This document shows positions 1 through 47,324 of a DNA stretch of 47,324 bases, one piece after another. Every line of letters begins with the position of its first letter. Position 1 is the stretch's first letter. This DNA is from Sulfurimonas sp. GTDB taxonomy: Bacteria; Campylobacterota; Campylobacteria; Campylobacterales; Sulfurimonadaceae. The notes beneath the pieces are model-generated. The model searched no databases. It saw only the letters and a program-made list of their open reading frames with translations, and was not told the DNA's origin. The stretch is from the NCBI GenBank assembly GCA_002899765.1, contig PPDH01000043.1, positions 18,445 through 65,768 of the forward strand. The letters run 5' to 3'. The position numbers and the translations under genes are program-made.

Positions 1-194
1 ACTAGTGTCAAGTACCATGGAGTATTTTATTACTATGCCCTACTTACAGTTGTTTTAGAAAGCATATCGATTAAAATTAGGTGCGAAAGCTCAGTAACAA
101 ATTGTATTTGTTGCTCTTTTATAGAAGTTTTTTTAGCTTTATTTAAAAATCTTTGGTTAAACTTACCTCGAAAATAAAAACTAGGAGAATCCTA
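1..194. other. Non-coding left edge with no clear gene
   Basis: No gene can be supported here. One plus-strand frame ends at a TAG at base 58 and could be the last 18 codons of a gene cut by the window edge, but that is too short to judge. The hairpin at 93-120 would fit the terminator of such a gene. The rest is AT-rich leader sequence of the ferredoxin gene. Confidence 0.4.
93..120 (+). terminator. Possible rho-independent terminator
   Basis: AGTAACAAA pairs with TTTGTTGCT around a 5-base loop (nine pairs, one of them G-T), followed by CTTTT. It could end a gene lying left of the window. The stem is AT-rich, so the call is weak. Confidence 0.35.
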
Positions 195-479
195 ATGGCA
201 GTAATTATTGGTGATACATGTATTAACTGTGGCGCTTGTATAGATGAGTGTCCGGTAGAAGCAATTGTAGATGAGGATGATAACCCGACAGGTGAGGAAA
301 CTTACTATGTATACGGCAACAAATGTGTAGAGTGTGTCGGTCATCATGACGAACCGGCTTGTGCTACCGCGTGTCCTACAGAAGGATGTATTACATGGGA
401 TGCTGTAGGTGATAGTCCTGCACATCGTGAAGATATTTCAGATGATATGCGTGGCGTCGGTAAGCCCGTAGTAGAGTAA
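195..479 (+). CDS. 2[4Fe-4S] ferredoxin (Allochromatium type)
   Basis: This 94-aa protein is a small soluble electron carrier with two [4Fe-4S] clusters. Cluster-binding cysteines are visible as C9-x2-C12-x2-C15-x3-C19-P and as C44-x2-C47-x8-C56-x3-C60-P. The eight-residue spacer between the second and third cysteine of the second motif, plus a C-terminal extension, is the hallmark of the Allochromatium vinosum/YfhL type rather than the clostridial type. I chose the ATG at 195 because AGGAG lies 9 bases upstream; an in-frame ATG at 153 would add 14 residues that do not look like ferredoxin. In Epsilonproteobacteria such ferredoxins serve 2-oxoacid oxidoreductases and the reductive TCA cycle; that role is inferred here, since no partner gene is adjacent. 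Confidence 0.92.
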   Translation: MAVIIGDTCINCGACIDECPVEAIVDEDDNPTGEETYYVYGNKCVECVGHHDEPACATACPTEGCITWDAVGDSPAHREDISDDMRGVGKPVVE

Positions 480-505
480 TCTTCTTTATTTAAAAATCAC
501 AGAGC

Positions 506-540
506 AGAGTTCTTGCTATATTTGCAAGAACTCTAATATT
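506..540 (+). terminator. Rho-independent terminator after ferredoxin
   Basis: AGAGTTCTTGC (506-516) and GCAAGAACTCT (524-534) form a perfect 11-bp stem with a 7-base loop, followed by AATATTTTT. It lies 27 bases after the ferredoxin stop codon and would separate that gene from ndk. Confidence 0.8.
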
Positions 541-619
541 TTTAATGCTTTGTGATAACTTCTTTTTCAAACATCTTTATAAATTTTTTCATTTTAGCTT
601 AAAACAGATTCTTTTTGGG

Positions 620-625
620 TACAAT
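620..625 (+). promoter_or_regulatory. Putative -10 box for ndk operon
   Basis: TACAAT lies 36 bases before the ndk start codon and after a T-rich stretch, as is usual for sigma-70 promoters in Epsilonproteobacteria, where -35 boxes are weak. Position and match are the only evidence. Confidence 0.4.
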
Positions 626-661
626 TCCACTCTAAATTTTATATATTTAATAGGAGATTTG

Positions 662-1075
662 ATGGAACGCACACTATCAATAATAAAACCAGATGCCGTT
701 GCTAAAGGTGTTATCGGTAAGATTTTAGATCGTTTTGAGAGCAATGGCTTAAAAATAGCAGCAACAAGAAAGATACAACTTTCTCGCGCAGATGCAGAAG
801 CTTTTTATGCAGTTCACTCTGAGAGACCTTTCTTTGGTGATTTAGTTGATTTTATGATTAGCGGTCAAGTAGTTGTTTCAGTACTTGAGGGTGAAAATGC
901 GGTAATGAAAAATCGCAACCTTATGGGTGCAACAAACCCAAAAGAGGCTGAAGCAGGAACTATTCGTGCAGATTTCGCTGAAAATATAGATGCAAATGCA
1001 GTTCACGGAAGTGATTCTGCTGAAAACGCAGCTATTGAAATCGCATTCTTTTTCTCTGAGAGAGAAATTTCTTAA
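662..1075 (+). CDS. ndk: Nucleoside diphosphate kinase
   Basis: This 137-aa enzyme transfers the gamma-phosphate between nucleoside triphosphates and diphosphates through a phosphohistidine, balancing cytoplasmic NTP and dNTP pools. It begins with [12 protein letters not shown], contains the [10 protein letters not shown] segment, and carries the active-site histidine H115 in NAVHGSDS. Length matches the family. The start at 662 follows AGGAG by 6 bases; the upstream in-frame ATG at 545 would add a hydrophobic 39-residue extension not found in Ndk. It is 44 bases from the DUF177 gene and probably heads the operon leading to fabH. Confidence 0.97.
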
Positions 1076-1119
1076 TTTATGAAAAAAATATTTTAAGTAA
1101 AGAGAACTGAGCTTCCTTT

Positions 1120-1497
1120 ATGAAAATAGTATTACGAAAAGTAAGCACTACTCCATTAGATTTTGAAGTTAAATCTAATGAAATAACTTTTAAAGGTTAT
1201 TTACAGTATGATGCCGACAAATTAATTTTGCTAAAAGCAGAGTTAAATGGAAAAATTGACGTTAGTTGTGACATTTGCGCTGATGAGTTTGCACTCGAAG
1301 TGGATGAAGATTTAGAGTTTTTTATCTCAGACGGTCTTTATGAAAAGCATGAAGAACTCCTTCTAGATGTCGTAGAATCATTAGATTCTACGGTAGATTT
1401 AGCGGAGCTCATGAACTCAGAAATCGAACTTATAAAAAGTGATTATCACAGTTGCGAAAGTTGCAAGAAAAATAGTGCTTCCCAAGAAGAAGTGTAG
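1120..1497 (+). CDS. DUF177/YceD-family protein
   Basis: This 125-aa cytoplasmic protein belongs by position and composition to the DUF177 (YceD) family, whose gene lies directly before rpmF in most bacteria. In several lineages the family is linked to 23S rRNA or L32 expression. The sequence is acidic (pI clearly low) and contains two Cys-x2-Cys pairs, CDIC near residue 50 and CESC near residue 112, that together could bind one zinc ion; E. coli YceD is also zinc-ribbon-like. It sits 57 bases upstream of rpmF in the ndk-DUF177-rpmF-plsX-fabH cluster. Function in this group is not established. Confidence 0.85.
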   Translation: MKIVLRKVSTTPLDFEVKSNEITFKGYLQYDADKLILLKAELNGKIDVSCDICADEFALEVDEDLEFFISDGLYEKHEELLLDVVESLDSTVDLAELMNSEIELIKSDYHSCESCKKNSASQEEV

Positions 1498-1554
1498 CAA
1501 GATGGGCTCTGCTCATATTGCGTTTTAAATAAAACAAAAAGAAAGGAATTTATT

Positions 1555-1704
1555 ATGGCAGTACCAAAGAGAAGAGTCTCTCATTCACGTTCAGCAAAGA
1601 GAAGAACTCACTATAAAATTACTTTAGCTAAACCAGTTAAAGACAAAGACGGAACTTACAAGCTTCCGCACCACATCAACCCAACAACCGGTGAGTATAA
1701 ATAG
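1555..1704 (+). CDS. rpmF: Ribosomal protein bL32
   Basis: This 49-aa basic protein of the large ribosomal subunit starts [17 protein letters not shown], the classic L32 signature. AAAGAAAGGAA provides a strong ribosome binding site just upstream. The C-terminal part lacks the two Cys-x2-Cys pairs of zinc-binding L32 forms and instead ends [13 protein letters not shown], so this is the zinc-independent version. The plsX start codon follows after only 3 bases, which implies translational coupling. Confidence 0.96.
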
Positions 1705-1707
1705 TAA

Positions 1708-2706
1708 ATGGTAAAGATTGCTATTGATGCAATGGGCGGGGACTTCGGTCCCAAACCAATTGTAGAGGGCTGTATACAGGCTCTTAAGTATAAACTTTTT
1801 ATTCCTATCCTTGTAGGTAAAAAATCAGAAATTTTACCTCTGTTACCAAAACGTTATAGAGATAAGATTTCTATAGTTGAAGCTGATGATGTCATTTCTA
1901 TGGATGATGCCGCGACCGATGCCGTAAAAAGAAAAGAAAGCACTATCTATAAAGCTATAGAGTTGGTAAAAAACGGCGAAGCACATGGAGTAGTATCTGC
2001 AGGGCACAGTGGAGCAACCATGACTTTGGCGACCCTTAGATTGGGTAGATTAAAGGGCGTTTTAAGACCTGCGTTAGTGGCATTGATGCCGACAAAAAAT
2101 TCCCGTAAATCAGTGGTTTTGGATGTTGGAGCAAATGTAGACTCTAAGGCTGAACATTTATTACAGTTTGGAGTAATGGGTGGATGCTACGCTGAAGATA
2201 TGTTTAAAATCCCGACTCCCTCAATCGGACTTCTTGCCAATGGCGAAGAGAAGAGTAAAGGGAATGAAGTAACAAAAGCAGCATTTAAAATGCTTGACGG
2301 ATATAGTGGCTTTAAAGGAAATGTTGAAGGCAGTGATATTTTTAATGCAACCTGCGATGTAATAGTTTGCGACGGTTTCGTTGGAAATCTAGTCCTCAAG
2401 GCATCCGAGGGGGTAGCTTCAACAATTAGCGGACTTATAAAAGAGTATATTAGAAAATCTCCCGTAGCAATTACGGGGGCTCTTCTTATGAGAAAAGTGT
2501 TTAAACTCTTAAAAAAGCAGATGAATTATGAAGAGATAGGAGGAGCGCCTCTTATCGGTATTCAAGGTTGTGTTATAGTCAGTCATGGAAAAAGTACTCC
2601 AAAAGCTATAAAAAATGCAATTTTTCAAGCTATAAACTATGTTGATACCGGTGTGAACGGGCATATAGTTCAAAGACTTGAAGCACTAAAAAATAAGGAA
2701 GTTTAA
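1708..2706 (+). CDS. plsX: Phosphate acyltransferase PlsX
   Basis: This 332-aa peripheral membrane enzyme converts acyl-ACP and phosphate to acyl-phosphate, the donor for PlsY in phospholipid synthesis. The N-terminal [18 protein letters not shown] and the internal SAGHSGATM and CDGFVGN segments are typical of the family, as is the length. There is no good ribosome binding site of its own; translation probably follows from rpmF, whose stop is 3 bases upstream. Its TAA shares one base with the ATG of fabH (TAATG). Confidence 0.96.
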
Positions 2707-3707
2707 TGGCATATGCTGCATTTCGTTCTATCGGTGCGTACGTTCCTAGTAAGATACTTTCTAATGAAGAACTTTCAAAAATGGTTGATACTTCAGATGA
2801 GTGTATAACTAAAAGAACGGGCATTAAAGAACGTCATATTGCAGCAAGTGATGAATTCACAAGTGATATGGGTGTGAAAGCCGCTAAACTTGCTATACAA
2901 AGAAGCGGTCTTGATAAGAGTGAGATTGACATGATTGTATGTGCTACCATCTCCCCTGACTACTTCTGCATGCCCTCTACCGCAACGATAATCAGCACAA
3001 AATTAGGTCTTGGAAATGTTACGGCATTTGATATCTCTGCTGCATGTACGGGTTTTGTTTATATTCTATCAATTGCAAGAGCATTTATAGAATCAGGTAT
3101 GAAAAAAAATGTTCTTATAATAGGCGCAGAAAAACTCTCAGCTATAACAGACTATAGTGATAGAGGTACATGTATCCTTTTTGGTGATGGAGCAGGTGCT
3201 GCAGTTATTAGTGCGACTGATAACAAAGAAGAAGCAATTATAGATATTCATACCGGAGCAGACGGTACATTTGCAGATTTGCTTATGACTCCAAACGGCG
3301 GAAGCGGCTCTGCACATGACTCATTAGAACAAGAAGCAACAAGCTGTTATATGCAGATGAAAGGGAATGAAACCTTTAAAATCGCAGTAAAAACACTTAC
3401 AAAAGACGTTGTAGAGATATTAAATGATAATAACATACAAAGCTCTGATATCAAGCATTTTGTACCCCATCAAGCAAATTACAGAATTATAAAAGCCGTA
3501 GGCGATGCTTTAAAACTAAAAGATGAGCAGGTAGTTCTTACCGTTGAAAAGTATGGGAATACATCAGGTGCTTCTATACCTATGGCAATTAATGATATTT
3601 ACGATAGCGGAAAACTCCAAGCAGGAGAACTTATGCTGCTTGATGCTTTTGGAGGAGGACTAACGTGGGGTTCGGCTCTCGTTCCGTTTGCTCCGTTTCA
3701 AAAGTAG
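2706..3707 (+). CDS. fabH: 3-oxoacyl-[ACP] synthase III
   Basis: This 333-aa enzyme condenses acetyl-CoA with malonyl-ACP, the first step of type II fatty acid synthesis. The Cys-His-Asn triad is present: C114 in SAACTGF, H255 in VPHQAN, and N285 in KYGNTSGAS. Length is normal. It overlaps plsX by one base and closes the ndk-DUF177-rpmF-plsX-fabH cluster; it converges with the HIT gene 23 bases downstream. Confidence 0.97.
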
Positions 3708-3729
3708 TTTTTGTTATTAATGAAAGAGT

Positions 3730-4098
3730 TTAGTCGTTTAGTAAAGCCTTTTTAACTCTTTTGTAAAACTCCTCTTCGTCTGGAAGATGCAGATTTGCTT
3801 CTCTAAGTTTTTCTCCCCACATAGGGTTAGGAAAATAACTGTCATTTTCAAATCTTGCCATAACATGTATATGAACACGCGGGAGCATATTTGCAAAAGA
3901 TGCCATGTTGATTTTTTTAGGATTGTAGTATTCTCTCATTTCACGCTCTAATATGTCATAAATTTTCCAAAGTTTAGCACGCAGATCTTTTGGAACATCG
4001 CCTAACTCTCTATACGGCTCTTTTGTAAAAATTTTTAGCCATGGAATTTCGCTTAGCTCTTTTTCTATATATAATTCAGTATCTTCATAGATAATCAT
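3730..4098 (-). CDS. HIT-family protein
   Basis: This 122-aa protein resembles the histidine triad superfamily, which hydrolyses or transfers nucleotides. The signature region reads RVHIHVMARF. Compared with the usual His-x-His-x-His-x-x motif, the first histidine is replaced by arginine, while the middle (nucleophilic) and last histidines remain. The ATG follows AAAAAAGGAAAAAT, a good ribosome binding site. It is transcribed alone and diverges from the YdhR-like gene. Similar proteins are common in Sulfurimonas and Campylobacter; the substrate is unknown. Confidence 0.8.
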   Translation of the reverse strand: MIIYEDTELYIEKELSEIPWLKIFTKEPYRELGDVPKDLRAKLWKIYDILEREMREYYNPKKINMASFANMLPRVHIHVMARFENDSYFPNPMWGEKLREANLHLPDEEEFYKRVKKALLND

Positions 4099-4189
4099 AT
4101 TTTTCCTTTTTTATGCAAATTATATCAGGTTTAATAATTTAGAATAGTTTTTATGTAGATTTGCTATCCTTTTAAAAAAAGGACAAATA

Positions 4190-4489
4190 GTGAAACTTTT
4201 ACAAATAGATTTTCCATATAGTGGAGCAATGGGTGATGAGATGGCGGAAGGATTTAATGAACTGGCAAAATCAATCAGTAAAGAAAAAGGTCTTGTTTTT
4301 AAAATTTGGACAGAAAATGCTCATACACAAGAAGCAGGCGGAATTTATATTTTTGAAGATTTGACATCATTGGAGACATATTTAAAGATGCATATAAAGA
4401 GACTTGAGAGTTTTGGAGTTACAGGGATAAGATATAAAATTTTTGATATTAATGAGCCACTTTCAGCTATTACAAAAGCGCCGTTGTAG
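4190..4489 (+). CDS. YdhR-family monooxygenase-like protein
   Basis: This 99-aa protein has a dimeric alpha/beta-barrel fold by resemblance to E. coli YdhR, a putative monooxygenase of the ABM type. Shared features run along the whole length: LLQIDFPYSG near the start, a mid-protein EAGGIYIFED segment, and FDINEPLSAI near the C-terminus. The start codon is GTG at 4190, preceded by AAAAAGGAC. No cofactor-binding residues are expected; family members are thought to act on aromatic substrates without cofactor, but the true role is unknown. Confidence 0.85.
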   Translation: MKLLQIDFPYSGAMGDEMAEGFNELAKSISKEKGLVFKIWTENAHTQEAGGIYIFEDLTSLETYLKMHIKRLESFGVTGIRYKIFDINEPLSAITKAPL

Positions 4490-4493
4490 GTTA

Positions 4494-4525
4494 AAAACAA
4501 CCCGAAAAAAATTTCGGATTGTTTT
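4494..4525. terminator. Bidirectional rho-independent terminator
   Basis: Bases 4494-4507 pair with 4512-4525 (14 positions, one mismatch) around a four-A loop; the core is CCGAAA/TTTCGG. A-rich and T-rich flanks make it usable from both sides. It lies between the YdhR-like gene and the converging DEAD-box helicase gene. Confidence 0.85.
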
Positions 4526-4531
4526 GTAGTT

Positions 4532-6121
4532 TTAGTCTCTGCTTCTGTTGCGGTTTCTATCTCCGCTGCTTGAACGATTCTCACTATTTCCGCGATAGCC
4601 GCCGCTTGAACGACCTTCACTTGAACGTGTTCTATCGCCTCCGCTGCGATTTCTATCACTGCTTCCAGAGCGATTTCTATCTGAGCTTCCGCCTGAACGG
4701 CTTCTGCTTCCACGAAAACCTCCGCGTCCGCCTTTTGTGTCTCTTCTGTTGGCTGCTCTCTCTAGTATAGCGGCTAGTTTGTCAGCAGGAATACCGATAG
4801 TGTTTGGACCTTGTATAGTCTGCTTATCTAAAATCATAGATACAAGCTTAAACATAATAGTCTCTTCATCTATATCTTGTTTTAACAGGTCAAGAATTTG
4901 ATGCGCTTCATCGTAAATTTTTTGATCTTCTATATTTGTAACAATTGACTTTAGATTTGTTGCTCTTAAATCATTTTTGCTTGGAACAAATGCATGCGTC
5001 ATAGTAGTTCCGACTTTTGCTTTTATACGTTGAAGTTCTTTAAACTCTAATGGAGTCAAAAGTGTAATTGCCTTGCCTTTTGTGCCTGCACGTCCTGTTC
5101 TACCGATACGGTGAACATAAGATTCAGGGTCAAATGGGATATGATAATTAAAAACATGAGAGATGTTGTCTACATGTATACCGCGAGCGGCAACGTCTGT
5201 TGCAACTAAAACATTTACATTGTTGTTTTTGAAACCTTTGATTACAGTTTCACGTTGACGCTGCTCCATATCTCCATGTAAGCCGTTTGCTAAATATCCT
5301 GCACTTGAGAGAACATTTGAGAGTCTGTCAACTTCGCTTTTTGTTCTACAAAAAACAACAGCTTTTTTGCACTCTTCAGAGTCCATAAGACGAATAATTG
5401 CATCGTCTCTCTCAGACTCTTCAATTACGTAGTACTCTTGGTTGATATCTGTGTTTGTTGTCTCACCTTGTGTGATACTGATAAACTCAGGATTGTCTAA
5501 AATTCTCTCAGCAAGAAGTTTGATAGGTTTTGGCATAGTAGCCGAGAATAGAAGTGTTTGACGGTTTGAAGGAAGATAAGAGAAGATTTCGTTAATATCA
5601 TCTAAAAATCCCATGTCAAGCATCTCATCGGCTTCATCTAGAACAACTATGCTAGGAGCAAAATCTTTTAAGAGATTTTTTTTGAGTATGTCAAGAAGTC
5701 TTCCCGGAGTTGCAACAACAACGCTTGCACCTCTTTGGATAAGATCGATTTGTCTGTTGTAAGAGCTACCGCCGTAAACCGTAACTGTTCTAGCGCCTAT
5801 ATTTCTGCCGTACTTAAAGAGCTCATCGCTTACCTGCGTAGCAAGTTCGCGGGTAGGAGTTATAACAAGTATTCCGACTCCGTTTCTTGGGTCTATATTG
5901 TTAAGCGCAGGAAGACCGAATGCTGCCGTTTTTCCTGTTCCCGTATGTGCTTGACCGACTATATCGCGACCTTGTAATATAAATGGTATTGCCGCTGCTT
6001 GAATAGGACTCGGGATTGTAAAACCCGCATCTTTGACACTTTGGAGTATCTCTTTTTTTAGTCCTAAATCATCAAATGTGATTGCCTCTTTTTTTGGTTG
6101 TGTTTGTGCATTTTCTTGCAT
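4532..6121 (-). CDS. DEAD-box ATP-dependent RNA helicase with RG/RS-rich tail
   Basis: This protein of about 529 aa unwinds RNA with ATP; homologues act in ribosome assembly, RNA decay and cold growth. Motifs in order: Q motif region (FDDLGL, PSPIQ), motif I AHTGTGKT, PTRELA, TPGR, DEAD box, SAT, and HRIGRTGR. After the two RecA domains comes a linker and a C-terminal tail of about 70 residues made of repeated GG, RS, DRNRSG units, likely a disordered RNA-binding tail. I prefer the ATG at 6121: AAAGGA ends 5 bases before it. ATGs at 6124 or 6154 are possible. It stands alone; whether it is DeaD/CsdA or RhlE type is not settled. Confidence 0.94.
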   Translation of the reverse strand: MQENAQTQPKKEAITFDDLGLKKEILQSVKDAGFTIPSPIQAAAIPFILQGRDIVGQAHTGTGKTAAFGLPALNNIDPRNGVGILVITPTRELATQVSDELFKYGRNIGARTVTVYGGSSYNRQIDLIQRGASVVVATPGRLLDILKKNLLKDFAPSIVVLDEADEMLDMGFLDDINEIFSYLPSNRQTLLFSATMPKPIKLLAERILDNPEFISITQGETTNTDINQEYYVIEESERDDAIIRLMDSEECKKAVVFCRTKSEVDRLSNVLSSAGYLANGLHGDMEQRQRETVIKGFKNNNVNVLVATDVAARGIHVDNISHVFNYHIPFDPESYVHRIGRTGRAGTKGKAITLLTPLEFKELQRIKAKVGTTMTHAFVPSKNDLRATNLKSIVTNIEDQKIYDEAHQILDLLKQDIDEETIMFKLVSMILDKQTIQGPNTIGIPADKLAAILERAANRRDTKGGRGGFRGSRSRSGGSSDRNRSGSSDRNRSGGDRTRSSEGRSSGGYRGNSENRSSSGDRNRNRSRD

Positions 6122-6343
6122 CATTTTCCTTTGGATAGGAGATGATACAAGCATGCCGCTTCCGGCAAGGCACCTTCCCCTAAAATATTTGGCGAATTAT
6201 ACCCAAATAAATTGTGTTTTTGATTTAAATAAATAATATTATTGATTACTTAAGTTTATATTGTGTAAAAAAAAGCTTAATATGTGCCCATGGATAAAGA
6301 AACGGAGAATATTGCATAAATCATAAATTTTTTAAATTTTGGA

Positions 6344-6349
6344 TATTAT
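6344..6349 (+). promoter_or_regulatory. -10 box implying a leaderless start
   Basis: TATTAT ends 6 bases before the ATG at 6356, with no ribosome binding site in between, so the transcript could begin at or beside the start codon. Confidence 0.4.
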
Positions 6350-6355
6350 ACTCTT

Positions 6356-6562
6356 ATGAAAATACAGACACAATATAATTATGAAAAAACATGGAGAACA
6401 ACAAATGAGGATGACCTTCTTAAGATAATAGAAGAAGAGGTTGGAGATGCCGATCCCAAAGGTACGCTTTCATATATTAAAGAGGCAATAAAAACAGGTA
6501 AGGTAATTTTGGTAGGAGACTGCAGGTTTAGAAAAATGAGTGAGGAAAAAAATGACAAATGA
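6356..6562 (+). CDS. Small conserved-looking hypothetical protein
   Basis: This 68-aa protein is not a family I recognise. It is charged, with an acidic first half and a C-terminal GDCRFRK segment, and has no membrane segment or signal peptide. The stop overlaps the DoxX gene start by 11 bases, so the two are probably co-translated. No ribosome binding site is visible; a -10-like TATTAT lies 6 bases before the ATG. Coding status rests on the tight overlap and uninterrupted frame. Confidence 0.6.
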   Translation: MKIQTQYNYEKTWRTTNEDDLLKIIEEEVGDADPKGTLSYIKEAIKTGKVILVGDCRFRKMSEEKNDK

Positions 6563-6935
6563 TATAGCAAAACTTGTCTTGAGGCTTACTGTGGGAATAA
6601 TGATGCTTTTTCATGGAGTCGATAAAATTATAAATGGTATAGGCGGTGTAAAACATTTAATTATAAGCGCAGGACTTCCTGAGTTTATAGCTTATGGCGT
6701 ATATGTAGGAGAAATAGTTGTGCCGATTTTGATTTTGCTTGGTATTTATGCCAGAGTTGCGTCTTTGGTTTTGGCATTAAACATGGTCTTTGCAATATTC
6801 CTAGCATACGGAAATTCACTTTTTAGCTTAGGCAAACATGGTGCGCCTCTTTTTGAACTGCCGTTTTTATATCTTATAATGTCGATTTTGATTTTTATGC
6901 TTGGGAGCGGAAAGTACGCGTTTAATACTAAATAG
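6552..6935 (+). CDS. DoxX-family membrane protein
   Basis: This 127-aa integral membrane protein of the DoxX family has about four transmembrane segments. The N-terminal RLTVGIMMLFHGVDKI and the central YVGEIVVPILILLG segments are typical. DoxX relatives are redox-linked or of unknown function; nothing here fixes a substrate. I chose the ATG at 6552 because AGGA lies about 5 bases upstream; a GTG at 6540 would add four residues. It overlaps the 68-aa gene upstream and ends one base before the converging pssA-like gene. Confidence 0.82.
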   Translation: MTNDIAKLVLRLTVGIMMLFHGVDKIINGIGGVKHLIISAGLPEFIAYGVYVGEIVVPILILLGIYARVASLVLALNMVFAIFLAYGNSLFSLGKHGAPLFELPFLYLIMSILIFMLGSGKYAFNTK

Positions 6936-6936
6936 G

Positions 6937-7494
6937 TTAAGGATGCGGTACTTTGATTTTGGAGTTAAGACTCCAGCCTATAAGTACCATAGCGCTAAGT
7001 ACGATATAAGGTGATAAAAATCCGTAAGTCGAACCTAAATAGACAAGCCAGAGTAAAATTGCACCAAGCGGAGTCGGGATGCCTGTGAAATATTTGCTTA
7101 CTTCTCCTGCATCTGAATTGATGTTAAACTGGATAAGTCTTCTAAGTCCTGAAATAACATAGTAGATGCTTATAGCCGCTGCAATTAATAGCTCTACAGA
7201 TGAAAAATATCGGCCGTAAACTGCTTGAAATATTAGAAATACAGGCACAAGAACAAAACTCAAAAAGTCGGCAAAGCTGTCAAGTTGAACTCCAAATTCA
7301 TTCGATAGATTATATTTTCTGGCAATTTTACCGTCAAAGATATCAAAAGCTCCGCCAACCCAAGCCAAAATAATCGCTAAAAAAAAGTTGTTTTGAGTAA
7401 TAAAGTAGGTAGCAAGCAGCCCCGCAGTAATATTTACAAAAGTAAAAAGGTTTGCCAAATTGAAATGGGATTGGTTTGTAAAGAGAAATTTCAT
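6937..7494 (-). CDS. pssA: CDP-alcohol phosphatidyltransferase, phosphatidylserine synthase-like
   Basis: This 185-aa membrane enzyme probably transfers the phosphatidyl group of CDP-diacylglycerol to serine. The family motif is complete: D54-G55-x2-A58-R59-x8-G68-x3-D72-x3-D76. Several hydrophobic helices follow, and the FTGIPTPLGA segment after the fourth helix is typical of bacterial PssA. It is somewhat shorter than many PssA proteins. It has no operon partner here; another CDP-alcohol substrate cannot be excluded from sequence alone. Confidence 0.8.
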   Translation of the reverse strand: MKFLFTNQSHFNLANLFTFVNITAGLLATYFITQNNFFLAIILAWVGGAFDIFDGKIARKYNLSNEFGVQLDSFADFLSFVLVPVFLIFQAVYGRYFSSVELLIAAAISIYYVISGLRRLIQFNINSDAGEVSKYFTGIPTPLGAILLWLVYLGSTYGFLSPYIVLSAMVLIGWSLNSKIKVPHP

Positions 7495-7567
7495 AATAAT
7501 CTTTTTGTTGAAATTATAACCTAAAAATTAATTTTATTTTTTACAATTTTTTCTCTTAAAGGGATAT

Positions 7568-7583
7568 TGATAAGAATTATCAG
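7568..7583. promoter_or_regulatory. Fur-box-like palindrome 1 upstream of porin
   Basis: TGATAAGAATTATCAG contains opposed GATAA and TTATC half-sites, matching the Fur consensus (repeats of GATAAT/ATTATC). It lies about 70 bases before the porin start codon. Confidence 0.6.
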
Positions 7584-7602
7584 TATTAAGTTATATATAA
7601 GT

Positions 7603-7619
7603 TGATACTGATTATCATT
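7603..7619. promoter_or_regulatory. Fur-box-like palindrome 2 upstream of porin
   Basis: TGATACTGATTATCATT matches the Fur box core with GAT and ATTATC elements. It is 20 bases downstream of the first box, with a TATATAA-like stretch between them that may be the promoter. The pair suggests iron repression of the porin. Confidence 0.6.
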
Positions 7620-7653
7620 TCATAAGTAAATTTAATTAAAGGCTATAAACCCA

Positions 7654-8970
7654 ATGAAAAAAATAGTTTTAAGTGTGTCTCTGGCTGTTTTAATGCTAAA
7701 CAGCAATGCAAATGCGGCAGATAAAGCATCTCAAAAAGTAAAAGATAGAGAACACTCGGTTAGGGATGTAATCGATGAAGTAGCAAAACCTAAAGACAAA
7801 GAGGTTACGACAGCTGAAGAGCTTAAGAATATATTTAAAGACGGCACGGTTTCAGGGCAGGTCAGAATGTTGTATTCAGGTTACGATAATAGCGGAGCGG
7901 AGAATCAACATGCAACGGCAATCGGGGGTCAATTAAAGTTTGAACTAGCAGAGTTTAACGGTTTTAATGCAGCCGTGGAGTTTACGACTTCACATGATAT
8001 AGGTTTTGCAACGGGGGATGATGCAAAACAAAACAGTGAGATATCTTCTGAAGAGGGGAGCTATACGGAACTTTCACAAGCTTATATAAACTATAAAAAC
8101 GGAGGGTTAAATCTCCGCGTGGGTCGTCAGCTTATAGACACTCCATTAGCGGACAGCGACGATATAAGAGTGATATTAAACACATTTGAAGCATATACGG
8201 TAACTTACGAGAATGAAGGTTTAATGTTAATGGGTGGTTTGCTTACAAGATGGCAGGGAACGGACACCGGTTTATCTTCTACAAACCCATGGTCTGATAC
8301 GGGTGAAGACGGAACATATTTCGGTGGGGTTTCATACTCTACGGACTTTATAGATACAAGCGTATGGTATTACGATATATCAAAAGACGACAATCCAAAC
8401 AGTGCAACGGGCAATGTTGCAAACACCTCTTTATATGCAGATATTTCACTGCATATGGCTCTCTCAAATGATTATGCGCTTCACACAAGTGCTCAATATA
8501 TAAACCAGAGCGAATCGGACAACAGCGGCATTGAATCTTCAATATACGGGGCAATGGCAGAGTTTGTAATGTTTGAAGATTTTGCCGTATCTGCCGCATA
8601 TAACAAGTCTAAAAAACAAGCGCTCAAAGGCAGCTTCTCAGGCTTTGGCGGAGGAACTCTATACACAAATATGGACTCTATGATAATAGATGCTATTACT
8701 GTAGATAGAGATGTTCAGGCTGTTGTAGCAGGTTTTACATATACATATAATGACTTTGGTTTTATGTACGCATACGGGGATTTTGACGGGAAAGCCGATT
8801 CTCTTGGAGCAAAAGAGCATATAGTAGAACAAAATATAGGTTTTGAATATACTCCAAATGAAAACCTAACGATTGCAGCTATATATGTTAAAAATGAAGA
8901 CAAAGAAAATAGCCAAAGCAACGGCGGAGATTGGGAAAATATCAGAGCTTTAATCTCATACAGTTTTTAA
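7654..8970 (+). CDS. Outer-membrane porin, OprD-like, iron-regulated
   Basis: This 438-aa precursor has a signal peptide (MKKIVLSVSLAVLMLNSNANA, cleaved near residue 21), a short coiled-coil-like segment, and then a long run of alternating amphipathic strands typical of a beta-barrel. It ends in LISYSF, with the C-terminal phenylalanine recognised by the BAM machinery. The region after residue 60 (FKDGTVSGQVRMLYSGY) resembles the Opr/OprD porins found in Sulfurimonas and relatives. Two Fur-like boxes lie upstream, so it is probably induced in iron limitation and could admit iron complexes or small siderophores. It has no TonB box or plug domain, so it is not a TonB-dependent receptor. Confidence 0.82.
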   Translation: MKKIVLSVSLAVLMLNSNANAADKASQKVKDREHSVRDVIDEVAKPKDKEVTTAEELKNIFKDGTVSGQVRMLYSGYDNSGAENQHATAIGGQLKFELAEFNGFNAAVEFTTSHDIGFATGDDAKQNSEISSEEGSYTELSQAYINYKNGGLNLRVGRQLIDTPLADSDDIRVILNTFEAYTVTYENEGLMLMGGLLTRWQGTDTGLSSTNPWSDTGEDGTYFGGVSYSTDFIDTSVWYYDISKDDNPNSATGNVANTSLYADISLHMALSNDYALHTSAQYINQSESDNSGIESSIYGAMAEFVMFEDFAVSAAYNKSKKQALKGSFSGFGGGTLYTNMDSMIIDAITVDRDVQAVVAGFTYTYNDFGFMYAYGDFDGKADSLGAKEHIVEQNIGFEYTPNENLTIAAIYVKNEDKENSQSNGGDWENIRALISYSF

Positions 8971-8989
8971 TACGCGATACAAACATTTG

Positions 8990-9012
8990 CCCGGTATGTT
9001 ATTTATATCGGG
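8990..9012 (+). terminator. Weak hairpin after the porin
   Basis: CCCGGTAT (8990-8997) pairs with ATATCGGG (9005-9012) including one G-T pair. There is no clear T-run, so termination is uncertain. Confidence 0.3.
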
Positions 9013-9112
9013 TGCTAGATACATTTCTTCTTCTTCACTCAATTTTACTCTATCTCCATTTATCTAAATAAAGAATCTTCTTCAGATATACAAAAAAAGC
9101 AAAATAGGTAAA

Positions 9113-9137
9113 GATTATGATAATAAATATCATAATC
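9113..9137. promoter_or_regulatory. Perfect palindrome, Fur-box-like
   Basis: GATTATGATA and TATCATAATC form a perfect 10-bp inverted repeat with a 5-base spacer. Opposed TGATA/TATCA elements match Fur operators. It lies 63 bases upstream of the 54-aa gene. Confidence 0.55.
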
Positions 9138-9163
9138 ATAAAACTTTAAGTTTCTCTCTGATA

Positions 9164-9190
9164 TTATTATGATAACAATTATCATAATAA
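9164..9190. promoter_or_regulatory. Perfect 12-bp palindrome, Fur-box-like, abutting the ribosome binding site
   Basis: TTATTATGATAA and TTATCATAATAA are perfect inverted copies with a CAA spacer. The right arm ends directly before GGAGAA, the ribosome binding site of the 54-aa gene, so a bound repressor would cover the transcription start or early leader. Confidence 0.65.
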
Positions 9191-9199
9191 GGAGAATTC

Positions 9200-9364
9200 A
9201 TGTCTGATATTGCTATACAAAGTGAAATAAACAAGCTTATAAGAGAGTCCGGTTTTCAAAAAGATCAAAAAATGCTTTGCTCGATAACAAGAGTATTCAA
9301 AATGCGTTATCCCTCTCTTGATAACCTTAGAGTTTGCAAACTTGCAAATGAAATTCTAAAATAA
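9200..9364 (+). CDS. Small Fur-controlled hypothetical protein (54 aa)
   Basis: This 54-aa protein is too short to be noticed in a size-limited gene search. It has an ATG with AAGGAG 6 bases upstream and ends at a TAA 9 bases before the DUF2325 gene. It looks helical and soluble, with two cysteines and no signal peptide. I do not recognise a family. The strong ribosome binding site, the adjacent palindromes and the tight spacing to the next two genes support it as the first gene of an iron-responsive micro-operon. Confidence 0.65.
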   Translation: MSDIAIQSEINKLIRESGFQKDQKMLCSITRVFKMRYPSLDNLRVCKLANEILK

Positions 9365-9373
9365 GTCAGTCCA

Positions 9374-9703
9374 ATGAGTATTTTAGTTATAGGCGGAGAT
9401 AAAATTGATGCTATAAAATCTATACTTCAAGTTTTTGGAGCATCCTCCGTAGTTCATTGGGATGCGAGAAAAAAGTCGGTATGCAAAAAAATCATACCTA
9501 TTGACATAGAATGTGTAGTTATGTTGACTTCTTTTTTAAATCATAACGCCATGAAATATTTTAGAAGTGAAGCAAAAAAACGGGATTTACCCGTAGTATG
9601 TTCTAAACATAACAGTAGTTGTTTTTATGATGAGTATAAAAAAATAATGGGCAGTTCACACTGCTTAAATTGTGAAACTTACAGTGATTGCACGATAAAA
9701 TAG
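9374..9703 (+). CDS. DUF2325 protein
   Basis: This 109-aa soluble protein resembles DUF2325: it begins with a short Rossmann-like strand-turn (ILVIGGDKI), has a central VVMLTSFLNHNAMK segment and a further strand LPVVCSKH. The C-terminal end carries cysteines (CSKHNSSC, then HCLNCETYSDC) that could bind metal or an Fe-S cluster. The biochemical function of DUF2325 is unknown. It is the middle gene of the micro-operon behind the twin Fur-like palindromes, so an iron-related role is inferred. Confidence 0.75.
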   Translation: MSILVIGGDKIDAIKSILQVFGASSVVHWDARKKSVCKKIIPIDIECVVMLTSFLNHNAMKYFRSEAKKRDLPVVCSKHNSSCFYDEYKKIMGSSHCLNCETYSDCTIK

Positions 9704-9717
9704 ATGAAGGAATAAAG

Positions 9718-9912
9718 ATGGCGCAACAAATTATTAATGAGATAAATAGGTTTGTTACTTTTAGATTTGATTATAAAAAAAACAGAGTTGTAAATCTAAA
9801 AATAAACAGAGACGTTGAGGTGGATGAGTTTTTAGATATTCAGTACATACTTGATTGCAACAAGGTCAGATACAGTTTTGAGAAAAACTTTGAAATTCAG
9901 ATACTTAATTGA
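9718..9912 (+). CDS. Small hypothetical protein (64 aa) in the DUF2325 operon
   Basis: This 64-aa protein is rich in beta-strand-like and basic segments (FRFDYKKNR, NLKINRD), with no signal peptide or membrane helix. I do not recognise a family. The ATG at 9718 follows GAAGGAATAAAG, a good ribosome binding site, 14 bases after the DUF2325 stop; an in-frame ATG at 9688 overlapping DUF2325 is less likely. It is the last gene before a strong hairpin. Confidence 0.65.
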   Translation: MAQQIINEINRFVTFRFDYKKNRVVNLKINRDVEVDEFLDIQYILDCNKVRYSFEKNFEIQILN

Positions 9913-9917
9913 GCAGT

Positions 9918-9945
9918 AGAGTAGTTAAAAAACTTTAACTACTCT
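9918..9945 (+). terminator. Hairpin between the converging micro-operon and cytochrome gene
   Basis: AGAGTAGTTAAA (9918-9929) and TTTAACTACTCT (9934-9945) form a perfect 12-bp stem with a 4-base loop. It overlaps the last codons and stop of the cytochrome gene on the other strand. Only GTTT follows on the plus strand, so it may act as a weak terminator or mRNA end stabiliser. Confidence 0.55.
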
Positions 9946-12900
9946 GTTTAACTCGACAACAGGCGGGTTTGGAAGTTGTGGATAAGCCTGTTTTACTGCA
10001 TCTGTTACCCATTGCGGGTAAATTCTAAAATTTAGTTTTACGGTAGCTTTTAGCGGATATTTTAGTGTTTTGCCCTTAGGTATTTTGTAGGATTCTACTC
10101 GTCTCTCTCCTGCGGCGATTCTGGTGTCGCTTAGGAGTTTTTCATATTTCCAAAAAAGAAGTCCCGCAGGTTTGCCATCTTTGTCTGCAAACACTTTCAT
10201 AAAAGGTCGCGCATCTTCGCCGAGATTTCCGTCACTTTTTAATTTTCCGCTCTCAAACACAACTTTCCCGTCGGCATCTTCGAGCGTGATATCAAGCCAT
10301 AACTCTCTAAAGTCCGCAACTCCCGTCGGCAGATGATGTCCTGCACCGACATTTGTCACTCCGATTATTATCTCTCTCTCTTTGATATCCACGTCAAGTT
10401 TTGCAGACATTTTTAAGAGTTGCAGAGTCTGTTCTTCATGTGTTTTACTTTTTAACCCTGATAAGAAATGATTTGAACCGGCAAAATAGTGAACTTTTAC
10501 ATCATCTTTTATTTTGCCGCCATCGGTTGAAAAACCTTTTAAAGGGGAAAATTTACCCTCTTGCAGATTTGTCATGTGGCAATCAATACAGCTTTTATGT
10601 TTGCTTGGATTCTCAGGATTGTTAAACGGCGACTTCTCCCACTCTTTAAAAGTGGAGACTATCTCACTTGCGTTGCCCGGACTAAACTCATCATGACAAG
10701 AGGCACAGTAAGCGGCATCTTTATAGACGGGTTTCATATAGCTCTCTTTATGAGCTTTGGGCTTTGAGTTTATAAATTTTTAACTAAGCCACTGCCCCAT
10801 CTCCGAGTTGCTGTCTTCAAATGCATACTTTTCTCGCTCGGTGATATTTAAAGTATAAGATGCGTTTCCGCCCGTATTTTCAACCTTTGTAATTCTATGA
10901 CATGTAATACAGGAAACTCCCTCTTCAAGTTTTGAGTTGCCATGAACTTTTAGCTCTTCTATCAGGGTTTTTGCCCCTGTGTCAAAAAATTTGTCCATGG
11001 TGTCCGTAGTCTTTTGCAAACCTGTCGTAACGGCACTTGGATTGTGGCATCCCATACACCATTTTCTAAACTCTTCGCCTTCTTCTTTTGCCGCCAGATT
11101 TTCCAAAACCATGTAGTAAGGGTTTGTTCCAACCAGATTTTTATGGTTTGAATCCGCCCATTGCTCAAATATATCGGAGTGGCACGATTTGCATTTTGCG
11201 GAGTTTGTCCAATCCTCAACATGGTATTTTTCTACATCGTCTTCGAGCTTTATCCAAGTCGAGAGATATCGCAGATTCTCTTTTGAAGTGACATAACTGT
11301 GCAGATTTTGCATTTTGTCTTTTAATTCGGCACTCATATTCTCAGGGTCTGCCAAAGCTATTTGCGCTTTTTCGTCTGCTCCCATTCCGCCTTGCGTATC
11401 TCTGGCAATTCTCACATAATCAGCCAAAGGAGTTTTTGAGATAAACCCGTTTAAATTATCATGTCCGATAGTCGCTTTTTTAAACTTGTCGACTTGTGTA
11501 TCTTTAAATAAAAAGCGGTTTGTAAAATTAAACCCCTCAAAATGGCATGAGTTGCAGCTCATCCAAAAATCTCCGCTCATAGGAGTAAGGTTGTTAAAAT
11601 CCGAATTTGCATTGTTAAACAACTTTTTACCCTCTCTCAGGCGTGAGGGTAAAGGGTCTTTTGCAACTAGCTGAGAAAAAGACTCTTTTTGTAAAGTTAC
11701 ACGTGCAAAAGGGTGGCTTCCTCCGCTGTCTAAAAGCGTTATATTAAGAGTAGACGCGTTTTGAACATAGATGTTATTATTGTCGGGATGCACTAAAATA
11801 GCTTGCGGATTTGTGCCGTTAGGGTAGGCTCTGAAAATTTGGGTCGCTTTTGCTCCGCTTCCGCTAACATTTGCTTTTTTTCTGTGTCTTCTTCCTTTGG
11901 AACTGCTCTGGCTTCTCTCTAAATTAAAAACCATAACATCTTCGCTTCCCGCTAAGGTTACAAAAGCTTTTTGTGCGTCGTTTGAAAATGCCAAATCCCA
12001 AGGGTTTGAGACAATCATGGTCTCATTTTTGTTGTTTAGTATATTTATGGATTTGAAAAGGTGCTTTCTTTTTTGTTCATCTTCTCTCTCTAAACCTTCC
12101 TTTAGCGAGATAACCGAAATACTCGGGAAAACGGTTGACTGAAACTGGAAAGGGTGGTCAAAATTCCATAAAACATGAACAAGCCAAGCCTCGCTGCCGT
12201 CGGGTTTAATCTCGATGTCGTCCAAAAGTCTCGGCACGCCTTGCGATACGAACTCATCGCCGTCTTGAGTCGAATGCAGAGTTATAGTTTTTAGTTTTTT
12301 GAAACTCTTGCTGTCGTAAATCGTGACAATACCGAGCATCGCGTGCGTTACCAAAAGTCTTCCGTCATCTGTTAACGCCATTCCCCGCGGAGTCTCAAGA
12401 GTTTTAACGGTTTTTATAACTTTGAAGTTTGTATCGTCTATGACTAAAATTTCCTTATCCTCATAAATCGTTACAAAGAAATATCTGTTTTTTTCATCAT
12501 AAATTATCGCATGAGGTCTGTTGGGCGTTTTTACCTCTTTTATGATTTTATTCTCTTTGTTTAAAAAATAGACTCTGTTTTTCATATAGTCGGTTACGCC
12601 GTAAACGGACTCATCGCTCTTAAAAGCTATTCTTCTTATATCGATTCCTAAAACTTTTTCAAATATTTTTTTGCCGTTTTTTGCGTTGATTTTAGAGACA
12701 CTTCCGCCGTCTAGGTTTGCGCTGTAAATGTACTGCTTGTCTTTTGTCAAATACAGAGCCGAACTGCTCACGCTTGAGTAGGAGAGTGTCGGAATAAACA
12801 TCGTAAAGAGAATTACAAAAGCAAAAACGGCTTGTTTCTTAACTTTGAGTTTTCTCATTATTTGTTCCTTTTTGAGATTAGAGTATGGAAAATTGGTGTG

Positions 12901-13236
12901 ATGCCATAAAAAAAAGAGCAACAGGAATGAGCCGTATAAATGGATATTGTATGAGTACATACCGACTTCATCACCGCCACGGTTACCTACAAAAAAGAGA
13001 TACAATCCGCTAAGAGTTACAAGCAAAAGAGTTATTCCCAAAAACATGCCGTTTTTGTTATTTCTTTTTTTGCCTATTAAATTGTTTCTGTATTTAAAAA
13101 CATGAATATTTACAAAGGGTATGATTAAGAGAGCAGATACTGTGATTGAACTGATGATATGCACGGCTTGCAAAGTGGAGTAGTATTTCCACTCAATTGC
13201 AAAAATATCCCATTGAGCTATGCCTGTTGCAAACAT
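9925..13236 (-). pseudogene. Membrane/beta-propeller/multihaem cytochrome c, split by an in-frame TAA
   Basis: The frame from 13236 to 9925 would give 1103 residues but is broken by one TAA at 10780-10782 (codon 819); the same frame continues on both sides. In order: about 126 residues with three membrane helices and histidines (H26, H45, H99, H112, H113) that could hold b-type haem, then a signal-like helix, and a YVTN-type beta-propeller (about 150-500). Next come haem c sites CNSCH, CKSCH, CMGCH and CITCH, the stop, then CASCH and CIDCH and a beta-rich end. An ATG at 12858 with AAGGAAC upstream precedes the signal-like helix (MRKLKVKKQ), so translation could start there instead, giving a separate periplasmic cytochrome. 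The context with Fur boxes suggests electron transfer tied to iron. Real disruption versus sequence error is undecided. Confidence 0.75.
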
Positions 13237-13382
13237 AAGTACGATTGAGAATTGAATATAAATTTATTTCACTTTTTAAACCTTCACAAAATAATAATAT
13301 ATGTAAAAATTATATAAAAAAAATCGTAAGAGCTTGCTTAATAATGAAAACCAATATCAAAAAGTTAAATAATTGTATTTTT

Positions 13383-13434
13383 AGATTGCCACGCTTCTAG
13401 CGAAGCTCGCAATGACGGAGATAGTCATTGCGAG
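13383..13434. repeat. Palindromic repeat element, copy 1
   Basis: AGATTGCCACG is followed by a GCTTC/GAAGC mini-hairpin and CTCGCAATGAC (13406-13416); GTCATTGCGAG (13424-13434) is the exact inverse of the last part, giving an 11-bp stem with a 7-base loop. The same AGATTGCCACG...CTCNCAATGAC pattern recurs at 34981-35010. It lies in the gap between the 660-aa gene and the cytochrome gene. It resembles REP/BIME-type dispersed elements. Confidence 0.65.
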
Positions 13435-13493
13435 GAGTAAAACGATGCGGTTTAATTCGATAATTTGACTTTTCCTGCCATAGTCATAGCAGT

Positions 13494-15476
13494 TCAGAAT
13501 TTTCCGCCTGCTTTGTTGATTGGAGCGACGTTGTCTCCATCGTTGTTGCCCGTCGTCATTGAAGCCGTTTCATACTCGCCCGAATCAAGAAGCCACTCTG
13601 AGAGTTGAGCGCCGTCGGTTAAGGAATTTCCGTTTATGACCAGCTGAAACCATCTCGTAAATCTCTCGGTTAAGTTTTTAAGTTCAAGAGCCGGCTCTTT
13701 TTCTGCACCCGTATTTTTCAGATTGCTGATAGCACTTCTAAGACCGCCACTGAGAGCCGCGATTGTATAAGGCGTGTACTCTTTTGAGGCATCGACATAT
13801 GTGCCGATTTTTTTATCGTACATGTTATTCTCGATTGAGACTACCAATGCTCTTGCCGCTTCTCTGTATTTGCTCTCTTTAGTCGCCAGATATGCAGCCG
13901 TAAGTCCTCTTACTACCGCAAACTGTGTTCCTAAATCCTCTCCCTTTTTTGAACCGTTTGCTACGTTAAAAGTAGTTGCATATAAACCGTTTTTCCCTTT
14001 TGCTTTAGCAATTAAAAAATCAGCTTGAGTTTTAACAAGCTCAAGCGCTTTTTTGCCTTGCGCAGTCTCTAAAGATTGCGCGCCCTCGCTTGAACCGTAA
14101 CCTACAGGAAGTGCATCTATGGCTCTTTGGAAAATTCTGAGCGCTTCTATAGAGTAAGCCGCATCATAAATTGTAACCGTATCGCTTTGTTTGCCGTCAA
14201 ATCTGTCTATAAAAGTTCCTGCTTTTTTATCAAAGTGAAGTTTTGAAATATTTTCAAACATCAAATTAGCGATATTGGCAGCAACCGAGAATGCGTCATC
14301 TGCTTTAATATCATTTTTCCCGTTTGTGTCGATATTTGCTTTTGGAGCGCTCTTAAAAGGTTTGCCGTCAAACACTGCTAAAAATGCAGGGTTTTGATTT
14401 TGATTAGCGCTTCTTTGATCCGAATATGCATAAAACTCGCTGATTGGCCAAAGCATCTGCCAAGTATCTCTTAGGGAAGAGTGAGACTCTTTGACATGTA
14501 AAGAAGCGACAGATTTTGTGCCGTTTGCACTTCCCTCTTTTACCGTCACACTGTTTGCAAACCATACAGGCTTGCTTGCATCGTAAGACGGATCAAACTT
14601 CGCACCTAAATTTTTGCCGTCAAAGCCCAGTTTTTCTTGCATGTAGAGTATTCGCTCCCATGCAAGTTCCGTTAGAATTGCCCCGTTGACACCGTCTGCG
14701 CCTGAGACTCCAAGAGCATGTTTTCCATCAGAATCCATAGAAGCACTTGCAGCTTCCACCTCTTCATCGCCCTCTATCTTATGCATGCCGCCGAGAAAAT
14801 CCTGCGCCCACATGATATCTTTTAAAAGTGCCGCGCCGAGTGAAGCGGGATTTAGCGTTTTGTCCATTTCGCCCTCAACCCAAGAGAGAGTTTTATAGTC
14901 TCTTAAATAAGCAGGTATCGAAGTTTTTACAACGCTCTCTTTGCCGTGTTTAAAAACGCTCATTTCATCGTTATTTACAATTGTCATATCAATTTTTTGC
15001 GCAAATTCAGGGATTCCCGAAGTGTATGGAAGTGCCGTCGGATGCATATTTAAGGGTATGATTTCAGGGTCATTTCCTGTTGCTTTTGCAAACTCTATAA
15101 ATCTTTTTGCCAAAGATGACATGTCACCGCCTCTTGAAGCGTTTAAAAGACCGTTTACCAGATGTGCGCCCATTTTTGACTGATAATTCAGTGCATACAT
15201 AGCCTCTTCGGAGTATTCATAACTCTCGATTCCTGCCGTATAGTCAAACTCCGTCGGTTTATTTATAGCGTTTGGATCTAGCGTGTCCAAGTCCAGCCCG
15301 AGTGATTCTGCAAGAGGTTCTCCCGAGAGTTCAAACTCCGTATAGGCAAGCATTGCACCTGCAGTATAAAATCTTTTATCTAAAACCTCTGCTTTAGTGT
15401 TAGAAAACGGCTTTGAAGCATACAGCGATGTTATTGCCAAAGAGGCAATAAGTGACAACTTTACTATCTTGTTCAT
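13494..15476 (-). CDS. Exported 660-aa protein of unknown family, Fur-controlled
   Basis: I do not recognise this family. The 660-aa precursor starts with a typical signal peptide (MNKIVKLSLIASLAITSLYA, cleaved after residue 20). The first third is acidic; the middle contains tryptophan-rich segments (SLRDTWQMLWPISEFYAY); and the second half (about 390-640) alternates long helices with short conserved turns (YDAAYSIEALRIFQRAI, LGTQFAVVRGLTAAYLA, YTIAALSGGLRSAI), which looks like an alpha/alpha toroid. It has no cysteines that I can see, so no haem or Fe-S cluster, and no membrane helix after the signal. Two Fur-like boxes lie directly upstream and the multihaem cytochrome gene lies 257 bases downstream. 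An iron-binding, ligand-processing or scaffold role would fit, but is speculation. Confidence 0.75.
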   Translation of the reverse strand: MNKIVKLSLIASLAITSLYASKPFSNTKAEVLDKRFYTAGAMLAYTEFELSGEPLAESLGLDLDTLDPNAINKPTEFDYTAGIESYEYSEEAMYALNYQSKMGAHLVNGLLNASRGGDMSSLAKRFIEFAKATGNDPEIIPLNMHPTALPYTSGIPEFAQKIDMTIVNNDEMSVFKHGKESVVKTSIPAYLRDYKTLSWVEGEMDKTLNPASLGAALLKDIMWAQDFLGGMHKIEGDEEVEAASASMDSDGKHALGVSGADGVNGAILTELAWERILYMQEKLGFDGKNLGAKFDPSYDASKPVWFANSVTVKEGSANGTKSVASLHVKESHSSLRDTWQMLWPISEFYAYSDQRSANQNQNPAFLAVFDGKPFKSAPKANIDTNGKNDIKADDAFSVAANIANLMFENISKLHFDKKAGTFIDRFDGKQSDTVTIYDAAYSIEALRIFQRAIDALPVGYGSSEGAQSLETAQGKKALELVKTQADFLIAKAKGKNGLYATTFNVANGSKKGEDLGTQFAVVRGLTAAYLATKESKYREAARALVVSIENNMYDKKIGTYVDASKEYTPYTIAALSGGLRSAISNLKNTGAEKEPALELKNLTERFTRWFQLVINGNSLTDGAQLSEWLLDSGEYETASMTTGNNDGDNVAPINKAGGKF

Positions 15477-15490
15477 CTAAATTCCTTATT

Positions 15491-15514
15491 TTGATTTGAA
15501 AACGATTATCAAAA
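15491..15514. promoter_or_regulatory. Fur-like half-sites upstream of the 660-aa gene
   Basis: TTGAT, then AACGATTATCAAAA, with an ATTATC element typical of Fur operators, lies 15-38 bases before the start codon on the minus strand. It is weaker than the palindrome at 15548. Confidence 0.45.
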
Positions 15515-15547
15515 TTATAAATAAAAAAACTTAATGTCTGTTTAATT

Positions 15548-15567
15548 TGATAATAATTATCATAATA
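15548..15567. promoter_or_regulatory. Strong Fur-box-like palindrome upstream of the 660-aa gene
   Basis: GATAATAATTATC is a perfect palindrome about a central A and is followed by ATAAT, very close to the Fur consensus. It lies about 75 bases upstream of the 660-aa gene and immediately beyond the end of the glycosyltransferase gene. Confidence 0.65.
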
Positions 15568-15569
15568 AT

Positions 15570-16790
15570 CTACTCTTTTAGCAGATAGAGTGTTTTTTCG
15601 CCTACAAAACGCCCTTTGTAAATCTCATAATCTGCCTCTTTTGGTTTTTTAGCCGTGATGATATAAACTCTGTTTTGTTCATTAAGGTACTTTGCACTCT
15701 CGCCGTAATAGTTGTCTGCAACTCTGTAGTTATAAACAGTTCTCAGTATCTCTATGCCTCTGTTTGCTATGATTATTCTCTCCGTAAGGGCTCTGTTTTT
15801 GGCTATCTGCTCGATGGGAGAAATCTTTTCATCATATTGTAAAATATGAAATATATTAAATGAGAGTATCAAAAAGAGTATTAACGGCATTTTCTTTAAA
15901 TAGATTGAGAGAAAAATATTGGCTATAAAAATCAAAGGTATTACATGTCGAAGGCTGTCGGGATTTTGGGCAAAGAGTATCCATAAAAAGTAGCAAACAA
16001 AAAGCAGGTACAAAAGCGTGAACCTCCGTTCTTGTTTAAAAAGCAGAAATATCAAAAATATATAGGGCATGTTTACAAACGAGAATATATTGTCAAACCA
16101 TGAAAGTTCGCTGTTTTGTCCCCGCCCCCAGAGTGAGAAATGCCCCTCTATAAACCTCACTCCCTCATGAAAATAGAGCATACCGTTGTTTATAAAGACA
16201 AAGAGCAAAAACAGAGCGGAGGTTGAGAGAAACCAAATCAAGACGGGTTTTAGGGAGTCTCTTTTAAACAAGTAGAGATATATAAATCCCGCAATAAAAA
16301 AAATAAGATAAGAGGGTCTTGAAAAAAATGAGACGGCAAAAATGATACCGCTTAATCTGTTTTTTTTAAGTTCAAGAGCGTAGAGCCCTAAAAAGAAAAA
16401 GAGCAGACCGACACTTTCACTTAACATGTCAAGCGAGATATTCATAAGATAAGGCGTTGTAATTGAGAGCAAAAATGCTATAAAAGCCGTCTTTTCATCT
16501 TGCAGTTATTTTGTGTATAAAAAGATAACAAGCGGCAGCAGTATAGCACTTAGAGCCGTGAGAATGAAGAGAGACTGTTTGGCATCATGTATAAAAAAAT
16601 CGATGATTTTGCCAAAAATAACTACAGAGGGATAACCGGGAAAATGTGGAGAAAAATCTATAATGCTAAAGTTTTTTATACCGTTGGTCAAAAAAAGCGA
16701 ATCGTCATTAAAATATGAAGCAGGGTAGGCAAAAATAAAAAGGGCATAAACAAAAGTGCTTATGCTGACAACCGTTTTGTAGCCGCTCAT
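15570..16790 (-). pseudogene. GT-C type glycosyltransferase (ArnT/PMT-like), split by an in-frame TAA
   Basis: Bases 16790 to 15570 form one frame of 406 codons interrupted by a TAA at 16506-16508 (codon 95). The first part has an N-terminal membrane helix followed by NDDSLFL, resembling the acidic catalytic motif in the first loop of GT-C enzymes that use polyprenyl-phosphate sugars. The second part has about eight further helices and a soluble C-terminal domain. No start codon with a ribosome binding site follows the stop, so the two halves are not two genes. Its ATG directly follows the stop of the 184-aa gene (TAAATG), making it the last gene of the FTR1 operon. Substrate unknown. Confidence 0.7.
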
Positions 16791-17345
16791 TTAGATTGAT
16801 TTTAAAATTTGTGCTATAACTTGTTGATTTTTTTTGTACTCTTGCTCATCTGCCACCTTTGCTCCTACGCCAAAAAGACCGGGATTTCCGATAGAATCCG
16901 CACATTTTTTTATGGCTGCTTTAAGTATTTCATTTTTCTCTTTATCTAAACTAACCGATAAAATCTTATAAAACTTATCGGCTTTTGCCAGCATAACTTT
17001 TGCTACGTTAAACACTTTTATATTCTCTAAACCGCCTTCGATTCTTCTTTGAATCTCACAAGCGATGGATACATCAAGCCATCTGAATACCTGCTTTTTG
17101 TCGTGATTTGAAATCGATGTTTTCAAACCCTCAAAAAGCAGAGTGTTAAACTCATCATTTAAGTATCGATAAGTCTGCTCATACTCTTTAAACACCGTTT
17201 GCGCCATCTTAAAGTCATCACCGTTTATGGCTCTTGTAATCGCTTCTTTTGCATCTATTGTCGGCTCTTTTCCTGCTGCCGCATAAGAGTATGCATGTAA
17301 AGTAGAAGCTATAAAAGCCTCAATAAATAATAGTAAAATCTTCAT
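16791..17345 (-). CDS. Periplasmic helical protein next to FTR1
   Basis: This 184-aa protein starts with a signal peptide (MKILLLFIEAFIASTLHAYS). I chose the ATG at 17345 because AAAGGAAAAAAG precedes it; longer in-frame starts would overlap the flavoprotein gene and hide the signal. The mature part is mostly helical, with segments AINGDDFKMAQTVFKEYEQ and LFEGLKTSISNHDKKQVFRW, and ends in GNPGLFGVGAKVADEQEY. It resembles the periplasmic helical domain fused to many bacterial FTR1 permeases, suggesting a detached iron-delivery partner; this is inferred from resemblance and position. Two cysteines are present. Confidence 0.65.
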   Translation of the reverse strand: MKILLLFIEAFIASTLHAYSYAAAGKEPTIDAKEAITRAINGDDFKMAQTVFKEYEQTYRYLNDEFNTLLFEGLKTSISNHDKKQVFRWLDVSIACEIQRRIEGGLENIKVFNVAKVMLAKADKFYKILSVSLDKEKNEILKAAIKKCADSIGNPGLFGVGAKVADEQEYKKNQQVIAQILKSI

Positions 17346-17373
17346 CTTTTTTCCTTTGTTATCTGATATTTTT

Positions 17374-18768
17374 TCAAGCGACGCTTTTTGTCTCAATGAC
17401 CGTTTTTTCATTTCTGTGATTGTAGATTTTCTCTTTTGAAACGCTTGAGTCTCCAAGAATTCTCCCCGCCGCCATCAGTCCCGTTTCCATTGCTGTATCG
17501 AGAAATATGTATCTGAAAGTTCCCTGTCTTCCTGCCATCACAAGATTTTCAAATCTGCTCAGACGCTCAATGGCGTGGTCTCTTTTTTTATTGTAGCTTA
17601 TGTCCATCAAAGTATAAGCATGTTCGGTGGTAAAAGAGAAGCTTTCTATTATTTTCTCTTCAATATCAAACCCCAATTTTTTTAAATCATGTTTTACGAT
17701 TTTTAAAAGCTCTTCTTTGTCCATGTTCCAGATTTTGTCGTTTTTATCGCAGGGAATCTCAAGCATAATGGAACTTTTGCCTTTTGGAGACATAAACTTT
17801 GATCTTCTTTTTGGCTCTTGTATCCTTGTCGGCAAAAGCTCATAATCGCTTACATACTGCCAAGTGTGCGGCGAAAAATCCTCCATATCCAAACCTATGC
17901 ACAAAAACCTGAGACTTCTGAATTTCAAACCGCTCTCGTAACAGAGCTTTAAAGACATCTCGTTAAGCGGCATTGTTGAGATGATGTCATCGGCTTTAAA
18001 ACTCTGATTTTGCGTATGAACGGCTGTTATGGCGTTGTCCGTATATTCAAAGTTTGTCACCTCGCTATCAAGAAATATCTTTCCGCCTAAAGCTTCAAAT
18101 CTTTGTGCCATTCTCTTTGGAAGTTCTCCAAAGCCGTATTTTGGGTATCTGTAGCTTTTGGCATAGGTTCTTGCTGTTTTTTTATTTTTAACGAGCAGTT
18201 TTTTCGCCACATCTTTTAAATCAAGCAGTGAAATTCTCTGTCCTGCCCAGTCGGCACTCAAATCTTTTGGCTCTATTCCCCACAGTTTTTTTGTATATGG
18301 TCCAAAAAAATTCTTATACAGAGTTGCTCCGAATCTTGATGTTATCCAAGTCTCAAAACTTTTATCCTCAGGCTTTACAAATTTTAACAAAATCTTCAAG
18401 GTGTCAAAAGATGCGCCAAAAAGAAGTTTTAAAGGAGCTGTTTTTAAAAGGTTTTTCAAATTTAGCGGATACTCATAGACTCTGTTTTTGTGAAGTATGA
18501 CGGAGCTTCTGTTGGCAACCAAAAGATTGTTGCCTAAAATCTCTTCTACAAAAGCAAGAAGAGTCTCATTGTTCGTGATAAACCTGTGTCCGCCGTAGTC
18601 AAATCTGTACTCTTCATCTTTTGTATTTAAAACTTCCGTTTTGCACTGTCCGCCGACACAAGACTCTTTTTCTAAAAGTATTACGCTCTTGTTCTCTTCT
18701 AAAAGTTTTATGCCCGCCATGAGTCCTGCAACTCCGCCTCCGATAATCAAAACATCGCTATTTTGCAT
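17374..18768 (-). CDS. FAD-dependent oxidoreductase, protoporphyrinogen oxidase/UDP-galactopyranose mutase-like
   Basis: This 464-aa flavoprotein starts with a Rossmann dinucleotide-binding loop (VLIIGGGVAGLMAG, residues 6-19) and continues with LLEKESCVGG and DYGGHRF. The FGPYTKKLWGIEPKDLSADW segment near residue 170 is typical of the UDP-galactopyranose mutase/COG1232 group; the C-terminal end has a second FAD-contact region (AGRQGTFRYIFLDTAMETGLMAA). I chose the ATG at 18768, which overlaps the FTR1 stop by 11 bases; longer in-frame starts lie inside FTR1. Reaction unknown: sugar isomerisation, or redox work on a lipid or porphyrin, are possibilities. Placement next to a GT-C enzyme favours a sugar or lipid substrate. 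Confidence 0.8.
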   Translation of the reverse strand: MQNSDVLIIGGGVAGLMAGIKLLEENKSVILLEKESCVGGQCKTEVLNTKDEEYRFDYGGHRFITNNETLLAFVEEILGNNLLVANRSSVILHKNRVYEYPLNLKNLLKTAPLKLLFGASFDTLKILLKFVKPEDKSFETWITSRFGATLYKNFFGPYTKKLWGIEPKDLSADWAGQRISLLDLKDVAKKLLVKNKKTARTYAKSYRYPKYGFGELPKRMAQRFEALGGKIFLDSEVTNFEYTDNAITAVHTQNQSFKADDIISTMPLNEMSLKLCYESGLKFRSLRFLCIGLDMEDFSPHTWQYVSDYELLPTRIQEPKRRSKFMSPKGKSSIMLEIPCDKNDKIWNMDKEELLKIVKHDLKKLGFDIEEKIIESFSFTTEHAYTLMDISYNKKRDHAIERLSRFENLVMAGRQGTFRYIFLDTAMETGLMAAGRILGDSSVSKEKIYNHRNEKTVIETKSVA

Positions 18769-19573
18769 AGGCGTAAGTTCTCTTCCATAGTATAACTGCG
18801 CTTGACATGTACAAAGCCCAAGAGAGCAGATGCAGCAGCGAAGGCGAGGAGTTGTACCCAAAGAGCGCTCTTAAAAAAGTTCCGATTAAACTTCTGTCAT
18901 CCAAGATATGCGAGATATCGTAAACTATCGGCATAAAAACAGGAGCGAGTCCGCTTGCCTGCATCATGGAGACGGCACTTCCGAAAAGTCCGCCCGCTAT
19001 TATCAAAATAAGAAGCGAAGTGTATTTGAAAAATGCTTTTATAGGGATGTTTTTTACGCCTTTCATAAGCGCATAAACCAAAATTATAGATACGATAATC
19101 CCTAAAGAAGCGCCGATAAGTCCGTCCTGGGCACTTATGTTTTCTCCTATGCTGAGTGAGGAGAAAAAGAGTACGCTCTCAAAACCCTCTCTTAAAACCG
19201 CTAAAAATGCCAAAAAGACCATACCCGCTATATTGCCCGCCGTTACCAAACGCTCCAGATTTTCTTCTATTTCGCCCTTTATCTGTTTTGATTGGTTTGA
19301 CATCCAAAAAACCATGTAAGACAAAACAAGAGTTGCAAAAAGCAGAATAAAAATCATGAGATAGTGCTGATAAAGTTCATTTTCCATGCCGTAAATCACG
19401 ACTTGAAAAATATATGCGAGAACGAGCGACACCACAATCCCCAACATAACGCCCAAATAGATATACTTATGATACTGTTTTACTTGAAGGCGGCTTAAAT
19501 AGGAGAGAATAATTCCCACTATTAAAAAAGCCTCTAAACCTTCTCGCAGAGTTATTAAAAAACTTGCTAACAT
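18758..19573 (-). CDS. FTR1-family high-affinity iron permease
   Basis: This 271-aa membrane protein imports ferric or ferrous iron across the inner membrane. The two REGLE-type signatures are present: REGLE at residues 10-14 and REGFE at 128-132, each in a membrane helix; seven helices are visible. Length matches EfeU-type permeases without a fused periplasmic domain. The ATG follows AAGGAATAGA. A Fur-box-like palindrome lies about 20 bases upstream, so it is likely derepressed in iron limitation. It leads the operon with the flavoprotein, the 184-aa periplasmic protein and the glycosyltransferase, and diverges from feoAB. Confidence 0.92.
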   Translation of the reverse strand: MLASFLITLREGLEAFLIVGIILSYLSRLQVKQYHKYIYLGVMLGIVVSLVLAYIFQVVIYGMENELYQHYLMIFILLFATLVLSYMVFWMSNQSKQIKGEIEENLERLVTAGNIAGMVFLAFLAVLREGFESVLFFSSLSIGENISAQDGLIGASLGIIVSIILVYALMKGVKNIPIKAFFKYTSLLILIIAGGLFGSAVSMMQASGLAPVFMPIVYDISHILDDRSLIGTFLRALFGYNSSPSLLHLLSWALYMSSAVILWKRTYAYAK

Positions 19574-19592
19574 TCTATTCCTTGCAGATAAT

Positions 19593-19611
19593 TATAATAA
19601 TCGTTATCATT
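19593..19611. promoter_or_regulatory. Fur-box-like site between FTR1 and feoA
   Basis: TATAATAATCGTTATCATT carries AATAATCGTTATCATT-type half-sites of a Fur operator. It is about 20 bases from the FTR1 start codon and 110 bases from feoA, so it most likely controls FTR1; control of feoAB from here is uncertain. Confidence 0.6.
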
Positions 19612-19686
19612 GTAATCTTTTGTAAATAAAAAGTTACTTAAGTATAAATCAATCTAAGCTAAATTAAACAATAATCTAAATTTCTC

Positions 19687-19692
19687 TATAAT
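19687..19692 (+). promoter_or_regulatory. -10 box for feoAB
   Basis: A perfect TATAAT lies 29 bases before the feoA start codon. It does not overlap the Fur-like site at 19593. Confidence 0.5.
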
Positions 19693-19721
19693 TACGCAAC
19701 TGAAAAGAAACAGAGAAAAAT

Positions 19722-19976
19722 ATGCCTGATAAAAGAGACAGTAACAAAACAAAAAGATTAAGCGATTGTAAGAAAGCATGTGTGGTAAAAGTAACCAAGC
19801 TGTATGCAGATTCGGAGCTCAAACAGAGGCTTATTTCGTTTGGGATTATCAAAGATGCCGTAGTTGAGGTTTTAGAGTATGCTCCCGCAAAAAGCACTAT
19901 AGAGATAAAGGTCGGCAAGATGAGAATAGCGCTTCGTGCTAAAGAAGCCAATCAAATTGAGGTTGAAAAAATATGA
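19722..19976 (+). CDS. feoA: Ferrous iron transport accessory protein FeoA
   Basis: This 84-aa cytoplasmic protein has the SH3-like fold of FeoA: VKVTKLYADSELKQRLISFGIIKDAVVEVLE followed by strand segments ending ALRAKEANQIEVEK, written here as two separate regions about residues 24-54 and 72-83. It supports FeoB in ferrous iron uptake. A 15-residue basic N-terminal extension precedes the domain. Its TGA overlaps the feoB ATG (ATGA, 4 bases), so the two are co-translated. Confidence 0.93.
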   Translation: MPDKRDSNKTKRLSDCKKACVVKVTKLYADSELKQRLISFGIIKDAVVEVLEYAPAKSTIEIKVGKMRIALRAKEANQIEVEKI

Positions 19977-22111
19977 AAACAGCGCCAAAGAGTTGTCCGA
20001 TAACGGCAAAACATATCAAGATTGCATTGGTCGGTCAGCCAAACGTCGGCAAGAGTATGCTTATCAACTCTATCTCAAACGCACATCTACATGTAGGAAA
20101 TTTTACGGGCGTTACCGTTGAGAAAAGCGAAGTTCTTTTTGATTATAAGGATTACCATTTTACCGTTGTAGATTTGCCGGGAACTTACGCTTTGAGCGAT
20201 TACTCTATCGAGGAGAGAGTAACAAGCGAGTATCTTTTGAGTCAAGATTATGACCTTATCATCAATGTAGTCGATTCTACAAATTTACAAAAAAACCTCC
20301 AACTTACCGCGGAACTTATGAGTATCGGCAAAAAGATGCTGGTTGCTCTAAATATGAGCGATGAAGCGCGAAAAGAGGGGATTGAAATAGACAGCGGGTA
20401 CATGTCAGAACTTCTGGGATTCTCCTGCGTAAAAGTCTCCGCCGCAACAAAAGAGGGCATAGAAGAACTTATTGAAGCCATGATAGTAGAGTATGAAGCT
20501 CAAAGCATGGAGTATAAACTTATATTTAGTGAAGCGGTTGAAGAGGAGATAGCTATTATCGCCGATTACTTGGCAAAACATAAGTACGAAGATGAAAACT
20601 CTTACAGAAATATCGCGATAAATCTGCTCAAAAACGATAAAAAGACCTATGCAAAACTTCATGATGAACCTATCTGGACAGAACTTCAGCCGATTTTAAT
20701 AGAGGCTTCAAAGCATATTGAACTTCATCATGAGTGCAATGATATAAAAGAGGCTTTTGCCGAAGAGTATACCTCTTTTAACCGAGGAGTAATTACTGAA
20801 GTTTTAAAGCAGGATGTAAGGAAGTCGGATAAAACTCTTACCGATAGGATTGACTCAGTGCTAATTCATCAAATGTTCGGCATACCGATATTTCTCTTTT
20901 TTATGTGGGGGCTTTTTCAGCTTACATTTGAGATAGGCTCCATTCCTATGGAGTGGATAGATGCTTTTTTTGTTTGGTTTGGTGATACGGTCGGAGCTAC
21001 CATAGCAAATGACGATGTCCGCTCTCTTGTGGTCGATGGCATTATCTCGGGAGTCGGTGCGGTTGTTTTGTTTGTTCCAAATATTGCCATACTTTTTGTC
21101 GGTATTGCACTTTTGGAGAGTACGGGTTACATGTCAAGAGTTGCGTTTTTGCTTGATGGATTTTTTCACAAATTCGGTCTTCACGGACAGTCGTTTATAC
21201 CGCTTGTAACCGGTTTTGGCTGCTCGATTCCTGCTTACATGTCGGCGAGGATTTTAAAGAATGACCGCGACAGACTGCTTACGCTTTTTATCATAGGATT
21301 TATGAGCTGCGGAGCAAGACTCCCCGTATATGTTCTTTTTGCAGGTGCATTTTTCTCGGAGTCCATGGCTGGAAATGTTCTCTTTGCTATCTATATAACA
21401 GGTGCTATGCTTGGACTTTTTGCGGCTAAAATACTGAAACTAACGGCATTTAAAGGCATAGATTAACCTTTTGTAATGGAGATGCCAAAGTATAGACTTC
21501 CTTCACTCAAACTTATTTGGCACACCGTTGTTACAAAGACTCTTATGTATCTAAAAAAAGCGGGTACTTTTATAGCTGCCGCTTCAATACTTGTATGGTT
21601 TTTGAGCAATTATCCGCACAATCAAGAACTTGAAAATAGCTATGCTTTAAAGATTGAAAAAATTATAGACAAGGATGAGATAACGGTTCTTGAAAATAGT
21701 CTTGCAGAGGCTAATTTAGAGCAGAGCTATTTGGGGCGCATAGGTAAGTTTTCAGAACCTTTCTTCGCGCCGCTCGGGTTTGACTGGAAGATGAGTGTGG
21801 CACTTCAAACAGGACTTGCAGCAAAAGAGGTTGTCGTCTCAACACTGGGTGTTTTATATGCGCTTGGCGGAGATGTGGATGAGCAGAGCAGCTCTTTAAA
21901 AGAGATAATCTCAAAAAACATCTCATTTCCATCAGCCGTCGCATTTATAGTAGTTGTCATGATATATCTGCCATGTCTGGCTGCCTCTGTGGTTTTTACG
22001 CGTGAAGCAGGGGGTATAAAGTACTTCTTTTATCTTTTGGCTTTTACATCCATAGCGGCATATTCGCTCTCATTTATAGCCTTTAATACTGCATCGATAT
22101 TCTATAACTAA
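19973..22111 (+). pseudogene. feoB: Ferrous iron transporter FeoB, interrupted by one in-frame TAA
   Basis: FeoB imports ferrous iron and has a GTPase domain plus a membrane domain with Gate motifs. The GTPase motifs are present: G1 GQPNVGKS (residues 21-28), G3 DLPG (67-70), G4 NMSD. Membrane helices start near residue 300. The frame of 712 residues, a normal FeoB length, is broken by TAA at 21464-21466 (codon 498), inside a segment that reads KGID-stop-PFVMEMPKYRLP. In FeoB proteins a glutamate normally precedes PFVMELP, so the likely ancestral codon was GAA, one base away. An ATG at 21476 lacks a convincing ribosome binding site and the second part alone cannot work. Without suppression FeoB would be non-functional. 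Confidence 0.9.
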
Positions 22112-22151
22112 AGATTTGCATAATGTTAACTACTTATTAGCGGATATCTGT

Positions 22152-22157
22152 TAGAAT
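22152..22157 (+). promoter_or_regulatory. -10 box implying a leaderless start for the response regulator
   Basis: TAGAAT ends 6 bases before the ATG at 22164, and no ribosome binding site is visible. Confidence 0.4.
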
Positions 22158-22163
22158 TTGAAC

Positions 22164-22826
22164 ATGAAAAAAATATTAATGATTGAAGATGATTTGGAAT
22201 TGGCGGAGATACTTACCGAGTATCTAGAACAGTTTGAGTTTGAGGTTATCACCGAAGATGACCCTTTTAAAGCGGTAAGTATATTAAAGCTAGAGCCTTT
22301 TGATTTGGTTATTTTAGATTTAACGCTGCCCGGTATGGACGGTTTAGAGGTTTGTGAAGCAATCCGCGAGAGACAGGATATTCCTATTATTATCTCCTCG
22401 GCGAGAAGTGATGTTACCGATAAGGTAAAAGCGCTTGAACTTGGAGCCGACGATTATCTTCCAAAGCCTTATGACCCAAGAGAGCTCGAAGCAAGGATAC
22501 ATTCAGTACTTCGACGTTATGAAGCCAAATCGCAGCAAAAAGAGGAGTCTAAGAGCGACTTTAAATGTGATCCCTCTTCTATGATGATTACCTATAAGGG
22601 GAGAAATATAGACCTTACAAAAGCGGAATTCGGTATTTTGTCTTATATGATAGCTAAGCAGGGATTGGTTGTTTCAAGAGAAGATTTGATTCATTACGTA
22701 AATGCTATAAACGAAGATTCATCAAATAAAAGTATTGACGTAATGGTCGGCAGAATCAGAAATAAACTAGTGGATAAATCTCTTATAGAATCGGTAAGAG
22801 GCGTTGGTTATAAGCTTCTTAAGTAG
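22164..22826 (+). CDS. OmpR-family response regulator, ArsR(HP0166)/RacR-like
   Basis: This 220-aa DNA-binding response regulator has a receiver domain with acidic pocket E8/D9/D10 and phosphoacceptor D52 (LVILDLTLPGMDG), a conserved SSARSDVTDKVKALELGADDYLPKPYDP stretch seen in pieces around residues 75-105, and a C-terminal winged helix ending VRGVGYKLLK. It closely resembles Helicobacter ArsR and Campylobacter RacR, which respond to acid and other stresses. The ATG at 22164 was chosen over a TTG at 22158. It is 39 bases upstream of its sensor kinase gene and follows feoB. Confidence 0.92.
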   Translation: MKKILMIEDDLELAEILTEYLEQFEFEVITEDDPFKAVSILKLEPFDLVILDLTLPGMDGLEVCEAIRERQDIPIIISSARSDVTDKVKALELGADDYLPKPYDPRELEARIHSVLRRYEAKSQQKEESKSDFKCDPSSMMITYKGRNIDLTKAEFGILSYMIAKQGLVVSREDLIHYVNAINEDSSNKSIDVMVGRIRNKLVDKSLIESVRGVGYKLLK

Positions 22827-22865
22827 ACAGTTTTCTCTTTTTGTTACAAAGTCGGAGATAAATTA

Positions 22866-24140
22866 GTGCGCCAACATGCCGTTTTAATAACAGTACTTTT
22901 TACACTTACCGTTACCATAGTAAGTGTAAGTGTAGTGTTTTGGGAATTTTTTCTTTTAAATAAACAACACTACATAGACCACATCTTTACAAAACATGCA
23001 ACAATCACTCAAATATTTCGTCAACACCAGCAAAAGCAGGATTCACAAATTATGCTTGAGGTAAATTTAGCGGTATATAGATTTGTACTTGAAAAGGATA
23101 AAGAAGCTGTAAAAACTGTCCTTAAAAATGCAAAAGTTTTAAAGAAAAAAGATTTTCAAAGTGTGAATTCATCTTTGACGTTCTCACAAGAGGGACTCTT
23201 TACGACAAAAACGGTAACTGATTTAAGCGCAACCATGTTGGAGTTTAATAAAAAAATATATTTTTATATCAAAGCACCGTTCTCTTCGGTACTTATTTTA
23301 GACGAGGAGCTAAAACCATATAAATATTGGAGTGTTGCTTACTCATATATGACAATTATATTTATCATTTTTTTCTCTTTTGTTTTAATCTTACAAAAAC
23401 TCAGACCGCTTATCAGGCTTAGAAAAAAGATTGCCCTTTACGGTGATGGAAATATGAACATATCTTTTAAAACCAAAGGACATGATGAAATAGCATTGGT
23501 TTCAAACGAGCTTGAAGCAACAAGAGAAAAAATAAATGTTATTTTAGAGTCGCGAACTCTCTTTTTGCGAAATATTATGCATGAACTTAAAACGCCTATT
23601 GCAAAGGGAACCATTGCTACGCAAATGCTGGAGTCTCAAAAGCAAAGAGACAGATTTGGCTCAATTTTTGGACGTTTAGAGTCTTTGGTTAACGAGTTTG
23701 CGCTCATAGAAGAGGTAACAAGCCTTGGAGACAAAACAGACCTTAAAGAGTACCGCCTTGTATATATTATAGACGGTGCTATTGATATGGCTATGATTGA
23801 TAGAAGCAGTATTACCGTCGAGGTTGATGCAACTTATAAAATAAATGCAAATTACAGGCTTTACACAACAGCAATAAAAAACATGATAGACAACGGTATA
23901 AAGTACTCAACAGACGCACATGTAAAGATTTTGATAAAAAACGGCGAATTGTGTTTTGAGAGCAAAGGAGATTGCATTGCGCATCCTTTACAATACTATA
24001 TAGAACCTTTTACTAAAGACAATCCCGCAAAAAACAGTTTTGGACTCGGTCTGTATCTGGTTGATTCTATTTTAAAAGCGCATAATAAGGTGTTGGCACA
24101 TGAGTATGAAAATGGTATAAATCGCTTTATATTTGCATAA
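22866..24140 (+). CDS. Sensor histidine kinase, ArsS-like
   Basis: This 424-aa inner-membrane sensor kinase has membrane helices at about residues 7-30 and 158-176 enclosing a 125-residue periplasmic sensor domain. A HAMP-like linker follows, then the H-box (H239 in IMHELKTPI), N-box (NMIDNGIKYS) and G-box (GLGLYLVDS). The start is GTG at 22866 after GGAGATAAATTA. It is paired with the preceding response regulator. The periplasmic domain contains a few histidines, which could sense pH as proposed for ArsS; that is an analogy, not shown. Confidence 0.9.
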   Translation: MRQHAVLITVLFTLTVTIVSVSVVFWEFFLLNKQHYIDHIFTKHATITQIFRQHQQKQDSQIMLEVNLAVYRFVLEKDKEAVKTVLKNAKVLKKKDFQSVNSSLTFSQEGLFTTKTVTDLSATMLEFNKKIYFYIKAPFSSVLILDEELKPYKYWSVAYSYMTIIFIIFFSFVLILQKLRPLIRLRKKIALYGDGNMNISFKTKGHDEIALVSNELEATREKINVILESRTLFLRNIMHELKTPIAKGTIATQMLESQKQRDRFGSIFGRLESLVNEFALIEEVTSLGDKTDLKEYRLVYIIDGAIDMAMIDRSSITVEVDATYKINANYRLYTTAIKNMIDNGIKYSTDAHVKILIKNGELCFESKGDCIAHPLQYYIEPFTKDNPAKNSFGLGLYLVDSILKAHNKVLAHEYENGINRFIFA

Positions 24141-24163
24141 GTTTTTAAGTGTAAACTAATATT

Positions 24164-25594
24164 ATGGATAAATATTTTAAATCAAGCATAGTACTTTTTT
24201 TTGCTATATCTTTTTTTGTATTCGGATGGCTCTCGCATACCGCCTACAAACCTATTCATAGGATTAAAGCACCCTCCGTACTAGATTTAATAAAAGAGAG
24301 AAATATTCTTAACGTGGCACTGCTAAACTCGCCCTCAACATACTATATCGGCCCTGATGGGGCAAAAGGTTTTGAGTATGACCTTCTTGATGCCTACTCT
24401 AAAGCTTTGGGTGTTGATTTAAATATTACGGTTGTAAATACTACCAAAGAAGCATTAGAACTCAGCAAAAATCCAAATATTCATATAACTTCCGCATCTT
24501 TGGCTAAAACTAAAATAAAAGAGAAAAATTTTAACTTCGGTCCATCATATTTTGAGGCACAACAGCAGGTAATTTGCTACAGAGGAATGTTATGGCAGGG
24601 GCACTTTCCAAAAAGTGTTGAAGATTTGGCAGGACTTAAAATAGTTGTAGGAGAAGATACGAGCTACAGCGAAACCATAGAGTCTCTGCGAGAAGACGGT
24701 TTTGATATAAATGCTACATATACATCCGAATACTCAACAGAAGAGCTTTTAGCAAAGGTCGCTACCAATGAGATAGACTGCACCATTGCAGATTCAAATA
24801 TATATGCTTTAAATCAGCGTTATTTTCCAAAGATAGCACTTGCTTTTTCCGTAAGCAACAGAGAGCAGCTGGCTTGGGTATTGGCACCTGATTCAAAGGA
24901 GTTAAAAGATGACATGTACTCTTGGCTTAACGGATTTAACCAAAGTGGAGAGATGGCTCGCTTAAAGGATCACTACTATAGTTTTGCTCTTTTTTTTGAC
25001 TACTATAATACTAAGACTTTTTACGACAGAATAAAAACCAGACTCCCAAAATACAAGGAATTTTTTCAGGAGTATGGAGAGAAGTATAATATTCCATGTT
25101 CGGTTTTAGCCGCTCAATCTTATCAAGAGTCGCACTGGAATCCAAAAGCAAAAAGTTATACCGGAGTTAGAGGGTTGATGATGCTTACGCAGCCTACGGC
25201 AAAGATTGTAGGAGTAAAAAACAGACTTGACCCGGAGCAGAGTATAGAAGGCGGGGCAAAACATTTAAGCGAGCTGTTAAAACGTGTACCAAAAGAGGTG
25301 GAGGGGGAAGATCGCCTGAAATTTGCTCTTGCTGCATATAATGTAGGTTTGGGTCATATTCTTGATGCACAAATATTAGCAGAGATAATGGGACTAAATA
25401 AAAATGTTTGGAATGATTTGAAAAAAGTACTTCCTCTTCTTGCTCAGAAAAAGTACTACAAAACACTTAAACATGGATATGCGAGGGGAAGCGAACCTGT
25501 GAAATATGTTGACTCCATATATGATTATAAAGATATTTTGCAAAAAAGTAGTTATGAACTTCCTTTGGATAAAGATGAAAAAGACAAAATATGA
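24164..25594 (+). CDS. mltF: Membrane-bound lytic transglycosylase MltF
   Basis: This 476-aa protein has an N-terminal membrane anchor (residues 8-24), then a periplasmic solute-binding-protein type 3 domain (about 45-275), then an SLT lytic transglycosylase domain (about 300-450). The catalytic glutamate is E322 in [13 protein letters not shown], followed by the [10 protein letters not shown] motif and AAYNVG. It cleaves peptidoglycan to 1,6-anhydro products. There is no lipobox, so it looks anchored by its N-terminal helix. Its TGA overlaps the ATG of the Crp/Fnr gene by 4 bases. Confidence 0.93.
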
Positions 25595-26196
25595 AATCAT
25601 TTGATTTTTTTGATAAGCTTGAGCAAAAGAGTAAAGAAGAGTTGTCTGATGTAGCGGTTTTTATGAAAATTCCTGCCGGTAAGAAACTCTATTCTCAAGG
25701 GGATGTCTGTGAGAATATTTTGTTTTTAACTAAAGGGCGGGTTCGTGTTATTAGGCAGCATGAAAATGGGCAAAGCGTACTTTTATACTATTTTGAACAA
25801 GGTGAACAGTGCAGTGTAAATTTTACTGCAGCGTTTAATTCTGCTCCTGAAGTAGGTACTGCAATAGCAGAAACAGATTTGGAAGGATTTGAGATTCCTG
25901 CCGCATTAGTAGCACGTCTTTTTATCGAAGACAAAGAGTTTCAGGGCTATGTTTTTAATCAATACGTAAGACGGATTGAATTTATGGCAAGTATGATTGA
26001 AGATATACGTTTTTTAAGCTTAGATACGAGACTTCTTCACTGGCTGCAAGAACATGATGAGAAGACACTTCATATATCTCATGAAGAGATAGGAACAATT
26101 CTTGGAACATCACGCGAGGTTGTAAGCAAGATTTTGAAATCATTTGAAAAAAATCAAATTGTTAAACTCTCAAGAAAAAAGATACAAATTTTATGA
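25591..26196 (+). CDS. Crp/Fnr-family transcriptional regulator
   Basis: This 201-aa regulator has an N-terminal cyclic-nucleotide-binding-like beta-roll (residues 10-115), a dimer helix (about 120-150) and a C-terminal winged helix with recognition helix [16 protein letters not shown]. It lacks the N-terminal cysteine cluster of FNR and the residues for cAMP binding are not obvious; cysteines in QGDVCEN and GEQCSV are present. It is co-translated with mltF through an ATGA overlap. Two matching ATGT-N10-ACAT palindromes lie just downstream in front of the Cys-repeat peptide and DoxX genes, and they are the best candidates for its operators. Confidence 0.88.
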
Positions 26197-26203
26197 TATG
26201 TAG

Positions 26204-26229
26204 TTTTATGTAATCGTTGTCACATAAAA
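26204..26229. promoter_or_regulatory. Crp/Fnr-type operator in front of the Cys-repeat gene
   Basis: TTTTATGT and ACATAAAA are perfect inverted repeats separated by 10 bases. The centre (26216.5) lies about 42 bases upstream of the start site predicted from the -10 box, the position used for class II activation by Crp/Fnr proteins. The site begins 8 bases after the Crp/Fnr gene and shares ATGTAATC and ACATA with the site at 26679. Confidence 0.6.
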
Positions 26230-26246
26230 AATTATTATAGTTGTGA

Positions 26247-26252
26247 TACAAT
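26247..26252 (+). promoter_or_regulatory. -10 box of the Cys-repeat gene
   Basis: TACAAT, preceded by TGA, with the predicted start at about 26259 and a 28-base leader holding AAAAGGA before the ATG. Confidence 0.5.
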
Positions 26253-26286
26253 GATTGTTGATTTTGTAAAACTAAAAGGATGACCT

Positions 26287-26601
26287 ATGAAAAAGTTGAA
26301 TTTTTTATCATTAGTTGCAGCGACTGCAATGGTTTTAAGCATTGGGGCTACGACGCTCAGTGCTGAGGGAATGAAGTGTGGTGCAGGTAAATGCGGCGAT
26401 TCAAAAAAAGAGACATATCGTGACGGAAAGTGTGGTGATTCAAAAAGAGATATGAATCGTGACGGTAAATGCGGCGATTCAAAAAGAGATACGTATCGTG
26501 ACGGTAAATGCGGCGATTCAAAAAGAGATATGAATCGTGACGGGAAGTGTGGCGATTCAAAAAAACAAGCGCCTAAAGCAGGCAAGTGCGGTTCTAATTA
26601 A
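26287..26601 (+). CDS. Secreted Cys-repeat peptide, HvfA-like RiPP metallophore precursor candidate
   Basis: This 104-aa precursor has a signal peptide (residues 1-26, ending TTLSA) followed by KCGAGKCG and five 13-residue repeats of the form GKCGDSKRDxxxRD (residues 34-98), then GKCGSN. Seven cysteines all sit in KCG motifs. The composition and the repeated Gly-Lys-Cys-Gly core resemble HvfA-type precursors, in which EGKCG cysteines are converted to oxazolone/thioamide groups that bind copper. The modifying MNIO (DUF692) enzyme and its HvfC partner are not in this window. A strong ribosome binding site, a Crp/Fnr-type operator and a strong terminator suggest a highly expressed single-gene transcript. 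Unmodified metal binding is an alternative. Confidence 0.7.
   Translation: MKKLNFLSLVAATAMVLSIGATTLSAEGMKCGAGKCGDSKKETYRDGKCGDSKRDMNRDGKCGDSKRDTYRDGKCGDSKRDMNRDGKCGDSKKQAPKAGKCGSN
26386..26580 (+). repeat. Five tandem 39-bp coding repeats
   Basis: Five in-frame units of 39 bases encode the GKCGDSK repeats. Units alternate between TYRD and MNRD endings (1 and 3 versus 2 and 4), which suggests a 78-bp duplication of an older pair. Confidence 0.9.
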
Positions 26602-26608
26602 TATCGTC

Positions 26609-26640
26609 TTTTAAGCAGAGTCACTCTGCTTAAAATTTAT
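26609..26640 (+). terminator. Strong rho-independent terminator
   Basis: TTTTAAGCAGAG (26609-26620) and CTCTGCTTAAAA (26624-26635) form a perfect 12-bp stem with a 3-base loop followed by TTTAT, 8 bases after the Cys-repeat gene. Confidence 0.85.
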
Positions 26641-26678
26641 CCTCAATCATATATTCTTAAATTTTTCACCTTAGACAA

Positions 26679-26696
26679 ATGTAATCAAGCTTACAT
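26679..26696. promoter_or_regulatory. Crp/Fnr-type operator in front of the DoxX gene
   Basis: ATGTAA-TCAAGC-TTACAT is a perfect 18-bp palindrome. It shares ATGTAATC and ACATA with the site at 26204, and its centre (26687.5) is about 41.5 bases upstream of the predicted start site. Confidence 0.6.
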
Positions 26697-26716
26697 ACAG
26701 AGCTATAAATATTTGT

Positions 26717-26722
26717 TATGAT
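26717..26722 (+). promoter_or_regulatory. -10 box of the DoxX gene
   Basis: TATGAT, giving a predicted start at about 26729, 26 bases before the ATG at 26755. Confidence 0.45.
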
Positions 26723-26754
26723 ATGTAAATCCAAAATTGATTAAGGAGCGTATT

Positions 26755-27198
26755 ATGAACTTAAAACAGAGATATCTTGAGTTTTCCAGACTTAGTGAAC
26801 ATGCGAAATCATTTGCTTTGTTGTTAGCACGTTTGACGCTTGCATACGGGTTTTATGGACCTGCAACTACGAAATGGGGTTATATGGCTCATGTAGCTGA
26901 TTGGTTTGGTTCACTCGGTATTCCTTTTCCTACACTTAATGCTTACATGGCGGCAAGTACTGAGATGGCAGGTGTTATACTGCTTAGCTTAGGGCTTTTA
27001 ACCCGACTGATTTCGCTGCCTCTTATCGTTGTGATGATTGTTGCTATCATAACTGTACATCTTCCAAACGGTTTTTCGGCAGGAGAGAACGGCTTTGAAA
27101 TACCTTTTTACTATATGCTGTTCTTGCTTATTTTTGTATCGCATGGAGCAGGTAAATTTAGTCTTGACAGACTTTTTTTCGGTGAAATAAATAAATAA
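26755..27198 (+). CDS. DoxX-family membrane protein (HvfX-like)
   Basis: This 147-aa integral membrane protein of the DoxX family has four hydrophobic helices, a conserved LLLARLTLAYGFYGPATTKW region at 22-41 and ENGFEIPFYYMLFLLIFVSHGAG near the end (shown only as the region about 114-136). Members of this subgroup accompany HvfA-type RiPP operons, where they are named HvfX. I chose the ATG at 26755 because AAGGAG lies 8 bases upstream. It has its own promoter with an operator matching that of the Cys-repeat gene, which supports a shared pathway. Confidence 0.8.
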   Translation: MNLKQRYLEFSRLSEHAKSFALLLARLTLAYGFYGPATTKWGYMAHVADWFGSLGIPFPTLNAYMAASTEMAGVILLSLGLLTRLISLPLIVVMIVAIITVHLPNGFSAGENGFEIPFYYMLFLLIFVSHGAGKFSLDRLFFGEINK

Positions 27199-27260
27199 AT
27201 TGTTTGATTATACCGGGAAAACATACATGAATATAGATAAGTATTTTGAAGAAATGTCGG

Positions 27261-27266
27261 TACAAT
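27261..27266 (+). promoter_or_regulatory. -10 box implying a leaderless start
   Basis: TACAAT ends 5 bases before the ATG at 27272 with no ribosome binding site between. Confidence 0.4.
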
Positions 27267-27271
27267 AAAGT

Positions 27272-27763
27272 ATGATTTTAAATACGCGAAGAAATTTTTT
27301 CAAAAAAAGCTTTTTAGGCGGAGCTGTTTTACTCTTTTACAACTCCTCTTTATATGGAGCGGCGGAGCCTTTAAAAACTCTTACACTTGCGCAAGTAGAC
27401 CTTTTTCCAAAGGTAAAGGAGTTACATGTCGATACCGCTTCTTATCTGCTGCTTATTCTAGACCATTCAAGAATCACTGCTTCACACAAAGAGTTTCTTC
27501 GCAACGGCGTACAATGGCTTCATGAAGAGTCTCTAAAACTTCACGGCAAACTTTACTATAATCTTTTAGAGCATGAGCGACAAGAGGTATTGCAAGAGAT
27601 TTCAGAGTACGGATGTGGCGAGCCATGGATAGATGCTCTTTTGACTTACAGCATGGAAGCACTTTGCAGTGACGTAGTTTACGGTGTAAACAAAAAAGAT
27701 GCAGCGCAAAAATGGCTTGGATTTTGCGCTGGTTTTCCGCACCCAAAAAGAGCTTATCTATGA
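27272..27763 (+). CDS. Gluconate 2-dehydrogenase subunit 3-like protein, Tat-exported
   Basis: This 163-aa protein starts with a twin-arginine signal (TRRNFFKKSFLGGAVLLF), so it is probably folded in the cytoplasm and exported, perhaps together with the flavoprotein encoded next. The rest resembles the small (gamma) subunit of membrane gluconate and related dehydrogenases, with the end GFCAGFPHPKRAYL. It overlaps the GMC gene by four bases (ATGA), indicating a two-subunit complex. No cytochrome c subunit follows, so the electron acceptor is unknown. Confidence 0.8.
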   Translation: MILNTRRNFFKKSFLGGAVLLFYNSSLYGAAEPLKTLTLAQVDLFPKVKELHVDTASYLLLILDHSRITASHKEFLRNGVQWLHEESLKLHGKLYYNLLEHERQEVLQEISEYGCGEPWIDALLTYSMEALCSDVVYGVNKKDAAQKWLGFCAGFPHPKRAYL

Positions 27764-29418
27764 TGTACGATGTTTGTATCATCGGAAGCGGTGCAGGTGG
27801 CTCACCTGTCGCTTATGAGCTGAGTCGTGCAGGCTTTAGTGTAGTTGTGCTTGAAAAAGGAAAAGAGTACAAAGAAGAAGATTTTAACAAAGATGAGCTG
27901 GCGGTTTCGCGGCGTGAGCTTTTTACTCCCGACCTTAAAGATGAGCAGCATGTTATCTATGAACTAAATGAGCGTAAAGAGCACAGAAGATATTTAGGAA
28001 GCGAGCATCAATGGAGTTTTTGGAACGGCTCTATGGTGGGAGGTTCTTCAAATCTTATGAGCGGTTATTTCCATCGTATGAAGCCCAATGACTTTAAGCT
28101 TCTATCTGCCTATGGAGAGATAGAGGGTGCAAATGTAGTTGATTGGCCGCTCTCTTATGAAGAACTGGAACCATACTATGAAAAAGTTGAGCGCATAGTC
28201 GGTGTTAGCGGGGAAGTTGTTTCACACTCTTTTTTAGAGCCCAGAAGCACCTCTCATTTTCCTTATGCAAAACTTGAAGAAAACGGAGTGACAAAGTGGT
28301 TTGATTCGGCATGTAAATCTCTTAACTTTGAGAGCATTCCGACTCCGCGGGCAATAATTCCACATGCGGCACTAAAGCGAAATGGATGCTCTTACTCAAA
28401 CTTTTGCGGGAGTTACGGATGCGCTACGGGTGCAAAAGGGAGTGCCAGAGCCGCACTTCTTCAAAAGTGTGATGCGAGAGTTATTACCGAAGCATTTGTC
28501 TATAAGCTTGAGAGTGATGCAACAAAGGTTACAAAAGCACATTACTATGATAGCGACATGAAGACGCATGAAATTAGTGCAAAAATCTTTGTTTTAGCCG
28601 CACAAGCAATAGAGAGCTCACGTTTGCTCTTAAACTCAAAAAATCGCTTTTTTCCTTATGGTTTGGCAAACAACAATAATCAAGTAGGAAAAAACCTTAT
28701 TTTCTCAGGCGGAGGAGCAGGAGAGGGTCGGTTTCGTTTTGAAACGCTTACGAACGAGCAGCAAAAAGAGCTTATGGAGGTCGGTCTTTTCTTTAACCGC
28801 TCCCTGCAGCAGTGGTATGAGTATAAAAAGAGTGATAAAAAGATTAAAGGCGGAACTATAGACTTTTTGTTTGAACATCAAAATTTGATTCCTCGCATAA
28901 AAAGAGCCTTTTATGATGAAAGGGAAAAAATTATTTGGGGTAAGGCTCTTGAGCAAAAAATTTATAAAGAGCTTACGACTTCAAGAGTCTTAAATTTTGA
29001 AGTTTTTAATGATTGGCTTCCTACGGATGAGTGTTTTGTGGGTATTGAGGAGGAGATTAAAGACAAATACGGTATTCCGGTTGGTGCAATATATCTTTAC
29101 AGCCATCCTATAGATAGAGAAGTAGGTAATGATTTAGCAAAAAAAGCAGTGCAGGTGTTAGAGGAAATGGGAGCCTCTGAGATTAGTTACTCCATCTCAT
29201 CTGCACCTCCGCCAAATATTGTGGCAGGCGGCTGTAGATTTGGAGAGAATCCTCAAACATCCGTACTTGATAAAAACTGCAAAGCACATGAACTAGAGAA
29301 CCTTTATGTTACTGATGCAAGTTTTATGCCCACAGGAGGAAGTGTACCTTATACATGGACTGTTTATGCGAACTCTTTTCGAGTGGCAGATATTTTACGC
29401 AAAAGATTGGAGTCTTAA
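27760..29418 (+). CDS. GMC-family oxidoreductase (gluconate dehydrogenase flavoprotein-like)
   Basis: This 552-aa FAD enzyme has the ADP-binding loop near its start (VCIIGSGAGGSPVAYELS), a substrate domain, and the C-terminal FAD motif NLYVTDASFMPTGGSVPY. GMC dehydrogenases oxidise alcohols or sugars. The usual catalytic histidine motif before GG-x-R-x-G reads NIVAGGCRFG, and the second catalytic His/Asn position appears as SVPYTW, so the normal pair is not obvious. It has no signal of its own and would be exported by riding on the Tat signal of its partner. Start chosen at the ATGA overlap; an ATG at 27763 is equally possible. Confidence 0.83.
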   Translation: MMYDVCIIGSGAGGSPVAYELSRAGFSVVVLEKGKEYKEEDFNKDELAVSRRELFTPDLKDEQHVIYELNERKEHRRYLGSEHQWSFWNGSMVGGSSNLMSGYFHRMKPNDFKLLSAYGEIEGANVVDWPLSYEELEPYYEKVERIVGVSGEVVSHSFLEPRSTSHFPYAKLEENGVTKWFDSACKSLNFESIPTPRAIIPHAALKRNGCSYSNFCGSYGCATGAKGSARAALLQKCDARVITEAFVYKLESDATKVTKAHYYDSDMKTHEISAKIFVLAAQAIESSRLLLNSKNRFFPYGLANNNNQVGKNLIFSGGGAGEGRFRFETLTNEQQKELMEVGLFFNRSLQQWYEYKKSDKKIKGGTIDFLFEHQNLIPRIKRAFYDEREKIIWGKALEQKIYKELTTSRVLNFEVFNDWLPTDECFVGIEEEIKDKYGIPVGAIYLYSHPIDREVGNDLAKKAVQVLEEMGASEISYSISSAPPPNIVAGGCRFGENPQTSVLDKNCKAHELENLYVTDASFMPTGGSVPYTWTVYANSFRVADILRKRLES

Positions 29419-29449
29419 GTTTTTCTTCTCTTGCGTTGATAACTGTTTT

Positions 29450-29785
29450 TTAAAGCGGCATGCCTTCTTTGCCCTCGGCAAGAGAACTTAAAAAACTTTC
29501 CATATCGTATTTTACTCTGTACTCAGGTGTCATGATATGGATTAGGATATCTCCTAAATCAACAACAATCCAGTCACTGCTCTCATCTACGTTGATAAAT
29601 TTTTCTGCAGGTTTGAGCTCATTTTTCAGGTGGTCTAAAAGAGCCATCGTATGTCTTGAGCCGAGTGATGATGCGATAATCGCATAATCTACAAAATAAT
29701 TTTTCTCTCTAAGGTCAAAAACCTCTATCTTCTCTGCTTTGTTTTTGTCTAAAACTTCGGTTATTTTTTCTATTCTGTTTTGCAA
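29450..29785 (-). CDS. rsfS: Ribosomal silencing factor RsfS
   Basis: This 111-aa protein binds ribosomal protein uL14 and blocks subunit joining in starvation. The family features are EVFDLREKNYFVDYAIIASS, the SSDWIVVDLGD segment, and IHIMTPEYR. The start codon is TTG at 29785 with AAGGAA 8 bases upstream. It overlaps the end of the nadD frame by 16 bases, the usual nadD-rsfS arrangement. Confidence 0.94.
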   Translation of the reverse strand: MQNRIEKITEVLDKNKAEKIEVFDLREKNYFVDYAIIASSLGSRHTMALLDHLKNELKPAEKFINVDESSDWIVVDLGDILIHIMTPEYRVKYDMESFLSSLAEGKEGMPL

Positions 29786-30318
29786 TAGTTTTCCTTGTAA
29801 AAATTATATATCTCTTTTGCGCATTTTTTTGGCAGTTTTGAGATTTCAACACACTCTCTAAGTTTTGTTGATGATATTTTTTCATCAACATCCAGTCTTA
29901 AAAACTGCTCTGAAATCTAAATATTGTCTCTTGGAACCACTATAAAAGTTACTAACTTTTTGAGTTCATCATATCTATCCCATTTTTCAAGGCAAGAGAG
30001 GTTGTCCGCACCGATTACAAGATATATTTTTTTATAACTTTTTAATAGATGTTTTACGCTCTCTATTGTTGCTACTTGTCTTTTTTGTAAAACTTCATAC
30101 TCTGAAATTTCTATATTTTTATATTCTGCAAAAATCTCTTTTAGCCACTCCACTCTAAGAGAAGCAGGAGCATAAAATTTTGATTTAAAAGGATTTAAAA
30201 ATGTCGGCATTATTATAACTTTGTCAATTTCTTTGAAATTTATCAAAGCCTTAACAATTGCCTCATGACCGATATGCGGCGGGTCAAAAGAGCCGCCAAA
30301 AAGTGCGATTGTATCCAT
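29770..30318 (-). pseudogene. nadD: Nicotinate-nucleotide adenylyltransferase NadD, interrupted by one in-frame TAG
   Basis: NadD makes nicotinate adenine dinucleotide from NaMN and ATP and is essential for NAD synthesis in most bacteria. The nucleotidyltransferase motif GGSFDPPHIGH is at residues 8-18 and the later IGADNLSCLEKW and FIVVPRDNI segments are intact. The 182-codon frame, a normal length, is cut by TAG at 29917-29919 (codon 134). Downstream the frame reads ISEQFLRLDVDEKISSTKLR, including the conserved ISST-x-LR motif needed for substrate binding. One base change from GAG, AAG or TCG would give this stop. It diverges from gap. The tail overlaps rsfS. Confidence 0.9.
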
Positions 30319-30383
30319 ATTTAAAGCGAATTATAACTAAGTTTAGGTAAAATTGCCCAATTTTTATTTTATTAGGAAATAGT

Positions 30384-31382
30384 ATGGCACTAAAGATAGC
30401 AATTAACGGATTTGGTAGAATCGGCCGCTGTGTGGCTAGGATTGCTGCAACAAGAGATGATGTAGAGATTGTAGCTATAAATGACATGGCAAGCATAGAC
30501 ATGATGCTTTATCTTCTCAAAAACGACTCCGTTCATGGAACATTTAAGAGCAAAGTAGTGCAGATTGATGATGAGAATATCACAATTGACGGCAAAAAGA
30601 TTAGGGTTTTTAGCGACCGTGATCCAAAAAACCTAAAATTTGCCGAGTGCGGTGCAGATATGGTTTTGGAGTGTACAGGCGTATTTTTAAGTAAAAAAGA
30701 TGCTCAGATTCATATCGACAACGGTGTAAAGAAAGTTCTTTTCTCGGCTCCCGCAAAAGATGATACACCTACTTTTGTAATCGGTGTAAACGAGCATCTT
30801 TATGCAGGACAAAATATAGTCTCTAATGCTTAATGTACGACAAACTGTTTAGGACCTATTGCAAAAGTACTTGATGATGCTTTTGGGATAGAAAAAGGTC
30901 TTATGACGACAATTCACTCATATACAAACGATCAAAATATTTTGGATGTGAAACACTCAAAAGACAAGCGCCGTGCACGTGCAGGAGCTATCAACATGAT
31001 TCCAACGACTACGGGTGCCGCAAAAGCAATAGGTCTTGTTCTCCCTCAGCTTCAAGGCAAGCTTCATGGGCAGAGTGTTCGTGTTCCTACACCTAACGTA
31101 TCCATGGTTGATTTAAACGTAATCGTTAAGAAAAACACTACAAAAGAGGAAGTCACGGCAGCATTTAACAGAGCTGCTGATGGTTCGTTGAAGGGAATTA
31201 TTCTTATGGATAAAGAGATGAGAGTTTCTCAGGATTTTGTCGGATGTGAGTACAGCTCTATCGTTGCAGAGGATTTGACTCAAGTTATAGACGGTAATAT
31301 GGTAAAAGTTATGGCTTGGTATGACAATGAGTGTGGATACTCGACAAGACTTTTGGATATGGCTCTGCATATTAGTAAATAG
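30384..31382 (+). pseudogene. gap: Glyceraldehyde-3-phosphate dehydrogenase, interrupted by one in-frame TAA at the active site
   Basis: This enzyme oxidises glyceraldehyde-3-phosphate to 1,3-bisphosphoglycerate (or the reverse in autotrophs). The NAD-binding start KIAINGFGRIGR and the C-terminal [11 protein letters not shown] are intact and the 332-residue frame has normal length. Codon 150 (30831-30833) is TAA; the reading is NIVSNA[15 protein letters not shown]. All GAPDHs have serine there, and TCA to TAA is a single change. The catalytic cysteine is the very next codon (151). The second part has no start with a ribosome binding site upstream of the cysteine. It heads the gap-pgk-tpiA-fabI operon. 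A true stop would abolish the enzyme, so a sequence error or suppression must be considered. Confidence 0.93.
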
Positions 31383-31390
31383 GATAGAAT

Positions 31391-32590
31391 TTGGAACTTT
31401 TAAATATTAAAAATTTAGATATAGCAGGCAAAAAAGTTTTTATCAGATGTGATTTTAACGTGCCGATGGATGAGTTTGGAAATATATCCGACGACCGACG
31501 TATACGCTCTGCTCTTGCTACTATAAACTACTGTCTTGATCAAGATTGCGCAGTCGTGCTTGGCTCTCATCTTGGACGTCCGGAAGGGCAGGTAGTTGAA
31601 AAATATTCGCTTATCTCCGTTGCTAGAAGAATTCAACATCTCTTAAAGAGAGAAGTTATTTTGGCAAAAGATGTAGTTGGTGAAGATGCACTGCTTAGAG
31701 CATCGCAGTTGCAGCAAGGGGAAGTTCTGCTCTTGGAAAATCTGCGCTATGAAGAGGGCGAGACAAAAAATGATGAAGAGCTCTCCAGAAAACTGGCTTC
31801 AATGGCTGATTTTTATATAAATGACGCATTTGGGGTAAGTCATCGCGCTCACTCATCAGTTGAAGGAGTAACACATTTTTTTGATTCAGAGCATAAAGCA
31901 GCCGGATTTTTACTTCAAAAAGAGATACAGTTTTTCGGAAAACTGATACAAAATCCTGTTCGCCCCTTTGCGGCTATAGTAGGCGGTTCAAAGGTTTCGG
32001 GCAAGCTTGAAGCACTTATAAATCTTCTGCCGAGAGTCGATAAAATTCTAATCGGCGGCGGTATGGCATTTACATTTTTAAAAAAGCTGGGGCATGATAT
32101 CGGCGCTTCGCTTGTTGAGGATGATTTGCTTGAAGATGCAGGACATATCATGGAAGAGGCGAAAAAACTCGGTGTTAAATTCTATCTTCCCGTCGATGTT
32201 GTCACGGCCCAAAAGTTTGCCGAGGATTCCATTATAAAAATAACATCTGCTCAGGAAATTCCTTCAGGATGGATGGGTCTTGATATCGGACCTGCAACCG
32301 TAAAACTTTATAAAGAAGTTTTAAGTGATGTTCAGACGGTTTTATGGAACGGTCCCATGGGTGTTTATGAGATGGATAAATTTGCAAGAGGCTCAAACGA
32401 AATAGCGCACTTTGTAGCCGACAGTTATGCTACAACAGTTGTAGGCGGCGGCGATACGGCGGATTTGGTTCAGCGCATAGGAGTTGATGACGAGATGACC
32501 TTTATATCAACGGGCGGCGGAGCTTCTTTGGAACTTCTTGAGGGCAAAGTTTTACCAGGTGTAGCATCTTTGGTTGTTACGGATGGTTAA
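31391..32590 (+). CDS. pgk: Phosphoglycerate kinase
   Basis: This 399-aa enzyme interconverts 1,3-bisphosphoglycerate plus ADP and 3-phosphoglycerate plus ATP. Signatures include [38 protein letters not shown] and the C-terminal GGGDTADLV and STGGGASLE. The start codon is TTG at 31391, with AGGA 6 bases upstream; no ATG is closer to the expected N-terminus. It lies 8 bases after gap. Confidence 0.96.
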
Positions 32591-32593
32591 GTT

Positions 32594-33301
32594 ATGATTA
32601 TTGCAGCAAATTTAAAAACAAATCTTACAAGAGAGAAAACTCTCAAATATATAAACGAGGTAGAGAGCTTTTTAAGAAAAAACAGCATCTCTCAAGAGGT
32701 TTTTGTTTTTCCTGCAACTTCAAGTTTAAATCCACATGTAGGAGCAGTAGTTGTAGGCGCACAAAATGCCTATCCTACAATTAACGGTGCATTTACAGGT
32801 GAAATCGGTTATGAGCAGCTAGAGGAATTTGGTATAAAAACTATTCTCATCGGTCATAGCGAGAGACGGCATGTTCTAGGTGAGGCGCAAGAAGAACTTG
32901 TTAAAAAGTTCGACTTTTATAAAGAACTCGGCTTTAAGATTATCTACTGTGTCGGTGAACCGTTAGAGATAAGAGAAGCCGGATTTGAGAGTATGATGGA
33001 TTATATTTCTGCGCAGTATAAAGGCATAGACACATCGTATGAAAATCTCATTGTGGCTTATGAACCAGTTTGGGCAATAGGAACAGGTCTTACACCGACA
33101 AATGAAGATATCGTAGCGATACATGCAGAGTTAAAGAAAAAATCATCGGCTCCCCTGCTTTACGGAGGAAGCGTTAAAGTTACAAATGCCAAGGAAGTTT
33201 TGGCTCTTGATGGCGTTGATGGTATTTTGGTAGGCAGTGCCGCACTCTATGCGGAACATTTTTGTACGATGTGCGAATATGCACAATCATTAAATAAATA
33301 A
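32594..33301 (+). CDS. tpiA: Triosephosphate isomerase
   Basis: This 235-aa enzyme interconverts dihydroxyacetone phosphate and glyceraldehyde 3-phosphate. Active-site residues are N6 and K8 (AANLKTN), H88 (IGHSERR) and E157 (AYEPVWAIGTG). The phosphate-binding GGSVK loop is present. Slightly shorter than the usual 250 residues, as in other Epsilonproteobacteria. It follows pgk by 3 bases. Confidence 0.96.
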   Translation: MIIAANLKTNLTREKTLKYINEVESFLRKNSISQEVFVFPATSSLNPHVGAVVVGAQNAYPTINGAFTGEIGYEQLEEFGIKTILIGHSERRHVLGEAQEELVKKFDFYKELGFKIIYCVGEPLEIREAGFESMMDYISAQYKGIDTSYENLIVAYEPVWAIGTGLTPTNEDIVAIHAELKKKSSAPLLYGGSVKVTNAKEVLALDGVDGILVGSAALYAEHFCTMCEYAQSLNK

Positions 33302-33310
33302 AAACTATAG

Positions 33311-34147
<837 letters not shown>

Positions 34148-34165
34148 TATCAATAATACATATAT

Positions 34166-34203
34166 GGCTTGACTCTTTTAGCTAGAGTTAAGCCGCACAT
34201 TTT
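34166..34203 (+). terminator. Rho-independent terminator after fabI
   Basis: GGCTTGACTC (34166-34175) pairs with GAGTTAAGCC (34185-34194) with one G-T pair and a 9-base loop; a short T-run (CATTTTCTT) follows. Confidence 0.7.
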
Positions 34204-34287
34204 CTTACTGCTCTATTTTTAATCAATTATTTGCTCAAACAATAAAATTCTTATGCCATAATTTCTTAATCACAAAAAGGAGATTAA

Positions 34288-34950
34288 ATGAAATCAATAA
34301 AACTTAGTTTATCACTGGCTCTTATCGCGACAATGGCTTTTGCAGAAGAAAAGACATCTGATATCGGCATGAGTGCCAACATGTCAATCACAAGCAACTA
34401 TGTGTGGAGAGGAATGACTCAAAGCCATAACTCCGCAGCAGTACAAGGTGGAGTTGATTTGGATTATAAAGGTTTATATGTAGGTGTCTGGGGATCAAAT
34501 GTAGATTTTTCAGATGATAAAAATTCTTTGGAAGCAGATGTTTATGCAGGATATACAGGCGAACTAGAAGGAATCGGTTTTGATATTGGAGCAATACAGT
34601 ACATTTATCCAAATATGTCAGATGAGTATAACTTTGCAGAGGTCTATTTTGGATTAAGCAAAGAGTGGGAAAAGTTCGGTCTTAGCGCAAAATATAGCGT
34701 AGGTGTTGATACTGATGATTTAGACCCTGAAGATTATTGGGAAGTCGGTGCTTCAGTAAAACTGCCGTATGATATAGGTTTTGCAGCAAGTTACGGTGAC
34801 TATGACAACATAGGCACTAACTACTCGGTAGGACTAAATAAATCATTTGAAAAATTTGATTTAAGTGTCGCGTACATTGATTTTAATCATGACACTGACT
34901 CTAGTTCTGATGAGGACAATGTCGTAGCTACACTCAGCTTTAGCTTTTAA
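34288..34950 (+). CDS. TorF-family putative porin
   Basis: This 220-aa outer-membrane protein has a signal peptide (residues 1-19, ending MAFA) and resembles the TorF/Gcw_chp family: SITSNYVWRGMTQSHNSAA, then GLYVGVWGSNVDF, and a series of paired beta-strands ending ATLSFSF with a terminal phenylalanine. The family is a predicted beta-barrel of unknown transport role. The ATG follows AAAAAGGAGA. It is monocistronic, followed by a folded repeat element. Confidence 0.85.
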   Translation: MKSIKLSLSLALIATMAFAEEKTSDIGMSANMSITSNYVWRGMTQSHNSAAVQGGVDLDYKGLYVGVWGSNVDFSDDKNSLEADVYAGYTGELEGIGFDIGAIQYIYPNMSDEYNFAEVYFGLSKEWEKFGLSAKYSVGVDTDDLDPEDYWEVGASVKLPYDIGFAASYGDYDNIGTNYSVGLNKSFEKFDLSVAYIDFNHDTDSSSDEDNVVATLSFSF

Positions 34951-34959
34951 TTAAAAACT

Positions 34960-35053
34960 AGATTGCCGTGTTTGTCATTGAGATTGCCACGGCTAAAGCC
35001 TCTCAATGACAAAACTCACTCACTGCAAGACTTCAAAGAAGTCGCGGCAGTCT
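34960..35053. repeat. Palindromic repeat element, copy 2
   Basis: An outer AGATTGCCG and CGGCAGTCT pair encloses two hairpins: TTTGTCATTGAGA (34971-34983) with TCTCAATGACAAA (35001-35013), a perfect 13-bp stem whose loop has its own GGC/GCC pair, and GACTTC/GAAGTC around 35029-35043. The AGATTGCCACG...CTCTCAATGAC core matches the copy at 13383. It may end the TorF transcript. Confidence 0.65.
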
Positions 35054-35156
35054 AAAAGTTTGTTTTTAGAAGTATCTTATTTATGCCAAAATCTTTTATC
35101 TGCTCTGAAGTGTAGAGTGGATATTGATTTTAACTTTTTAAGATATAATTTTTACA

Positions 35157-36116
35157 ATGAACAAGCTAATAAAAAAAATATTTTACATACTCTTTATGTT
35201 GATTTTAATTTCCATTATCTCTTTTCTGGCAATCCACGCGGCACCGAATAGTTTTTTTGCAGCAGGAGAGTTAAATCCAAATATGACAGAGGAAGCTATA
35301 GCCGCACTTAAAGCAGTATATGGACTTGACAAACCGCTCTTTGAACAGTATGTTGATTGGGTTATAAATATATTTAGTCTAAATTTCGGTATCTCTTTTG
35401 TGAGCGGTCAAGATGTAAGTACAGAGATACTAAAGCGGCTTCCCGTAACACTTATTATGAATATAACGGCACTTGTTGCAGTTTTTGTTATCTCTTTATA
35501 TTTAGGTATAAAAGCAGCGCTTAACTATGAAAAAAAGAGTGATTATCTGATTCGCCAAATTTCTCTTATTTCATTTTCCATGCCCTCTTTTTATCTGGCA
35601 CTTCTTTTTATTATCTTTTTCTCTTTGGTATTAGGAATATTTCCTATTTCAGGGTTACATTCGGTAGAGCCAAAAGAGGGATTCCTCTACTATCTTGACA
35701 TGGCATGGCATCTGGTTTTGCCTATCGGGGTTATGATATTTGTAGGACTCGGCAGCATGATAATCTATATACGTTCTTTGACTTTAGAGATACTAAAGAG
35801 TGACTATTACTACTTTGCTCTCTCTCGCGGTTTGAACAAAAAAGAGCTGCTTCGTTACTATATACTTCCAAATCTGCTTCCGCCGATTGTTACGCTTTTA
35901 GGATTATCATTGCCCGGACTTATAGGCGGAAGTGTTATATTGGAGTCAATTTTTGGGATTGAAGGGATGGGGCAGCTTTTTTACATGAGTGCGCTTAGCC
36001 GTGATTATCCGATAATCATGGGAACTTTAATGATAACGGCATTTCTGACTCTGCTTGGAAACATGATAGCGGATTTAATTCTTTTGAAATTAAATCCATA
36101 CATGACGAGACAATAG
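35157..36116 (+). CDS. ABC transporter permease, dipeptide/nickel (DppB) type
   Basis: This 319-aa inner-membrane permease has six transmembrane helices. The DppB/OppB family features are an N-terminal helix, a periplasmic loop with LKAVYGLDKPLFEQYVDW, and the EAA-type cytoplasmic loop near RGLNKKELLRYYILPN. No second permease, ATPase or binding protein is next to it, so it is an orphan here. Substrate could be peptides or nickel. It converges with nusA. Confidence 0.85.
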   Translation: MNKLIKKIFYILFMLILISIISFLAIHAAPNSFFAAGELNPNMTEEAIAALKAVYGLDKPLFEQYVDWVINIFSLNFGISFVSGQDVSTEILKRLPVTLIMNITALVAVFVISLYLGIKAALNYEKKSDYLIRQISLISFSMPSFYLALLFIIFFSLVLGIFPISGLHSVEPKEGFLYYLDMAWHLVLPIGVMIFVGLGSMIIYIRSLTLEILKSDYYYFALSRGLNKKELLRYYILPNLLPPIVTLLGLSLPGLIGGSVILESIFGIEGMGQLFYMSALSRDYPIIMGTLMITAFLTLLGNMIADLILLKLNPYMTRQ

Positions 36117-36139
36117 AGATTGTCTTGACATCTCTTTTT
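36115..36139 (+). terminator. Terminator between ABC permease and nusA
   Basis: AGAGATTGT and ACATCTCT pair around a CTTG loop with one bulged T, followed by TTTTA. It starts inside the permease stop region. Confidence 0.6.
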
Positions 36140-36140
36140 A

Positions 36141-37271
36141 TTAGTTAAACAGTGCCTTAAGAGCGTCAACACTCTCTTTTTGTTCGCCTAGCTCACTGTT
36201 TTGGCTAGATTTGTCACTCTCAAGAAGTTCGATATTTAATCCGCTAAGCATAGAAGCCAAGCGAATATTTATACCGTTTTTGCCTATTGCTTTTGATTTT
36301 TGATCAGATGAGAGCGATATTACAGCCTTCTGTGCTTCACCGTTTTCATCTTTTGTAATCTCAACACTAGAGATAATAGCAGGACTCATGATTCTTGATA
36401 TGAAAAGTTCAGGGATATTTGAGTACTCAATACAATCTATATTTTCACCGATAAGCTCTTGGCTGACCGCATTAATACGAACACCTTTTACTCCGACAGT
36501 CGCACCTACGGCATCAACTTGAGGGTGCATGCTGATAAGCGCTACTTTAGCTCTCTCTCCGGGTATACGAGCACTTTTTTCTACAACTACGGTTCCGTCT
36601 GCAATTTCAGGAACCTCAAGTGCCAAAAGCTCTTCTAGAAATTTTGGAGATGTGCGTGAGAGCTCGATTTGAATGCCGTTTTCTTTGTCCATATTTACAC
36701 GGCGTACAACAGCTTTTAGATGATCTCCTACTTTGAAAACTTCACCTTTTATACGGCTTTTCATAGGTAAAACGGCACGAACTTCGTCAACTTCTATATA
36801 GGTTGCGTTATTATTGTCGACTCTTGTTACTCTGCCCGTAACAAGCGTTCCGATTTTGGCTTTATATTTATTGAAAATATCATCTTCTATAAGTCTTTGA
36901 ATATGATACTCTATTTCGCGGTGAAGTGTTGAAGCAGCAGTCCTGCCGTACTCTTCCAAATCATGCGGAATCTGAAGCTGGTCGTCAAGTTCTACTTGAT
37001 CGTCATACTCTCTGGCTTCGGTAATAGAGATATATGCAGGAGCTATCTCTTCATCTTGAAGTCTCTCATCATTATCCGCAACGACAGTTATCGTTTGAAT
37101 AAGGTCTATTGTTTTTGTTTGAGAATTTAGTACTGCTTCAAAAGCAAATTTTTGGTTTATTATCTTTTTTGCAGTCTGAATGAATGCTGTTTTTAGAGCC
37201 TCTTTTACATTTTCAGGTTTTAGGCCTTTTTCATGCGCTATTGCTTCAACTATATATAGAATTTTTTCCAT
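36141..37271 (-). CDS. nusA: Transcription termination/antitermination protein NusA
   Basis: This 376-aa factor binds RNA polymerase and modulates pausing and termination. It has a NusA N-terminal domain (about 1-125), an S1 RNA-binding domain (GTLVTGRVTRVDNNNATYIE), and two KH domains (VGVKGVRINAVSQEL; SKAIGKNGINIRLASML). There is no C-terminal acidic AR domain, as in other Epsilonproteobacteria. I chose the ATG at 37271 because AGGAT lies 7 bases upstream; an ATG at 37289 would add 6 residues. Confidence 0.95.
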   Translation of the reverse strand: MEKILYIVEAIAHEKGLKPENVKEALKTAFIQTAKKIINQKFAFEAVLNSQTKTIDLIQTITVVADNDERLQDEEIAPAYISITEAREYDDQVELDDQLQIPHDLEEYGRTAASTLHREIEYHIQRLIEDDIFNKYKAKIGTLVTGRVTRVDNNNATYIEVDEVRAVLPMKSRIKGEVFKVGDHLKAVVRRVNMDKENGIQIELSRTSPKFLEELLALEVPEIADGTVVVEKSARIPGERAKVALISMHPQVDAVGATVGVKGVRINAVSQELIGENIDCIEYSNIPELFISRIMSPAIISSVEITKDENGEAQKAVISLSSDQKSKAIGKNGINIRLASMLSGLNIELLESDKSSQNSELGEQKESVDALKALFN

Positions 37272-37347
37272 TATTATATCCTGGTGCAAGATTGTCTCAT
37301 AAAAAACAGTGTTAAAAGTATTTCAGGGATTTCTTATGAAGAGTATC

Positions 37348-37353
37348 ATTATA
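37348..37353 (-). promoter_or_regulatory. -10 box for nusA
   Basis: TATAAT on the minus strand, preceded by GG, about 77 bases from the nusA start. Confidence 0.45.
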
Positions 37354-37415
37354 CCAAAATAGTCATAAAAATAGCCTTAGGGCACCCTTTAATACGATTT
37401 TTAGTAGAGTTTTAC

Positions 37416-37421
37416 TATAAT
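37416..37421 (+). promoter_or_regulatory. -10 box for the HP0268-like gene and miaB
   Basis: A perfect TATAAT on the plus strand, 36 bases before the HP0268-like gene, preceded by a T-rich region. Confidence 0.5.
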
Positions 37422-37457
37422 GCAAGAAAATATAGCATTTAAAGATAAGGATAGATA

Positions 37458-37703
37458 ATGGATTTAAAGTTTGCAAGAACAGATATTACAACAAAGCCTA
37501 AAAAGGCAGAATTAGATAAGATGGAGGCTGCTCTTGAAAAACAAGACAGCGTAATTTTTTATTTTGACAGAGAAAACTCGCATAAAGATCTTCTGGAGCT
37601 TCAAGATTATTTTGAAGCAAAAGGTAAAAGTTTTTATATGAATGAGGTCAAATATGGACTTGCCGATAATGAGTACATGTATAAAGTTCACATCATAAAT
37701 TAA
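37458..37703 (+). CDS. HP0268-family small nuclease-like protein
   Basis: This 81-aa protein resembles Helicobacter pylori HP0268 over its full length: DSVIFYFDRENSHKDLLEL, DYFEAKGKSFYMNEV and a final YKVHIIN. HP0268 has been described as a small nuclease with a two-strand, alpha-helix fold. In H. pylori the gene also lies directly before miaB, the same as here (9 bases apart). The assignment comes from memory of the H. pylori sequence and order, not a search. Confidence 0.75.
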   Translation: MDLKFARTDITTKPKKAELDKMEAALEKQDSVIFYFDRENSHKDLLELQDYFEAKGKSFYMNEVKYGLADNEYMYKVHIIN

Positions 37704-37712
37704 GAATTTATA

Positions 37713-39014
37713 ATGTCAAAAAAGTTATTTATTGAAACATTAGGCTGTGCCATGAACTCTCGCGACAGTGAACATATTATTGCTGCGCTTAAAGAAAAAG
37801 AGGGTTATGAGACTACCGATGATTTAAAGAGTGCAGATCTTATTTTAATAAATACATGTTCTGTAAGAGAAAAGCCTGTTGCCAAGCTTTTCTCAGAACT
37901 CGGCGTTTTTAACAAAAATAAAAAAGAGGGTGCAAAGATAGGTGTCTGCGGTTGTACTGCATCACATCTCGGCGAAGAAATTATTAAAAGAGCGCCTTAT
38001 GTCAGTTTTGTTTTAGGAGCTAGAAATGTCTCTAAAATTACGGAAGTTTTGCATAGAGACAAAGCTGTTGAAGTAGATATAAACTATGATGAGAGCTCTT
38101 TCGCTTTTGATGAGTTTAGAACATCCCCCTATAAAGCCTACATAAATATCTCAATCGGATGCGACAAATCATGCACCTACTGCATAGTTCCAAAAACGCG
38201 CGGAGATGAGATATCCATTCCTGCCGAACTTATTTTGCGTGAAGCTAAAAGAGCTGTCAATGGCGGAGCAAAGGAACTTTTTCTTTTGGGGCAAAACGTA
38301 AACAATTACGGACGCCGTTTTTCAGGTGAACATGAGAAGGTAAACTTTACGGAGCTTCTTCGCCGTCTTAGCCGTATTGAAGGCTTGCAGAGGATTCGTT
38401 TTACCTCTCCGCACCCTTTTCATATGGATGATGAATTTATAGAGGAGTTTGCCTCAAATCCTAAAATATGCAAGTCTATGCATATGCCGCTTCAAAGCGG
38501 TTCGACAAAAGTTCTAAAAGATATGAAGCGCGGCTATACTAAAGAGTGGTTTTTAAATCGTGTTGAAAAGTTAAGAAGCGTTTGTCCCGAAGTAAGCATA
38601 TCTACGGATATAATTGTTGCATTTCCTGGAGAGAGCGACGAGGATTTTGAAGAGACTCTGGATGTTGTAAGAAAGGTCAGGTTTGAGCAAATTTTTTCAT
38701 TTAAATACTCTGCCAGACCTGAGACGGAAGCCCAGCACTTTACAAATACCGTAGATGAAGATATTGCATCTCACAGGCTTACTACGCTTCAAAATCTTCA
38801 TACGGATATTTTGGACGAAAAAAACAGAGCGCATTTAGGAAAAATATACAGCGTCTATTTTGAAGATTTAAACAAAGAGTACCATGTAAGCGGAAGAAGC
38901 GACAACAACATAGTCATAAAGGTAAAAGGCTCAGATGAACTCTTAGGCGAGTTTAGAGATGTAAAAATAACCGAGATAGGAAGAACCATCTTGAGTGGAG
39001 AAGTTGTTGGCTAA
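37713..39014 (+). CDS. miaB: tRNA-2-methylthio-N6-dimethylallyladenosine synthase MiaB
   Basis: This 433-aa radical SAM methylthiotransferase adds a methylthio group to i6A37 of tRNA. The N-terminal auxiliary cluster cysteines are C12, C49 and C81; the radical SAM motif is C150-x3-C154-x2-C157 (GCDKSCTYC); a TRAM domain ends the protein (about 375-433). The N-terminal [14 protein letters not shown] identifies MiaB rather than RimO, which is also present at 43922. Confidence 0.96.
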
Positions 39015-39630
39015 AAAGTTTTTGCGTGCATTAGCGCTTCTTATCGTTCCTTTTACGGCATCTTTGCTAATAAGAATCATCTACATGACAAGCAAAAAAA
39101 ACTTTCATGGGCCAAGTAGCATTTCAGATGAGCCGGCAATCTTTGCATGCTGGCATGGAGAACTTTTGATGTTGCCGTTTCTCTATCTGAGATATAGAAA
39201 AACACCACATGTAAAAGCTTTAATATCAAGCCATTTTGACGGAATGTTAATATCAAAAACGATAAACTATTTTGGCATAGATACGATAAGCGGCTCAACA
39301 AACAGAAATGCTACAAGAGTTTTAATGCAGGGGATAAAAGCCTTAAAAGAGGGTTATGATATCGGCATTACGCCTGATGGTCCAAAAGGACCCAGACATG
39401 ATGTGGCAGACGGTATAGTTGCTATGGCACAAAAGGCAAAAGTTAAAATAGTGCTAGTCGAGATAAAGCCTACTAAATTTTGGCAGTTTAACAGCTGGGA
39501 TAAATTTAGAATTCCTAAACCGTTCGGTACTTTAAACTACTATTCCACGCAGCCTATAGATGTCGCTTCCATGGATATGCAAGAGGCAAAAAATTTCATA
39601 AAAAAGGGACTCTTGAAGCATGAACTCTAA
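38995..39630 (+). CDS. DUF374 lysophospholipid acyltransferase-like protein
   Basis: This protein of about 205-211 aa has an N-terminal membrane helix and DUF374 signatures: [10 protein letters not shown] near residue 52 and [16 protein letters not shown] near 127. The family is related to lysophospholipid and lipid A acyltransferases. The start is uncertain: GTG at 38995, or TTG at 39004/39007, the last ones with GGAGAAG just upstream. It overlaps miaB by 8-20 bases and overlaps the next gene by 11. Confidence 0.85.
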
Positions 39631-40078
39631 ACTCTTTATTCCGCTTGTCGCTCTTTTTTTACTTTTTGTTATGGGAATATATTTTATCGTTAATCCATCC
39701 TATGAAAAATCTCTTAGAGCAAAATACTATTATGAAACAGGTGAGTATAAAGAGGCTTATGCTCTAGCAAAGGAAGCGTTTAGTCTAGACCTTTATAACC
39801 GTATGGCGGCTACTATTATGACACAGTCGCAAACGTCTTTGAAATATATGTCATACATTGAAGATGCAAAAAAATATATGAAAATCATAGATGAGATTGC
39901 GCTTCATGAGAGCATTTCCGATGCAGATAAAGCAAAGATAAGAATGATATGTCAGATTATGCTAAGTGCCTATATAAAACTTGCTCCAAGCGTTATAACA
40001 GACGATGAAATAGTAAATCAGGCTGCCGAATATCATAAAAAATTTGAGAAGTTACTTGAAAAAGTTAATCGAAGCTAA
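39620..40078 (+). CDS. Membrane-anchored hypothetical protein
   Basis: This 152-aa protein has one N-terminal membrane helix (about residues 6-24) and a helical soluble part with a TPR-like motif (YYYETGEYKEAYALAKEAFS). I do not recognise a named family. It overlaps the DUF374 gene by 11 bases and the recombinase gene by up to 35 bases, so all three are probably co-translated. Confidence 0.75.
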   Translation: MNSKLFIPLVALFLLFVMGIYFIVNPSYEKSLRAKYYYETGEYKEAYALAKEAFSLDLYNRMAATIMTQSQTSLKYMSYIEDAKKYMKIIDEIALHESISDADKAKIRMICQIMLSAYIKLAPSVITDDEIVNQAAEYHKKFEKLLEKVNRS

Positions 40079-40895
40079 GAAGAGAGAGTTTCTCCTTTAT
40101 CTTGAGAATATAAGAGGCTACTCTGATTTGACTATTAAAAGCTATGATGAATCTTTGAGAGAGGCATTTTTGCATATTGAGATTTTGCAAGAGAGTGGGC
40201 ATACTTTTTTAAATCTTATGCCCTACCGTATAAAAATCTCTTCGTTGAATCCAAAAACAATCAGTAAAAAACTAAGTGCAATCCGCTCTTTTGCCAAGTA
40301 TCTAAACGATAATGGTTTAAGCGTTATTTTAAAAGCGGATGAGAGCGTTAAAGTTGCAAAAACTCTGCCAAAACCTATATCACATGAGCACATACTTAAA
40401 GCGTTGACGCACTGTGAATTAAGAGAGAAGCTTGTTGTCATACTTCTTTATACGCTGGGTCTTAGAATCTCTGAATTGAGCTCTTTGAGGATAGATAATA
40501 TCTACGATAAATGGGTAAGAGTTATAGGAAAAGGTAATAAACAAAGAGATATTCCTCTTTTGGCAAATACAAAAGAGCTGCTGGATGAGTATTTAGACAT
40601 ATCGATGCAAAAAAAGTTTGTTTTTGAGAAAAATGGCGAAAAATTAAGCCAAAACAGTCTAAGATATATAGTTATAAATGTCTTTAGCAGGGTTGGATTA
40701 AAAGTCACGCCGCATCAACTCAGACACTCTTATGCAACGGGTCTTTTAAATGCTAAGGCTCCTATTGCCGATGTTAGCGAGTTGTTGGGACACTCATCTA
40801 TGGCAACGACACAAATATATACAAAATTGGGCAGTGTATTGAAACAAGAGAACTACAATTCAGCGCATCCTCTTTGCGGAATCGGTGAATCATGA
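40044..40895 (+). CDS. xerH: Tyrosine recombinase XerH-like
   Basis: This 283-aa site-specific recombinase probably resolves chromosome dimers at a difH site as the sole Xer protein, as in Helicobacter and Campylobacter. The catalytic residues are all present: R141 (LGLRISEL), K163 (GKGNK), H224 and R227 (HQLRHS), H250 (LLGHSS) and Y259 (TQIYT). The N-terminal SAM-like core-binding domain covers about 12-100. The start is a TTG, at 40044 or 40056; neither is certain. No difH-like site was recognised in the window. Its stop overlaps the next ATG. Confidence 0.9.
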   Translation: MRSYLKKLIEAKKREFLLYLENIRGYSDLTIKSYDESLREAFLHIEILQESGHTFLNLMPYRIKISSLNPKTISKKLSAIRSFAKYLNDNGLSVILKADESVKVAKTLPKPISHEHILKALTHCELREKLVVILLYTLGLRISELSSLRIDNIYDKWVRVIGKGNKQRDIPLLANTKELLDEYLDISMQKKFVFEKNGEKLSQNSLRYIVINVFSRVGLKVTPHQLRHSYATGLLNAKAPIADVSELLGHSSMATTQIYTKLGSVLKQENYNSAHPLCGIGES

Positions 40896-41905
40896 TTGGT
40901 AAATTTTTAGAAGCTTTATATACAAAAGTTTTTATAAATATTGTTGTTGAAAATTCGCAGACAATAGTGTATGTTGAGGTGTGCTCCAAAAATGAGGTGT
41001 TGCAGAGCATACATAAAGTTTTTGAGACAACAACAATCAACACAAAAATGTATGATTTTATCCGTGCATTTTTTAAAGAAACCCCTTTTTATTACATATC
41101 TATTTTAGATAAATCATCAAATCATGGAGCAATACCTACATGTACTCTAAGCGAAATGGGAAAATATTGTGACATTAACTCCTCTGAATATATATGTTTC
41201 TCAAACGATTGGGCTTTTTACACTTCAGAGTATGATTTAGAGGCTATAAAACATGAGTACAGAAGCATTGGACTTGATTTTATTTTCTCTCCTTTTGCGA
41301 TATTAGCAACCTTCTTTAAAGATAAGATAGAAAATACATTAGCAATGTTTGTTTTGATTGAAGAAGGCTATCTCTCTTTTACTGTTTTTGATAAATCTAA
41401 ATTATTGTATGCCGAGTATTTAGATATGCAGCATCATAAAGATGATGAAGACATGTTGATGGACTCAGCACTGGAAGATGATGATGAAGATGATGTTTCA
41501 CTTGATGGCATCGACTTGGAAGACATGAGTATAGAAGACGACGTTAATAGTTTTGATGATTTTGCAAATATAGAAGATTTAGACAGTGATGATGACATGG
41601 ATGAATTTTCAGAGATACAAGAAGTTCAAGAAAACGTAGAGCAAGAGATAGATATTTCAACTGAGGGTTTTAACGAGGATTATCAAAGATTTTCATTAAT
41701 ACAGAGTGCGCTTAACACTTTTTATAAAGATTCAAAGTATGAGAGTCAATTTATAGAGACTATTTACATAGCCAATGGAGTGCGGATAAGTTCCGATTTG
41801 AAGAGTTATCTCGAAGAGGAGATGTTCTTAAACGTATATATTAGAAAAATAGATTTAGGCGTTGCGTTATGCGAGATGGCAAAGGCAGAGACAAATGAGA
41901 TATAG
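40892..41905 (+). CDS. PilM/GspL-like cytoplasmic protein with an acidic linker (tentative)
   Basis: This 337-aa protein has no signal or membrane helix. Residues 1-185 and 265-337 look like two halves of an actin-like fold, joined by an extremely acidic stretch (about 190-260, many D and E). It is followed by two genes whose products look like PilN and PilO, so it may be the PilM component of a type II/IV-like inner-membrane platform. Sequence similarity to PilM is not obvious to me; the call depends on context. It overlaps xerH by 4 bases (ATGA). Confidence 0.5.
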   Translation: MIGKFLEALYTKVFINIVVENSQTIVYVEVCSKNEVLQSIHKVFETTTINTKMYDFIRAFFKETPFYYISILDKSSNHGAIPTCTLSEMGKYCDINSSEYICFSNDWAFYTSEYDLEAIKHEYRSIGLDFIFSPFAILATFFKDKIENTLAMFVLIEEGYLSFTVFDKSKLLYAEYLDMQHHKDDEDMLMDSALEDDDEDDVSLDGIDLEDMSIEDDVNSFDDFANIEDLDSDDDMDEFSEIQEVQENVEQEIDISTEGFNEDYQRFSLIQSALNTFYKDSKYESQFIETIYIANGVRISSDLKSYLEEEMFLNVYIRKIDLGVALCEMAKAETNEI

Positions 41906-42419
41906 CTATATAAAACCTAGAGCAAAAACTATCTTCTCGAAGGATATACAGCTGCTTTTTACTTTTTTTGGCGTTACTATTTTTATGCTTTTTAGTACGT
42001 ATGCTTTTTTATCTTTTAAAGAGTATAGATTTACGCAGGAGATGCAAGATATTCAAGAACAAAAAGAGCAGCTCCGTACAAATATTTCAAAAATGAATTC
42101 TATGATTACGGTTGTCGAGAAACAGAGCATCTTAGCAGAGAAAATCTTTACAAAAAACAATGTTTTAAAAGAGAGTATAAACAATCTTTTTGATTTAGTT
42201 CCCGGCAGAATAACGCTCTCGGAGGCAAAAATACTGCAAAACGGACTTATCCTTTATGGTATAACGCCAAATAAAGATGTTTACAACTTTATGCTTCAAG
42301 CACCGCTGAGGTCGATATTTCATAGAACATACAGCAGTTTTTATCCTGCAGACAACGGCTGGCTAAGATTTGTATCTACCAACTATATTGACGAAGAGGG
42401 GTTAAGCAGTGAAAATTAA
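41895..42419 (+). CDS. PilN-like bitopic membrane protein (tentative)
   Basis: This 174-aa protein has a basic N-terminal tail, one membrane helix (about 22-42), a coiled coil (about 45-85) and a C-terminal beta/alpha domain. That layout matches PilN/GspL-type proteins. The start at 41895 is inside the end of the previous gene; an upstream in-frame ATG at 41862 gives an unlikely basic extension. It overlaps the next gene by 11 bases. Confidence 0.5.
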   Translation: MRYSYIKPRAKTIFSKDIQLLFTFFGVTIFMLFSTYAFLSFKEYRFTQEMQDIQEQKEQLRTNISKMNSMITVVEKQSILAEKIFTKNNVLKESINNLFDLVPGRITLSEAKILQNGLILYGITPNKDVYNFMLQAPLRSIFHRTYSSFYPADNGWLRFVSTNYIDEEGLSSEN

Positions 42420-42945
42420 TTTCTCAAGACAAAATATCTATCTATTGGTAATGACTATATTGCTGCTAGTGTTCGTTTTGGTCTTTTCATTTACCGTTTT
42501 AATACCTAACGGTAAAGAGTACAGAGTAAAAAGGGCCGAACTTAAAAAAGAGAATCTTGTGTTAAAACAGCTTAGCGATTTTTCTATTGAAAAAGAGGTT
42601 ATGCTTCAAAAACTCCAAAGTGATAATCTGCATGTCATAAAAGCATTTGCAACCGAGTTTAATGCCCAGAGATTTGAGAAGCAGCACAAATCATTTTTCA
42701 GCTCTTTAACTATTTTGAAAATGAGTAAAGCCGAGGATGAGGAGGAGTTTAGCGTATATGAAGTAAACACCACATCTGAGATTAGTTCACCGAAAAGTTT
42801 TTATAACTTCCTTGATGCCGTGAATAAAAGCGACTGGATTATAGCGGTAAATTTTCCTATAAACTTTAAAAGAGAGGGTGAGATGATTATCTCATCTTTT
42901 ACTATGAAGGTTTACAACAACAAAGAATCAAACACCACTAAATAG
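42409..42945 (+). CDS. PilO-like bitopic membrane protein (tentative)
   Basis: This 178-aa protein has one membrane helix (about 12-32), a coiled coil (about 35-70), and a ferredoxin-like C-terminal domain with the SPKSFYNFLDAVNKSDW segment. The layout is typical of PilO/GspM. The start codon is GTG at 42409. Its end overlaps the converging tilS gene by 18 bases. Confidence 0.5.
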   Translation: MKINFSRQNIYLLVMTILLLVFVLVFSFTVLIPNGKEYRVKRAELKKENLVLKQLSDFSIEKEVMLQKLQSDNLHVIKAFATEFNAQRFEKQHKSFFSSLTILKMSKAEDEEEFSVYEVNTTSEISSPKSFYNFLDAVNKSDWIIAVNFPINFKREGEMIISSFTMKVYNNKESNTTK

Positions 42946-43929
42946 CTCTTTTATCTTTAAAAAAGCATCATGGTTTTTGTAGAGATAGGGTCTAAGTTTG
43001 GGTTCTATCTTTAAGATTCTACATGTATCTTTGAATTTTTCATCCATTTTTTGCATCTCTTTTTCATAAGGCATGATAAAAACAAAACCCTTATCTTGAT
43101 TTACTATAAAACGTCTTCCCACAATAGCTATGGAGTTGTTTTTTAAAATCTCTCTTTCATTTGCACTTAACATGTAGAGTTGTGATTTAAGATATTTATC
43201 AATCGCAAAAATATCTGCTCTTTGATTTTGCGAGCTTTTAAAGTATGCAAAACTTCCGATACTCTTTATCTCTATTTCATCTATAAGTTCTGCTCTGTCC
43301 TCATCTATATACTCAAAACTTTTTTTTATTCCGCTGAGATATTTTTCTAAAAGCGGCAGAGAGTAGTTGTGCCTGAATGAGTTTCTTTTTATATCCTCAT
43401 CAAAGTTACTCTCATCTTCAAAATAGTGTTTTTTGTTCGCATGAAGATAAGTTAAAAGCTCTTTTTTGTCCAGATGAAGAAGAGGGCGCAAGAGAGTGTA
43501 AAAATCTCTCTTATCAACACTCTGCATACCTGCTATTTCAGCACATCCAGCACCTTTGCAAAACTGCATAAGCATCCACTCAAACCTGTCTCCCAAATGG
43601 TGAGCGGTCAAAAGATTGTCGTAGCCGTACTCTTTAATCAGCTCTTCAAAAAAACCGTATCGTATCTCTCTTGCTTTTGCCTCAAAATTTTGCTTAATTT
43701 TGGGTGCTTTTAGCAGATGGCATCTGAGATTATGCGTCTTTGCAAGCTCATACGCAAACGCTGCCTCTTTTTTGCTTTGCTCTCTTATGCCGTAGTCTAC
43801 GATTGCAATGTCAAAAGGAATGTCGTGTTTTAAGAGAAGAAAAAACAGAGCGGTTGAGTCCGCTCCGCCTGAGAATGCTAGAAGATTTTTTTTATCACTT
43901 AGCTTTGAGAGTGTTCTGTTTTCAAGCAT
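42928..43929 (-). CDS. tilS: tRNA(Ile)-lysidine synthase
   Basis: This 333-aa enzyme changes C34 of tRNA-Ile(CAU) to lysidine so it reads AUA. The PP-loop ATP motif SGGADS is at residues 20-25; the HHLGDRFEWML and FRHNYSLPLL segments are typical. It overlaps the rimO stop codon by 8 bases. Confidence 0.95.
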   Translation of the reverse strand: MLENRTLSKLSDKKNLLAFSGGADSTALFFLLLKHDIPFDIAIVDYGIREQSKKEAAFAYELAKTHNLRCHLLKAPKIKQNFEAKAREIRYGFFEELIKEYGYDNLLTAHHLGDRFEWMLMQFCKGAGCAEIAGMQSVDKRDFYTLLRPLLHLDKKELLTYLHANKKHYFEDESNFDEDIKRNSFRHNYSLPLLEKYLSGIKKSFEYIDEDRAELIDEIEIKSIGSFAYFKSSQNQRADIFAIDKYLKSQLYMLSANEREILKNNSIAIVGRRFIVNQDKGFVFIMPYEKEMQKMDEKFKDTCRILKIEPKLRPYLYKNHDAFLKIKELFSGV

Positions 43930-45235
43930 TGTCTACTGTTGCCGTTAAAATATTGCCGAGCATATCTGTAATTTTGGCTTTATATATTTTGCCAAATTCC
44001 AGTTCTTTATCTGAAGTTCTGTCATTTACATAAATCTCGCCGTCAATCTCAGGCGCCCAGATAAGCTCTTTTGCACTCAGTAGATACTCATGTTCCTCAC
44101 TCTCGCCGTCTATGACGATTTGAACCTCTTTGGAGATTTCATTTTTAAGTGATTTCTGCATTGCTTCTAAAGCAATACTGCCTAAAATCTCGGCTCTTTT
44201 GTTGATGGTTTTTGCAGGGATTTTCTCGCTCATCTCATGTGCGCTAGTCGTCTCTTCATCAGAGTATGCAAAGACATTGATGCGGTCAAAGCCAAATGTT
44301 GCGGCAAACTCACACATCTCGTCAAACATCTCCTTTGTTTCTGCAGGATGTCCGACAATAAAGCTTGTACGCAAAAACGAGTTTGGAAGCGACTTCATGT
44401 ACTCTAGGAGTTCAAGTGTATCTTTTTTGCCGAATCCTCTTTTCATGATACGTAACATGTCGTTGTTTATATGCTGTATCGGCATATCAAAATAGTTATG
44501 AAAAATCTCGCTTTTTGCTATGTTTTTTAGAAGTGAAATCGTTGTTGTCGAGGGGTAAAGATAAAGAATTCTTGCACTCTTTACTCCTTCTATAAGCTCA
44601 ATTCTTTGAATTAGCAAACTCAATCCGTCTTTAACGTTTTGGTCTCGTAAAAATGAAGAGCTGTCTTGAGAAACAAACGAAAAATCCCAATACCCTTTTG
44701 CAACAAGACCTTCAACTTCTTTGGCAATCGAGTCTAGATTTCTGGAGTTTAACTTTCCTTTAAAAGATGGAATTGCGCAGAAGCTGCATGTCTGATTACA
44801 CCCTTCCGATAGCTTTATGTAGGCATGATACGTTGAACCAGTCACAACACGTTCTGCACCGTCAATAAGATATACTGCTTCAGAAAATCTGCTTTTTTTC
44901 TCCACTAAAAGTTCATCTATTTTGTCATAATCGCCGACTCCCGTAAAGATGTCGACTTCGGGCATATCTTTAGCCAATTCTACTTTATAGCGTTCGCTCA
45001 GACATCCCGCCATAACAAGCACAGAGTCCTCTTTTCTTGCGTCATGAAGATTTAAAACCGTGTTTATAGACTCTTGTTTTGCCGCATCGATAAAACCGCA
45101 TGTATTTACGATGATGACATCCGCTTCGCTTTGATTGTCCGTGAGTTCAAAATTTTGAAGTTTTCCCATCATGACTTCGGTGTCGACAAGGTTTTTGGTG
45201 CAGCCCAGAGAGACTATATGAAGTTTATTGCTCAT
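43922..45235 (-). CDS. rimO: Ribosomal protein uS12 methylthiotransferase RimO
   Basis: This 437-aa radical SAM enzyme methylthiolates Asp88 of ribosomal protein uS12. Auxiliary cluster cysteines are C12, C46 and C78; the radical SAM cysteines are C146, C150 and C153 (EGCNQTCSFC). The IVSLGCTKNLVDTE start marks RimO. It is followed by tilS in the same operon. A 76-base gap separates it from the divergent flavoprotein gene. Confidence 0.95.
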   Translation of the reverse strand: MSNKLHIVSLGCTKNLVDTEVMMGKLQNFELTDNQSEADVIIVNTCGFIDAAKQESINTVLNLHDARKEDSVLVMAGCLSERYKVELAKDMPEVDIFTGVGDYDKIDELLVEKKSRFSEAVYLIDGAERVVTGSTYHAYIKLSEGCNQTCSFCAIPSFKGKLNSRNLDSIAKEVEGLVAKGYWDFSFVSQDSSSFLRDQNVKDGLSLLIQRIELIEGVKSARILYLYPSTTTISLLKNIAKSEIFHNYFDMPIQHINNDMLRIMKRGFGKKDTLELLEYMKSLPNSFLRTSFIVGHPAETKEMFDEMCEFAATFGFDRINVFAYSDEETTSAHEMSEKIPAKTINKRAEILGSIALEAMQKSLKNEISKEVQIVIDGESEEHEYLLSAKELIWAPEIDGEIYVNDRTSDKELEFGKIYKAKITDMLGNILTATVDNA

Positions 45236-45299
45236 TTTTTCTTCTTTTAAATATTTTTCGTATTATATCTTAAACCCGAATATAGTGTGTAAAAAACAG

Positions 45300-45305
45300 T
45301 ATAAT
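45300..45305 (+). promoter_or_regulatory. -10 box implying a leaderless start
   Basis: A perfect TATAAT ends 6 bases before the ATG at 45312, with no ribosome binding site. Confidence 0.45.
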
Positions 45306-45311
45306 ACGCTT

Positions 45312-46463
45312 ATGAAAATATATGATGTTTTGATTTTAGGCGCGGGTGCAAGCGCTCTGATGTGTGCAGCAAATCTGGACAAAAAACTTAGTGTCGGCAT
45401 AGTCGAGGGCAACGGCAAAATCGCTCAAAAACTGAAGATTTCAGGCGGCGGAAAATGCAATATTACAAACGTAGAGTTAAGCAGAGATAATTACGACGGC
45501 GACCAAGAGTTTATATTTAATGTATTTGAGAGTTTCTCAAGAGACGATTTGCTTAATTATCTTCATGCAAACGGCTTGGAACCTGTAATCCGTAAAAACC
45601 GTTACTACTTTTGCAAAGAGTCCTCCGATGAGATTATTAAGATTTTCAAAAAAGCCACCAAGCATGTTGACATGTACTTAAATAATGATATTTTATGGGT
45701 AAAAAAAAGTGGTGCTACATTTGAAGTCAAAACCCAGGCAGAACTCTTAAGAGCTAAAAAAGTAGTCGTTGCAACAGGCGGCAAAAGTTATCAAAGCCTC
45801 GGTGCAAGTGATATCGGTCTCTCAATCGCAAAGAGTTTTGGTATAAAAGTAAAAGAGTTTACTCCTGCACTTGTGGGGCTCACTGTTCAAAAAGAGCAAT
45901 TTTGGATGAAAGAGCTAAGCGGTCTTAGCTGCCCGGCCGCTATAAAAATAGGTGCAAAAACCATCAAAGAGGAACTGCTCTTTGCCCACAAAGGTATAAG
46001 CGGACCAGCCATTTTAAGCGCATCTCTCTACTGGCAAAAGGGAAATATCACTATAGATTTTCTGTCTGATGCCAATATTTTAGAACTTATTAAAGGGAGT
46101 AAAAAGCTTTTAAGCTCACTTATCCCACTACCAAAGAGACTCTCAAAAGCGCTTTTAGAAGCGCTTCATGTAGAAGATATTGAGTGCAAAAAAATTACCC
46201 AAAGCGCAAAAGAGAGATTGATGCGTATTCACAACTACGAGTTTGCACCTGCAGGAAATTTCGGTTTTTCAAAAGCAGAAGTTTGCCGCGGCGGAGTCTT
46301 GAGTGAAGAGCTCAATCCATACACCATGGAGGCTCTAGACGTAAAAGATTTATACTTTATAGGCGAAGTAGTCGATGTTACGGGCGAACTAGGCGGATAC
46401 AATTTTCAGTGGGCATTTAGCAGCGCAGCAGTATGCGCAGAGGGTATAAATAGTTCTACCTGA
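45312..46463 (+). CDS. HI0933/YhiN-family NAD(P)/FAD-dependent oxidoreductase
   Basis: This 383-aa flavoprotein starts with the dinucleotide-binding loop VLILGAGASALMCAANL, then KISGGGKCNITN, the family hallmark, and ends with the FAD contact GELGGYNFQWAFSSAAVCAEG (seen as region about 358-378). The physiological reaction of the family is not known. I chose the ATG at 45312; an in-frame ATG at 45228 would add 28 residues that do not belong to the fold. Confidence 0.9.
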   Translation: MKIYDVLILGAGASALMCAANLDKKLSVGIVEGNGKIAQKLKISGGGKCNITNVELSRDNYDGDQEFIFNVFESFSRDDLLNYLHANGLEPVIRKNRYYFCKESSDEIIKIFKKATKHVDMYLNNDILWVKKSGATFEVKTQAELLRAKKVVVATGGKSYQSLGASDIGLSIAKSFGIKVKEFTPALVGLTVQKEQFWMKELSGLSCPAAIKIGAKTIKEELLFAHKGISGPAILSASLYWQKGNITIDFLSDANILELIKGSKKLLSSLIPLPKRLSKALLEALHVEDIECKKITQSAKERLMRIHNYEFAPAGNFGFSKAEVCRGGVLSEELNPYTMEALDVKDLYFIGEVVDVTGELGGYNFQWAFSSAAVCAEGINSST

Positions 46464-46497
46464 TATATTAGGTAAATTCGGAGTTTATAAAGCTTCT

Positions 46498-47211
46498 TTA
46501 GTTGTTTGTTTTAACAAACTCCTTGATTCTTTCATAATCTTCGATATAGTCCACTTCAGCCCAAAAAATACCTGCGACATTGTTTACAAATACATCAGCA
46601 CCTTTATCTACTGTTCTATATATTATATCTTCCCACCAGCAGTTATAATCTTCATTTGCAACGGCATCTAAAAAACCCTGTTTAAAAGGAACAATATCTT
46701 TAGTCTTTAAGATGCCTATGCCTACATATTCTCCCGTTGTCTGCTCGTTTGTGAGTTCTTTGCCGTATTTTTTAAGCTTGTCGCTCTCCCAGTTAAATCT
46801 GTAGTCGGCATCTTCAATTCTACTGCTGTCACTTAGCATAACGGGGCTTCTTTTTTCAGATAAAACAATATCTATAATCTTCTCTTCCATAAAGACATCA
46901 CCGTTCATTATCATGATATCATCATTGGGAGTTATAAAATCTTTTGCAAACAAAACGGAAGATATGGAGTTTGCTACCCTGTAAAAAGGGTTAAAATATC
47001 TTGCATAAGCAAAACCCTCTAGTGCTTGATGAATATATTTTTCCTGATAGCCCGTAACTATCTCTATATCAGTAATGCCTTTTTTCTTTAGAAGTTCAAA
47101 AGTATGTCTTATCAAAGGTTTGCCGTCAACATCAACGCAACACTTTGGCTGTCCTTGCAGGTGTCTGCTTATCCTGCTTCCTACTCCTGCCGCCATTATT
47201 AAAACTTTCAT
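46498..47211 (-). CDS. Sugar-phosphate/phosphocholine nucleotidyltransferase-like protein
   Basis: This 237-aa protein has the NTP_transferase fold: VLIMAAGVGSRI (nucleotide loop), QPKCCVDVDGKPLI, and IMNGDVF (metal-binding aspartate). It resembles LicC/phosphocholine cytidylyltransferase and HddC-like proteins that activate head groups or sugars for surface glycans. The ATG at 47211 follows GGGAGAGAGAG; an ATG at 47262 would add 17 residues. It diverges from the gene beginning at 47316. Confidence 0.83.
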   Translation of the reverse strand: MKVLIMAAGVGSRISRHLQGQPKCCVDVDGKPLIRHTFELLKKKGITDIEIVTGYQEKYIHQALEGFAYARYFNPFYRVANSISSVLFAKDFITPNDDIMIMNGDVFMEEKIIDIVLSEKRSPVMLSDSSRIEDADYRFNWESDKLKKYGKELTNEQTTGEYVGIGILKTKDIVPFKQGFLDAVANEDYNCWWEDIIYRTVDKGADVFVNNVAGIFWAEVDYIEDYERIKEFVKTNN

Positions 47212-47315
47212 CTCTCTCTCCCATAGTAATTGAACCCTCTGAACAAACACCAGGAAAATCATTTATTAGCAGTAATTTGGTAAAATAATATAAATATCAA
47301 GAGCAGGAAGTAGTT

Positions 47316-47324
47316 ATGCAACCA
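47316..47324 (+). CDS. Start of an unidentified gene cut by the window end
   Basis: AGGAAG lies 6 bases before an ATG followed by CAACCA, giving M-Q-P before the window ends. The AT-rich stretch upstream (TAAAATAATATAAAT) could hold its promoter. Nothing can be said about the product. Confidence 0.45.

Follow-up and report, generated by a model that had tools for sequence, protein, structure and literature searches.

Between pssA and feoAB, a Sulfurimonas-like genome carries a block of iron-related genes whose promoters bear Fur-box-like palindromes, and the question is whether these genes form one iron-acquisition system and which of them belong to it. The block was studied in a 47,324-nucleotide stretch of contig PPDH01000043.1 (hereafter the window), where we found genes for an FTR1 permease, an FAD enzyme, the exported proteins p184 and p660, a GT-C enzyme, a multihaem cytochrome, a porin, a DUF2325 micro-operon and feoAB. 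An earlier note on this DNA had proposed a reductive iron-uptake island; its observation of a Fur-box-bearing block of iron genes was confirmed, and its interpretation was supported in part. Judged from sequence, this seems to be a known type of iron importer in a form not described before, probably using a respiratory-chain cytochrome. The note knew of no described system with this gene set, and we found none in open-licence papers, which makes for a weak absence. Rfam and tRNA searches of the window gave no match, nor did a PHROGs search of p660, p184 and the DUF2325 protein.

Fur-box-like sites and gene content

Sites were scored against the consensus TGATAATNATTATCA, with two or fewer mismatches counted as a good match. 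Results showed seven good sites in 7501-19700 against 0.1 expected from Markov-2 shuffles, all of them at the four promoters named in the note: the porin (7568-7582 and 7603-7617, 1 mismatch each), the DUF2325 micro-operon (9118-9132 and 9170-9184, 1 mismatch each), p660 (15497-15511 with 2 mismatches, 15548-15562 with none) and the divergent FTR1/feoA promoter region (19595-19609, 2 mismatches). The other contigs of the same assembly held seven good sites in 333,846 bp. With up to three mismatches the whole window had 13 sites against 7.0 expected, a modest excess equalled by 1 of 100 shuffles; the signal resides in the good matches. No good site stands ahead of the cytochrome gene itself. 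Four FUR-family matches occur in this genome. We also searched up to 250 bp upstream of p660, or of a porin leading p660, at other loci (0.000-0.015 sites expected per locus). Boxes with two or fewer mismatches were present at all 12 other Campylobacterota loci and at 4 of 9 loci elsewhere, the remaining five having none at this threshold; some of the loci checked are near-copies (L077/L078/L087, L079/L084, L080/L081). As in a Fur regulon, the consensus lies at promoters and is conserved in other genomes. In the 12 Campylobacterota loci 28 to 135 bp separate the box from the start codon that follows, a position that would fit repression.

The permease (18758..19573, minus strand, 271 aa) matched PF03239 well above the curated cut-off (E 5.5e-48, 163.5 bits against 25.3) and contains two REXXE motifs, REGLE and REGFE, which places it among FTR1/EfeU-type iron permeases. 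The FAD enzyme (17374..18768, minus) is PRK07208-like (NCBIfam NF005547, 475 bits, above the cut-off of 380), with Amino_oxidase and UDP-galactopyranose-mutase-like assignments in Pfam. The GT-C-like multi-pass glycosyltransferase (15570..16790, minus) is one gene of 410-430 aa in relatives, and the intact copy in G317 matched Pfam PMT_2 below the cut-off (E 1.5e-4); we know of no role for such an enzyme in iron import. A nucleotide-sugar-epimerase-like gene, named by eye, neighbours the island in L075, L089 and L092 (= L006).

Between these enzyme genes lies p184 (16791..17345, minus), an exported all-helical protein of 184 aa. The note had called it a detached periplasmic partner of FTR1. 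Origin as a detached FTR1 N-terminal domain was rejected (HHalign probability 1.7% when compared with the N termini of six fused FTR1 proteins), though p184 does travel with short FTR1 permeases. Of 298 phylum genomes, four had a strong match, and there was one further weak, partial match; p184 is no more than about 1.5 kb from a short FTR1 in the window genome (G000), G216 and G226, G317 has p184 with FTR1 at another contig end, and in L117 a relative adjoins FTR1 and DUF2325. Its model gave a best Foldseek E of 1.5 and VIA-align Z of at most 9.3, scores that are uninformative for a helical bundle.

The exported 660-aa protein p660 (13494..15476, minus) had no match among Pfam and NCBIfam profiles. 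Its predicted model (pLDDT 68 overall, 185 of 660 residues at 90 or more) has the barrel fold of (alpha/alpha)6-barrel sugar enzymes, aligning with cellobiose 2-epimerase 3vw5 at Z 20.3 and rmsd 3.3 over 327 residues with 11% identity (best Foldseek E 4.3e-6). The protein carries many invariant Asp, Glu and Tyr and is rare, being found in 2 of 41 relatives and 3 of 298 phylum genomes, both counts including the window's own genome. Membership of the imelysin superfamily was rejected: there was no M75 profile match, GxHxxE occurred in only 13 of 19 rows and is not conserved, and the predicted fold is another.

The cytochrome (9925..13272, minus; a single gene in relatives) joins a b-type segment, with four His invariant in 13 of 13 sequences, to a beta-propeller and a region of six c-type haems. 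Its C-terminal multihaem region matched NCBIfam ExtKL (NF040886) in two pieces at E 2e-7 and 5e-7 (28.7 and 29.8 bits), far below the cut-off of 250. Sulfurimonas paralogues that lack the propeller share this haem region (56-67% identity, and 41-62% in the b-type segment).

Co-conservation and extent of the island

Co-occurrence of p660, the cytochrome and FTR1 was the check that the note itself had suggested, and the three were found together across phyla. We compared 21 loci, the window and 20 other p660 loci. The six-gene set of FTR1, FAD enzyme, p184, GT-C, p660 and cytochrome occurs together in Sulfurimonas, Arcobacter, Photobacterium, Aliivibrio and Endozoicomonas; it is complete at 10 of the 21 loci, and an eleventh (L077/G317) is divided over two contig ends. 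Wherever FTR1 was on the stretch the other five genes were present too (10/10), and both REXXE motifs and the six CXXCH of the cytochrome were kept in all ten. The note had left the FAD and GT-C enzymes to another task; because they are kept together with the other genes across loci, they belong to the island. The six genes stand in three arrangements, one in the window, L075, L087 and L092, one in L082 and one in five gammaproteobacterial loci; in G216, porin-p660-cytochrome-FTR1-FAD-p184-GTC-feoA-feoB form a single co-directional run. Pairwise distances of the six proteins correlated at 0.91-0.99 over the ten loci, a range partly driven by the split between phyla, and at 0.91-0.99 in the five gammaproteobacterial loci; in the five Campylobacterota loci alone the correlations were mostly weak (-0.08 to 0.91).

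Three genomes (L084, L088, L091) carry p660 and the cytochrome without detected FTR1, and a Bacillota plasmid has p660 and the propeller; p660 and the cytochrome are therefore the core, and FTR1-FAD-p184-GT-C form a cassette that some loci lack. Two of the three, the MAGs L084 and L091, had no FeoB_C match either, which means that the core is not tied to one importer. On the Bacillota plasmid the propeller has two CXXCH and a tail that is MauG-like by eye, and the p660-propeller core is accompanied by DUF2325 and a Fur-like box. p660 occurs without the cytochrome in L085 and in the two Aeromonas plasmids read.

Three groups of genes that the note had counted in the island belong to it less clearly or not at all. 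The Opr-like outer-membrane porin (7654..8970, plus strand, exported, 438 aa; NCBIfam Opr porin E 2.5e-10, below cut-off) accompanies p660 at just 2 of the other 20 p660 loci. A porin 87% identical heads the operon in G216/L082, preceded by the same two Fur-box-like sites, and G011, a genome without the island, has a 48% identical porin in the same position. The micro-operon (9200..9912, plus) consists of a 54-aa ORF (9200-9364), the 109-aa DUF2325 protein (9374-9703; Pfam DUF2325 E 2.3e-13) and a 64-aa ORF (9718-9912). It was absent from all 20 other p660 loci, as was DUF2325. Among 51 loci searched, the small ORFs had no match and DUF2325 matched only L111, L112 and L117 (FTR1 islands) and L129 (beside p660), and the micro-operon was rejected as part of the module. 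Lastly, feoAB (feoA 19722-19976, feoB 19973-22111, plus; feoB E 6.8e-140) is an older neighbour at this site rather than an island member: it adjoins the island in the window, G216 and L075, and in G004, a near relative without the island as is G011, pssA-feoA-feoB are directly adjacent. Analogous FTR1 islands with porin and DUF2325 were found in G064, G062 and G226, with an imelysin in G064 and G226 (the two scanned), a multihaem cytochrome in G064 and G062, and a di-haem protein in G226 (DHOR, E 2.2e-180).

In-frame stop codons in the deposited sequence

As deposited, the cytochrome gene has two TAA codons, one internal (10780-10782) and one close to its start (13264-13266), GT-C is interrupted by TAA at 16506-16508 and feoB by TAA at 21464-21466, and p660 is stopped about 14 aa early by TGA at 13494-13496; all four are uninterrupted in the relatives compared. 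Because GAPDH and nadD of this contig carry nonsense codons as well, sequence error is the likely cause. Over the 52,188 bp of the contig (G000:C21) covered by proteins of five relatives, 16 in-frame stops were found, of which 8 were judged by eye to lie mid-gene and the other 8 to be artefacts of N-terminal extension or shadow frames, and all 25 control rows (G004 6, G216 8, G011 7, G356 1, G345 3) were read as such artefacts. Island decay was rejected, the eight mid-gene stops including GAPDH and nadD and none being seen in the control rows. Relatives have Glu at six of the eight sites (except His in G216 at the cytochrome site and Asn in G317 at the GT-C site) and Gly and Ser at the others. 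Taking these residues as ancestral, each stop is one G:C-to-T:A step away, and a base-level check of the feoB, nadD and GAPDH stops gave G:C to T:A throughout; the cytochrome TAA at 13264, outside the count of eight, has no clear one-step origin. Elsewhere in the assembly 12 candidate stops were listed by a filter that missed three of the known C21 cases checked (cytochrome, GT-C, feoB). Three look like broken conserved genes, which we take to be rluD-like, typA-like and mtnA-like; the last, where Arg is presumably expected, would not fit the one-step change. Window-specific C>A substitutions were in slight excess only (80/899 against 40/572 in G345), which leaves the nonsense codons as the basis of the error signature; a genuine G:C-to-T:A mutator may instead be their source. 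TAA recoding was rejected, since the stops stand in place of several different amino acids and the 35 typed of 40 tRNA matches included no suppressor.

Direction of electron flow and relation to known importers

FTR1 permeases are widespread, and the partners known to us are cupredoxins, P19, imelysins or peroxidases. EfeUOB/M of E. coli and P. syringae likewise has an FTR1-type permease, exported partners and a haem redox protein, EfeB being a likely peroxidase of the DyP type. The island FTR1 scored 202.5 bits against the EfeU model, under the cut-off of 255, and in Foldseek the p184 model resembled EfeO only very weakly (E 1.5). Unlike EfeUOB, the island proteins scanned had no cupredoxin, M75 or DyP match, and thus neither the EfeO M75 nor the EfeB peroxidase partner; the place of these partners is taken by p660, p184, the FAD enzyme, GT-C and a multihaem cytochrome that is probably quinone-linked. 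FtrABCD of Bordetella and Brucella also joins an FTR1 permease to exported and redox partners, but the redox partner differs, and no P19, cupredoxin or polyferredoxin was among the family matches of the island proteins. Operons of imelysin, IrpA and di-haem oxidoreductase likewise pair an exported binding protein with a haem protein under iron control; imelysins occur in the analogous islands G226 and G064, whereas p660 has no M75 match and another predicted fold. In Campylobacterota, the C. jejuni 1649-1656 operon (FTR1-P19-ABC-thioredoxin) is likewise an FTR1 operon preceded by a Fur box, for which periplasmic reducing partners are proposed (PMC6083913). The island has neither the P19 nor the ABC proteins and thioredoxins of that operon, and its exported proteins, having no P19 match in Pfam or NCBIfam, fall outside the C. 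jejuni 1649-1656/FetMP type. Most other FTR1 matches in the phylum are in longer open frames (about 440-750 aa against 271 aa).

We favour, with some confidence, a Fur-regulated iron-acquisition island in which the cytochrome most likely reduces ferric iron and the FTR1 arm imports it. The island would have spread by horizontal transfer. Under iron shortage Fur would leave the promoters, the porin would let in iron complexes, and the exported p660 barrel would bind or process an iron-carrying ligand. The cytochrome, putatively anchored by its four-His membrane segment with two b haems, would use its propeller/c-haem part to exchange electrons between iron and the quinone pool, and the reductive direction is plausible. 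p184 would deliver iron to FTR1 and its REXXE motifs for import, FeoB would be a second route, and the FAD and GT-C enzymes, at times with a nucleotide-sugar epimerase, would probably supply a glycan or ligand modification needed by the FTR1 arm.

Electrons could also run the other way, with the cytochrome oxidising ferrous iron into the quinone pool and FTR1 importing by the ferroxidase-permease mechanism of Fet3-Ftr1, EfeUOB and FtrABCD, which we hold possible but rather unlikely. Known FTR1 systems use oxidising partners. Examples of oxidase or peroxidase partners include EfeB, a likely peroxidase (PMC3143127). The analogous island of G226 pairs FTR1 with DHOR and imelysin, and the two-CXXCH, MauG-like propeller of the Bacillota core would fit an oxidase. 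However, the core exists without FTR1, and the adjoining feoAB is a ferrous importer, though this neighbourhood predates the island in Sulfurimonas.

It is improbable that the block is a Fur-controlled respiratory or glycan-processing module serving iron sparing, iron-replete electron disposal or envelope remodelling rather than import. Fur also activates some genes, the p660 model resembles sugar-active barrels, p660 adjoins glgC on the two Aeromonas plasmids, GT-C stands with a mutase-like FAD enzyme and the epimerase-like neighbour, and the neighbours of the propeller-less cytochrome paralogues, read at three places, are SDR-like rather than iron genes. Yet FTR1 retains its two REXXE motifs at all ten loci, the boxes are placed as for repression, and an eight-haem protein would be costly under iron shortage unless repaid in iron. 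That the genes are mere neighbours in this genome, as their absence from G004 and G011 might suggest, is refuted by the same six genes in three arrangements at ten loci and deserves almost no credence.

Returning to the favoured iron-acquisition island, we tentatively suggest, at somewhat under even chances, an undescribed importer class. In it FTR1 would work with an exported (alpha/alpha)6-barrel protein and with a b-type/propeller/six-haem cytochrome linked to quinones, and glycan-processing enzymes of its own (GT-C, an epimerase and the mutase-like FAD enzyme) might make or alter a sugar ligand that carries iron; the p660-propeller core extends to Bacillota. If true, FTR1 would have a multihaem, quinone-linked partner, and iron import would be coupled directly to the respiratory chain. 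This would also give a candidate role to the unnamed p660 family and to p184 as an exported FTR1 partner, and it raises the question of what a glycosyltransferase and a mutase-like flavoenzyme are doing in an iron importer of two phyla.

Gene content and order of p660 loci

All genes named in the earlier note were found in the window, which spans 18445-65768 of contig C21 in genome G000. Six of them form the set considered here: FTR1, a PRK07208-like FAD enzyme, the exported 184-aa protein p184, a GT-C-like glycosyltransferase, the exported 660-aa protein p660, and the b-type/beta-propeller/six-haem cytochrome. p660 had no match in Pfam, NCBIfam or PHROGs, and its sole match among PDB profiles was a cellobiose 2-epimerase (E 0.023). 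Structure comparison matched its predicted model (pLDDT 68, pTM 0.77) to (alpha/alpha)6 barrels at Z 20 and ~10% identity. Residues 44-99 of p660 hold a cluster of invariant Asp, Glu, and Tyr. The predicted p184 model was helical and confident (pLDDT 89), and structure comparison gave no usable fold match for it.

p660 is rare, occurring in 2 of 41 relatives and 3 of 298 phylum genomes (the window's own genome, G000, included in both). Two peptide patterns run against GTDB contigs yielded 20 p660 loci, with carriers in Arcobacter/Aliarcobacter, Sulfurimonas, Sulfurospirillum, and Campylobacteraceae on the Campylobacterota side, and in Photobacterium, Aliivibrio, Endozoicomonas, an Oceanospirillales, and a Rhizobiaceae MAG elsewhere. 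Cultured carriers include Aliivibrio sifiae and Arcobacter caeni. Plasmid records with p660 came from Aeromonas (four) and Anoxybacillus (one). On two Aeromonas plasmids (L128 13932-15932, L130 11932-13932) the p660 homologue stands alone among insertion elements and adjoins glgC; these stretches have no annotated cytochrome or FTR1. The p184 profile matched strongly in 4 of the 298 phylum genomes, with one further weak partial match. A short FTR1 lay within about 1.5 kb of p184 in G000, G216, and G226; in G317, FTR1 and p184 lie on different contig ends.

Co-conservation was counted over 21 loci, namely the window and the 20 from the pattern scan. The co-occurrence of p660, cytochrome, and FTR1 that the earlier note had proposed to look for in other genomes was borne out, as every locus with FTR1 on its stretch (10) had the full six-gene set (window, L075, L082, L087, L092, L086, L089, L090, L093, and L094). 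In all 10, FTR1 carries two REXXE motifs and the cytochrome six CXXCH motifs; four His are invariant in 13/13 b-type segments and are read, from this conservation, as ligating two b haems. A cytochrome lay near p660 in 17/21 loci; the stretches of L080, L081, and L083, in which none was visible, end 885, 761, and 53 bp past p660, and L085 had no cytochrome within 3.6 kb of p660, where a convergent gene lies. In L077 (G317) the set is broken across two contig ends. L084 and L088 hold p660 and cytochrome without a nearby FTR1, and L091 has both on a short contig; no FTR1 match was found anywhere in these three genomes. For L079 and L083, FTR1 is present in the genome, on a contig different from that of p660.

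Three arrangements were found: FTR1-FAD-p184-GTC-p660-cytochrome (window, L075, L087, L092); p660-cytochrome-FTR1-FAD-p184-GTC (L082); and a third, shared by the five full loci of Gammaproteobacteria, in which p660 is followed by a separate gene for the b-type segment and then by FTR1, FAD, p184, GT-C, and the propeller-haem protein. In L075 and in L092 (the same locus as L006), p660 and cytochrome are separated by a nucleotide-sugar-epimerase-like gene (by eye); in L089 such a gene adjoins the cytochrome. Of the 20 other loci, just L082 and L083 had a porin related to the window's close to p660, and none had DUF2325 there.

Fur-box-like sites

With the Fur consensus TGATAATNATTATCA and ≤2 mismatches, 7 sites were found in 7501-19700 of the window, where Markov-2 shuffles predict 0.1; a further 7 were found in 333,846 bp from other G000 contigs. 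The window sites fall at the porin promoter (2), the DUF2325 micro-operon (2), p660 (2), and FTR1 (1, in the divergent FTR1/feoA region). Four FUR-family matches were found in the G000 genome. Of the sites on other contigs, the best two are in L022 2386-9636 (G000:C12), both upstream of genes resembling an ABC transporter, and the region looks like ABC transporter/NnrS/TonB-receptor, the TonB-receptor-like gene lying further on (all named by eye). A binding-protein gene of similar look (by eye) lies inside the G024 island (L006 5999-7003).

Other genomes were scanned ≤250 bp upstream of p660, of the leading porin (L082, L083) or of DUF2325 (L129), with ≤2 mismatches and 0.000-0.015 boxes expected per locus; L085, whose p660 start is cut, was excluded. 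A Fur-like box preceded 12/12 Campylobacterota loci besides the window, although independent cases are fewer because several are near-copies (L077/L078/L087, L079/L084, L080/L081). Outside Campylobacterota, 4/9 loci had one (L088, L089, L094, L129), and none within 2 mismatches was found upstream in L086, L090, L091, L093, and L128.

Genomic site and related loci

pssA and feoA are directly adjacent in G004, which is 86% identical across the test region. G011 has a porin between them, 48% identical to the window's, and G216 (locus L082) has porin-p660-cytochrome-FTR1-FAD-p184-GTC-feoA-feoB, all in the same direction. Comparison of these sites thus suggests that the island was added beside an older feoAB, or lost in relatives; the porin may belong to the older pssA/feoAB site. 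The window also encodes an exported 104-aa protein of near-identical repeats (GKCGDSKRD...; 26287-26601), whose shorter relatives in G004 and G011 occupy the same site.

Analogous rows occur elsewhere. In G064 the order is DUF2325, porin, ferritin-like gene (named by eye), imelysin, cytochrome b561-like protein, five-haem cytochrome, and fused FTR1; G062 has the same row, judged by similarity. G226 has imelysin, a di-haem oxidoreductase, porin, short FTR1, DUF2325, and a p184 relative. On the Anoxybacillus plasmid (L129 13001-17973), DUF2325, a 170-aa protein, a p660 that is 43% identical, and a propeller protein with two CXXCH motifs follow a Fur-like box; the carrier is Gram-positive, and opposite-strand neighbours are a zinc ABC-transporter binding protein gene and a GTP-binding protein gene. 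DUF2325 is thus present in four kinds of such loci, yet is widespread. One account of C. jejuni places a DUF2325 protein, itself PerR-regulated, in the catalase cluster (PMC9426514).

In three places, a propeller-less b-type/multihaem cytochrome paralogue lies directly after a three-haem cytochrome and SDR-like genes (L119 9755-11563, L120 8740-10560, L121 9681-11489). The L119 copy, from the window's own genome, is also interrupted by TAA.

Interrupted genes and a possible iron path

The cytochrome (stop at 10780), GT-C (16506), feoB (21464), and p660 end (13494) are interrupted in the window, whereas relatives have them whole, the cytochrome of G317 and of A. caeni for example. GAPDH (30384-31382, TAA at 30831), nadD (29917-30318, TAG at 29917), and one gene upstream of the window with two stops (contig C21 15350 and 16142) show this as well, giving eight mid-gene nonsense codons within 52 kb, two usually essential genes included. 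All eight lie one G:C-to-T:A step from the relatives' commonest residue, taken as ancestral, the step being checked at base level for three. This pattern points to oxidation-type sequence errors in the G000 assembly (45 contigs, 2.39 Mb), a mutator lineage being less likely, so this evidence does not justify describing the island as a cluster of pseudogenes.

A description of such a gene set was not found in searches of open-licence papers. From the conserved genes and their Fur-like boxes we infer a path in which p660 would bind iron, electrons would be exchanged between quinone and iron, p184 would hand iron over, and FTR1 would import it. Electrons may flow in either direction. Reduction of ferric iron is consistent with the occurrence of a p660 and cytochrome core without FTR1 and with feoAB lying nearby in the window, G216, and L075, but genome searches of L084 and L091 (both MAGs) gave no FeoB_C match in addition to no FTR1 match, and the partners of known FTR1 systems oxidise. 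EfeB is described as a likely peroxidase (PMC3143127). The GT-C, FAD, and epimerase genes, judged from their sequences, point to a sugar part to the system.
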